A stretch of 64,000 nucleotides of DNA from Pseudoscleropodium purum (taxonomy: Eukaryota; Streptophyta; Bryopsida; Hypnales; Brachytheciaceae): NCBI GenBank assembly GCA_963969395.1, contig OZ017805.1, positions 1,860,001 to 1,924,000 of the forward strand, given 5' to 3'. Below the pieces are notes generated by a model that had not been told where the DNA came from, ran no database searches, and saw nothing but the letters and a program-made list of their open reading frames with translations. Position numbers and translations under genes: made by a program. The stretch's first letter is position 1, and every line of letters starts with the position of its first letter. Positions 1 to 64,000 of this stretch are shown piece after piece.

Positions 1-200
1 CACGTAGTCATGATACAATTTGTATGCGTGTAGCTAGGGGAGATGGCCTTATCCTCACATTATAAATTCTCTTGTTTGGTGTCCTACCTTGAATATGTGT
101 CCTCGTCAATGTGCTAAAAAGACGCAAGAGTCCAATACTACAACTAAATGGAATTTACATGCCCTGGATTTAAATTAGGATTTGTGAGTGCTCGAGTAAG

Positions 201-1454
201 TCAAAATGGATGGAGGTCACCATTAGCAAGACACACAACAAGAAAATAACCTATATATACATCATGGTAAATATTGAATGAAGGAGCTAGTTTGTCATGT
301 TTTTTTCTGACAAAGGGTGCATCTTCTACAAACTCCTCACATATCCTACCATCACCATGAAATTGACCCTCAACCTCATTGGTGACTTTGGAATGAGGCC
401 AAAATCCATGCCACAATGCTTCACGCCTCATAAGAGGTTCATTGAGAGTGCTTCTCACACCCTCCTTATTTTGCTTCATTATTTGATTCTTCCTTCGAAA
501 ATCTCTAGATAACTCTTGATTCACCATTGCACCCTACAATGCAATATACCCATCTAAACCTTTGCAAACCTCATCAAAGCCCCGCATTAGTTGTAGAGCC
601 AAAGGTCCAGGGCTATCCATTGGCACTTTAGAGTGTCCATCTATTGTCTCCTTCTACAAGCAAATTCTCCCCTTGGGCAACCAATTGGCATTTGTATAAA
701 GGATTCTATACTACACCAAGGGCCATTTGTTGGAATCCTTGTAAAATTTGAATTGCTGAACTTGAGAGTGACTTGTTAGAAAATCATTACTTGTATATAA
801 GTATCCTTCCACAAATCGCTTGAAGTCAGGAACCTCCTCAATGAAATGAGGGATCACAGGTTGTGCTTTAAAATCTATAAAAGAGTTCATCAGCCTTGAA
901 AGCGTAGAGTAGTCATTCTTCTTCGACTTATTGCTCCAACGACCAAAAAGAGCATCAATGTCCTCATGAGTGTATCCAACAATGAGAAAATTGACTAATA
1001 CCTCATAAAAAACGGCTTTGTATACAAGGAGGGAGCAAAATGCAAAAATCCAACGGTTCTTATTGTCTCTAGTAGCATTGTCTATTTGAAGAAATAGTAA
1101 TGTAGGGAGGGGTTGAGATTCAACACCTTCTTTAGGGTGACTCGGTAGGGAAACCATGCAAATCTTAGAGCCTTCTAGTATAGCTTTTGACAATGGATGA
1201 ATCATGTCCTCCATATCAAACAATTAATGTGAAGAAACTTTCAGTTTAGACTCTAGATCTCACAACAATTTCGCAATAGACCCTACAATGTGGTTGGGGT
1301 CTGTTGGAAAGATGTCCAAGCCATAGTGCACATATCGCACATCTCCATAATCGTGAGTAATGATACATATAACAGCAACCAGCAACTTCATGAAATAGTC
1401 ATTTGCTTTGCTCTTGTGGGAGAAATGTGGAGAAGCTGTCTTTGAGTGATCCAT
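201..1454 (-). pseudogene. DUF7869-type transposon ORF relic
   Basis: Three open pieces on the minus strand line up as one decayed protein: about 1454-1260, 1223-711 and 527-201. The first begins MDHSKTA and reads like the conserved start of the DUF7869 region found in many plant and algal transposon proteins. The second holds the hallmark DN-x(4)-NKNR followed by VGYTHEDID-x(2)-F (at about 1100 and 960), seen in that family as an acidic nuclease-like core. The third ends in a segment resembling the family's C-terminal 'PFW' region. Frame breaks separate the pieces, so it is not functional. Coding similarity also continues upstream of 1454 to about 1500 (KVLTIIHDK). The left end of the large hAT-type element begins just 5' of this ORF. 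The family assignment rests on recalled motifs and is moderately sure. Confidence 0.6.
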
Positions 1455-1577
1455 TTTGTCATGTATGATGGTGAGAACCTTTTGAGGATACTTCTCAAAG
1501 AAACTGCAGTTTGTGTAGTATAGCTATCTATATGATCTCTATTTTTGAAGGTCAACTTTTAATTTGTTAGTCTGCAC

Positions 1578-1760
1578 CAGGGTTGACACGACGTCCGGAT
1601 GCAGACGTTGTGTCCGCAGCGTCCGCTGACATTTGCAGTCCCCTCGGACGCAGCGTCCATCGGGACCGCCTCGTCCGCCTGTCACCCTGTCCACTCCGTC
1701 CGCCCCGTCTGCTTTGACGGCCCTATTTCCCCCGACCGCCCTACCCAAACTGCCCTGCGC
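1578..1760 (+). repeat. Left terminal GC island of the large element
   Basis: The terminus CAGGGTTGAC is followed by a run rich in GTCCGC/CGGACG words and then by AT-rich DNA containing a short (AT)n run at about 1951-1972. The same arrangement occurs in reverse orientation at 58650-58794. hAT transposases usually bind short repeated words just inside the ends, so these repeated words are the likely binding region; that is inference. Confidence 0.7.
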
Positions 1761-2168
1761 TCACTCCCTTAATCTTTAAACAATTAAATGTTAAATGAAG
1801 TGCAATGGTTCGCGATTTGTCATTAAAACAATGTCTCTTATAAGTTGAAAGATTATAAAGTTTGACCATGAGTCCATGATAGTCTTGAAACTATGAAAAA
1901 ATTCCAATTCATTTTCAAAAGGCAAACTAAAAAAGTTTGTGACTTCAAATATATATATATATATATATATACTATTTAAAAAATCGAGATCAACACAAAT
2001 ACAAACATAATCAATATGGGCAAAATATATTCAATTTAATGTAGAATACCATACATTGTGCACATTTGGCTAATTGCACATATAATTTTTTTTATTCCAA
2101 CTCTATATTTCTAAACTAATTTTTAATGCCTATATAACCTATTCAACTACTACTTCTGTACTACCAAT

Positions 2169-3661
2169 CTAATATAAATGGTGGAAATGTTCATCTGACA
2201 TCGACCAACGATATGTATTAGAAAATCGCGTAATCACATGGGCCAAACTAGTATTTTCATCGTCAGTTTTCGAAGAAATGCGCTTCAAGTAAGCATAAAA
2301 CACTTTTGCAAAGTCATGAAAGGCAAATTGTGTCGCACTAGGTGTTTTTCGTAGCAAGTTGAAATACGCCTCTGACATGTTGTTTCCATTCATCCGCCGA
2401 GCAATTTTTCGAATGGCATACTCTTCCGACCTACGTGAATACATCGGAATGACTTCCACATCCGCACCTACTTTATGCAAATATGCAATACGTGGATTCA
2501 CCCACCATCTCCTCTGCAAAGTTTGTTTCATCTCATTTGCTGATGTGAATGTGTATAAAGACTTCATTGGCTGAGAAGCTAAGGTGGTCATGCGCCAATC
2601 GCAAACTCCAATGTACACATGTGACTCATCCTCTAGAAAATGCAACAAGATGTTGTCCGGAGAAAGATCATTGTGCAAATGTCCAACAAAATGCACTACA
2701 TACATTATATGCATAAACTCCCATATCAACTCCGTACGCTTCTTCCGATATCGCCCTAAATGGTGAGCTTTTACAACCTCCTCTTCGGTTGGATTCGTAT
2801 ACATCAAACGGATTTGAATCTTGTTTGGAAAGTCTTTATCCATATTCAACATTTGTCGAAGAGGTCCACCATTCCACCAATACGCATAACCTTCACACGT
2901 CGTTTCGTGCACCGCAGCAAACTGTATCACACCCGCGTGTGGAATTCGAACAGCCATTGATTCGTTTTGATGTTCTAACTTTGCAAGATCGGGTCGAGTT
3001 TGGTGGTGAATGGATTTCCTTGCCGCAAACTCCCAATGAGGAAGTAATCCTGGACATCCTTCAATACAAACCTTTCGAATCGTTGCATATCCACCTCTCA
3101 TCGTTCTATCATCAACAACAATCACGTGTGCTGTATGTGGAAGTGCTATGAGGTGCCGTTTGGTCCTTTCCGCTTCAACAACTCCATCATTTCTTTTCCA
3201 CCAACCAATTGAACCAACTCAATCGTGCGTTTTGGCGAATGGAGCACATCACCTCCTGAATAAGTCCGCTTTCAGAATCACTTCTTCAAACTGAGCGTCA
3301 TTGGGTCGATATTCCTTGCCATATTTAACCAAAATGACTTTGGAATTTCACAAAGCGTCATGAACCTTGTTCTCCAAACATTTCGTGAAGTACGTTTTAT
3401 GCATTTCGTCATGCTACTTCGCCACATTCAATGCATCCAACAACATCTGTGTCATGTCTACCTTGAATTTAGACACGCACTCCTCTTGATATCTGATGTA
3501 TTTATTGTCTAAAGACAATGTTGTTCCGATTCATAAAATTGAACGATGCGCTCAATCATGAATTTTTTGCATTCCTCCGAAGGACTTTGGCGAGCTACCT
3601 CCAAGTTTGATGGTCCCTCTCCATGTTTAAGCTTCGCAACCTTCTTCTTCCCCTTCGTCAT
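2169..3661 (-). pseudogene. Protein-kinase-like gene, decayed copy
   Basis: This is the minus-strand counterpart of the intact gene at 56755-58248. The equivalent ATG is at 3661 and the stop at 2169. The C-terminal two thirds, from about 3125 down, are open for 318 codons. They keep the glycine-rich RGGYATIRK segment, an FAARK counterpart of the lysine motif, the HNDLSPDNILL catalytic loop and VCDW. The N-terminal third carries at least four in-frame stops relative to the intact copy: two TGA in the segment near 3200-3270, a TGA near 3345 and a TAG near 3415. It also has a one-base deletion near 3525. The stops are explained by CGA-to-TGA or TGG-to-TAG/TGA transitions. The gene reads outward toward the left end of the element, as in the complete element. 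Confidence 0.8.
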
Positions 3662-3854
3662 CGTGACAAATGAAACTGATACTGATCAAATTTTTTAATT
3701 TAAAATTGAATTCACGCGTAAGTGTCCAAAAAATTGGCAACAAGGAGGCCCCAATAAACCACTCTTGCCTTGCCTCCGAAAGGAGCCAATGGAGGATGAA
3801 CCACCAAGCTCTTCGCTCCACCTTGCATTCACAAAGGGCAAAGCAAAAGTGACA

Positions 3855-4125
3855 ATGCGGATGGCCCGTCCGCCCGATCGGACGGGCCGGGGGTGGCGGA
3901 CGGATCGGCTGTCCGCCTCCCCGAAACCCTAAAGCCCCGTCCACCCGATCAGACGGCCACGGACAGACAAATCTGGCGTCCGCCCGATCGGACGGTCCGG
4001 GGGGGTGGACGCATCGGCCGTAATGGGGCGGACACGGCGGACGCCAGATCGGACGGACAGGGCGGACGGGGGTCTGGGCGGATAAGGCGGACGGGTACAA
4101 GGGCGAACGGGGCGGTTTGACCCTA
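3855..4125. repeat. Internal GC island 1 of the large element
   Basis: An abrupt GC-rich block of repeated GGACGG/CCGCCCGATCGG words lies upstream of the kinase-like pseudogene. It contains AAACCCTAA telobox-like words at about 3923 and at its outer edge (4126). It aligns with the island at 56288-56560 of the complete element. It is likely the kinase promoter region and a subterminal-type repeat; the protein frames across it are composition artefacts. Confidence 0.65.
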
Positions 4126-6850
4126 AAGCGACTCTAAACCTATATTTTGCACGATAAACAGAGGTCTTCATGGCACTGTATAGTTCAACTAACTTTTCAT
4201 TCATTCAATGTAAAATTTGAAATTAAAAAAGGTAGCCTTCCTTTATGACCAAATCTATGAATTCTTGGTAAATGATATTTTTGTACAAAGATATGAGCTA
4301 AAATGTGCAAAAATTCACGAAAGGATTGCGACATTTAATATATGTATCCAAATATTCACGTTGCATTGTGTATAAAGCAATTGTAAGAAGGTAGTTGAAT
4401 AAAAATTCTACTATTAAATTGAATTAGTTGACGTCTAATCACTTAGTAAACCGCTAAATGTCCAAGTTCTTGCAAGTGTGTTTTGGCTATCGAAAAAGAG
4501 CATGGACTTATAGTTATCCCCAATGAAGCAAATTGTTCTTTTTTCAAAATCTAACGGTATAGATGTTTAGCCCCTAAAGTTCTTTTCACTAAAAACACTT
4601 CAAAACTGCCATTAGTAGTGCAAATACCAAGTCTTGGAAGAAAAATACTTTTGGGCATATGTAACCGTAGGATCTTGTAGTAAATTAGTTGGAAAAGATG
4701 TGGAAAAAAATTTTAGACAAATCCACCATTTGGATTGTAAGATATTAGGTATTGAATGTTTCATTTAAGGGGGCTACTCAATTATGTCTATTAATGAACA
4801 ATTGGTAGGCTAACAAACCTAACTTAGCATGTATTTTAATATTTGTTGCAATTGTTTTAGGAATATTATAACATAACACTATTATAATATTCTTATAAAT
4901 GATATAGTACTAAATCATTTCAAAATCAACAACATTTGAATACAATCTGTCAATCTTGTCTTCCATACTCCTTTAATGATATATATATATATACATACAT
5001 AAAATATATTAGATAAATCAACATGAACAAATCAATGATTATATATTTCATAGATCTATTTTTCATCAATCAAATAAGAGTGCATGTTCAAATATAGACA
5101 AAGATGGTTTCTTCATTTGTTCCCAAAAATTAAATAAACAAATAGAGAAAGATATGAAGTGAATGTTACTTGGAGAATTGAAGGGAAAGAAATTGAAGTA
5201 CTCAATTGCATTTTATTAAATTGGAAAATTGCATGTGGATGGCATGAATTAATCTTCATAGATGCTAAATTCATACGAGTTGCATTTCAACATTTATGAT
5301 TTATGCAATTGATTGAATTGAAAGCTCTTGTAATTACATTTTCAAATTTTCAATTCAGTCATTCAAATTTGCAAGAGTGATTTATGATAGATTTATAACT
5401 TTAAATGTGAAAGCATTGAATGCCTTTATGTGTTTGTTCATCAATATATTAATTTTAAATAAATAATATATTCTTTTTATAACATATGCATAAACCATTG
5501 CATTAAAAAAACCAAAAACTAAGAGCCAAGCCAAATAGGCTGGTCAAATGAAGAGAACAAGAGAACAAGAGCCCTACGAGACAGAAAACAAAGGAAAATA
5601 AAGCAAATATCAAAAGGATTCAAAGGAAGGAACAAGATGCATTCTTGCAAGATCGTAGAATACATAATGATTTCAAAATCCAAACACAAATATATTTTCT
5701 ATTTCAATGAGAGCCAAAAATGAACTACCCTGCTCTCAAAGATTGTACAATGTACACGTTATACAAAATGAACATATAACAAAAAGAGTAGAAGACATCG
5801 TTTATCATGATTTAAAACTGAAATGATTTTTTCTTTCTATATAGAATATTTTATGAAATGTAACAATGTATTTAATTATCATAGTAATTGGTAGAAATCT
5901 TTGTGCAATACATAGAAACATTTCATTCATGTGGAGTTTTTTCATTTATTTAGAATTAAAATTGAAGTATTATACTCTACAAAGTACAAACCGAAAACAA
6001 TACCATATACCCAAGTTCAAAAGTTTGCAATTGTTTCGTAAATTCATTTTGCAAACTCAAACGAAGAAATATTTTATAATCAATATCTTGTTCATTTGAA
6101 TCATTTCAAAATTCGAATTCCAAATTCAATTCCTATTTATAATAGAAATTATGTTTGTCAATTTTTTAGATCTTTAAACAATGAATCCTCTTTTTTAAAT
6201 TTAATATTTAAAAACATCTGAAATAAGAATATTGGAATTACCCTTCACAATAAATATAGCACATGTATAAGTGTATAATGTATTCTACTCAACCAACTCA
6301 AGTAACAAATTTTTCTATGTTTTTAAGGAAAAATATAACCATACATGATTTGAAAGTTAAAACATTGATTCTTTTTCTTTGTTTTCAAATCTAATCAAAA
6401 TTTCATTAAAAAATATGAAAGACTCAATGCTCATTTGAAGATCATGATGCACTTCTAATTAGAAATCAAAACCTTTCATTAAATATCATGAGGTTGAAAT
6501 CCATTAAACTGTTATTCTAATTATGTATTGGGGCCTTTTTTAAAAATTTCACTTGCTTACGATGAAAAAGGAATTGACTATTTCTGCAAAACATTTGATT
6601 TCCTAATGAACTTTAAAAAAATTCCCACCATCTTCAGATCTGCTCAAAACCTATTTAGAAGAATAATATAAGTAAATAATCCAAACATATTGAACTTAAC
6701 CACATTCCCCTCATTCATAAAACAATTTAGGAGAGAAAAGAAAAGGTTTAGGGTAATTAGGATATAGGGTTTAGGGTTTACATTTTAAAAAAAAAAAATG
6801 ATAAATCAATTACATTGATCCTCATTTAGCAGTGATTATTAGGCTGTTTT
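4126..6850. other. AT-rich spacer of the large element
   Basis: No gene is recognised. From 4522 to 5650 the sequence is repeated in inverted orientation at 52841-53966 inside the complete element, so this stretch belongs to the transposon. The part 4126-4521 and the part 5651-6740 have no counterpart in that element. Telomere-like TTTAGGG words lie at about 6746-6782 just before the next GC island. Confidence 0.6.
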
Positions 6851-6899
6851 ATTTTTGAAATGTTACCGCTCTTTTTGAGTAGTAATGGCCTCATAGGAT

Positions 6900-7145
6900 G
6901 CACCAATGGACAGCTGGGCGGATGCCGTCAGCGGTCAGTGTTTAAGTGGGCGGGTCGGCTTGTCCAAAGCGCGGATGGTGTCGAAAGGCGAACAGTCCGG
7001 GCAGACGGTTGGGGCGGTCGGACGGGGCGACGAGCGGACGGCGCGTCCGCTGTCGAAACGGACGTCGTCGGTTCGCGCGGCGGACGCGAGGTTCAGGGCC
7101 GCTTAGCGCGGTCCGAGGTAGGTCCGACGGTGGACGGCTAGAAGG
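6900..7145. repeat. Internal GC island 2 of the large element
   Basis: A GC-rich block of GGACGG-type words sits about 210 bp upstream of the finger/RING reading frame. Interstitial telomere-like words lie just outside it on the left. It is a likely promoter and boundary island. The open frames through it are short, Arg/Gly-rich and not conserved as proteins. Confidence 0.55.
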
Positions 7146-7356
7146 GTGGAGTGACTTTCATTTCTTCTCACTTCAATTCTCCTTCGATGCCAAGTTGGAT
7201 GTGCTACTATTGCTTTTTGCGCTAGTTGCTCCTACGAGGTGGAGAGTTGGAGTCCTCTATCTTTTGTTACTGGGTTACGGTTGATGCCATCACTTGTGAC
7301 TATCACGTGAGATTTTTTTATTCACTTCAATTGGTTATTGAATCCAATTGACAATC

Positions 7357-10300
7357 ATGAACGGCAAAGGTGATCGAAATATGGATGGGGTGACTCCGGG
7401 AAGCGAAGCCAAGAAAATGAGCAAAGTGAAGGGGGCTACACATGACCTTCGGCTTGACATTTTAAATGACCCTACAATTAAAGCAGAGAGCGGGTGGGAA
7501 GATGAAGATGTGGAGTATTGGACATAAAAAATGTGCAGGACCTATGTTAAAATGTACCACATTGACAAGTTGTGGCCTCAGGAGTTGCACAAGAGTCATA
7601 CACGGGATTTTTGTTGTAAACCATGGACTTGCAACAACAAACATTTTGTCCATCGATCTACGGAGGTGTAGCGTGTTCTATTCGGAAACAAGCGCAGAAG
7701 CAAAGGCTATATTAATTATAGCGTGGTATATATGGTTTACGCCGAACTTATATTAGAGTGCAAGATTGATTGGAGCACGTTTCCGACAACAACAGCTTGC
7801 CTACTTCTACTGGAAGCCAATCAAAAGGACATTTCCGACTTGTACAATTCAGAGGGAGAAACAGAAAGAGTATTAAAAAATACTATTGAGGTGAAAACGG
7901 ATGGTGTGGAGAAAGCCTCAAATGTTGAAGAATTATGGTCTGTACAATCTTCAACAAAAGCAATCAATGAAAGCTCTTCAAAAAATGTGGAGAAAGATGT
8001 AGAGGCGCAGGAGGATGAAGTCTTTTTCACAGGTCCAACACGTTTGACCTTTACACCAAATGTTGCGGCACAAACACAAACAGAGTTTGTAAACGAAGGC
8101 AATGTTTGCACGGAATGCGGGGAAACTTCAAAAAGTAAAGTAGACGAAGTCTTGGCGGAGAAAGTGGCAAAGGCTAATGCTACAATTGATAGTCTGATAG
8201 CCAACAATTGTTTTGATAGTTTGGTCTACAAATCTCCGCCTATTCATCAAGGCGCTGAATCTAGTCTAGCGTTAAGTTTAGAAGACAAAGTACATACGCC
8301 TCGTGGACAAGGCGTGAGGATTGATAATATATCCTCATTATGGAGTTCCGAGCGTAAAAAACGGGCGGAGGAGTTTCCGTCTACAGTGTCATTGCTGAGT
8401 CCCCTACATTGAACCTTGCAAGACATGTCCAATCCAAAACAATTGGAAAATCTTTTGAAGCTCTCGGTTCAGTTTACTAACCTTCATGAAGAAATAGGCG
8501 GATTGTCTAACTCCGATGATGGTGCTACTGGTGTTCCAATGAGTCCACTTGCAGATCCAAAGAATGTTGCACATATACTTGATGCAGCTTTCAAGATGAC
8601 GATGTCAACTGAATTTTTAGCAAAAGTTGCTTCGACTTTTATGAATTTGGCCAAGGAGTTTTCTTTCATGGCACCAGAGATGTTGAAAGGTGCTATAGCA
8701 TTTCAGAATCTCACGAAGACGTTCGGACCACTTTTCGAAGAAAGAGATGCTCACATACTACAATTGGTGAAATATGAGAAGAAAATTGCTGACCTTGGAG
8801 GAGTGGAAGCAAGGAACAAAGTGTTGGAGTTGAAATTAAAGACTTTGGAGAGCGTGGTTGAACATTTAAATCAATAATCATCGAGGCAAATGGAGGAGTT
8901 GATGAAGATGCATAAACGGATTGCAGAATTATAAGGGACCTCCAAGAATCTGAATGAGGTTGCAATCTCACCAATGATTGTACTCGGAGACAGTCAAGAG
9001 ACTCAAAAGAGTGAAGATAAGCTCTCTCTTCCTTTTGATAAGGCCAAAGTAAGCGACAACCCTGCCATTGTGAATGTACAAGAAAGTCACGACATGAGCA
9101 TGTTAAAAGCGACACAACAACCATCAATGGAAAAGCTTTCATCCGTTTACGTGAATGCGGAGACGCAAACGGAGAGTTGTGACTTTGAAGAGTTGAAGCA
9201 TAAATTGGAGGAGGCAATTGAAGCAAAAGGAATCGTTGAATCTAAATTGAATCGATTGCAATTGTGCTTGGATTTGAATAAGTTTATGCCATCTAACGGC
9301 TTGGAGTCTCGATGGTTAGCATGGGTACAAAGACTCCAAGATAGACCCTTTGTAGTATCTCAAGCAATGACAGGTCTTCAAACATTGGCAATGGAGTCGA
9401 ATGAAAATTGCGATGCCATTCAAAACTCTTTGAGTTGGTTCAAGACTATATTTGGCCAACATCCTTCTAAAGGATATACGAAGATCACATGTTGGGGAGA
9501 CATGGATGCCATGTTTGAGCGGTTAAACCACACAAAGAAAGACCAAGTTCCATCCATCAATTGGGCCTTGGAAGTAGAGGAAGGATCGGTCCCTTACAAC
9601 ACACTTTCAGCACACATCAATGTGAAAGACAAGCCAGTGGTGCATGCTTGTGATCCAGCCTCTCCAATCTTGGATGGTTGTTGTAGCCTTTGCCAAGGCC
9701 TCTTTGGACGGGAAGGTGCGGTAACCATGGGCCAATGTCGCCACGCTTTCCATATCACTTGCATTGTGAAAGCATCACTCATTCGTTCGGTGTGTGCCGA
9801 GTGTCGTAGTCCATTGAGTGCTAGGTTCTACGAAATGTTTGGTATCTTGAGAGCTATGCGTCCAAGTCACGAGTACAATCGTTGGAATCTTCTTCTTGAT
9901 CAAGCGCCGTACAAATTCCAAAATTATCAACATTGGGGGAAGCCAATCCGGTAGAATGCAAATGAACAGAGGCATGATTTGTACGAGGAATCTCAGCAAC
10001 CATTGGATTTCGATGTGTGGATGACTCACAATAGAGAGGTGGAATTGCGGACTCGAGGAATCGTAGATGACGCGGCCCGTGAAATGTTTTGTCACAACAT
10101 GGGGGGACATTGGAGCTTGCAACACGAAAAGTTCTTTCGTTTTCCAGATAAAGAAGTGGAGAGAGGACCAAAAGACAGTTGGGTGGAGGTGAACCATGGA
10201 AAAGAGTTCGATGAGCAATATAAGGCATACGACCACACCCTCGTAGGTAGGGCCCTTCTATTGTCGAAGTTGGAAGAGGCTGCAAAAGTTCGTGCTGTCT

Positions 10301-10743
10301 ACGATACAAATGGACAAACAAGCACATGACATTCATCTATAGATGTGGCAGCAGCATTTGATAGGCGCATTGGCGATATTATAGGGCATTGGAAGGCTTT
10401 CCTATTGGATGGAGACTGCCTCACAGTATGGCAAGGGAAAAGAGATGATGAAGTTGTTCAAGTGATGGTAAATCGTGTGGAGAGCAACTTGAAAACCTTA
10501 AAGGCAGACGAAGTCGATTTATTACTGAAAAAAAAAAAAAAAAGGAAGCGTGAAGAGGACGATGAAATCTCTCTGGAAACCAAGAAACAATTTCATAAGG
10601 TGGACATCGAAGTTCAATCTGAAGGGCGAATAGTCCGTCCAAGTCAACAACGATCAACTCGTCAATCATCTGCTAAACTTCTCGGTACAGCAGATTTTTC
10701 TTTTGTTTTGGGAGAAGGTAGTGGCCCATCCGGTGAAAAGTAG
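7357..10743 (+). pseudogene. Finger/coiled-coil/RING protein gene, decayed
   Basis: One continuous reading frame of about 1,129 codons carries seven in-frame stops (7525, 7669, 8410, 8875, 8932, 9952, 10327) but no frameshift. Near residues 57-80 it resembles the zinc finger of the gene at 54431 (CRTYVKMYHIDKLW versus CKKYVKMTHIQKLW). The first stop falls exactly where the first zinc-ligand Cys should be. The middle is acidic with coiled-coil segments at about 8420-8930 and 9180-9260. At about residues 773-825 there is a complete RING-H2 pattern, CSLC ... CRHAFHITC ... CAEC, typical of E3 ubiquitin ligases. The C-terminus has a basic nuclear-localisation-like KKKKKRKREE run. The likely role is a transposon-encoded nuclear ubiquitin ligase. 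Its last 208 codons recur, open, at 52220-52846. Confidence 0.75.
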
Positions 10744-11040
10744 GATTTGAGGAGAATTAAGTTTTTTAAAAACAATGATGCTTTCATTGTTTAAAAACAA
10801 AAAAGAATGTGAAAGATTTAGATCTTAAAAAGATCGTATAGGATTCAATAGTAATATTGGAACTATGTTTTCATGTATTTTGTTTATACATATATATTTA
10901 TATATAAAGATGCTATATTTTCATTTGCGTATAAAAATATTTTTATATGTACATCTTATTTTACGTGGATGCATTCATTTTTGATTGTGTAACATTCAAA
11001 TTACATAACAATATAAAATTTTCTAATGACTAATTGCAAT
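10744..11040. other. 3' flank shared by both large elements
   Basis: AT-rich sequence follows the RING gene, with a polyadenylation-like setting and a TATATA tract at about 10889-10906. It is repeated in inverted orientation at about 51935-52219. In the complete element it leads straight into the right end; here it leads into GC island 3 and then the transposase module. Confidence 0.6.
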
Positions 11041-11180
11041 GCGAAGTCCGCCTCGACCGTCCTATCTATCCGCCCTGTTCGACTGCGCCGTCCGACTGCC
11101 CTGTTCAACCGATCGACCAACCGACCCGTCCGACCGACCATCCGGTCCGCCCGTCTGCTTCAGCCCCGTGCGCGCCGTTG
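11041..11180. repeat. Internal GC island 3 of the large element
   Basis: A block of CCGCC/CGTCC/CGACCG words lies between the RING and transposase genes. The AT-rich DNA before it, up to the AATGCGAAGTCC word, matches the complete element, where the same position passes directly into the right terminus. Downstream are two AACCCTAAA telobox-like words at about 11200-11220. Confidence 0.6.
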
Positions 11181-11486
11181 GTCGTTTTTGAATGTAAACC
11201 CTAAAATATGAACCCTAAATTTTCTGGAAGGGATTATAAATGTTAGAAGAGAAGCTTTTGTATTCACTCTCGAAAAACGGAATGCTAAGATTTCCAAGGG
11301 CTATGAGCTTCAATTTATTGTGTCTCTTGCTTGGTAATGCAGAGTTCGGTAGATGGGGGCTTTGATTTTTAAAGCTTTGTGTGACTAAATTCATTGATAT
11401 TGTATACATTGTTTCGTTGTGGGTTTCAAATTTAAAACATTATATTGGTTTCTTTTGAAATTGAGGTAAAACATATAGTTGTCAGT

Positions 11487-14400
11487 ATGAGGGCCAAACT
11501 GACGGGGGATTTTTCTCCTTGGTATAGTGTGGTACAGGATGGTAAAGTAGAATGTAAGCTTTGCAAGGCGGTCATGGCAAGGAAGCTCGGCCGTATGTTC
11601 AGCCACCTAGGCTATTATGGGCCTGGAAGTGTACGTGATAAAGGGGTGAGTCTTTATCCACGATTATCAATGGCAGTTCGAGATTTATTTCAGCATTGCG
11701 AAGGAGTTTTTCCAAAACGCGTTGTAATGGACAATGTGGATGGCAACACTGGCCCTTCAAATGTCCAAGAGTTTTCGGCTGGAAAGGCTGTGTCGCATTC
11801 TGACCACGAAAACTCTTGTCCAGCGTCCAAAGAATTGGTATCAATGGTATGTGCCACAACTGAAATGACTTTGAATACGAAAGTTTCTGGTGAACGTGAA
11901 ACCCCAAGGGCATCAAGTTCTAGGCCTCAGAGGCAAGGTAGCTTAGTGAATGGGTTTGAAGAAGGTCATAGACGCAAATTACATTCAGTGTGGGCAAATT
12001 TTATTTATTCGGCGAACATACCATTTTTCGTGGCTCAAAATCCAGCTTTTAAAGAAGCAATGAAGAAAACGGCTGCGTTTGGTAGGCCATACATTCCTCC
12101 CTCATACCACGACCTTTGGTACAAATTGTTGAATGAGGCGAAGACCAACATTTAGACATAGTTGAATGCGTGGACTGAAAATAGCATTTGAAAATTTGGA
12201 GCAACATTGTCCATTGATGGATGGAGCTCAGTGACTAATCGACCTCTCATCAATGCCATGCTTGTATCATCCGCAGGTGAAGAATTTCTTGGATCTGTGG
12301 ATACAAGTGGTTGTGAAAAAAATACGGAGTACTTGGCAACTGTGTTGGAAAAGTTCATTGAACAAGTGGGGTCCAAGAACGTCGTGTTAATAACTATGGA
12401 TAATGCTCCTGTGAATCCGTCCGCATGGGATGTAATATCTGCAAAATATCCTCATATTTTTTACCAAGAGTGCGTGGTATATGCATTGAATTTGTTGAAG
12501 GATTGGACTACATAGAAATGGATTGCTTCCAAATTGGATAAAGGAGTTCTTGTAGCTAAATTTATCAGGAAGAGACATATGCCGCTAGCTCTATTGCAAA
12601 AGTATTCGCCAAATCTTAGTCTCTTAATGTCTGGGGATACAAGATTCGCCTCTAAATTTATCATGATGGAGCGTTTGACAAAATTGAGAGGAGCATTGGA
12701 ACAAATGGTGGTAGATCCGCAATGGGTTGAGTATGTATATACTCTCAAGAAGAAACGTGGAGCCAAAGTCCAACCTTTTGACTTGGCCTTAGCGGTGAAG
12801 AAAATTGTTCTTGATGACCATTTTTGGAATCGGTCCATCAATTATGTGGAGATGGTTGAACCAATCATATGTGCACTCCGCGATTTCGATTCAAAATCAC
12901 CATGTATGGGAAAGGTGTTGCATATCATGAGGAAGTTAGAGAAGCACGTGAACGGATTACAAAGTCCACCATTTTGTTTGCTAGAAGAACTTGCAATTCC
13001 ATTGGTACAGTTTTTTTATGCCCAAAGAAAAATGGTACACAATGATCTCCAATCAGCCGCAGCTCTTTTAAATCTATACCTTCTTCATCACAAAGAGCTA
13101 GCGGATGACGCAGATGCAATGTCAGAATGTAAGAAAGTTTTGGAGAGAATATGTAAACCGGATGAATATACACTAGTGGTGAACGAATTTGTGGCTTTTC
13201 GACACAAGGAACCTCCATTTCACAATATGTTGAATCCGGACGAACAAATGTTGTCCGCGCATGCTTGGTGGGATTTTGAAAGTGCATGTGGCAAGTTTAT
13301 AGCTCCATTAGCGAAGAGGATATTGGCTCAACCGGTGTCATCATCTTCATATGAACGGAATTGGAGCAATTATTCTTTTGTTCACAACAAATTTCGAAAT
13401 AAATTGAAGCCGGAGAGAGCAGCGGATTTGGTGTACGTGTATACCAATTCCAAAGTATTAAACGCATCAAAGGAAAAAGATGAAAAAAAATGGTATAATG
13501 ATAATGTGGATCCAATGGAATCAGAGGATTCAGATAGGCCGACGTTAGAAGTCGATGATGACGAGGATTTGGAAAGGGCCCTTTTAGTTGTAGATGGCGG
13601 GGATGATTTCAATCGTGCGACAGCGTGGGGAGATGAAGACGTTATATAAGACTTTCCCGATTTGGTGAATGATACGCATGATTATCATCTAAACCGCAAG
13701 GATGTTGTTCCCAACAATGCAAACGATGCATATACCTTTTATGAAGACGAGGACAATGTAGGGGTACAGGAGAATCTACCTTCTTTAACTGCATATTGCA
13801 ATGGAATGGGATACTTGAATAGCGAAAACATTCTATCGGGAAAGGCAAACGCTATTGCCAAGGAGGTGAAAATCAATGAAAATGCTATTGGTGATGATGG
13901 GAGAAATGAAAAAATTCTAATTTTTCAATCTCCATCTGTAGTATTAAATGTAGTGCAAGGAAACGACAAAAGAGAAGATGCGGTCATGGAGGTGGACGTT
14001 CCAAAAGATGTAGACAACAATAGTGGTAATGAGGAGGAACCAAATATTGCGGAACAGAAAAATAGTGATTCAGTTGGGATGGTAGTCACAAATTCGGCAA
14101 TTGTGAAGAGTGATAAAGGAAAGAAGCCAATGAAGTCAATTTTTGAAGTACCGAGATCTAGTGCTCTTCCACCAATACCGTTGAAGTCTGTTAGCACACG
14201 ATTGAATGATTCTCAGAGCTTTGGATATGGGGAACACCTAATGAACATTTCCAAAGAAATTTCTACAGGCGGTAATCTACGGAAAGTAGCGTCATCACCT
14301 ACAAGCCTAAGTGATACGGATAGTGATCGAATGCCATTGGCATCTTTGCGTGCTCGCATTTTAGGAAAAGGAATGGCGCAAGAACCCATCAAATCAACAA

Positions 14401-14836
14401 ACGGCACTCTATTACTTCAAAGAAAGCCAAAGTGGAGATAACCGTTCATGGACATGTCGACCCTACATCGAGATTGATGGTTTAAGAATCGAGTAAGGTG
14501 AAAGCGAAAAGAGAAATGCAACCTTTTGCTATCTTTCCAATGAAGAATAGGACCCCTCTTGATGAAAATGTTGTTACTTTGTCAAATAGAAAAAAAAAAA
14601 GGTTCCTATTCAAAAAGCCTTTAATCGTTTTGTCAAAGTAAAAAAAAAAATTAAATTTGAAAGAAGGGAGTAAACCTACTTCGAGAGAAGACTTGAAGGA
14701 GACAACGATACTTGATTCCAATAATGAAGATGACTCCGACAATGAAGATGACTCCGATAATGAAGATTTTGAATGGAGAGCTATAGGACAGAGTAGTGGG
14801 GCTGAGGTTAAAGGAGATGTAGATTGGCGTCAATAG
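11487..14836 (+). pseudogene. hAT-family transposase with acidic C-terminal extension, decayed
   Basis: A cut-and-paste transposase. The frame from ATG 11487 has a BED-type finger near residues 28-50 (CKLC ... FSH). Next comes the DUF659/RNase H-like region with SIDGWSS (Asp at about 244) and ITMDNA (Asp at about 305). The hAT dimerisation region follows at about residues 590-660, with SSSYERNWS (catalytic Glu at about 623), RNKL and LVYVY. In-frame stops fall at 12153, 12159, 12189, 12513 and 13647, all without a shift. After 13647 the frame runs on as an acidic, low-complexity tail. A shift to another frame near 14400 lets it continue, with two more stops (14483, 14639), through a repeated NEDDSD motif to TAG 14834. 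The tail is about 390 codons, unusual for the family. No transposase module exists in the element at 51730-58794. Confidence 0.85.
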
Positions 14837-15179
14837 AAATTGTGGAGATGTGAATTTAGATGTTTGATTGTTTAGTTGCTCATGATATATGGAGCTCATG
14901 TTGACAAATGACAATGGTTTCTTCAATCATTTTATTATAAAATTGTTTGTTTATTGATGATATACATCTCGCTGGATTTTAAAGTAATTTTGTTTCTAAA
15001 TCAAAATGAAATTCAACAAAAAAATTAAAAATATATTTCATATTTTAGCTTTTACATAAATAGTGATATACAACTCTATTGAATTGCAATTGCAATATAA
15101 GAAAAATCAAAATCCAAATGACTTCACTCTCAATCTCTCATTGGTGAAAACAATCAAAACAAAAAACCCAAAACGGGTT
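14837..15179. other. AT-rich 3' flank of the transposase gene
   Basis: No gene is seen. The sequence is AT-rich and runs from the transposase stop to the right terminal GC island; it presumably holds the polyadenylation region. Confidence 0.4.
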
Positions 15180-15337
15180 TTCTAAGCCGCCCCGTCTATC
15201 CGCCCCACTAGTCCGCCCCGCCCCACGCGTCGGCCTTCCAACGGCGGGAGAGACGCTGCGTCCGCTGGCGTCCGTGAGGACGGACGTTCGGGTTACGGAC
15301 GCTATTTTGGAACGGACGTAGAGATTCGTCAAGCTTG
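15180..15337 (+). repeat. Right terminal GC island of the large element
   Basis: GC-rich words (CCGCCCC, GGCGGGAGAGACG, CGGACG) run up to the terminus GATTCGTCAAGCTTG. This is closely similar to the right ends of the small elements at 16496 and 17049 and to the inverted 51730-51935 block, including the shared GTCCGTGAGGACGGACGT word. Confidence 0.7.
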
Positions 15338-16495
15338 TCCAATACACTTGCCTATGAGACCTTGGCATGAAAAAACACATTTGGGTGTGTAGACAAAGAA
15401 TTTTATCCACTTCATTATGTGAGTCATTATGTGTTGTTTTCTTTCATCTTCTTTTATTTATTTATCTACATCTACAAAAAGAAATTGCAAAATTTAAAAC
15501 TTATTGAAGACTCTTATTCTTGTTGTGCAAGATTGTATCGTCTACTCCTTTTGCTTCAAGACCAAAGTGAAAAAAATTGCATCGCAAAATTGACCACAAG
15601 AGCTAGCTAAGCAATGGTAAATAGCATCATCCTTTTGAAGGAATCCCTAAACCGGCTACCTAGTCTTCACGAGGTACGTATGCTCTATCATCTTCCTTCA
15701 ACATTTCTTTTATAATTTTTTTATGAAATGCTCTTTTTGTTTCGTCATTTGAACACTTCAACTCTCACTATTAGAGCCAAACCTTAAAAACATCAAAACT
15801 GATAACTTCAGGCTTTGTACAATGCCAACTGCTTTCTCTTAGCAACATCAAGGACATTTGTACAAATGAGTCCTTCAAGCTTTATTGCAAAGGTATGACA
15901 ATTTTAGAATGTTCACAAATAGGCTAAGCATTCTAAATGTGAATTTTCAAATATAGCTCAAGATTTTCTTGACAATATCCTAATGTTTTTGAATATAGAA
16001 TTGAGGAAGTCATCAATGAGGACATTGTACATTCAAGAGCACTATTTTTGTCACATAGACAACAATGTTCCGTAGTTAAAAGTGGTATTGATGGCTATCT
16101 TGACGTTGCACGTGAAGTCTTTTGTTCAACAAGTGAAGGTAAATAATCAATGCTTCATGAACGCTTCGTGATGATTGTTTTGTGCCAATCGAGAGAAGAG
16201 AATTTAGTAGCTCAAAAGCATGATTGATTTTTTTCTAATTGACAACTGCTTGTCCCTAGCAATTGACAAACTAACAAGGAAATATAGAGAAGAGTTCAAC
16301 CTTTCAAATCATAAGATGTCCTTCAACAACAATCAAGGGTTTTACATCAACTTCCCAAAGAAGGATTGCAAGAAGCTTCTATGCCTTCAATATTCAATCA
16401 AGTCTCTTTACATTTCCTATAGATTCCATAAATAGATTAATTGAATTGCAATGTTTGAAACTTTGCCATGAAAACACCGCATATGACCTAATATC

Positions 16496-16791
16496 CAGGG
16501 TTGACAGGACAGTCGGACGTCTGGACGCGGACGCTGTATTCGCAACGTCCGTTGACATTCGTGGACGTCGTCCGCCCTGTCCGCCTGTCCCCCCGTCCGC
16601 TCGGTTACGGCCATTCGATCGACATGCGGACTGACCTGGTCTACATGATCTGGGTGTCCGCCTCGGGCCGTCCGCCCCGCCCGTCCGCCTTCCGACAGCG
16701 GGAGGGATGCTGCGTCCACTAGCGTCCGTGAGGACGGACGTCCAGGTTACGGACGCCTTTTTCGAGCGGACGTAGAGATTCGTCAACCTTG
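16496..16791 (+). mobile_element. Miniature hAT-type element 1 (296 bp)
   Basis: It begins CAGGGTTGACAGGACAGTCGG and ends CGTCAACCTTG. It is flanked by perfect 8-bp duplications CTAATATC at 16488-16495 and 16792-16799. Its left part resembles the left end of the large elements and its right part their right end, so it looks like an internally deleted, non-coding derivative. It sits in the MSH4 relic. Confidence 0.9.
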
Positions 16792-17048
16792 CTAATATCT
16801 ACCATAAAATCTAGTATGTACTACAAAAGAAATTTGAGTTTTATTTTGTTATCTGATCACTAGCATTTTTTGGTGCCTACAAGTGATTAGGAAAGAGAAG
16901 ACCATCTGTTGCTCTACATCTAAGCTGACATCCATAAGAGTCTCTAACGAGCCACTACAAGGCGATTATGATTATTAGCAATTATTCTTGGGATGACTAC
17001 GTAGAACATTTTATGATCTAGTTCTTCCTAGTTTACATCTTGCTTTAG

Positions 17049-17305
17049 CAGGGTTGACAGGACGGTCGGACGTTCAGACGCAGACGCTGTGTCCACAGCA
17101 TCCGTTGACATTCGCGGACGCTGTCCGCCCCGGCCCGCCCTGTTTTCCTCGTCCGCCCCACCCCGCCCGCCCTGTCCGCCCCGCCCCACCCCGCCCGTCC
17201 GCCTTTTGACGGCGGGAGGGACGCTGCGTCCGCTGCCATCCGTGCGGACGTACGTCTGGGTTACGGACGCCTTTTTCAGGCGGATGTAGAGATTCGTCAA
17301 CCCTG
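17049..17305 (+). mobile_element. Miniature hAT-type element 2 (257 bp)
   Basis: It begins CAGGGTTGACAGGACGGTCGG and ends GATTCGTCAACCCTG. The flanking octamers TGCTTTAG (17041-17048) and TACTTTAG (17306-17313) match at seven of eight bases, a slightly aged target-site duplication. The GC-rich body has the same left and right halves as element 1, in the same orientation. Confidence 0.88.
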
Positions 17306-18159
17306 TACTTTAGTGTGAATTAGGAATTATAAATGCCTGCAGATTTTGAGCAGTTATATACTTTTGGAGTTTCAAAGATGAATAGCAAGAATATGGAAGT
17401 TGCAATAGAGTGCTACAAACAAACATCTATATGTCTTGGAGGTCTCACTTGAACAATTGTCTCTGTGGATAGCACTTTTATGCAAAGAGTACAATGATTC
17501 CAGTTAAGATACAAACCAGGATTCCTTGGCATTTTCGAGTTTGTGTTGATTATTTTCTTCTTTGAAAAAGAGGTTTTGAGATTGGAATGACCACAAAGTG
17601 AATTGACATATACAAGCTCTAGATATGGAATTTTTCATAATTGGATTGGTGATGTGACTGTTACAGAACTGATTAACCAAATCAAGGAGGACTTCTATCT
17701 TCTTACATCACTTTCTGAGCCCCTTACTTTGTTGGATATGATGGTTAACTCTTTTGCTAACTTGATATCAACGAAGTCCATAGAAAATTACGTTAGGCCA
17801 GAATTTACAAGTAAAAATTCCCAAAAGGATGTAGAGCTTTGTTTTTAGAGAGATTGCCTTTACCAAATGAGGTCTATAACACCAATTCTTCTTGTTGTAG
17901 AGACGAACCCTTTAGCGATTGAAAAAGATAGACCCCCTATATTGGAAGGCACCATCTCTAAAGAATTTGTGGTACATCATCCATAACCCCTATTTATGCA
18001 TTTAATCGATGTTTAGATTCTTATACATTATTAGTCTGGGCTTTGAGATCGGCAAAATCTCTTTTTGATTAGGGTGTTGCTACCACTATATAGTAATGTT
18101 ATAATCTTTTCCAATTTTAAGTAAGGCTATTTTAACATCTTGAAGGGGGCATATTTTTG

Positions 18160-20250
18160 GACTGATTAAGTCCTTTGCTTGACAAAAGAGCTCAATCACT
18201 AAGCTTCTCTGAAGTGATTTTGTATTGGGCAATATTGGTGGTATGAGAATACAACTTGTGGACATCATAGAGAGCACCATCAATGGAACATGGACGTTGT
18301 TGTTGTTCCTAGAGTTGAAGTAAGTTTCTTGAATCTTGTTCATATTATGGAAGCATAATAGGTTCTATTGTACTGTTTTCTACAAACCAGGTGATTATAT
18401 TTGTAGTTTATAATTTATTTTTTATATAAGTATTTCAAAAATGATATGACCGTAATTTGATGTAGACTTTGATAGCAATATTAAGAATCACCTTTTAGAT
18501 TATATGAGCCTCATGATAAGATTGTATTCTAGTGTACACTAGAGCTTTTATGCCTAGGAGTTTGCTCTTGAGTTTTCAATTTTGTAATGGCCATTTGCTG
18601 TTGTAGGCTAAAGCTGAGCACTTATTAATCATCTTGACTTTTTTCACAAAGCTTGACATTTTGTTTGATGATGTCAGAATTAAAGTTTCAAATCAAAAGG
18701 TTTGTTCTCTTCTCTACTCATTATCTACAACCTCGTGTGTTATACTAGTTGTCTTGGTTTAGAACATTGTTGCAATCTTGATAGAAAGTTGAGCAAAATT
18801 GCTTACAATAATCCTACTATCAATATTTTTATAATCTCGAGTTAAAAGGATGCATGAATACTTGAATGTCTTTCACATGCAATCCTTTGCAAATTTGTAA
18901 GTGTAAATCATGTGGATGCCATTATGATGTGCCTACCGTCTTGAAAGTTGGAGCATTGTCATGTCATGGTTATCTCTGAGGGTGAAGTTGTGAGTTGTTG
19001 TTGAGTGATAACTGAACCAATGTGTTTAACTCACAAGCATCACATCCTTATTTCAGGGCAGATACTACAAGCAATTCTTGAGATACATAATATCTAGTCT
19101 AATTCCTTTGTAGCTATATGCGTGATTGTTGATAACGTATTATATATATCTTTTTGTTCTTGGAATAAGAGTTTTTACCACAATTTTCATGTACTTTAGT
19201 TGTGCTTCAAGAAATCTTCCTTTCCTTCAAAAGTTAGTTTGAATGCACTCACTAGCTTCTTTCAATCTTTTTGTCAATTGGAAAAACTACCTAGGAAGGA
19301 AATCAAGAGTGAATTGGATGGAATTGGCATTTCCAATGAAGCCATTGAAGGGATTTTGTAAGCGCTTACAATTCAATCTTTTGATGATCTTGAAGGTAAT
19401 ACATGTAATGTGTTTCGCATGTAAATGTTGCTAGAGGATATTCATGTAAAGGTTGATGTACAACTTTGTAGAGTTATTAATTCTCTACGTACTTAACAAA
19501 GTGACTTCAATGTTATTGTCGGAGATTGTATATTGATCTTGATTTATTCTTACTAATGCTAGATTGTTAATTTTACTTTGTTTTTGCATGGTGTACCTAT
19601 TTGGATTTGATTATGAAAGGCTGAAGGTATTATTTCAATAAACTCTCTCTAATTTCTTATCTCGTGGATGCAGCTTTAATAGAGGCAAATAGTGGTGTAG
19701 TGGCCAAACTGAAGCAACTTTTTGCCATATCAGAGGATTATAGTATCGGAGATTTACTATTGTTTGATGCGTCAGTGGTGAGAGGCCTTGCATACTACAT
19801 CGAAATTGTGTATGAGGTGAGTCTCTTCCATCCGAAGTCTTTGCTCATCTAATATTCAAATTCTCTCTACCTTTCAAAAGTGGCTAAAACTTCTTGCATG
19901 AAATTAGTATGAATTTTACCTTGCTCTTATTAGCATCTGTGAACAAAAACGTTGGTAGCCTTTCTATTGGATTCTAGATATTATATACATCAATTTTCTA
20001 TTAGAGAGGACTGTCCCTTATATGTTTTTATTATCAATATCAATTTGATCTTTTTTTTGAGTGTGTGTTGATTTTGGCTATGTTGTAGGGTTTGCTAAAG
20101 TACAAAATTGCGTTCTATATGTAGAGGTGGTTGTTATGATAAGATATTGTCAACCTATGGAGGCCGAGATATACTTATATGTGGATTTGGTTTTGGAGAT
20201 GATGTTATTGCTGAAGTTAGGAAGCATTGACACATCTACTTTTTAGGGTT
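18160..20250 (+). pseudogene. Histidyl-tRNA synthetase relic (organellar-type)
   Basis: Exon-like pieces match the plant organellar histidine-tRNA ligase in order. They are a segment ending IGQYWWYE (about 18225) followed by REHHQWNMDVVVVP (about 18270-18310), then KAEHLLIILTFFTKL with IKVSNQK (18607-18700). Next come LPRKEIKSELDGIGISNEAI with QSFDDLEG (19265-19395), LKQLFAISEDY and DASVVRGLAYY (19690-19800), and CYDKILSTYGGRDI with GFGFGDD (20130-20205). The HisRS hallmarks RGLAYY and YD-x(2)-L...GFGFGD are plain. GT/AG-like borders and intron-like gaps remain. In-frame stops (for example where W is expected before FCIGQ) and changed residues make it non-functional. The N- and C-terminal parts are not seen. 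It directly follows the MSH4 relic in the same orientation. Confidence 0.75.
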
Positions 20251-20569
20251 TATCTTGCTCCTATTTCTTTTACTCCTGTAGACAAGATGGTCACAACCTT
20301 ATAATGCTAGGAAATTTGTAGTTTTCCAATTTAACGATTTTAGTGAATTCGATCATGTGCAATACTATTTTCTTATTTCTTGGTAAAAATGGATATGTTG
20401 GGTGTAATGTTGAATTTGTCAATACCCCACCTATAGTGGGGCTTTAGTTCATATTGTGTTGTATGTAGACAAAAAGTAAAACACACGGATTAGATCATGC
20501 ATGTATACAAGTCATTGTTTTTCTCACTTGTTAGGAACTTCATAAATATATACTAGGCTTTTCATGCTT

Positions 20570-20870
20570 GCACTTGTTCTTGACTTCATATTTTTACATT
20601 TATTTAACTTCACATAGTTGCACTCAAAATTCATGCACTTGCACTAATAATAGACTTCATGCACTCACATGACTCGACTTCGTGCACTCGCATTCAACTT
20701 CACGTACTCACACTCAACTTTGCACATTCAACTTCACACACTTGCATTTGACTATGCACACTCACACTTGACTTCGCACACTTGCACTTGACTTTGTACA
20801 CTTGCATTGTTTGCACACTCACAATTGGCTTTGCACACTTAATTTCATGCACTCGCACTTGACTTCTAAG
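20570..20870. repeat. Short degenerate tandem repeat (CACTTGCACTTGACTT type)
   Basis: About 300 bp consist of diverged copies of a roughly 20-24 bp unit built on CACTTGCACTTGACTTCGCA words. It reads as Met/Cys/His-rich frames that are artefacts of the repeat. Confidence 0.6.
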
Positions 20871-21375
20871 GAAAGTGCACATATAGATGCATATTCTATG
20901 TGTACACATGCATATCCATTGGGAAAGTGCGCATACAGGTACATATATTGTATGTGTGCACATATCCACAAGAAAAAACATACATAGAGATACATTGTGT
21001 GTGTGCACGTGCACTTATCTATAGGAAAAGCATGTATATGGATGAATTGCGTGTGTATGTACAGATTCACAATGTTGTTGAATAGTACAATCAATCTACT
21101 TTGTAAAATCAAGCTAAATGAAGAGTGGATGGAGAATTAAAAATTTATAATACATAGCATTTTACATACTCAATGTGAGTGTGTGGAAGCACACTTCATT
21201 TTGAATGGATTAATGAAGGAAGTTAGCTAGATAAGTTGATGTACACATTGAGATACATTATACGCGCATACACGAATAGGCATAGAATGAATGAACGTGC
21301 ACGTATACACAAGGTAAGGGCGCACGTACATATACATGTTTATATCCAATTTTATATGTGCGATTGATAATGGAA
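20871..21375. repeat. Tandem repeat of about 60 bp with TGTGTGTGCAC cores
   Basis: Units carry GTGCGCATA-type starts followed by GGTACATATATTGTATGTG-type cores. They recur at about 20872, 20935, 20997 and 21050, with diverged copies at 21240-21375 after an intervening 170 bp. Frames read through it are artefacts. Confidence 0.55.
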
Positions 21376-21504
21376 AAAAATAGCAACTGCTAATGATTTC
21401 GCAAATTTTTTGTAATAAATTCCATTGTCACAAAAAATGGCAAAAAAATTGTAGTCATCATTCCACTACATGTTTTTTTTTACCATGTTTTATTATAGTA
21501 TTAG

Positions 21505-22430
21505 TAGGGGCCCGTGAAATTGAAAAAAAGATGGAGTTTCAGAACAAATTGACTCTAAGTTGTAAGAGGAGGGAAGATTGAACCCTATTTTTGGAACAAG
21601 AGCTTCCCATTTCAAAGTCGACATAGCCTTGACACGAAAACCTCATTGAGGTCACTAGTCATCACAAATTGAAAAAAAAATGGAGATATGATTCTAATCA
21701 ACTCTAAGTTGTGAAGAAGAAGGGCATAAAAAAAACCTTTGGAACCAAGAGTTTTCTAAAGTCGGTACACCCTTGACACAAGAATTCTATTGATTACAAA
21801 ATGAAAAAATAAATTGAGATTCAATTCTGATCAACTCTTAGTTATAAAGAGGAGGGGGCATCAAACGCTCTCTCAAGACCGAGAGCTTTCTAAAGTTGAC
21901 ACAACCTTGACATAAGGACCCCATTGGAGTCCTTACAAATTAAAAAAAAATGGGGTTTTGAAACCGATGGATTCTAAGTTATATAGAGGAGGGGGGATTA
22001 AATCCCTTCTTGAACCTAAGAGCTTTCTAAAGTCAATATAGCCTTGACACAAGGACCCCATTAAGGTCCCCACTAAATGCAAGAAATGAAATTTTGATTC
22101 TAATTGATTCTAAATTGTAAGGAAATGGAGAGATTGAACCCCCTCTTTGAGACCAAGAACTTCCCAAAGTCAGCACAACCTTGACATAAGGACCCCATTG
22201 GAGTCCCTACAAATTGAAAAAATATATATAATTTTGAAACTTATTATCTCTAAATTATAATGACAAGGGGGCAATAAAGCCCCTCTCATAACCAAGAGCT
22301 TCTCAAAGTTAACACAACCTTTACACAAGGACTCCATTGGGGTTTGTACAAATTGAAAAAAGAAAATGGACTTTCAAAATAGATTAAGTCTAAGTTGTAA
22401 AGAAGAGGGGGATTAAACCTTGTGTTGGAA
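21505..22430. repeat. Degenerate tandem array, period about 135 bp
   Basis: Seven diverged units each run from AAATTGAAAAAAA through a TCTAAGTTGTAAAGAGGAGGG segment to CTTGACACAAGGACCCCATT. They start near 21508, 21668, 21799, 21937, 22074, 22208 and 22349. The last unit is broken by a decayed hAT-type end at 22435. No protein is supported. Confidence 0.7.
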
Positions 22431-22434
22431 TCGA

Positions 22435-22640
22435 CAAGGTTGATAGGGTGTCCGGATGTCCACAATTGTAGACATGTTGTCCGTAGCGTCTTGTAATATT
22501 TGCAAAATGTGAATTTCATTGTCTGCCACTATCCATCAAAGCTGTCCACCGTGTCTAACCACCTCAGCTGTTGTGTTTGACTACCCCATCTCCCTCGTTT
22601 GCGTTGACTACTCCATCTGCCCCAATCGTCCTAAATCCTA
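22435..22640 (+). mobile_element. Decayed hAT-type left end
   Basis: CAAGGTTGATAGGGTGTCCGG opens a block that follows the family left end word for word with many C-to-T style changes (GTTGTCCGTAGCGTC, TAATATTTGC). No right end or duplication was found, so it is a truncated or very old copy. Confidence 0.5.
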
Positions 22641-22649
22641 AACTTCTAG

Positions 22650-25600
22650 GAATTTAAAAAAAAATCTATATCACATATATAAATCATACAATTTTTTTTT
22701 TGGGCTAGTAGAAAATTGTAGAATGAGAAAGTTTTTATTTTATGTCTACACCATATTTTCGGAAGCATTCCAATTTGATTATTATAAATTTTTTTTCCTA
22801 TCAACTTCTTTTTTTGATAAGATATGGTTTATAGATTAATTAGAATTTTATCTTTGATTATCTTGCCTTAATTTTTAGGTAAACACTTTCATTAATGTGA
22901 AATTCTTCTTTATTTTCACACCACACTTTTTTGCTAGGTAATATGTTGGTAGAATTTTGTAGATGTTAAATTGATATTTTTTCCCACCTCCTTTTTTTTA
23001 AGGTAAGATACTTAGGCTAGTTTTGTTTTGTGAAACATTGACACCAAAACTTTTTATTTCATTTTCACACCCATGTTCTTTCAATTAAGGTTAAATTGAT
23101 CTTTCATTTTTAGACCTTTTTTTCTGTCAAATCTTTGATGTGCGGATATTATGTTAGTAATTTTTTTTTCCTTTTATAACACAATTTCATTGGTGTGAAT
23201 TTTTTGTCCTCTCTCCACATTCAAATTTTTCAACAAATCTTATTGTACGTCAAATTCCCATATCCACCTTCACACTCTTTTATTTTAAATACAAAGTTCA
23301 AAAACAAAGTCTAAAGCATACAATAAACCAAACAAAATATATATTTAGTATTTAAAAGATTTTCAATCAATACAAATTCAAAAATAACCAATAATTCAAA
23401 ATATATTTTCAATTTAATATATATTGCCATGAATTATTGGTTAAAAATTTTAGATACACTATATAGTATGCTATGAGCCTTGTGAATATTACTTGGGTGT
23501 TAGGATTTTCTTTTTTCTTTTTGCTCATTTTTATGGGTAATTATAGTCAAAAGGACCAAAAAAGTGGATACACAGAATAGTTAAAGGAAACCTTATGTTT
23601 ATTGGTTAATGTTTCAAAAACCCTTGAAGTTCCATAAAAACTTCATATTGCTTATTTTAGAATCTAATAAGGTGTTTGAGTGTTGATTTTGAGGGTTTGA
23701 AAGTAGTTCTAGCCCTAGAACCAAACATGGTAAATACACTTTGTTAAGATTTCTAGTAGGATTTGGCCAAACAAAGTACATGTGGCAACATTGGCTAAAA
23801 TTAACAAAGTTGAGATCAATCTAATTTCTCTAGTGTTATAGAAGCTCATAGAAAAAACTAGAAGAAAATCGCAATTCAAATACAAAATTTGGAAATTTAC
23901 CATCACGTATAATTTTGTAAGCAAAATCTACAAATGTTGTAAGTAGGAAATCGCTATAAAAAAGAAGGTATTATTAACATAAAAATATACTAGGAGCATA
24001 ACGATGAAGCTAGACCACTAAGTTTCCCTCGTATAGGGATGATTCTTTTCTAGAGGAATTAAAATGAAGAGGAATAAATTTATTTATTTTTTCGGAAGTG
24101 CAAATAAGACTTGAGACTTTATACAAAGGATTTGAGGACTTCCTAGAAGTTATCCAAAAAAATTTGTAATTTTTCAAATTATAGAACATGACTCCATGAA
24201 AAGTCAACTAATATTACCAGAGCTGGAAAAATTCATAAAAATTCATTTGGTGATTGTAAAATCTCACTAAAAATTAGGATAGAGTGTTTAATTCTAAATA
24301 AGCGCCTAATCAAGTTTTGCAACATTTTGACAATAGCAATTACGTGAACCGGCAATGCCAACAAATTTTAATGGAATTTCAAAACATTCTACAAATTGAC
24401 CATCAAACTACAAGCATATGAAGTCCAAATTGAGTCATCTTGGACTTTTTTCTTACATTCTTGAACCTTCTAGACCACCCTTGCTAGTCAAAATTATCAA
24501 AAATGACAAACTCGAAAACTTAGGTTTTTTTGCTTTTCCACTTGGATGAAAAACATTGTCTTTTATAAGGAGTTTTGACTTAAAGTTGGGGGTTTGGAGT
24601 CTGTAGTCTAATTTGGATCTTCTAAAGTCAATAACGTAGTCTATTTTTTGTTTCGAGTTTTCCTTCAAAAGTTATAGGACAATCAATAGTAGGATAGAAT
24701 TAGGTAGAATAAAAGTTAGTATTAGTAGTTTTGGATTTACTAAGTTAGTTTTAGAGTAAATAGGGGTAAGTGGAGGCCTTTGGAAATGTATAAAAGGGCT
24801 CTTACCAACTCCCTTGGCACCCCTTTTCTTCATGTTGTTTGTTTAGTCATTCAAGACCAAACTACTTTGTATTCAACTAATTCGTGGCCGCATGTTGGAG
24901 TTTTGGCCATTTTTCCAAAAGCTCTTGTCTTAGAAGATCTTAGTATTTGTTTTTGAGCCTATTTCAAAGGACATGGAGGTTCCTTTGAAACATTTGCTAA
25001 CTCTTGTGTTTTGAGCCATTATTGAAGTCTTTGTTGGTTTTTGAGTCTTGGTACTAGCCTTAAGAATCCTCAAGCCAAATTCTAACAATGCCATTAGTTT
25101 GAATACTTTAGAGCTTGCTTGTTGGTGGTTTGAGTGGAGTCTATACATTAACAATTCTCTACCAAGTTTTTTTGAGTGGGATTTTACAATCATGTTGTAG
25201 AAAATCCTTCGAAGATCTATACATGGAAGAATGCGAAGTCCAAGTAGAATTTTTATTGTCTTTAGAAAAACTTTAAGTAGGATTCAAAGTTCTCAAAGTC
25301 CCCATCATGGTAACATACCATCTTTCATTCAAGAATTTGAGGTTAATTCCTTGAATATGGCAAAGCTATTGCCTTAAATAGAGTTTTCCAAATTCCTTTA
25401 AATTTAAAAATTTGGGCCTAAACCCCCTGGATATTAAAGCTTCATCTTTGAAAAAAACTTTTGTTTTGTTTTGTTAAAAAAGGTCTACATTGAGAGACCC
25501 CAATGTTGATTTTAATTCCAAAATTTGGAATTAAAAAGCCAAAAATTGGCAAGCAATGGTCAAATAATTTGCAGGTCCAAATAAATAGATTAAAGATTTG

Positions 25601-25950
25601 AACTAGCTAGTGAGCAATCACCTCTAGCCAGCCAACAATCACCTTTGGCAAGTAGGTCAAGAGATCCAGCTACTAGGTTAATACAATGTTTTGTAGGTTG
25701 CTTGATTGACTATTAACGGATGTGTTAACATACATCTGGGTTATCAAAAACTCAAAATACTAGGATGATATCTGAAGGTTCTATTTTTGAGTTTTAAATT
25801 TAAAATTTGAACAATTAAATCCCTATGTAATTATCCAAATTTCCAGAGTGTGAGGATTTTGGAAAAAATCCCAATTTGTAACTATCTAATCAACTTTTTC
25901 TTTAGTACTCAAATTCAAAATAGAAAAAAGAGCTTTAGAAATTCAATTAT
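22650..25950. other. AT-rich stretch, no gene recognised
   Basis: Only short uninformative frames are seen. A TATAAAAGG box at about 24790 followed by a C-rich stretch could be a promoter or the U3/R part of an old LTR, but no matching second copy was found in the window. Confidence 0.3.
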
Positions 25951-25957
25951 GAAAAGC

Positions 25958-27090
25958 AATGAGTGGAAGGGCTCAAAGAACTCAAATTATTAAAAGTTAG
26001 ATTGAGTTGACCCAGAGGTTAGAGGTCCAGAAAAGCCGAAAGAGGTCCAGAGAAGTCAAAGAGAGTATAAAGCTTAAAATTTCAATTTAAGAGGGTTAAT
26101 TGAGTAGAGAGCCAAATAATTCAAATTATCAAATTAGCCTAAGACCTTGAGTTGACCAGAAGTTTGAAAGTCTATAGAGCTAGAGAAGTCCAAGAAGCTA
26201 GGGAGAGTGAGAGCTTAAAAATTCAGCTTATAAAAACTAGTGAGTGGAAAGGCCAAAAGAATTCAAAATATTAAATTTCAACTTGAGTTAACAAATGGTT
26301 TGGAGATCTAGGAAGCCAGAGAGAGCCAAAAAAGCTCATAGAGAGGTCCAAAGAAACCAAAGAGAGATCCAAAGAAGCCAAAGAGTTGGAAGCTTAAAAT
26401 TTGAGTGAGTTTAAGGCTCAAAAAATTCAGATTATCAAAGTCAATGGAGTTGACTAAAGGTTTGGAAGTCCATGGAAGCTAGAAAGAGCTAAGGAAAAAC
26501 CACAAAGAGGTTTTGGGAAGCCAAAGAGAGTCAAAGAACCTAGAGAAAGTAAAAAAACTTAAAATTTGAATTGCTAAGGGCTAAGTGAATGGAGAGCCAA
26601 AAAATTCAGATTATTAAAAGTCAACCTGAAGTTGACCAGAAGTTTGAAGGTCCAAAGAAGGCTAGAGAGAGCTAAGGAAACTGGAAAGAGTTTAAGAAAC
26701 CAAAGAGAGTGAAGAGTCTTAAAATTTCAATTATGAAAATTTAGTGAGTAGAGAGCCAAAGAAAATTCAGACTATTAAAAGTCAACCTAAATTGACCATA
26801 GGTTTAGAGGTCGATAGAACCCCCGAGAGGTTCACGGAAGCTAAAGAAGGTCTAGGGAAACTAAAGAAGTGAAGAGCTTAAAATTCAGTTTATAAAACTA
26901 GTGATTGGAAGGGCCAAAAATCCATATTATCAAAGTCAATCTAAGTCAACAAAAAGGTCTAGAGAAGCCAGAAGAGAAACTAAGGAAGCAAGAGAGAGAG
27001 CCAAGGAGTTCAAAAATTTACAAATCAAAATACATGAATCAATTAACAAGCTCAAGTTGAGAATTGGATGCCTTACAAAGTTTGATTAGG
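25958..27090. repeat. Degenerate tandem array, period about 140-190 bp
   Basis: About seven units share the order GAGTGGAGAGCC, AATTCAAATTATCAAA, GTCAACTTGAGTTGACC, GAGGTCCAGAGAAGCCA, then AGCTTAAAATTTCA. Units start near 25960, 26100, 26240, 26404, 26590, 26742 and 26900. The spacing varies because the AGAGAAGCCAAAGAG tract expands and contracts. The Lys/Arg/Glu-rich frame at 26901-27089 comes from this tract and is not taken as a gene. Confidence 0.65.
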
Positions 27091-29495
27091 TTGCTAAATC
27101 ATCCTGGATGCACCAAAAAATTCCATTGTTGCTCATCAAAAGCATCTTAAATTGACAAGACTTGGTTGGAGAAGAAGCCACAATTTAAACAAATTCCAAA
27201 TTCACAAAACAAGTGCAAGGTAAGCCACTAAGTGCTCAAGTAGGAGAATCAAGAGAAGGGAAACTTTAATTTGCATGTGACAATTCCTTAGGAGTATTAT
27301 TCATCAAATAAGGTTGGAATTTTCTTCTAGGATAAGAAAAAAAAAAGGGAAGGAATAGTTGACCATAGGTTAGTTATTAGTTAGCATAAGTCCAAAAGGT
27401 TTGTCTTCAAGCATTTGTCGTATGCTTGAAGAGATTAGCAACCATTTAGAGATTAGATTTGATTAGATTTATTTTCCACAAAAAAATCTAGAAAGAAAAT
27501 GAAAACCTCTAAAGGAAAAAAGAAGAAAAGAAGGAAAAGAAATTGGTGAAAGGAAAGAGCTTGGACACCCTTCAAATACTGATTAAAGTTTATAAAAACA
27601 AGCATCAAATTACAAAACAATTGGACATGGAGTTGAATTCTACAATTAACGACGTCATGGAGGTATTCAATGAGTAATGAACCAAAGTTGAGGTTAGTAA
27701 TTGAACTATTTATCCGAACTTATTGCAATTTCTTTAAACCATTCAATTGGAAATTGATCTTTGAAATTAAAGTTAAAACTAGGATTAAATCTTAGTAGGT
27801 TAGAAAATTGATATGTAGATTGGTAGTAGTTTAAAAATTACTATAGTAAGTTTTGGGATTATTTACTATTATAGTTAGAATAATTTATTCCAATTTATCT
27901 TTGAAAAAGTAGTCATAAAATTAAAAGAATTACTAAAAAAGAATCTTTGAAGGAATATTAGCATCTTGAGTAGAACATCAAAATTAAAAATTAAAGTGAT
28001 TCCTTCAATTCAAAGGTGAAAGAATTGAAGGATAAATTTTGATAACAGACCAACAGTCAAAAATCATCATAAAATTATTTTTATTGGAAGGTAAAAATAG
28101 ATAATTTTACCTTGAAAGAAAGATAAAATCAAAACCTTTAAGATAGAGTTATTTGGGTAAAAATTAGAGTAAAAATCCAAAAATCCTCTAAAGTATTGAA
28201 AATTGTTAGAGAATTTATCAATTAAGTCAAAAGACACTTAAGGAACAAATTAAAAGAATAATCTCAAAGAAAATATTCTTAAGATTTCAAAACCACCTCA
28301 ATCCTACAAATTGGATAAAAAAAATATAGAAGTTAGAGTAGGATGAAGTTTTAATTCAAATTAGCGTATAATTAGATGAAAGTCAACCAAAATTGACTAA
28401 GTCAAGCCAAATTTGAAACTTAGGTAGGAAATAAGAAATAGAAAACAAATAAAAGATCAGAAGTGAATTTTGATAGTTAGATTGCCAAAAATTGCCAAAT
28501 GAAATTTTAGAAGGTAGTTTTAACATCAAATTTCATCCATAAATAACTCTTAGGGAATTATGTCAATTTGACATTTCTTTACTATTTTGGAAAGAGAAAA
28601 TTCAACTTTACAACATAGAACATTCAAATTCTCTTCTTGACTTATGATATAGGAACCTTAGTTTGACTATTATCATTAACCAAAATCATAAGTAGTAGTT
28701 TATTTTGCACTTAGACAATTCACCAATCAATCAATTAGGAATAGGAAAAAACAAAGCTTCATTGCTTGGAGGGCAATTTGTTGCTATAGACCAATTCACC
28801 CATAGAATTTAGATCAATAGAACTTGGTTGTACATGTTTGGTCTCAAGGGTGGAGATCAAAACACTTACAGGTGAGGAAAAAAAAATCAACCACGTCAGA
28901 AGGTGCAATTCTATACAAAAGTTCTATTGATTTATGTATGTTTTATATGACAAAGTGTTATACTTTGAAGATGTATAACTTATAACTTTGTTTCAGTAGA
29001 CTTTGAGAACAATACTATAATAACACAAGGCAATGGTTGTAACGATAGATTTTTCCTATTGTAAGTTGTAAATGTGAAGAAAGAAGAATCTTCTAGGCAA
29101 AAATGAAATCTTCTCTATAGTCATTAATGGTGTCACTCGAATATTGATGATGTGGACATTCTATAAGACTATGTATAGAAAACCATCAATGCTCATGGTA
29201 TGATTATAGGAATAGTATGAAAGAAGTTGTTTTGTCTTAAAAGTTTTTGGAAAAAAAACTATAGCAATAATGATTGCTACTATTTGTATAGTATTGCAAT
29301 TTTTTATTTTAGTAGAGCCTCAATAGAAATTCTAAATGTGAATGTGTATCAAGTTGAATAGTATTGTGACTTTGAAACAATTATAGCAATTGCAAAATGA
29401 AGTGATCTGTGGTAGCAATGTCATATTCTAAACACTGGATTTTGGTTTGACAAATTGTTGCTTTCGTAACAAATTCCTAATTTTTATACAATGGA
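27091..29495. other. AT-rich stretch, no gene recognised
   Basis: The sequence is purine-rich and AT-rich with short frames only. Nothing could be assigned. Confidence 0.3.
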
Positions 29496-29503
29496 ATTGA
29501 AGT

Positions 29504-29723
29504 CAGGGTTGACGAATCTCTACGTCCACCCGAAAAAGGCGTCCATAACCCAGACGTCCGTCCGCACGGACGCTAGCGGACGCAGCGTCTGAAGGCAGAC
29601 GGGCAGGGCGGGGCGGACGGGTGGGGCAGACGGACGGGGCGGGGCGGACGGGCGGACGGCGTCCGCAAATGTCAACGGACGCTGCGGATACAGCGTCCGC
29701 GTCCGGACGTCCTGTCAACCCTG
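29504..29723 (-). mobile_element. Miniature hAT-type element 3 (220 bp)
   Basis: It begins with the family right end CAGGGTTGACGAATCTC and closes with the left end GACGTCCTGTCAACCCTG, so it is inverted relative to elements 1 and 2. Perfect 8-bp duplications ATTGAAGT lie at 29496-29503 and 29724-29731. It has a GC-rich body of GGACGG words and no gene. Perfect ends and duplications suggest a recent insertion. Confidence 0.92.
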
Positions 29724-29731
29724 ATTGAAGT

Positions 29732-31060
29732 TTAGACTTTTATAATATGTATATAGAAGATTTATTAAATGTGTATGTGTTTTTTGAGGACACTAAGTAA
29801 CTTTGAAGTTTATTGTCTTTAAGTCATGCAATGTAGTCTACAATAATTAGATTTTTTTTGCATTGTAGTGGTGTACAAGTCTAATGGAATCTACCATATT
29901 TGGACTTTGCAAACGGAGTTGTTGTAATATGAAGATTTGAAATTACTAAGAAGTGTACAAAGAACTTGTGTGTCATTCCCCTCTATATTCATAATAATGT
30001 GGAGAAAAAACAAGCATTCATGTTTTCAATGGTAGTGGCATGATTGTGGAGCTATGTTTGGATGGAAGTGTTGTTGACCTTCATAATGTGTGCTACAAGG
30101 AAAATTGCTTCCTTGTATATAGGTTTCACACTTCAAAATTAAATATGTGCCATGTCATTTGAAATGCTACTTTTCATCTATAATGAAAAAGGGAATCTTT
30201 GAACATTTTAGGTAGTATATATTTTGTCAATGGAATGAGATTTTAGTCAACAATGTATGATTACAATTAACCTCACCAACCTTGTTCATAGTAAAAAAAT
30301 AATTATTCAAGTATGAGATTGTAAGGCTTAGATAGTTATAGTAATGCATGATTCATTTTAAAACAAAATCAAATGTCATTTCTACAAATAGTAGGAGCTC
30401 AAAGAGCATGTTTATAGAGTGTCATTTTAGATTAATCAAAAGTTGAGGTTTACATATATTTTCTTATAAATACGCATGCCTTTAGAAATGGGTAAAATAT
30501 CTTGTGTAGGGACTCATCATCCTATGTTTCTTGCAAAAGTTTATGCTGGAGAAGGACAAAATCTTATTCTTTTCCAAACTAGTGAATTGCTCTTCATTTG
30601 CATTGTTGTTTACACTTGTTTATAGCAGTTATTTTACACATTTGTAAAGACTTCTTAAAATACACAAAATTCTTTTTGATGGTAATGACTTTGAAATTTG
30701 GTGTGTAGCCATAATATGGCTATGTCAATTTTATGAATGCCATAAAAAAAGATTGTCATTTTGTGGAGATAAAATTTTGTAGAGAAATAGACAAATTATT
30801 ATCACTTTTATCAATGTCTGGAAGCCACATGAGATACTTCCATTTTGAATTGTATGGTAGAGAGGGTTGAATTCATCCAACATTCCAATATTGATTGAGA
30901 AAACCAATGCACAATTATATGAAGACATCTAAAATTTTTATAATGAAGCACCTAAATTTACTAGCAATACATGTTTAGAAGTGATTATTGTATAACCTAC
31001 TAACCATAAGTTTCTTGTTGTCAAAGAACTTTGACTTTTAAGATAAGGATTCATGCTTAC
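29732..31060. other. AT-rich stretch, no gene recognised
   Basis: Nothing assignable; short frames only. Confidence 0.3.
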
Positions 31061-31063
31061 TAA

Positions 31064-31291
31064 CACTAGTAGAATTCCGTGTTTATTAAGACATGGGCTG
31101 TTTAACTTGATATTGTTCACTTGTGTGTTCAATATAGCAACCCCATGTTTTTCTATCAACATTGACATCCATTGACGTTCACTATAACATCTTCAATGAT
31201 AGAAAAACATAGTGTTACTACATTGAATGCACAATTAAACAGCATCAAGTTAGACAACCCATGTCTAAATAAATGTAGGATTCTTCTAGTG
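31064..31291. mobile_element. Foldback miniature element, CACTA-type ends (228 bp)
   Basis: The ends CACTAGTAGAAT and ATTCTTCTAGTG are inverted repeats that continue with interruptions over almost the whole element, so the transcript could fold on itself. It is flanked by TAA at 31061-31063 and 31292-31294, the 3-bp duplication size of CACTA transposons. Confidence 0.75.
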
Positions 31292-31294
31292 TAA

Positions 31295-34200
31295 TGTAGT
31301 GAGTGTGTTTTGATTACTAATTTTACATATATTGTCTTTTATATTATTTTTTTGTACGCTAAGAAACAATGGATTTTCTTGTATTCTTCTACAATTTAGG
31401 TAGAAGTGGTTAATTACTATGTATGAAAGTATAAATGGGAAGATTTGTATGTCTAGCACTTTGTCAATTCTGTATGGTTGATCTTGTTTTAAGGCACATT
31501 TAGGCAATTGTGGTTTAATGGAATTTGAATTTTATAATTCTCATTTTTTCTATTTTCTTACAAGTTCAAAGTTTTGAGGAAGATTTTGTACTTTTTTATT
31601 CTTAATGAATCTAGTAGACTTGACAGCTTTTTTTGTACCAAAGGCTGATGTTAGCAATGTTGTAATATAATTTTGAAGGCACAAGGCAAGAATTGACTGT
31701 TCCTCCCATCTATGGTAGATATAAATGAATAAGTTTGAATGAAAATGCTAGAAAGACAATCTATTCAGTTGTATTGTTTTAAAGTGCATGGATATTTGAA
31801 ATAGTTGAAATTGTATATTAAATGTTAAAAAAAGCAACCAAAGAGAAGGTTTACATTGTGGTTATAGCAGTAGTTTTAGGCAAATGATGGAATTCTACTT
31901 TGAGCAAAGGAGGTGTTACTATAGTAGTTGAAGTAAAATATAGCATATACACAATAGAGTATGAAAAGAAAGAGACAAAATTATCTAATCTGCAAACTCT
32001 ATTATACAAGCTACTACAAAGTATGATTGAATATGATAATGAAACATTAGTTTTCTCTATGAGATTGATGTGACCAATGCAATGTTGACTTCCACGCGCA
32101 ACATTGCAATAGCCTTCTATGTGTAGATACTTTGTTATTGTAATACTATAGAATGAAAAGAGTACATTGTAGTGTTGTTTTTTATGCACATTCATATAGG
32201 TGTGATATCAAGACCTTGAGAATTAAGAAAATTTTGTAGGAAATGTAATTCACATTTTAAAAAAGTCATGTATATCTACAATATATAGTCAAAATGGATG
32301 GATTTGTTTATGAACACATATTTTGAATCCCTTCTACTATAGGATGGAGGGATTGTTGAATCTTACAAAGAATACTATAAAGAAGGGTGGTCTCCTTCTT
32401 CACTTCTAAATGGTGCCATTGTAAGCCAAAATGACTACAAGTGGTGAGGTTGTTGTTGAAGTCTCACCACCACTTGTGTGTTACCATAGAGTGCTTGTAC
32501 ACTACTTGATATCGATTGGATGTGTCTCACTTTACACTAGCTATGATGTAAGTCTAATTAGTGAGTCCTGATGTAAATCTAAATGAACCTAATGGGGACT
32601 TGGATCTCATTCAAAGGCAATTAGCATTAGTGGAAAGTCATGCCATGACCAAGTACTTGGGTATGAATGGAAGTTCTTCCCCATGTCATCAAATGACATG
32701 CTTAGTGTCTTGTGACAATTAAGTGTTGGAAGTGAGTTGGAAGTTGTGGAGGAATTGGGAACCTTGTGACTTGAGTTGGAACCTAATGTTGTATGTGTAT
32801 GGCATGTGTAGTGTAAGGACATCATGAACCTTGGTATCATTAGGAATTAATTTCTACAAAGAGCATTTGGAAGTGAGCTTAAGGTAATAAGTATTACTAA
32901 GGGGTGCGACAAAACGATGCACTACTACATATACACGTTGAAGTAGTAATAGTAATGTAACAATGAGTTGTTTGCTTGTAGCAAATAGGTGGAAGAGGTT
33001 CTAAACAATGTCATATAGATCATTGTCTTCTTAATTCAATTGCAAATGTAGACTTGTTTCAGTCTACCTAATTTGTGAATTGCAAATGTAAGCAACTATC
33101 AATTTGGAAGTTGTTGCAAAGAATTTTATATCGCATATAGTTTGTTAGGTATTTTACAATGTCCAAAAAAGTTAGTATTGGAACGTATCTTTTAATGGCT
33201 CAAAAATATTGGAGATATTATTCTTAATAATTGAATAACATTTGTTAAATGTCAAAGCCTTATGAGATGTATTGTTGATTTATTAATTACAAATAGCTAG
33301 CTAAATTAATCAAATCACATAATGTATAACAATTCTATGATGTACACAATTGTAGAAAAAGATATATGAGCATTAGGTTTTTTTTCCACAATGGAAGTGC
33401 ATGCAGATATGTTTATGAGGTGAAATTTGATGCTTTGGCAGAGGTGTTAATGATTATTCTATCCATGTTCTTCTAGTAGCTATGCAAATGTCTGTGAGCA
33501 TGCATTTAAAAGACAGTGTGAATTGCAACAAAGGTTTATAGCCTAATGTGTTACAAAAATGTTGATACATTTTGGGACAAGTACATTGGAGTAGCTGAGT
33601 AATTAGGCTTACTCACTATTTCTAGCATACCTATAATATACACCAATATGTGTGTCAAGTTACTCAATATATTAACCATCTACTATTTTCATTATGAATG
33701 GCAATAATCACAGATGTCATAAGATTATTTTCTAGCTTAATTTGTTTAAATAAGATATTTCTTCAACATTATTCTACAATGGAGTTAAAGACAAATTGAA
33801 AAAGCTTATCCCTACAAAATTTCCAATAGTCTTTTTGATTTTAGGGTTGATCTTTTTTAACCCATTGCCATTGCAAGTAGTCATAATGATGCAGAACTAC
33901 AAGTTGGATGGAGTTGTTAGTCTTTTGAGTATACATGTCATTTATATATGTTATTGCCATATTTATCTTGACAATGTATCAAAAGTTATCATGAATTAGA
34001 AGGATGTGACCACTTCATTGTTTGAAGTAATTGTATTTTGATTATCAATATTTGTTTCTATAAGTGTGATAACATTTTCGGAAGACTTCAATATGTTTAC
34101 ATCACTATGCTCTCTGTACAAAGCTTAGAAGGAAGAAATTTTTGGCATGCTTAAAAAATAGAAGATTATGATAGAAGAATCTTTAAGAAAGGCTTTGCCT

Positions 34201-34780
34201 GTAATGAATTATGGTCACTAACCTAAAATATTCTAGCTTTCTAAGTTAGTATCTATACTCATGTATCTTATTAACATGCTTGAAAGTGTAGAATTTAATT
34301 ACCATGTAGATTGCATTTGTTAGTGGTAACCAACACCTTGTATGGTATTTACAGAATCAACGATGCTAGTTTGCGAGCCTGAAAGAACAAATTTGAGAGT
34401 AGTGGGGGTAAATTTTGCCAACCTTCGGATCCTTTAAGAAAAAATTGGACATTTTGGAGGATTTGGGCATAAAAAAAAATTCCAGCCCTTAGAAAGGCTA
34501 CAAATTTTGAACTGCCTGGAACCCCCCTCAGTGCAATTAGAGAGGAATTCACACTGTTTTTTATTTTTTAATGAAAATTGTTGATGTGGCACTTTGACTA
34601 CCACATTAGTACCATGTCAAGTTCTCATATTTCTTTAATATTTTTTTATTTTGTTAGTATGTTTTTTTCTAAAAACATTATTTTTTATTTTTTTGTACTT
34701 ACACTATGGGGCGCCAAAAATTGAATTCTTAACAGCCCTATGCAAGATTCAAATTTCTTCTAATGTAAAAAACCTAGATA
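31295..34780. other. AT-rich stretch, no gene recognised
   Basis: Only short frames are present. No domain, repeat array or transposon end was recognised. Confidence 0.3.
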
Positions 34781-34790
34781 CATTTTGGTA

Positions 34791-37002
34791 CATGGTTGAT
34801 AGGGCATTCGGACGTTCGTGGACGTTGAATGCGGACACTAGGTCTTCAACGTCTCGTGACATTCGTTAATTTTAAAATTTACTAGAAGGTAAATTTGCAT
34901 TTGTAGTGGCTTCCATCTTGATTGTATTTGTCGAGCCATCTACCCCAACCGCATCTACTAGGTCGTCTGCCCTGATCGCATCGCCGAGCTGACTATCATG
35001 ATACAACTATCTGATTGAGCAAATAATGTAGCATCTGCTTGATTTGATGGCTACAACATGGTAGATGACCATCTAGCAAACAACTCAGTAGACACGTATA
35101 GATAGACAACTTGCAAGCAACTTGGCAGACGCGTATGGGCAAATGGCTCCTCAGAAGGCAGTCACGCAAATGCCATTCAAAACCAACAAAAAACTTCTTT
35201 TGTCATTTTCCATTTGAGTTTTTGGATTTTGGAGGCGTGTAATATACCATTGGAAAAGTCTTGGAAATACCTTTCTAATGGTATATTACACGCCCCCAAA
35301 CTCCAAAAACTCAGATGGAAAATGACAAAAAAAGGTCACAGCAAATGCATTCAAAGTGTCACAGCAATTGTCTATCCAACCGTCCGCTGGGCAGACAACC
35401 TTAAAAAGGAGAAAAAAACTCCATTTGCCATTTTCAACCTTCTTTTTTGGAATTTTGAGGCATTTTAATATACCATCAAAAAGGTCTCAAAAATACCTTT
35501 CCAATGGTATATTACATGCCCCTAAACTCCAAAAACTTAGATGGAAAATGGCAAAAAAAAGTTACAATAGATGCATTTTAAGCTTTACAACAATTGTCTG
35601 CAATTGGGTAGAGAGGTGGATTTTTGAACGAATAATTTGAAGCTTCAAGTATGTTTGCTAGAAGTGTATATTTTGTGTCCACCCGTCCATTCGTTCACAT
35701 AGCCATCTACTTGGTATATGGGTGGACTGTTGGGCGGATGGGTTGATGAAGGAGTTCAAAACTTCATTTGGCATTTGTGACCTCAATTTTTGGAATTTGA
35801 AGGCGTGTAATATACCATTGGAAAGGTCTTGGAAATAAATTTTTGACAATATATTACAGGCCTCTAAATTCTAAAAATAAAAAGTGGAAAATGACAAATG
35901 AAGCTAGCTGCAAGTGCATAGTGAGTTTTGCCCTATTGTTTTGTTGGATGTCCCTCATTTATTAAAATATTGGATTCAAGAAAGTACAGGTTTGCATCTA
36001 GACTTTATTTAATGCTACTTATATTCAATGTATCATGCATGTATAAATATGTAATTCATGTAAATTTCTACACATTTGAAATTGCAAATTCTATTACCTA
36101 AACCCTAATGTTAAATTTTACATTACTTTAAATTTTTTTTTAAATATTGATGCAAGGTACAGAATATATTTGACCTTCAATTTTGTTTAGATGAGATTAT
36201 TAGAAAGTACTACATATATAAATCCCAAAGACTTAATTTTTGATGTTTTGAATGTGATTTTGTTTTTTCAAATGGACGGTTGGGTAGACAAAATGTGACG
36301 CTCAAAATGCATTTGCTATGACCTTTTTTTGTCATTTGCAATCTGAATTTTTGGAGTTTGAGGACATGTAATATACAATTGAAAAGGAATTTCCGAGACC
36401 TTCCAATGATATATTACATGCCTCGAAATTCCAAAAATTGAGGTTACAAATGGCAAATGAAGTTTTTTGCTCTTTCATCAGGTCATCCTTTGAGCCATTC
36501 ATCTATCCGCTAAGTGGACAATTGGGCAGACAACTATTGTGATGCTCAAAATGCATTTGCTATTATTTGTTTTGGTCATTTGCAATTTGAGTTTTTGGAG
36601 TTTGTAGGCATGTAATATACCTTTGGAAAGGTATTTCTGAGACCTTTTCAATGGTATATTACACACGTTGAAAATCTATAAATTGAAGTTGCAAATGAAA
36701 AACAAAGTTTTCGGCTAGTTTGAAATGGATGTCTACGCAACCGCTTTCTGCTTGATTGCCATCCGCATGACCGCCGTTCACCAATCCATCTACTCTTTTG
36801 CCATTCACTGATCTATCCGCCCGACCATTGCTCATAGATTTGTCTGCCAAATTGTTCGCCAAGTGTCGTTTATTTGTCCAGTTTACCTTGGGTAATTTTG
36901 GGGGTGGCTATTTTACCCCCTTGTGGCCATTGTGACCGTTGATTCTAGAAGTTTGGGATTTGGATGTAAATTTCCCTTGCATATTCTAATTCGTCAACCT
37001 GG
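34791..37002 (+). mobile_element. Old 2.2-kb hAT-type element with palindromic interior
   Basis: The left end CATGGTTGATAGGGCATTCGG and following words track the family left end. The right end is AATTCGTCAACCTGG. Perfect 8-bp duplications TTTTGGTA lie at 34783-34790 and 37003-37010. The GC-rich end blocks are largely converted to TG/CA-containing words (for example CCATCTACCCCAACCGCATC), fitting deamination of methylated C. There is no transposase; the interior holds five palindromes. Confidence 0.85.
35198..36710. repeat. Five imperfect palindromes of about 135-150 bp
   Basis: Each copy has a left arm of GTCATTTGCAATTTGAG-type then GGCGTGTAATATACCATTGG, a short loop around GGTCTTGGAAATACC, and the inverted right arm. 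The copies are at about 35198-35331, 35417-35562, 35759-35903, 36321-36464 and 36564-36710. Decayed GC-rich words fill the gaps. A transcript would form serial hairpins. Confidence 0.8.
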
Positions 37003-37010
37003 TTTTGGTA

Positions 37011-40000
37011 AGATAAAGAATAATAGGATTCAGGCCAACATTTTTAATGTAGACCTAATACGATGGACCTATGATAAAGGACTTGTTATTGTGGAGGTTT
37101 AGTGTTGATCTAGTATCATGCAAGTATAACCATGGACTTGATATTGTGTAACTATTAGTGTCCACTTGTTACCATAATTTAGATACCGCAATCCCATGAA
37201 TGTGGAGTAGAGTGCCTAAGGTCTTTTTTTTATTGCAAAAATCTGCTAAAAATTGTCACTTCTTGTGCAATGAGCACAAACTTTCAATCACTACAAACAA
37301 GTGTACAAATGACTTGTAGATAACAATTGCAAAACCATCATTTTGTAGTCATTGTTGTGTTATAATCATTGTGAACTAGTCATTTATAGCCTTGTTTTCT
37401 TTGTAGAAAATTTTCAACGTTTTACATATCTAACCATAGGATTTTGCAACAAACTAGTATGGGAATGTAAAGAAGAAACTTTAGAAACTTTGCCCATATA
37501 GGTTGCAAGATATTTGAATTCAAAATGAGAAGAAAAAATCATAATATTTTGGCACTATGGCAAAGTAGTTTTTAATACTTTGAATCTTTTTAACTTAAAA
37601 TTTTTGCAATTCAGATTTTAAAAAAAGAAAACATTATTATAAAGAATTTTTTTGAGATTCTAAAAAAAGATTCAAAAATCAATAACAATTTATTTTTTTG
37701 AAATATTGTCATGCAAGAGGAGAATTGAGATAAAGAGAAAAACCTAAATTGTTATTAGCTCTAAGATGGAATTGAAATACACTAATCTTGAAAGTTCTAT
37801 CAATCAAACTAAGCCTTGTGCAGATTGGTGTTTTATATTTTGAAAATCAAGTTAAAACATACAACTAATATGTTATAATCTCAAGAAAATGCTACAACTA
37901 TCAACAAAACAAGATGCTTCATATCTTTTAAATCACTTCTCCAAATGGAACAAACTAAATCTTTCAATATAGATATAAACATTATCTATTGAAAACAAAT
38001 TACGATAAAAATTATTTCAAAATTTTTGTAGGTTTCTTAACTTCCTTTTGTTGCCTGCTACCAAAGCTTTTTTTGAATCAATGTCGTCTTTGTTGGCCAC
38101 TTTGTATAGATTAGTTTTTGGAGGGACGAAGCCAAAGAGGTTAGAATCTAACAAGTCTAGCCCAAATTCTGCTAGGATAAAAAACCCTAACTCCAACTTG
38201 ACTATTTTGAGTTTAGGGTGGCTAAACTTTTGTATGCAAGCATTGATTAAAATCCAATTTACGTTTCCAAAAAGTTTATCTATTTTTCTATCTTGAAAAA
38301 AAGTTTAAAAAAGCATGCCCAAGATTGAGATCACATGAGGCTACTCCAAGTGTCAAGTGTCTCCTAATTTGGGCATTTGGAGGCTAAAAGTCCAAGATGC
38401 TTCAGCAAGTAGAGAACCTCAATGATTGTTGCCAAGCAAGTAACATTGTATTGGACTAGTACTACATTTTCCTTTCTCCCGGAGTTGTAGTTCATCATTA
38501 GGGGAAGAAGATGAGTGCATTATTGATGCGACTCGTTTGCCTTTGTCCTTGCTTTGCAACTTCATGGGCAACTCCATCGAGGCCAATTAGTGCACACTGA
38601 GTAGAATCCAAGCATTTTCTTCCGGTTCTTATAGTCCATGTCTAATAACACATAACTTTCAAAGATAATGTTTAGTATGACACAAGCCTAGCAAAACCCA
38701 AATGAATGGAAAATGGCACTTTAATAGAGTTGATTACTTAATTCTTTATCTTTTGTTTGAAAATCTTGTACCCTACCGGTTCTTAGACCTTGCGTAAAAC
38801 GTAAAACACTCAAAGATAATATTCAACATGACACAAGACTAGCAAAACCAAATTACTGAAAAATTGCACTTTGATAGAATGACTATAGAGTTGAACTATA
38901 CTTAGATACCAAGGTTGGTTTTCTAGAGTCCGTGTTGATGGAATAAGTAGTACATACTATAATCAAAGTATAGCATTGATTATGAGTGTATAATTATGAA
39001 GCTGGTGATCAAAGAAGAGAGCTTCTCACAAAAGGATAATAAAATGGAAAAATTAAGTTGTTTTACCTACAATTCCATTCCATATGCCTCTTCAAAATTG
39101 TTGGATGTTCTCTTGTGTATCACATTCAACTCGTTTGTAATCTAATTAAGCACATGCAATTTCAATTACTTCATTGGAGCAAATGGGGCATTGAAGTTAA
39201 CTCGTGACTATATGTAGATTTTCTATATTGTAATTGTAAGCCAATTTTTAGGTGTTAAAGGAGGAAACTATTTGCATTTCAAATTTTAAATGTAAAAAAC
39301 ATTTTTGATCAGAAAGAATGGAGCTAAAATTCTAGGAAAGAAAGATTCAAAAACAATAACAAAATTTTTATTCTTCAAAAAATTATTAAGTAGAAGTAGG
39401 AATGAAATAAAGGAGAAAAATAATTCAATTGTCATTGGCTCTAAGATGGAATTGAAACACATTATTTTCAATAGGAAGATTGTTATATCAATTAGACTAA
39501 ATCTTATGAAACTTTTTAATTTGATTTCAATCATGATAATTGAGTTAAAAAATCAAAATCCAACATGTTTTTTCTTTTGGAAAATGCAAAAACAATGCTC
39601 CATAACTTCTAAATTACTTAGCAAATGGAATGAACCAAATCTTTTCTAAGATGTCATTCAACAAGTAGATCACAACAATGAGCTGGCAAGTACATAACCC
39701 CATATTGGACCAATACCATAGTTCCCATTATCTCGAAGCTACTATTCATCATTAGGGGAAGAAGATAAGTGCAACTAATGCGACTTACTTGCCTAAGCTT
39801 GTTGGACATTGTTTTGCTAGTCCTATGTGCACTTTGACACAATGAGCCTATTGACACGATTTGGGTAAGTAGCTTGACTCACCACATCTTAGCTTAAAAT
39901 CTATTATTGTGCATTGATGTGCCTTTGAATTTGGCGTGGTTACTCTCTTGTTTTGGAGTTGTTGTAAGCTTGAGATTGTCTAGGTTTGGCGTTTGAAGAG

Positions 40001-42490
40001 GAGGATTTAGTTGGAAAATTTCTTAATTGAGTTAATTGGAGATTTCATAGATTGTTTAATACAGCTTTACTTGAGCCAAATACTCTCGATCAAGACTTAC
40101 ACTTGAACTTCAACACATAAAAAAGAGCAAGAACATGAAGAAGAATTCTTATTCTCAAGATTGTGTTTCTATTTTGGTAATTGATTTTGTTTGTTCATAA
40201 TTCTAGACATTGATTGACTATCCCCTCAAAAAGGACATCACTTCACTACCCTTGAAGTTGGCAATTTTTGACAATGTATTCCAAAAAAATGGCCTCGGTG
40301 CTTTAGTGGCTAAGTAGAATACTTATTTGAGGGCACCATTTTGAGACCTCTTTCTGATTACCATGTTATTCTATTAACAACCTCATTATTTTGAAAACGA
40401 CTTTTTGTCTGCACCATGTATGTAGTTGGTGAGCATCTTGGAAGGGTCATCATTCTTCTTTTCTAGACTCATAGTTGCAGCTTACATAAAGCTACAATCA
40501 CAAATTTCAATGAGGTTTTTAGCTAATGTTTTGTTTATAATATTCACCCACAATACGACTTTGTACGCTAGTTCAAAATCCTTGCTTGGTCTAAAGTGTG
40601 TCCCACTCAAATTTTTATAGTTTAAGCACTCATGGTCCTAACTATTTCATTGTGGCATACGGAGCACTTTAAATGCATGACATAGTCTAGAAAAGTGTGG
40701 CAATGCTAGTGTATAGGATATTCTAATATTCCATTGTAAGGAAGGTTATAATGATGAGTTTCATGTATAGAATAACTGCCATGCAAAAATAGAAAAGATT
40801 ATTTGAGCAATCCTAACATGATACCAAAGAATATGTAGCAAGACTAACTAAGTCCAACATGCTAGCACTTGAGCAAGTGGAGGACCACAATAAGTTGGCA
40901 AGCATGTAACACTATACTCTAATAGCACCATATTTCCTATCTCTAGAAGGTATTGTTCATTGTTGTGGGAACCTAGAGAAACAAATTTTAGTTATTTCAA
41001 GTAGAATTAGAAATAAGAAATCCATTCTTAGTAAATTTTTTCTGATTTTGTGGGTTAGAAGTAGAAAATTTACTAGGTGTATGGATTAGTAAAACATAGG
41101 GGATCTTAATTAAGATAAAATGGTTGAAGAAAACTAAAAATTCTGTCCTAACTAGAAACCGGAATCAAAGGTAGTTGTCCAAAAGCATTTTCGAGACTTT
41201 TGGCAATATTGGAAATGGAATTGGAACTAAACTGGAAGCTAAAGGACACAATTGGGAGCACGGAGGGAATGTTGAACAAAAAGAAAATCTGTTGAAAACA
41301 CGTAACGGTCAATTCAACAACTACGGAATTGGAACCAAGGAAACTAAATGGAGGCCTTTATTTTACCTTCTTCATTTGTTGTTTGGATCCTCTTGACTTT
41401 GAGGAGTTGATTTATTGTGTTTTTGCTTTGGCGAAGGAATTCTGAGAGTTTTAGATTTTGATACCTAGTGTGCAGATAGGGGGGCAGCCAAACAAGTGGA
41501 GGCAACTCCAAGACGTGAAAGAAGGCTTAATTGTAGTTACTTTAGGAGGAGAAATAGGTAGGTGGATGAAAACCAAAGTTTTTGACTTAGAAAGTTTACT
41601 TGCTAGTTGGCTATGGTAGTGATGAACCTGGACTTCTTGGATCTAGATTTTTTGGATCTGAGATCTACTTTTTGTGGAATTGGGCACGTAGTGGAAGTCA
41701 ATGTGTTTTGGATTGGGAAATGTTATGTGTCATTTTTTGGTCCTTGTTTTATTCCTTTGGGGTTTTTAAGGTTCCCCAAAGAATTAATTATTTAGGGGCT
41801 GAAGTTAGATTAATGCCTTCGGCATTTTCATACTCTTGTTTTTCCTTCATTTAATAAATTGATTTATAAATTTTCACTTCATTGTGTTGACTTTATCCTT
41901 TGGCTCTGTGTTGGTATGTCGACAATGCTAGAATTATTGTTTAGTGCAGATAACTGGGTTTGTTGAATTAGGGAGGAGTAGCCTCTAGATTTTGTCTGGA
42001 TCCTATTTTGAGTGTTGAATTGAGCTCGTTAGAAAATTGTGTATCCTAGGCATGAAGCCTTGTTCTTGTTTGTAACTTGGAAACTTTTGTGTGGAATAGC
42101 TGCTCTAAGATTAGGAACGATCCATAGGTATCCACATTATGCTAGTTAATATGTTAGTGAGGTTTCATTACAACCGGAAGGGGTGATGAGCAAAGGGGTA
42201 GGGTTTGTTTAGTTATCTAGTTATCAATCTCCACCAAAAGGATCCGGATTGGATAGGTCTATCGTTGTAGTAAATTGGGAATGGTAGGGGTTTCCTATGT
42301 GACTTGCTAGTCCAGATTGATCTCCAAATGAGTTGTGAAGAAGTACATGCATCTTGTTTTTCTATCTTTTGTTGTTTTATTTTAGTGGAACTTAAATCAC
42401 TTTAATCCCTAGAAGGGTAGGATTTAACACATCCTTCCTCAATTCCAATAGTTGACTCCTTTGATATAGAGGCTAAACTTTTGAATTGAT
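37011..42490. other. AT-rich region with dispersed repeats, no gene recognised
   Basis: It contains a repeated segment with TTCATCATTAGGGGAAGAAGA cores and related flanks at about 38380-38560, 39650-39810 and (most diverged) 40858-40970. A further similarity between 37740-37960 and 39400-39640 lies upstream of the first two. No coding region is recognised; 41600-41854 has two overlapping frames without recognisable features. Confidence 0.4.
38637..38905. repeat. Diverged direct duplication (period about 170 bp)
   Basis: The words CTCAAAGATAATATTCAACATGACACAAG-like (about 38657 and 38810), then TAGCAAAACC and a TTGCACTTTGATAGA-like end, occur twice in direct order. Confidence 0.55.
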
Positions 42491-42498
42491 CACTTTGT

Positions 42499-42766
42499 CA
42501 TGGTTGTCATAACGGGCGAGTTAGGGTCATCGGACGGACGGTCCGGACGGCTTTAATTTTGTAACTTATGCAATTTTGCGGAATGACACGTCACCTTGTC
42601 CGCGCCCTGACGATCTCGTCCGCACCCAGCATGTTCTTTAATCCACATAGCATCCACGTGGCCTATTTTTCCGTTATCAGAAAGTCAACTATGTGTTGAT
42701 TGTATCGGATGGGCGGGACCTCTAATGGACGGGCGAACCAGACGTCCGTCCACTATGACAACCATG
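42499..42766. mobile_element. Miniature element with CATGGTTGTCATA ends (268 bp)
   Basis: The two ends are perfect 13-bp inverted repeats, CATGGTTGTCATA. The flanking octamers CACTTTGT (42491-42498) and CACTTAGT (42767-42774) match at seven of eight bases, fitting a hAT-type duplication. The body is rich in CGGACGGACGGTCCGG-type words like the CAGGGTTGAC family but has different termini, so it is probably a related subfamily. Confidence 0.8.
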
Positions 42767-42774
42767 CACTTAGT

Positions 42775-43680
42775 TACTAGACCCGTGTATAGGAACCGGA
42801 AGAAGTACAATGTTGGAACATTGCTTCCTAGTTGGTGAATAGGTACAAATTATAACAATTTGGTAAAGAAGAATTGGAGTAGTCATGAATTAAGTATACA
42901 CTTTCTAGTTCTACATCCTATGTGTTTGAGTTTAAGTTGATTTCCACATCCCGTTCCAATCATCTTCTTAGGAACTACAAGCTAAATCTCTTGGGAACAA
43001 TATACAAGTCATTTTAATGGTGTTTAAGTCACTTTTAAACATCTATAGGAGGATTTGTGCTTCCTTATGCTACGACAATTGTTGGAAAATTGAAGAAGAT
43101 AAAGTTCAACTAATAAGATTTATTTGCCTTTACTTGTTTGCCCTTGTTTCCTAACTCTTGTATGCCCTCCAACCCATTGGGTCTGTTTACAAGATTTGAA
43201 TAAGAGCTTCCCAAGCCTGAATCATTATTCTTTGAATTAAAATCTATCGTTGTATGTTGCCCAATTTGTACTAGGGTTTGAGTTCTTTGATGTTCCAATA
43301 CGTGTAGATTTTGTAGAGCTTCTATGTATTTGATCAACTTCTCCCTTTGTAGTACTTCTTCAAATTTATATATTTTGAACAATGGAGACTAGAAGTAGCC
43401 GCGAACATGGGCAAAGAAAAGAGACTAATCCCCCCTATTGTAGTCCCTAAATTGCAAGCATTGCTAGTCAAAACATGATTTCTTGTTTTGAAATTTTCAT
43501 TGTGACTTCTAGTTGTTGGCCACTAATGTATGCATCCCGTTGTTGTCCCCTTGTGGTGGATTTGGTCTGTAGAACCTTCTTTAGTGACATGATCTCTTTT
43601 CACATCTGCGAGATTGGCACCTTCAATTCTAGGTCACCAGATCAAACTCAAGAAAGGGGATGCTTGTCTTGCTCTCCAAT
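42775..43680. other. AT-rich stretch, no gene recognised
   Basis: Short frames only. The minus-strand frame at 43110-43382 has no recognised domain. Confidence 0.3.
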
Positions 43681-43689
43681 TTTTTTTGC

Positions 43690-44900
43690 AATGGACTATG
43701 GCAGGGTTCACACCTTTGGTGGTGATGGCTTCTTTGTGAGTACACAACGCCACAAGTTCATTTTTGAGATGCTAGATTAGTCTCGAGGGAGGGGATGCCA
43801 ACCCTTCTTCCTATTTTTTATTTGCAATTTTCTCAGTGTCTTGAGTGAGCTTTCGTGGTGAGGGCTTCCTTTGGATCTTTAGGGGTTGCATCATTTTTGA
43901 ATTTGGTTCCTGATTAGCCCAAGTAAGAGCTGGCCTGTCCCCCTCTCCAATTTTTTTTGTAGTAGACTTGGTGGTAGAGTTCACCTTTAGTGGCGAGGGC
44001 TCCCTTGGGTGCACGAAATCTCGCAAAGTTTTTTAGTATGAATGCTTGATTAGTCCATGGCAAGAGCTAGCCCATCAACTTCTCCAAATCTCTAATTTGT
44101 TTTTTTGTAAAAGCCTCAACTATAGGAGTCGCCTTTGATGGTGAGGGCTCCTTTGGTTTCTTGACATCTTGCAAATTGTTTTGAAAATGAGTGCTTCATC
44201 AGTCCTTGGCGAGAATAAGCCTATCCACCTCTCTAGTTTGTTTTTTGCGGTAGTGTCAATTGTAAAGGTCACCTTTGGTGGCAAGGGCTCCCTTAGATGC
44301 TTACCATCTCGCAAAGTAATTTTCAATTGAATGCCTCATTAGTTTATGGCAAGAGCTAGCTTGTCCACCTCTTTAGTTTTTTTTTGCCGTAGCCTCAATT
44401 GTAGAAGTCACCTTCAGTGGCAGGGACTCCCTTGGTTTAATGAAATCTTGCGAATTGTTTTTCAATTGAATGCCTCAACAGTTCATAGCGAGAGGTGGCT
44501 TGTCCCCTTCTACATTTGTTTTCTACTGTGCCCTAGGCTGTAGGGGTCACCTACAGTGGCGAAGGCTCCTTTGGATGCCTACTATCTTGCAAATTGTTTT
44601 TCAATTGAGTACCTCAACAGCCCATGGCAAGAGGTGCTTTGTCCCCTCCCATATTTGTTTTTTATAGTGCCTTAATTGAAGGGGTCATCTGCAATGGCGA
44701 GGGCTCCTTTGAATGCCTACCACAAATTGTTTTTCAATTGAGTGCCTCAATAGTCCATGGCGAGAAGTCTCTTGTCTCCTCCTACATTTGTTTTCTATGG
44801 TGCCCTAGACTATGGAGGTCACTTGTAGTAGCAAGGGCTACCTTGGGTGCCCCCCATCTTGTGAAATTTGTTTGTTTGAGTGCATGATCAACCCATGGAA
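43690..44900. repeat. Tandem array, period about 139 bp
   Basis: About nine diverged units share the order GAGTGCCTCAACAGTCCATGG, GCGAGAGGTGGCTTGTCCCC, TTTGTTTTCTA, GTAGGGGTCACCT and GGCGAGGGCTCCTTTGGATGC. The GGGCTCC-type word falls near 43861, 43997, 44143, 44284, 44423, 44566, 44700 and 44837. Frames on both strands through it are artefacts of the array. Confidence 0.7.
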
Positions 44901-45059
44901 TGAGCATGATTGAGTCTCTCATGGTGCAGGAGCTTGGCAAGCAACTCCTTGTTTTTTTTTGGTTTTGCAAATACTTTTTGCCCAAGATGCTTGCTTTGAA
45001 GGGAGTATTTTAATCCATGGATATTTTAATTATGACTAATGTCATTATTGTTTCTCAGT

Positions 45060-48000
45060 TTAGTAGATTCCTAACACAAACGAAGAGGGTACACCTCTTT
45101 TGGATAGCCCGTTGCAAGAAGTGTTGCCGAATATAATGGATGGTTTACAATAGACCTTTGTTTCTATTGAAAGAGTTGCAAATGAGTCTATGAGAGATGT
45201 CATGGAGTTCACAAAAGGAATAGGGTGCTTGGGTGATGACGACATCCAAAGGACCCAAAAGTTGGATTATGTATCAACAACTTCCAGTATGCACATCGAA
45301 CCACACCATCTATCTAGGATGGATATTCTTCTATGTTGTTTGGTTCCAGTGCCTATAGTAAGGCTTGCGTTGCAATGTGATTTGGTGTAGCTAGAGATGG
45401 ATTTTATCCATAGCTATAAAAATGTAGCTCAAGTATTCTATGTCTTAGTTTTGAAAGAAGAAGGCAAGACCAATGTTTTTCCTAAGGTTGATAAGCAGGA
45501 GTAGGGCCTTCTTTAGAATGCTGTCAAAGACAAATATAACTCCTACCTTGTCAGTCAACCTAAGCTCAAGCACTTGGTGGATGCCAAATTCTTTATCTGT
45601 GATGGCAACCATTGTCATATTGCATGGATGTGACATATTAAACAACTTCACAATACTCACTCAAAGTGGCATGTTTGTATTGATACTATACTACTAGATA
45701 CCAAAAGAAGACTTGGTGCAACCATGTAGATCATGCATGATATTAATCTGTGAGTTCCTACCAATCATCTTGCAATTTCATTATTTGCTTATACCTTTAT
45801 CAGTTGACATTAACTATATGGGGTTGCATGTTGCTCTTGTCATTAAGCACACCAAAAACTCACATCAAAATCAATCTCATCCACACATTATATTGTGTTT
45901 GCAAGTTTGGCATAATGTCAATAGAGAAGTTTACAAAACTTTTGAGCATTGAGGATAGAAGAGCATGTATCCAAAATGTTAGAAAAACATGGTATAGCAT
46001 GCCTATGGAGGTATTCACATAATTTATTTTCCAAGTACGCTCCTATTTGATTCTTGTTCCTTCTGACTATTTGCCATTCTAAGTCTCAATAGTTGGTGAC
46101 CATGTGGCATTGTAACCAATGAATTCCTTCAAATTTATATTTTTAATGGCTTTTTCTAGTAAGAAATCTCGTCTACAATAGATGCATCTATTCGTAAATA
46201 CTACAAGGACACTTTAGTGCATGAGGTCATTGGAAATGGTGTTACTGCTACAATGTAGAGCGCAACAAAAGAAGCAACAAGATTGCTCTACCAAAAACTT
46301 TATAAGAATCAAGCTATCGCCAATTTGATTCTAGAAGATGAGTGGCTTCAAGAGGTAATTGGTTTACCATATTCAAATTCTTTTGATTTCTTATGGTTAC
46401 TTTTCTGTTTAGAATATTGATTTGCATTTGTACCATGATAGATTGGACAACACCAGAGCTTATACACTATCTAGGAGTTGACTTTGGACAAGCTCCAACT
46501 CATTGCAACTGCCAATCCTGATCCAAAATATAAAGTGAAGCAGCTTAAGTGATGTAACTCTTCAGCCCCTACTCGTGAAGCACATTACGTTCCACCAAGA
46601 CTAGAAAACAATGATAAAATAATGAGCTTCCTCTTGAAAGCCGTTTGGTATGCTGCGATGATTTTCGTACATGTATCATATTACCAAGCTTCTAGAAATT
46701 TTTATATTCTTTCACACTTCTAATTTTTTTCTTCTTTGCCACATTTGACAAATAGAAGATTCTATCCTAGAATTATATGACAATATCATTAAGGCTGACA
46801 ACATTCTTATGAATATAGAGGTATCTACGAAGCCAATGACACTTCTTGACTACATTGAGGGTTGACAAATGAAATTGTAGGACCATGCATATGCTAGAGC
46901 CTTCAAAGGTTACGACTCTGTTAAAAAGGTAGGTTCCTTCAAGGACTTCAAGAACTCCGCCTTTATTGTGAGGAAGACCATTTACAAGTTTCAAATTGTT
47001 TTCAATACTTTGAAATTCATAGATGCCACATTCTTTTTCATTTAATAACTCTTTGTGCTTCACGTAGAAGATGTCAATAGTGTGCTCTAATGGAGAAATT
47101 GATTTTTGACTAGGTATTTCAAATTCAAGCTATACGCAAAAAAAGGTCATTTCAAAGGTTGATTTACCACCCTTTCTCAACACCTGGCTTGATTGCATAT
47201 TCAATGCCTTCATATTCTTGCCTACTCAAGATAGAAATTGGCCCAATGGTCATCTTCAAGATGGTGCCTAGTACTTGAAATGTTGTGGCAGATTTACACC
47301 ACCTGAGGAAGAAGCTCTTTCTAAAAGCATTAAAGAAAGACCAACCGTGGACAGAGAGTTACTTGAGTTTGAAGGCCTTGAGGATGAAGCCCGGGAGAAA
47401 ACCTTGAAGAAGCGAGAATTAGCCGACAAAAAAGAAAGAAGAGAAGTAGGAAACCACAAAAAAAGGCTTGAAGAAAACAAAGTCAAGAAGAGAAAACGGA
47501 GAGCAAATAAAGTCAAGACTGATGCCTAAGGCAAGCAGATAGGAAAGAAGAGAAAAGCAGACTCTATTGGTAGATCAAGCAACAAGTAATGGAGCCATGA
47601 AGGAATCTTCAGGCTTCTCACTCACTTGGCCACACTTGTTGCATCGCCTACCTTCTTAACTTCTAGACTTTAGTGTGGTGGCTGTTGTTGACTAATGTAT
47701 CTTGAATGTTGTTGTCTCTAGTTTGGTTGGATAGGAGAAAGGTTCCATCCTACAAGCATGTAAGGACATAATCACCCTTCTACAAAAGGTACTTCATACA
47801 ATTTTGAATAAATTTGTTTATCTTTGCAAACTTATCAGTATGTTTTGGAAACTTATGCACCTTTTCACTCCATCATGCCATTGCAATTGTATGTTTAACT
47901 AAAGCTTATAGTTCTTGACACTCTTACATGTGTGTATCATGCCTCGGAGAAAAAATGCTTCTTTAATGGAGTGGTTACAAGCAAAGGAGCTGTGGAGTTG

Positions 48001-49320
48001 ATAATTGTTGATGTCCAAGAGGGTTTACCGGTCCTTATTGTTTCCATTCCACCAATGTCAGTTTGAGAGTAGAACCAGTTCTTGGAAGACAATTTGCAAG
48101 CCATTTTTGACTTTGTAGAGAATTCTCTACACAACACTAGTGCTCTTCTTGTGATCTATCCTTTCAACTAAGACATCAAGTCCTACCTCTTGGAATTTTG
48201 CTAACCATATGGATTTAAATTCGAGAGGGAGTATTGGGACACAAATAGATTGCATTTGACATTGCCCCTAGACCCTTTTGGAACGGCAAGCCTTCTACTA
48301 TGAATAATTGTCAATTTTTTGAATTGACTTTATGTTCAAGTTGAATTGAGTATATTTCTGAATTGGATACTAATTTCAAACTTTGTATAGACATAGCGGT
48401 TTAAAATGTCATTATATGTGAAGGCTATTACTAGCCTATCCACCTCTTGATTTACATTCCAACACGTCCCAACACATGCAGTAATAGACATTGATGTGGC
48501 CAAAGATGACCTCGTGCAGAATTTTTGCAACAAGGAGGATCAAACCATGAATGGCAATATTCCTTGGCGTAGGTAGCAAGAGAAGGCTTGCCCCTTCATG
48601 CAAATGCTCATTGAAGCAACTACCTTGCCTAGTGATGTTGTTGTAGATTGCTCTACGTCTATAGGGTAGTTTCATGATTTTTTTATTAATCCTATAGTTG
48701 TTGATTCTCATTAGCTTTATTTCACGTAATTCTAATTATTTTTGCCTTGGCATTTCTCTATTTCTACAAGTGCTAGCATTTACTTGTGTTGGGCTACAAG
48801 ACGGCATATAATGGCCTTGGAGGAAGATAAGCTTATTTTTGAGGCCCTCCTTCCTCCGTTTAATTGTCCCATTGCAATTTTGGAGCCTACATCACAGACC
48901 TCTAAAGTCGCCTTCGTTAATTTGGATGAGGAAGTGGTGCCGGTCCAACATGTACAAAAATATCACGATTTAGTAAGTAAGTTATCCCTATACTTCTGAA
49001 TTACAAATATAAGGTTGTTTTTTGTAACTTGTTCTCATATTCATTTCTTGTTCTTTTTTAGACAAGGTGCGAAAATAAAGATGTCGTCACATCAACCATT
49101 CTTTGCAAATCCGGCCTTTTTTCCTAGTCCCCCTAAAACTTTTCAGTTGCCAATGTGTACTAAAACAATAGCTAGGCAATCTAAGACTCATGACCCAAAA
49201 CGACATTCTAGGACATAAACAATAGATCCACATGTTCTAGTTTTTGTAGATGATTCTACTAAAGATCCTGGCAATGAGTCATCAAATACAGATGAGAGCT
49301 TTGCATCTCAATCTTGAAGC
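45060..49320 (+). pseudogene. Decayed multi-part gene, family not recognised
   Basis: Plus-strand pieces with protein-like composition follow one another with frame breaks and intron-like gaps. They include VMEFTKGIGCLGDDD (about 45200), KLKHLVDAKFFICDGNH then IAWM (about 45570-45630), IDASIRKYYKDTLVHEVIG (about 46170-46235), TRLLYQKLYKNQAI with LILEDEWLQE (about 46280-46355), and LDKLQLIATANPDPKYK (about 46480-46535). Further on are MTLLDYIEG (about 46840), a Lys/Glu-rich charged stretch (47275-47529), a segment VELIIVDVQEG (about 47995), WATRRHIMALEEDKLIFEA (48795-48855) and a C-terminal-like segment ending at about 49318. The DGNH-x(3)-AWM motif recalls ParB-like 'DGNHR' folds, but that is weak. 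I cannot name a function; the pieces may even belong to two genes. Confidence 0.45.
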
Positions 49321-50070
49321 TATACCTAAGCCCAAAGATACTTCCGAATCTATCTATTGTTTTTTCGTATACTTATCTATATAGTTATAATGTCTTCTTT
49401 TTGCATGGTGTGTTATCATTTTTTTTTGGTCTATGGTATTTTTTACTATAGTTTGTGTTCTAAATCCTTTACTTTATATGTTCTAAAATTTTAAAATTTC
49501 TATATTTTGTTATCCACGGTCATAGGTCTACATCTAAAAATTCCCCAAAAAATTCACCCAAAGTTTGAGGCTCGTAGACTCTTGGGCTCATGCTCCAAAG
49601 CTCACAAAATGTATGACAATGTCAATTTTTAGTTATATCGTAAGGTAGTTATTGACTTCAAAAATGAATAAAGATAATCTTTTTATACTTTTGATTATGA
49701 AAAAAATATTTAAACTCATAGTATTGGTAGTGAAGGCAATAGAACGGCTAGATGTTAATTAATGGTGAATATAGTATAAAAAGAGGTTTGTTTTGTATTA
49801 GAGCATCCATTGTTTCTAGAGTGAAAGTATATTTTGTATCTCTATTTGATTGATGCAAGCTTTAATTTAGATAATATTGGACTAACCATTTTTTTATAAC
49901 TAATGTTAGATGAAATTGAAGTTGAGTGTTAGTGCATTCTAGTATTCAATGACAAACTAGTGTAGGTGACTACTGGATCAAATGATTTAATCGGTGTGTT
50001 TTTCCATAATCTTAGGAAACTAAAGAAAATATCTTACTTTTTTGAAATCATATTGTGAAGTATAGAAAAT
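49321..50070. other. AT-rich stretch, no gene recognised
   Basis: Nothing assignable. Confidence 0.3.
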
Positions 50071-50079
50071 GGGTACAAG

Positions 50080-50303
50080 CACTATAAGAAAAACTTGTTT
50101 TAGATGACTAATTGACATCAAAAGGAATGGATTTTAGGTGATATCCAAGGTGATATAAAAAAAAAAACATGTTTTTATATCAACAATGATGTCCATTGAT
50201 GTTATATTGGACATCATTGTTGATATAAAAACATGGATTTTTTTTTCAATGTCACCTAAAATCCATTCCTTTTGACATCAATAAACTTTGGTTTCTTATA
50301 GTG
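50080..50303. mobile_element. Foldback miniature element, CACTA-type ends (224 bp)
   Basis: CACTATAAGAAA at the left is matched by TTTCTTATAGTG at the right. The inverted repeat continues through AAAAGGAATGGATTTTAGGTGA and ATGTTTTTATATCAACAATG to near the centre. AAG at 50077-50079 and 50304-50306 is a 3-bp duplication. It is better preserved than the similar element at 31064. Confidence 0.85.
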
Positions 50304-50309
50304 AAGGAA

Positions 50310-51720
50310 ATTGGAAATAGCATACTAATGAAATCATATTTGTCTACAAGTTTGGCTTGTACATGGTATATAAATTTGAAGCCTGCTCTAAAATTTCTAA
50401 TGTAGGGATCCAATTGCTAAAAATATTTGAAGTTGTTCAATGGTATAAATATAAAGATTAAAACTTTAAGTATCTAAGATTTAAATATGTAAAGGTACAA
50501 TTAAAAAAAAATTTATTTATGCCATGGCTACTACTTTTAAAGAAAAGAAATTACAAATTAATCAAGTTTTGATTAGAAGAAGTATCAAAGGAACAGTTAG
50601 GTGAGCAATTTTTTCTACAAAGGAGCTTATGAATATAAAGATAAAGCACAATTTGCAAAACATGCTGTAAAAGTAGTGTAGACAAAATAGTTGCAAAGCT
50701 TGTGGGATGCAATTGTAAGGGGTGGCGTCTGAAGTAGCATTGGAAGTAAAGCTAAAGCATTCCAATTACGTTCAAGTTTTCTTAAACTACTTAGGATATG
50801 ACACAATAAGGTATATTCTACAAGATTAAGACTACGCTAACTGATGTAGGGAATTGGAAATTGTTAATGAATTAATTTGTGAACCTAATTATGATGTATA
50901 CATGTTATAGTAAATGGCATTTTTTAGTACTAGTCAAAGGTGACTTATGTAGACTAATCTTAGTTTTGTGAACAATGAATGTAAAATGGCATGACAATAA
51001 TGGAATAAGTTTATTTATAGCAATTATGGTTCCTCACTACCAACTGAGTGTATAAATGGTCTTTCCAAATGTATCTTTATGGCTAACATTGCACTAAATA
51101 TTGAGGCAAAAGATGGACAAAGATTCAATAACTATTGCTACATACTATAGTTCTTTGTAGTTAATAATACCTTCTTCCATAGACATTTTCATGGACTTAT
51201 GACTAAGGCATTCATTAAGGACAACTATACTAGATACATGTAAAAGAAAATGAAAGTAATGAAACAAAGCGCTATTTCATTCAATGTTTGACAATGCCAA
51301 TGTGGACAATTATTTTTAGAAACATGTTTTCTTGCACATAGTGACATTAATATATTACAATATATTGTTTTTTTGAAACATGCAAACATTGAATTAAAAT
51401 ATGCAAGTCTATCAAGAGAATGCCTTTGAGAATGTTGTAGAGGACAATTCATAGAATGTGTTATAATTTTTTGATATCTCCATGCTAGCTATACTAGTTG
51501 TTAGTAGACTATCCATGACCAACTATATCAAAGGTCTTTTATTATCTTTTGATTACATTAGCAACCATTTTTGTAAATACAATAATGTCACCCAACACAT
51601 CGTCTTTCACAAAAAATGCAATAGCCATATTGGCTTAAACATTGATCTTAACATTGCTTTCTTTTCATGTGGTGTCAATGTAGATGTCTTGGCAAATATG
51701 CAAAGCATATCTTTTTGCTT
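50310..51720. other. AT-rich stretch, no gene recognised
   Basis: Protein-like fragments without long frames occur at 50950-51720 (for example IALNIEAKDGQRFNNY at about 51090 and a 106-codon frame at 51482-51802 that runs into the next element). None was recognised. The young multi-gene element is inserted at its end. Confidence 0.3.
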
Positions 51721-51729
51721 TCTATACTT

Positions 51730-51935
51730 CAGGGTTGACGAATCTCAACGTCCGCCCCAGAATAGCGTCCGTTTTACGGACGTCCGGACGCACAGACGCT
51801 AGTGGACGCAACGTCCCTCCCGCCTTCGGAAGGCGGACGCGTGGGGCGGGGCAGACAGCCGGGGCGGTCAGGCGTACAGACCAGACAGGACGGACGGACA
51901 GGGCAGACGGGGTGGACTTCGCATTGCCATTAGTC
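51730..51935 (-). repeat. Right terminal GC island of the complete element
   Basis: The terminus and GGACG words match the right end at 15180-15337. Here it joins directly to the RING gene 3' flank, without the transposase module. Confidence 0.75.
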
Positions 51936-52219
51936 ATTAGAAAATTTTATATTGTTATGTAATTTGAATGTTACACAATCAAAAATGAATGCATCCACGT
52001 AAAATAAGATGTACATATAAAAATATTTTTATACGCAAATGAAAATATAGCATCTTTATATATAAATATATATGTATAAACAAAATACATGAAAACATAG
52101 TTCCAATATCACTACTGAATCCTATACGATCTTTTTAAGATCTAAATCTTTCACATTCTTTTTTGTTTTTAAACAATGAAAGGACCATTGTTTTTAAAAA
52201 ACTAAATTCTCTTCAAATC

Positions 52220-52846
52220 CTACTTTCCACTGGATGGACCACTACCTTCTCCCAAAACAAAAGGAAAATCTGTTGTACCGAGAAGTTTAGCAGATGATTG
52301 ATGAGTTGACCGTTGTTGACTTGGACGGACTATTCGCCCTCTAGATTGAACTTCGATGTCCACCTTATGAAATTGTTTCTTGGTTTCCGGAGAGAAGTCA
52401 TCGTCCTCTTCACGCTTCCTTTTTTGTTTTCTTTTCAGTAATAAATCGACTTCATCTGCCTTCAAGGTTCTCAAGTTGCTCTCCTCACGATCTACCATCG
52501 CTTGAACAACTTCATCATCTCCTTTCCCTTGCCATACTGTGAGGTAGTCTCCATCCAATAGGAAAGCCTTCCAATGCCCTATAATATCACCAATGCGCCT
52601 ATCAAATGCTGCTGCCACATCTACAAATGAATGTCTTGTGCTTGTTTGTCCATTTGTATCGTAGATAGTACGAACTTTTGCAGCCTCTTCCAACTTCGAC
52701 AATAGAAGGGCCCTATCTATGAGGGTGTGGTCGTATGCCTTATATTGCTCATCGAACTCTTTTCCATGGTTTACCTCCACCCAACTGTCTTTTGGTCCTC
52801 TCTCCACTTTTTTATCTGGAAAATGAAAGAACTTTTCGTATTGCAA
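52220..52846 (-). pseudogene. RING-gene 3' fragment
   Basis: This is an open frame of 208 codons equal to the C-terminal part of the RING gene (10123-10743). It has the same basic KRKQKRKREEDD run, a QQRST-x(2)-SSAKLLG stretch and the FVLGEGSGP-like end. The RING domain, finger and coiled coils are deleted. The codon at the position of stop 10327 is AGA here, showing that the stop in the large element is a later change. No ATG precedes it in frame at the deletion junction, so it may be untranslated or fused to upstream transcription. Confidence 0.8.
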
Positions 52847-53966
52847 GAATGCATCTTGCTCCTTCCTTTTAATCCTTTTGATATTTTCTTTTTTTTCCTT
52901 TTTTTCCTGTCTCGTAGGGCTCTTGTTCTCTTGTTCTCTTCATTTGACCAGCCTATTTGGCTTGGCTCTTAGTTTTTGTTTTTTTAATGCAATGGTTTAT
53001 GCATATGTTATAAAAAAAAATTATTTATTTAAAATTAATATATTGATGAACAAACGCATAAAGGCATTGAATGCTTTCACATTTAAAGTTATAAATCTAT
53101 CATAAATCACTCTTGCAAATTTGAATGATTGAATCGAAAATTTGAAAATGTAATTACAAGAGCTTTCAATTCAATCAATTGCATAAATCATAAATGTTGA
53201 AATGCAACTCGTATGAGTTTAGCATCTATAAAGATTAATTCATGCCATCCACATGCAATTTTTCAATTTAATAAAATGCAATTGAGTACTTCAATTTCTT
53301 TCCCTTCAATTCTCCATGTAACATTCACTTCATATCTTTCTCTATTTGTTTATCTATTTTTTGGGAACAAATGGAGAAACCATCTTTGTCTATATTTGAA
53401 CATGCACTCTTATTTGATTGATGAAGAATAGATCTATGAAATATATAATCATTGATTTGTTCATGTTGATTTATCTAATATATTTTATGTATGTATATAT
53501 ATATATATATCATTAAAGGAGTATGGAAGACAAGATTGACAGATTGTATTCAAATGTTGTTGATTTTGAAATGATTTAGTACTATATCATTTATAAGAAT
53601 ATTATAATAGTGTTATGTTATAATATTCTTAAAACAATTGCAACAAATATTAAAATACATGCTAAGTTAGGTTTGTTAGCCTACCAATTGTTCATTAATA
53701 GATATAATTGAGTAGCCCTCTTAAATGAAACATTCAATATCTAATATCTTACAATCCAAATGGTGGATTTGTCTAAAAATTTTTCTACATCTTTTCCAAC
53801 TAATTTACTACAAGATCCTACGGTTACATATGCCCCAAAGTATTTTTCTTCTAAGACTTGATATTTGCACTACTATTGGCAGTTTTGAAGTGTTTTTAGT
53901 GAAAAGAACTTTAGGGGTTAAACATCTATACCATGAGATCTTGAAAAAAGAACAATTTGCTTCATT
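52841..53966 (-). repeat. AT-rich spacer shared with the large element (inverted)
   Basis: Inverted copy of 4522-5650, ending at the TTGCAAG deletion junction. It carries no gene; the short frames inside are not conserved as proteins between the two copies. Confidence 0.75.
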
Positions 53967-53984
53967 AGGTTTAGGGTTTAAGAT

Positions 53985-54225
53985 GAGCCGTCCGCCTTGT
54001 CCGCCCGGTCCGCCCCGTCCGCCCCATCCGCTTTGATACCCGTCCGCCCCGTCCTCCGTCCGTCCTGTCCGTCCGATCCAGCGTCCGTCCTCTCCCCCCC
54101 GTTCGCCCCGATACTCGTCCGCCCCGGTACGGCCGTCTGATTGACACGCGGACTGATGTAGTCTGCATGATTTGGACGTCCACCTCGGGGCGTCTGCATA
54201 TATATATGGGAAGGCGGACGGCTCA
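53985..54225. repeat. GC island upstream of the finger/YGS gene
   Basis: CGTCCGCCCCGTCC-type words run up to a CATATATATATGGG stretch at 54198-54211 that could serve as a TATA box for the gene at 54431. A GGTTTAGGGTTTA telobox word lies at its left edge (53967-53980). It contains GACTGATGTAGTCTGCATGA-type words also found in small element 1 (16630-16660), showing common origin with terminal GC blocks. Confidence 0.6.
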
Positions 54226-54430
54226 TTCCGAACAATCGTTCTCTTTTGGAGTGGGCGGACCAGTGCATTGGAAGCTCTGCATGCCCCTTTCGCTTTGAGT
54301 GAACGATTGTTGTGGCATTGTTACAAATTTTCACAAAGTTCACGCTTGTAAAATTTTAATTAATTGATTAAATCAAAATTTTGGTTCTTAAGCTTTCTAA
54401 TTGTTTCATTCTCTTTGCTTCGGCTTCATC

Positions 54431-55693
54431 ATGCCGAAAGATAGAACACCCAAAAAAAGTAGTCGAAAGGGAAGACCCCAATTGTTCAATTGGGATGCTT
54501 CGGCCGATCTATTGTGCATGGGTGAACCGAGATGGAAAGAGGAACCAACAAGAGTGTGGGATTGCTCAATGTGCAAGAAGTATGTAAAAATGACTCACAT
54601 TCAAAAACTTTGGCGACATGAACATGTAGAGCACCAAGCGCCATGTTGGGAAGGACAAATGTCTATGTGCCAAAGTGAGCACTTCAAACAACGATACACA
54701 CAAGTGCATCGAGTTCTTGGCATTAAAAGTGCCAAACCAAATATAATGAATTATAATGTTATGGCAATGGTTTGGATAGAGATTGTACTCCACAAGGACG
54801 TGGACTGGCGTACCGCTACAGGTCGCAATGTGGAGAACTATACGCGCACGGATGCCGTTATAGATACACAGTGGAGGGGTGCAAGCGATTGTATGCCAGA
54901 GTGGTCCAATCGAGGTTATCTACAACAACCTTCAGTTGTTCTACGAGATGTTGAAGATGCATGGACAGATGACGATGATGACGATGATATGCAAGCGCCT
55001 GTCACATTTGGAGTTAGGCACGAGCAGGTAGAAGAACGAGAACGAATTGAATTCGAACAACAAATGCAAGAGGCAACACGCAGAAGCCTTCAAGATCGTG
55101 GATGGCAAGATAGGCATGGTGGGTCCTACAAACGTGAATATGAAACGCGAGGATCTGAACAAAGAAGAGGTGATTCATACTCTGGTTACAATCCTCAAAA
55201 TAGATATGAAGGTGGAAGAGGGAGCTATGGATCCACGCATTATGGTGGTTCAAATGCAGTTGGTTCTCATTATGGCACTCCCCCTGAAATTGGCTCTCAA
55301 GGTGGAGAAGGTAGCTATGGCAATACGCACTATGGTAGGTCTAGTGGATCTGATTCATATTATACTACACCCACTCAAGTGGGCTTCGAAGGTAGTGGAG
55401 GAAGCCATGTAACCCCGTAGTATAGTTGCTCTCTTCACCAAAGCGCCCAATACTATCCGGGATCAACTAGAAGTGATTCATATGGGCATCATGGGGCCTC
55501 TTATTATGGGGCTTCAAATGAAAGAGAATCAGAGCCTACTACTCCGGTTCCTCCTCCTCCTTTTGCAGGTTCAAACTATGGACAAGGAGGTACACCAAGT
55601 AGATATCACGGAAACTACGGAGGTGGTCCGTTCATTGGAGTACAAGGAAGAGGCACCGGTCAACAATTTGAGTCCGATTCAAATTCCGAATAA
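54431..55693 (+). CDS. Zinc-finger protein with Tyr/Gly/Ser-rich tail (one in-frame TAG)
   Basis: A frame of 420 codons from ATG 54431 to TAA 55691 is interrupted once by TAG at 55418. The same composition continues in frame for 90 codons beyond it, so the stop looks recent. An in-frame upstream ATG at 54401 would add ten residues; MPKDRTPKK is the more natural start. A BED-like finger lies at residues 45-68, CSMC then KYVKMTHIQKLW with His 56, 63, 65 and 68. An acidic DDDDDDD run is at about residue 185. A charged Glu/Arg segment follows, and then a long tail with repeated SYG-x(2)-HYG, prion-like in composition. The finger resembles that of the RING gene. The likely role is binding of the element's DNA, with assembly through the tail; that is inference. 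The large element at 1578 lacks this gene. Confidence 0.75.
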
Positions 55694-56287
55694 AAAAACA
55701 TGCAAGTATATAGTGAGCATGTATTTGCTCAATTTTCTCATTTTTATTTTTACGACAAGTATAGAGCACTAGATTCGTAGAAGTAGTACAAAATTTTAAA
55801 TGAATAGAACAATTTTGAACAACAATTTTGTTCACTTTTTCAAAAAGTGTTATGTAATAGTGTACACCAAGTATGTATGTAGGCAAGCATATTGTTGAAG
55901 ACATCATTGTATTATTTTATAATAGCGTTGATGTATAAAACTATAAGCGACTTTGATAAATAATAAAAATATGAAGAAGAAATGTAATTTTGTAAGAGCC
56001 ATATTATGTCTATTTTTGAATTTAGCATTCGAGGTTAAATATGTACTAGCATGGTGTGTATTTTGAAATTATTGTTGTGTATTTATTACATTTAGAAACT
56101 CGTAAATGGTATAAATGTAATTCTAATTAATTTATGAAAGATTGAATTATTTGAATATTTGAAATTTTTTTATTTTTCATTCAACGATTGCTAAAAACTA
56201 AATTGATTTCTTATTGGTATGAAGAAATGCCCAAATTAGACAATTAGTGGTTTTTCTTTAGATTCTATTTTCAAATATGGAAAATAA
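55694..56287. other. 3' flank of the finger/YGS gene
   Basis: AT-rich, with AATAAA at 55962-55967 as a possible polyadenylation signal. Not present in the large element, so it belongs to the YGS module. Confidence 0.45.
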
Positions 56288-56560
56288 ATCGGATCGGGCG
56301 GACGCTTGATTTGTTCGCCCGTGGCCATCCGATCGGGCGAACGAGGCTCGAGGGTTTCGAGGAGGCGGACGGCCGATGCGTCTGCCACCCGCAGCTCGTC
56401 CGATCGGGCGGACGCCAGATTTGTCCGCCCGTGGCCATCCAATCGGGCGGACGGGGCTCGAGGGTTTCGGGGAGGCGGACGGCTGATGCGTTCGCCACCC
56501 CCGGCCCGTCCAATCAAGCAGACGGTTTGGGGCCATCTGATGGGGCGGACGGGTCGTCCG
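56288..56560. repeat. GC island with exact 110-bp tandem period
   Basis: Two and a partial third copy of a 110-bp unit start at 56291, 56401 and 56511. Each opens with CGATCGGGCGGACG and passes through GGCTCGAGGGTTTCG to GCCACCC. The large element has the same kind of island at 3855-4125 with a less regular unit. It lies about 200 bp upstream of the kinase-like ATG and is the probable promoter region. Confidence 0.75.
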
Positions 56561-56754
56561 CATTGTCACTTTTGCTTTGCCCCTTATGAATGCAAGGTAG
56601 AGTGGAGAGCTTAGTGGTTCATCCTACATGGGCTCCTTTCCAAGGCAAGGCAAGAGTGGTTTATTGGGGCCCTTGTTGCCAAATTTTTGGACACTTGCGC
56701 GTGAATTTAATTTCAAATTAAAAAATTTGATCTATATCAATTTCATTTGTCACG

Positions 56755-58248
56755 ATGCCGAACGGGAAGAAGAAGGTTGCAAAGCTAAAACATGGAGAGG
56801 GACCATCAAACTTGGAGGTAGCTCGCCAAAGTCCCTCAGAAGAATGCAAAAAATTCATGATCGAGCGCATCGTTCAATTTTATGAATCAGAAACAACATT
56901 GTCTTTAGACAATAAGTACATCAGATATCAAAAGGAGTGCGTGTCTAAATTCAAGGTAGACATGACACAGATGTTGTTGGATGCATTGAATGTGGTGAAG
57001 TGGCATGACGAAATGCATAAAACGTACTTCACCAAATGTTTGGAGAACAAGGTTCATGACGATTTGTGGAATTCCAAAGTCATTTTGGTTAAATATGGCA
57101 AAGAATATCGACCCAATGACGCCCAGTTTGAAGAAGTGATTTTGAAAGCGGACTTGTTTAGGGGGCGATGTGCTCCATTCACCAAAAAGCACAATCGAGT
57201 TAGTTCGATTAATTGGTGGAAAAGCAATGATGGAGTTGCTGAAGCGGAAAGGACCAAACGGCACCTCATAGCACTTCCAGATACAGCATGCGTGATTGCT
57301 GTTGATGATAGAACGATGAGAGGTGGATATGCAACGATTCGAAAGGTTCGTATTGAAGGATGTCCAGGAATACTTCCTTATTGGGAGTTTGCGGCAAAGA
57401 AATTCATTCACCACCAAACTCGACCCGATCTTGCAAAGTTAGAACATCAAAACGAATCAATGGCTGTTCGAATTCCACACGCGGGTGTGATACGGTTTGC
57501 TACAGTGCACAGAACGACATGTGAAGGTTATGCGTATTGGTGGAATGGTGGAACTCTTCGACAAATGTTGAATATGGATAAGGACTATCCAGACAACATT
57601 CAAATCCGTTTGATGTATACGAATCCAACCGAAGAGGAGGTTGTAAAAGCTCACCGTTTAGGGCGATATCGGAAGAAGCGCACAGAGCTAACATGGATGT
57701 TTATGCATATAATGTATGCAGTGCATCTTGTTGGACATTTGCACAATGATCTTTCTTCGGACAACATCTTGTTGCATTTTCCAGTAGATGAGTCACATGT
57801 GTACATTGGAGTTTGCGATTGGCGCATGACCACCTTAACTTCTCAGCCAATGAAGTCTTTGTATACATTCACATCAGCAGATGAGATGAAACAAACTTTG
57901 CAGAGGAGATGGTGGGTGGATCCACGTATTGCATATTTGCATAAAGCACGTGCAGATGTGGAAGCCATTCTGATGTATTCACGTAAGTCGGAAGAGTATG
58001 CCATTCGAAAAATTGCTTGGCGGATGAATGGAAACAACATGTCAGAGGCGTATTTCAACTTTCTACGAAAAACACCTAGTGTGACACAATTTGCCTTTCA
58101 TGACTTTGCAAAAGTGTTTTATGCTTACTTGAAGCGCATTTCTTCGAAGACTGACGATGAAAATACTAGTTTGGCCCATGTGATTACACGATTTTCTAAT
58201 ACATATCGTTGGCCGATGCCAGATGAACATTTCCGCCATTTATATTAG
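56755..58248 (+). CDS. Transposon-borne protein-kinase-like protein
   Basis: Intact intronless frame of 497 codons, ATG 56755 to TAG 58246. Kinase signatures lie in order. There is a glycine-rich segment RGGYATIRKV (residues 189-198), a lysine motif FAAKKF (Lys 215), and a catalytic loop HNDLSSDNILL with Asp 332 and Asn 337, where the usual Arg of HRD is Asn. The metal-binding Asp 355 sits in VCDW, where the DFG phenylalanine and glycine are replaced. The first 180 residues are charged and unassigned; no transmembrane segment is seen. The catalytic Lys, Asp, Asn and Asp are kept, so weak kinase activity is possible, though DFG loss often marks pseudokinases. A decayed second copy lies at 2169-3661. 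It could act on the transposase or on host silencing factors; that is inference. Confidence 0.8.
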   Translation: MPNGKKKVAKLKHGEGPSNLEVARQSPSEECKKFMIERIVQFYESETTLSLDNKYIRYQKECVSKFKVDMTQMLLDALNVVKWHDEMHKTYFTKCLENKVHDDLWNSKVILVKYGKEYRPNDAQFEEVILKADLFRGRCAPFTKKHNRVSSINWWKSNDGVAEAERTKRHLIALPDTACVIAVDDRTMRGGYATIRKVRIEGCPGILPYWEFAAKKFIHHQTRPDLAKLEHQNESMAVRIPHAGVIRFATVHRTTCEGYAYWWNGGTLRQMLNMDKDYPDNIQIRLMYTNPTEEEVVKAHRLGRYRKKRTELTWMFMHIMYAVHLVGHLHNDLSSDNILLHFPVDESHVYIGVCDWRMTTLTSQPMKSLYTFTSADEMKQTLQRRWWVDPRIAYLHKARADVEAILMYSRKSEEYAIRKIAWRMNGNNMSEAYFNFLRKTPSVTQFAFHDFAKVFYAYLKRISSKTDDENTSLAHVITRFSNTYRWPMPDEHFRHLY

Positions 58249-58649
58249 ATTGGTAGTGCAGAAGTAGTAGTTGAATAGGTTATATAGGCATTAAAAATTA
58301 GTTTAAAAATATAGAGTTGGAATGAAAAAAATTATATGTGCAATTAGCCAAATGTGCACAATGTATGGTATTCTACATTAAATTGAATATATTTTGCCCA
58401 TATTGATTATGTTTGTATTTGTGTTGATCTCGATTTTTTAAATAGGATATATATATATTTGAAGTCACAAACTTTTTTAGTTTGCCTTTTGAAAATGAAT
58501 TGGAATTTTTTCATAGTTTCAAGAATATCATGGACTCATGGTCAAACTTTATAATCTTTCAACTTATAAGAGACATTGTTTTAATAACAAATCGCGAACC
58601 ATTGCACTTCATTTAACATTTAATTGTTTAAAGATTAAGGGAGTGATCG
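58249..58649. other. 3' flank of the kinase-like gene
   Basis: AT-rich, inverted counterpart of 1761-2168, with a shorter (AT)n run at about 58448-58457 than at 1951-1972. Confidence 0.6.
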
Positions 58650-58794
58650 TGGGGCAGTTTGGGTAGGGCGGTCGGGGAAAATAAGGCTGTCAAAGTGGAT
58701 GTTGCGTCCGCCGGGACTGCGAATGTCAGCGGACGCTGCGGACATAACATCTGCATCCGGACGTCCCGGACGTCCAGACGTCGTGTCAACCCTG
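58650..58794 (-). repeat. Left terminal GC island of the complete element
   Basis: The GC-rich block ends CGTCGTGTCAACCCTG, matching the inverted left end at 1578-1760. It has an extra CCCGGACGTCCAGACG repeat close to the terminus and a deletion relative to 1640-1700. Confidence 0.7.
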
Positions 58795-58802
58795 CTATAC
58801 TT

Positions 58803-61800
58803 ACTAGAACAATACTAATGACAGTAAAAAACAATTTATATCACCTAAATTGCTTCAACAAATGGCAATAGAATCTTCTACAAAGGTATTATAGAAGCAA
58901 AAAAAATGTTTGTCTTGTCAAAAAAAACATCAAATACAATGTTGGTTTGTATTCTTTAAGAACACGTAGCAATGCACTATAAGAGAATGGAATTAGATTT
59001 GATAGAGAATTGACATAGATTTGTCCAAATTGACAAATAAGCTTCTTCACCCTACAATTTCTATCAATTAGGACATATCCTTTACATTGAGTCAACTTTT
59101 TTTGTCAATATTGTAATTTTGTCTATGTAGAAAAGTGGCAATTTACTTCTCCCCTCACCTATTTTAGGTCTAAGAAATGCAAGTAAAGAACCCCAAGTCT
59201 CACATGCTCAATTTCAAGATTCTATACAATCAGTCTTGTCTTATCAACCTTGTGCTTATTTATGATCCTACGCAATTCTAAATTTAGCTTTCATTTAAGC
59301 CCAGAAATAAAACATTTTCTTGTGGAGTGAAAGAGCTGAAGTCGTAGCTAATGGAAGCAACATTGGGCATTTGGAGGTAACCTAGCTAGAGTTCAAAGAT
59401 GGTGTTTGTAGGGCTTGCTTTCAAAATTGTTGTTTAGGGTTGTATTAGTGAATTTGTTAGCAATGAAAATAGAAAAAGGAGGGCTGTACATTGCTTTTGA
59501 TGGAAAGTATGGATTTCTATAGTCCATCAAAAGTGAATAAAGGAATGATTGCTGCTACTGTTGTAACATAGGTGTGCCTAAAGTTTTAATATATACAAAT
59601 TCTATATAAGAGTGTTGTTGATTATCTTGCAAGATATCTAGTGCTTGAAAATTATCTAGGGAGTTATCAAGGCTTTGGGAGTTATTTGGCGCATCATCAA
59701 TTACTGGACCTATAAGTTCAGACATATTATTACCAGTGCCATGAAATTACATATCACCATTGTAGTTCTATTATAGAAAATATGGGAATGCAATTACTAT
59801 ATCTTTTGATCACATTATAAGAGAATGTTACTTTTTGTGAGAATTACACATGAATTACATAAGGAATACACTTGTTATATTCCAAGCCACCTTTCCCTTG
59901 ATTCAAGACTACATGCAAGATGTTTTGAGGCCTGACCTCTCTACCTTCCTCCCTAATTATAGCAAAATAGAAAAGAAATGAAGTTATATATTTGAACGCA
60001 ATATTAAGTAAGCTAAACAACAGGACAGAGCATTGAAATCCACTAATCAATTACTTGCTTCTATAGGAAAGTGCTTTCATTGCCAATGGGTAAAGCAAAC
60101 CTCCTAGAATTTTTTGGTTGAGTAAAAACACATAATCAAGAGATTACAATTAGACCTCTAAGTATTGAAAATGAATCATGTACATTTTATTTACAAAGAT
60201 TACAAAATACATTTTGCATATAATAATCACATTTGCATTTGAAATAATTTACATTTCAATTCTATGATATGTACTCTATTGGGATTAAAGGTAGAGGAGT
60301 GTTTGTCAACACTAGACAATCAAGGAGGATCCTTTTGTCAAAGACAATACATAGAATATAAGAGATGCTAGTTACTAAACAAAAGTGACTTATATATTGG
60401 GAGGGGGCATCTTTGACTAAGATTATCTTGGAGTCAAGGATGACTAAGACACAACCTATAGAGTTTAAGTGACTAGACTAGGGGGAGTAGGTATCCATCA
60501 TATGACAATTCATCATATTAGAAAAAGTTATATGGGTAAGGTAAGTGTACCTAAGTAGAACCATTTGATTGTTAATCTACTCCTTCTGTTGTTGGCTCCT
60601 CTAGAAAATTATCATTGACCTTAAGAACATTGTCATGGAGGAGGTTATTATAATCTCTAAAATTGACCTACTCTCAGTTTAGTGATTCCATCAAAATTGT
60701 ATCTTCCATCTTCTACGTGGATGTCATGCAAATATGAGCATCTATAGACAAGCACCCACCTCTTCTACCACTACAAGGAAGATATGAGTCTTGGTGGTCA
60801 AAGGACCACCTTCAGATGTATCTTCAACTTGAAGATAATCTTGATGATCTAAAGTTGATGACTTTGAGGATTTTGAGGCAAAAGGACCCGCCTTAAATTT
60901 AACTTCAACCACTAGAAAAAGCAAATGTTTTTTAGAATGTTTTCAGTAGACGAGCATGTTTTGCAGAACAAGAGCTTTAGAATGCAGTGACTACCTTATA
61001 AGTGAGAATTTTTGAGGATGTTATTTGGAATGCTTAGATGTTAAATGTAAAACAAGTGAATGTTCTATTTGACAAGATTGTTAATTAAAACATCGTAGTA
61101 AACATCAATGCGTTTTGTGAAACGTCCTAGAAAACATGGAATTGCCACATCTGTAGTAGGAGTCCTCGTCTCAATCAGGTTATTTGAGGCAATTCTTGTG
61201 GAATTAGGTAGGAAGCTTGACCAACTGTGGTAAAGAGAAAGGAAGGGTAGGTCATTTGTATGCTTTCAAAAGATAGCCACCTAGATGTGCGTAGAAGTTG
61301 CAGTTTCCAAATTCTTTCATGAAAAAAATCCTAATTATGTAGTGAAAGAAGTAGAAAAAACAAAAAAACTTGTTTAGTGAAGTTCAAGACATTGGTTTCT
61401 CCATTCTATATTTAAGTTCTAAATGGCTAATGAGGGGAGCCGAATTCAACCACTACATTTGTTTTCATTGCTTTTCTTATAACAAGATTTCCTATGAAAA
61501 GAATGAGGTCATACTTCTATGGACATACATTCACTTTAATTTAAAAATTGTAATTGGTTTTAGAAGAAATTAAAAGATTTTTTCTATTTTTCCATTATTT
61601 AGTACGTAGGATTCTCAAACTAACAATTAATGAGAGTTAGATTCAAGCTAGTATAACCTAAAAAGATATTACACTTTTCAATAGGATTTGTGAATTTGCA
61701 AAATAAAAAAGTAGGTTGACATAACACACTTAAAAGTTTCTAAAGTTTTGTGCACTTTGCAATAGAAATAGGCGGTTAAGCTCGAATCTTCAAACTATCC

Positions 61801-64000
61801 CATGTATCCTTTAAGGATTCATGATGGACATTAATTATCATTATAAAATGACTTATCTTTTTTGCAATCTTGTAAATGTTAATAAAGTAAATCCTTCACT
61901 TTACCACCAAATTTTCTTTCGAAAGTAGATGGTAATTGGAATTTATTTTGAACTTTTGGGCTAATATTGGGTACTTTTTATTTTTATAACAACTTGGTCA
62001 TTTAAATCCTAAGGTCCAAAAGCCAATTTTGAAAAATCTAATCACAAAATATTTTAATTATTTATTTCAAATCACATAGTAAAATATTCATGAAGTTTGA
62101 GTATAGACATTAGGAAAAAAATAAGTCCTCAAAAGGATTGTTTCCTTTTGAGGAGTTCCCTTCAATGGAATCGATAGCCACTTTGAAGAACTTGGTCATT
62201 GTTCAATTTTATGATGAAAGAAGCCACAATGAAAAAAAACAAAAAAAACAAAAAAAACATTTTAAATTTTTTTTTAAAGATTTCTAAAATAAGAAAAGAT
62301 AATTCAAAAATAGTAGTTTGAGGTGGTTGTGTGAATGCTACATCAAATTCCAAGAGTTTGTAACTCTACATTTCGACTATTTGGATTTTTTTAAATTTAG
62401 AATTTTTTTGGTTATGTAATCAAACTGTTATGTACTAATCAAGCCCTACAATGTGTTGGCCAATTTTTTTTTTCAAGATTCTTCATTCAAACTTCTCCCT
62501 ATGATTCATGTTTAAAAAAATATCTAAAATATCAATACATTGCCTTGTTTTGGTGGTGATAAAGGAATCTTAGCATCATACTTGGATTTTGAAAAAACAA
62601 AAAATAGCCAATTTGGATTTCTATATGTGATTTTTTTTCCTTTAATTAACAACATGAAGTTTTATTTTAATTATTTATTATCTATTTGGTCTTTATTCCC
62701 TAAAGGTCCACACATCATAAAAGTGGATGCACCTTAATCAATCTTGATTGCAACTTTCAAAATAACTATTCTGGAAATTTGATTAAATTTTTTTAAAATG
62801 AAGCTTGACAAGTTCTGTTTCTTTTCAATTTCAAAATTTTGAAAAATGTCAGAAATTGATGGGATTATTGCAATTGATAGCTCCATGTTTTTGAATTTGT
62901 ATAGCGCAATATTGTACGTTTTTCATTTGTATATTATTTTTTCTAAATTTATTTCAAATATAAGTTATAAAATTATATTTTTCAATCTATCCTTTATTTA
63001 TGGTAAAAATTATAGATTATTCTAATATATATTGTAATTGATAATTATAATTCGAATTTCACCTAAGCTTTAAAAAATTACAATAATTTGATTTTTCCAT
63101 CCAAATTATTGAAAAAATCAACTTAAATAAAAAAATAAAATTTTACACTAGTAAAAGATATCAAAATTTTATACATCTATTGAAAAAAGGATAAATTTGG
63201 TTTGGTAGTAAAATTTGACTTCAAAGATTCTATTGAGATTTTTTTGGCTTAAAAAATAAAACTTAACAAATTGAAAATTTTTCACACTACTTGTAAAATT
63301 TTTTTCACCATTTCTATTAGTACAATTTTTTCATTTAAGGAAACAATAAGACCTCTAGGATTAATTTTTGATGAATTTGACAATTTCTCTTGTACATTAT
63401 TTTTAATTTATTTTTTGATTCTCGAAAAGTAACTTTTTTGCAAAACTCTAACAAAACGGTATGGTATAAAGGCACCTTTTGAAATTATAGAAAGAAGCTT
63501 TTAACCCCTAAAGGACCAAGGTGTGTTTTTTGGCAACGTAACTTTTTGGGTCAGGTGCATGTGAGTGAAGATTTTTATATTTTTGGCCCTAATTTTATTA
63601 GAAGGTGTAGACGAGGAATATCTTTGATGTGCACTAAATTTCAATACATTTGGAAATATAAGTCAAAAGTTATGGCCTAAAATGTAGTGTATTTTTCAAC
63701 TTGGGTAATCTGGGTAGATCTAAAAAATCAGTTTTTTCAAAAAAAGAATTTGTAATTAATTTTCTAGATTTATATAGACATAGAAAACTTAAGATCATTC
63801 TATTTTGATCAATAAGTCAAAAATTATGAAGTGTTTTAATTTGTGGGCAATCATGGATTCTCTACTCCAAAAAAAACTTTAAAGGTCTTTATTGGACTCA
63901 ATTATTAATAATTTTGAAAAAAAATAAAAATATTAGGTGAAATTTTTTATTAAAAGATTACAACCATTGGGATTGGAATTATTCAATTTCATAACAATTT
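58803..64000. other. AT-rich stretch, no gene recognised
   Basis: Only short frames are present on both strands. No domains, transposon ends or tandem arrays were recognised. Long A/T runs are frequent toward the end of the window. Confidence 0.35.

Follow-up and report, generated by a model that had tools for sequence, protein, structure and literature searches.

How does a hAT-type transposon come to carry three genes and no transposase? hAT elements are usually one-gene transposons accompanied by defective relatives, and the question is raised here by element B, which occupies positions 51730-58794 (7,065 bp) of the 64-kb window, the whole stretch of 64,000 nucleotides of Pseudoscleropodium purum DNA that was analysed. 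A first-pass annotation had described this element as a transposase-less system, with hAT-type ends and an 8-bp duplication enclosing an intact kinase-like gene, a finger/YGS gene and a RING-gene fragment. For element B itself, this description holds. The CAGGGTTGAC terminal inverted repeats are exact at both ends (51730..51739 on the forward strand, where the class II left-end signature GAATCTCAACGTCC follows, and 58785..58794 on the reverse strand), perfect copies of the 8-bp target-site duplication CTATACTT lie directly outside them (51722..51729 and 58795..58802), and no transposase was found within this copy. Because a transposase is lacking, element B is assigned to the hAT elements by its ends and kinship only.

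The left end of element B forms a G+C-rich subterminal repeat region with the motif CGTCCG/CGGACG (51730..51885). It is followed by the RING remnant (52220..~52842, reverse strand), which retains the C-terminal ~206 codons and has lost the RING domain itself. The remnant runs into a deletion junction (52838..52847) at which ~4.5 kb of internal DNA is missing relative to the copy L031+L032, and comparison with element A, the second large element of the window, reveals a 7-base microhomology (CTTGCAA/TTGCAAG) at this point. Beyond the junction lies element B's share of an apparently non-coding central block common to both classes of the family (52847..53969). G+C-rich linker repeats mark the module boundaries at 53987..54250 and 56290..56560, and between them stands the finger/YGS gene (54431..55693, forward strand, 420 codons), with a finger-like N-terminal domain and a Gly/Ser/Tyr-rich C-terminal half. 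This gene, which the first-pass annotation never called intact, contains one in-frame TAG (55418-55420, codon 330) that is unique to element B among 24 aligned copies. The kinase-like gene is open from its ATG at 56755 to 58248 (forward strand, 497 codons). By sequence comparison, element B belongs to class II and has undergone an internal deletion of ~4.5 kb that cuts into the RING gene. It was also considered as the typical form of its class, and rejected: three class II siblings measure 11.7-11.9 kb and contain a full-length RING gene.

The family numbers a hundred copies or more in the host genome. It falls into two classes of ~10-12 kb, which have the same ends and have the kinase gene and a central block of ~2.5 kb in common. 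The three class I elements read whole (~10 kb) carry a hAT transposase and the kinase; of class II, three elements were likewise read from end to end, and these carry the RING, YGS and kinase genes and lack a transposase. In the class I element T1 (L037) the transposase is a single open frame that matches DUF659 (8.2e-32) and Dimer_Tnp_hAT (8.2e-9). The idea of a family without a transposase is rejected by the transposases of class I and of element A, class I being a sister class with the same ends, central block and kinase. The classes are mutually exclusive in the copies read: at the 30 kinase loci read, which include the window's own copy, the YGS gene lies upstream of the kinase in 16 and a class I spacer in 14, with both or neither at none. 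For 86 kinases, among the matches listed, transposase and YGS never occur together upstream (one of them alone in 11 and 18 cases), and a RING gene lies upstream on the opposite strand in 22. In all nine class I by class II pairs the central blocks are 92.7-93.7% alike and the kinase blocks 94.3-95.5%. Full separation of their kinases by descent was rejected, as the best tree needs three class-label changes; at least two such changes are forced by well-supported branches, and L004 and L006 have near-identical kinases in different classes.

The terminal 10-mer CAGGGTTGAC occurs exactly eight times in the window against 0.09 expected, and 3361 + 3359 times genome-wide, where a reversed-pattern control occurs 146 + 118 times. 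It stands at both ends of the gene-bearing elements read whole, although L035+L036 and T2 each have a single mismatch in the left copy. The 8-bp duplication is perfect in six of the eight gene-bearing elements examined, namely element B, all three fully read class II elements (GTTTTATA, TTGCATAT and GAAAATAG) and two of the three fully read class I elements (CCATCTTG and TTTGAGAG); at the class I element T3 and at element A it is absent. The family thus combines 8-bp duplications, short terminal inverted repeats and a transposase with a dimerisation domain (T1 and element A), all features of hAT elements. The suggestion that the genes are family cargo, and not a one-off capture, is borne out by the other full copies with CAGGGTTGAC ends, which bear them. 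Short elements with the same ends and no genes also exist, three of them on the forward strand of the window, at 16496..16791 (one end mismatched, duplication CTAATATC), 17049..17305 (duplication TGCTTTAG/TACTTTAG, one mismatch) and 29504..29723 (duplication ATTGAAGT). CAGGGTTGAC ends alone therefore do not imply cargo.

We consider it probable that the transposase of class I mobilises both classes of this hAT family and that the proteins encoded by the cargo work to the element's benefit, element B being a deleted class II copy. Our confidence is lowered because none of the class II copies read has all three frames open. A premature stop interrupts YGS in element B and in all three class II elements read whole, and in-frame stops occur in all 11 aligned RING copies; the best of these, L031+L032, has a sole stop, a TAA at codon 57 that is common to seven of the 11.

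Element A (1578-15337) bears on how the two classes arose. The first-pass annotation had placed a second copy of the kinase in a different element, and this copy (2169..3661, reverse strand, four in-frame stops and a 1-bp deletion) does lie in a separate element, but one of the same family, with a hAT transposase of its own. Element A is bounded by a right-type terminal repeat CAGGGTTGAC (1578..1587, forward strand) and a decayed left terminal repeat (15328..15337, reverse strand; GTCAAGCTTG on the forward strand) with the class I signature GAATCTCTACG; its outer flanks do not match, hence it has no duplication. Next to the kinase a class I spacer (4025..4519, reverse strand) replaces the YGS gene. 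It is followed by a decayed RING gene with a finger-like N-terminus and seven in-frame stops (7357..10743, forward strand; RING-H2 at about 9679-9807 on the same strand) and by a transposase with in-frame stops (11487..14833, forward strand), whose DUF659 and hAT dimerisation domains are matched in pieces. Element A reads as a class I element that has decayed and contains a RING gene as well. It also reads as a mosaic, since a class I spacer, and not a YGS scar, fills its YGS place and the left end belongs to the class I type. Its transposase, RING and kinase in one order could nonetheless be the remains of an autonomous ancestor with all four genes, split by complementary deletions into classes that would be independent derivatives and not partners. 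A second transposase-RING neighbour pair (C49:4385421-4390262) and the joining of modules at G+C-rich linkers are consistent with such an ancestor. The mosaic structure of element A argues against it, as does the lack of any four-gene copy, none of the 86 kinases having both transposase and YGS among the matches listed, and we regard this origin as tentative and rather unlikely.

Most of the 31 aligned kinase copies retain the catalytic motifs of protein kinases (K, E, HxDxxxxN and D-W/F-G): D-W-G is present in 27, HLHNDLSPDNILLHF is exact in 26 and the E of HQNE occurs in 28. The element B kinase has a catalytic loop of the form HNDL..DN and reads D-W-R in place of D-W-G. The Pfam Pkinase model matches 14 of 16 kinase copies at E <= 1 (best 4.9e-5) and APH likewise 14 of 16 (best 0.0035), with no match of either for the element B copy itself, and two structure models, made with a two-lobed kinase fold in view, reach mean pLDDT values of only 37.2 and 33.0. 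Searches for kinase relatives gave no pattern matches in viral contigs and 16 in prokaryote genomes, none of them confirmed; an Rfam search of the window returned no matches. RING-H2 domains follow the zinc-ligand rule C-x2-C...C-x-H-x2-H-x2-C...C-x2-C, and this pattern is visible in the element A translation, which six RING-type models match with E-values of 7e-5 to 3e-3, all of these matches falling short of the models' curated cut-offs. The N-terminal domains of YGS and RING are related, as judged from their alignment, which scores 193 where 500 shuffles reach 53 at most. Those of RING and the transposase show no relation (score 41, shuffle maximum 51).

Neutral evolution of the genes in all copies would make the cargo accidental, and this is not what we find in shared changes other than C>T/G>A (non-deamination changes), for which omega is 0.32 in the kinase (p 0.004), 0.32 in YGS (p 0.011) and 0.43 in RING (p 0.020, 11 copies), with neutral rates drawn from 440 non-coding sites only. 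Other tests are weaker. Omega lies nearer 1 when all shared changes are counted (kinase 0.59, p 0.0006; YGS 0.71, p 0.044; RING 0.85, p 0.36), is 0.72, 0.79 and 1.09 for shared C>T/G>A changes and 0.43, 0.97 and 0.70 for non-deamination singletons in the same three genes, and is 0.66 for the transposase (p 0.06, four copies). The cargo genes seem to have been constrained during the spread of the family, to judge from these substitution patterns.

The same data bear on the reading of class II as a successful non-autonomous Pack-type derivative whose genes merely hitch-hike, the apparent constraint being an effect of best-match sampling or of a small number of master copies. Class II has coding DNA between its terminal inverted repeats and no transposase, as a Pack-TYPE element does, and the same ends occur on gene-less relatives. 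C>T/G>A singletons look neutral (omega 1.02 in the kinase, 1.00 in YGS and 1.01 in RING), in-frame stops occur in 56 of 86 scored kinases and in every aligned RING copy, and the all-change omega of RING does not differ from 1. Kinase and YGS copies were taken from the best protein matches, with 17 of the 20 fetched YGS copies listed stop-free, a choice that works against stops and may also disfavour amino-acid changes. However, the RING copies were chosen without regard to RING similarity, and their shared non-deamination changes are constrained together with those of the other two genes. Moreover, both classes keep the kinase, with majority differences between them that are mostly silent (7 N : 12 S codons, omega 0.22, p 0.0014), and the related N-termini of YGS and RING have diverged while their frames persisted. 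On this evidence, mere hitch-hiking appears unlikely. A four-gene ancestor would be compatible either with hitch-hiking or with the two-class explanation.

Under the two-class explanation, the class I transposase would cut both classes in trans, at sites formed by the common ends and the G+C-rich subterminal repeats. The finger-bearing RING and YGS proteins would bind family DNA, probably at the CGTCCG linker repeats, and, acting with the kinase, may promote the family's expression or its transposition; they might, for instance, regulate the transposase or counteract silencing. Each copy, once inserted, would decay, mostly by C-to-T changes. Cargo proteins that help the family would explain how selection keeps the genes of a class without transposase. 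A stricter version, a two-component transposon in which class I gives the transposase, class II the RING and YGS proteins that both need to be expressed or to move efficiently, and the kinase is common, strikes us as doubtful; if true, the two halves would be mutually dependent, in the manner of a genome divided into segments. That the element is a vehicle for kinase, RING and YGS genes domesticated by the host is very improbable, for although some frames are open and changes constrained, the 30 fetched kinase loci are spread over 11 contigs, most scored kinases contain stops, in all six sibling elements read whole the genes are enclosed by element ends, and no fixed host locus came to light among the loci read.

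VANDAL21 of Arabidopsis is a Mutator-like element. In the part of the VANDAL21/Hiun account consulted, its VANC protein binds motifs, often in tandem repeats, and strips methylation from its own elements (PMC5735166). The moss family resembles it, by description only, in being a DNA transposon with accessory genes, and has repeated G+C-rich linkers of its own; the superfamily differs, and no kinase or RING gene is named in that part of the account. With maize Ac/Ds the moss family has in common a duplication of 8 bp, inverted ends that are short, repeats in the subterminal regions and transposase-less deletion derivatives, but according to the sections consulted Ac makes a single transcript and a single transposase, and Ds elements are deletions, fillers or carriers of gene fragments (PMC3260210), whereas class II has two further long genes and a third in common with the transposase-bearing class. 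Pack-TYPE elements, Pack-hAT included, are described in the portion of the source consulted as non-autonomous elements with terminal inverted repeats that capture and shuffle host coding DNA, with maize hAT clusters exceeding a hundred (PMC8903248), so that the moss family is not distinguished by its copy number alone. Class II is likewise a non-autonomous element bearing coding DNA; it differs from the Pack-TYPE elements described there in its fixed gene set, which recurs in the copies read with signs of constraint, and in having one gene in common with the transposase-bearing class I. A literature search judged from titles and abstracts, with subscription papers and repeat databases outside it, found no comparable hAT family, which is weak evidence.

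If the cargo is under selection, helper genes can persist by selection in elements without a transposase of their own. The family provides a means of testing how plant transposons escape silencing or steer their own movement, in this case perhaps through phosphorylation and ubiquitin ligation. Separately, we observed that L035+L036 is adjoined by a diverged and heavily decayed transposase fragment.

Element B, the hAT-type transposon at 51730-58794 of the window, is real and unusual as first noted, and it belongs to a larger system, a hAT family of two classes whose transposase and much of whose cargo travel apart. The exact ends and 8-bp duplication described in the first-pass annotation are borne out, with the terminal 10-mer CAGGGTTGAC at 51730 (plus strand) and 58785-58794 (minus strand), and CTATACTT flanking the element on each side. 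Its account of cargo genes without a transposase also stands: within the 7,065-bp interval lie a kinase-like frame that is open (56755-58248), a finger/YGS frame interrupted by a single TAG (54431-55693) and, on the minus strand, the C-terminal remnant of a RING gene (52220 to ~52842), and no transposase was found there. Relative to L031+L032, a whole class II element (see below), ~4.5 kb is missing from B between element positions 1132 and 5632, and comparison with element A, a second family member in the window, reveals a shared stretch of 7 bases at the deletion joint. B is an ordinary internal deletion derivative, comparable to the Ds deletions of Ac (PMC3260210).

The two-class architecture is, in our assessment, close to certain. 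Three class II elements, picked by their stop-free kinases, were read whole (L031+L032, 11,651 bp; L033+L034, 11,873 bp; L035+L036, 11,833 bp). All three have perfect duplications and carry RING (minus strand), YGS (plus) and kinase (plus) genes, with no transposase between their ends. None of the three is fully intact, YGS being prematurely stopped in each; the RING gene of L031+L032 has a TAA at codon 57 followed by a 1,075-codon open frame, and those of the other two contain further stops. Three class I elements, picked by a transposase ~5 kb from a kinase (T1, 10,004 bp; T2, 9,851 bp; T3, 9,977 bp), carry a transposase (minus) and a kinase (plus) and match neither RING nor YGS; duplications are perfect in two of them, and both frames are open in T1. 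Because these sets are partly uniform through the rules that selected them, a better test is provided by 30 kinase loci chosen by score alone, the window's own copy included: YGS lies upstream of 16 and the class I spacer, which occupies the place of YGS in class I, upstream of 14, with both or neither found at none. Among the matches listed for 86 scored kinases, at least 11 have an opposite-strand transposase upstream, at least 18 have YGS upstream and at least 22 have RING, and none combines transposase and YGS upstream.

In all nine class I by class II pairs, identity is 92.7-93.7% across a central block of ~2.5 kb and 94.3-95.5% across the kinase block. The left ends of the elements read differ between classes at a single base: class I reads GAATCTCT and class II GAATCTCA, and the short relatives and element A share the class I form. 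G+C-rich CGTCCG repeats mark element ends and module joints. Two near-identical kinases in opposite orientation, 16 kb apart (C42:21646168 and 21662596), adjoin YGS in one case and the class I spacer in the other, perhaps through recent conversion or exchange between classes.

The window corresponds to C49:1860001-1924000 of the 313-Mb host genome. Light-harvesting genes occur in this genome, and the solved relatives of one of them are almost all named chlorophyll a/b-binding proteins, many labelled 'chloroplastic'; a moss is the likely host. The family is abundant there: CAGGGTTGAC is found at 3361 + 3359 sites (reversed control, 146 + 118) and the 24-base left end (at most one mismatch; both classes plus short relatives) at 970 + 989 (control, 0 + 0). 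First-look searches returned 1540 kinase, 951 transposase, 1288 YGS and 705 RING candidates, of which 86, 109, 122 and 119, respectively, were scored; 30 of the scored kinases lack in-frame stops, and candidates without a score are not confirmed copies. Genome matches include inverted pairs with equal scores, mostly 7-70 kb apart, among element genes (for example C49:6071590(+)/6082279(-), C46:391725(+)/405720(-), C42:7175628(+)/7186655(-), C48:9792631(-)/9809904(+)) and host genes alike (light-harvesting genes, C40:38314137(-)/38329663(+)); these reflect palindromic duplication or else an artefact of the assembly.

Beyond the architecture, the most likely course is that the common ends let the class I transposase work on elements of either class, and we consider such trans-mobilisation probable. 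The RING and YGS proteins would recognise family DNA by a common N-terminal domain, and the kinase, common to both classes, would work with either partner set. That the cargo benefits the family, by anti-silencing or by transposase control, seems to us only slightly favoured, our confidence being lowered because none of the class II copies read has every frame open. Anti-silencing specifically is a doubtful proposal, made by analogy with VANC, which serves VANDAL21 in this way through repeated motifs (PMC5735166). No comparable two-class hAT family was found in the open-access literature searched, and on that scope its novelty is provisional.

Most kinase copies keep a glycine-loop-like motif, AAKK, E, HNDLSPDNILL and D-W-G (27/31). 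Among 16 stop-free copies or parts, 14 match Pfam Pkinase at E <= 1 (best 4.9e-5) and 14 match APH (best 0.0035); neither matches the kinase of B, which has D-W-R in place of D-W-G and so may be impaired. Against solved structures, a kinase profile comes closest to CaM kinases, the match covering the catalytic loop (E 0.015). By eye, the RING-H2 ligand set of the RING gene is complete, with model matches below curated cut-offs; codon 57 of this gene is TAA in seven, TCA in three and TTA in one of 11 aligned copies, which marks a subfamily with an early stop and perhaps a downstream start. YGS has no Pfam match. Its N-terminal ~130 residues, of finger type with C-x2-C and histidines, are related to the N-terminus of the RING gene (score 193; maximum 53 in 500 shuffles), and G, S and Y are abundant in its C-terminal half.

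C>T/G>A changes make up most substitutions (0.43-0.46 events per site at 440 non-coding sites, compared with 0.01-0.06 for other types), and parallel hits are common among them, since identical stops recur across copies, for example at kinase codon 268 in 6/31. C>T/G>A singletons give omega values (a dN/dS-type ratio) of 1.02 for kinase, 1.00 for YGS and 1.01 for RING, which is the signature of post-insertion decay and also a check on the method. The purifying selection that the first-pass annotation proposed to look for in kinase and YGS is apparent in one category of change and weaker in the total. Shared changes (present in two or more copies) other than C>T/G>A give omega 0.32 for kinase (15 N, 13 S; p 0.004; 31 copies), 0.32 for YGS (11 N, 11 S; p 0.011; 24 copies) and 0.43 for RING (20 N, 13 S; p 0.020; 11 copies, with 8 of 20 places worked out taken and partial stretch L070 left out). 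Majority differences between class I and class II kinases affect 19 codons, of which 12 are silent and 7 change the amino acid (omega 0.22), and none is fixed. Counted against constraint are all shared changes together (kinase 0.59, p 0.0006; YGS 0.71, p 0.044; RING 0.85, p 0.36), shared C>T/G>A changes (0.72, 0.79 and 1.09, respectively), non-deamination singletons (0.43, 0.97 and 0.70), the transposase (0.66, p 0.06, four copies) and A versus B alone (RING tail 1.18, kinase 0.50). Premature stops are absent from 0/11 RING, 15/24 YGS and 15/31 kinase aligned copies; the kinase and YGS samples are best protein matches (17 of 20 YGS places taken were listed stop-free), which biases their stop counts, and these carry no weight in the case for selection.

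The second kinase copy reported in a different element of the window is present, decayed, in element A (1578-15337, orientation opposite to B). Its left end is decayed, its duplication absent, its RING gene full-length and decayed, and its hAT transposase interrupted by in-frame stops (DUF659 3e-23; Dimer_Tnp_hAT 1e-8). Its parts find their match in class I apart from the RING block, whose match is in class II, and on these matches element A reads as a mosaic. RING adjoins a transposase in the same arrangement at a second site, C49:4385421-4390262.

Three short elements in the window share the ends of B (one end mismatched), carry no genes and have 8-bp duplications, two perfect and one with a mismatch. 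At 34791-37002, an element-like stretch of 2.2 kb has ends related to these (CATGGTTGAT ... GTCAACCTGG), is flanked by a perfect repeat, TTTTGGTA, and contains inverted repeats; it possibly represents a diverged family. A shorter one at 42499-42766, with ends CATGGTTGTC and flanks CACTTTGT/CACTTAGT, carries the G+C-rich motif of the hAT family.
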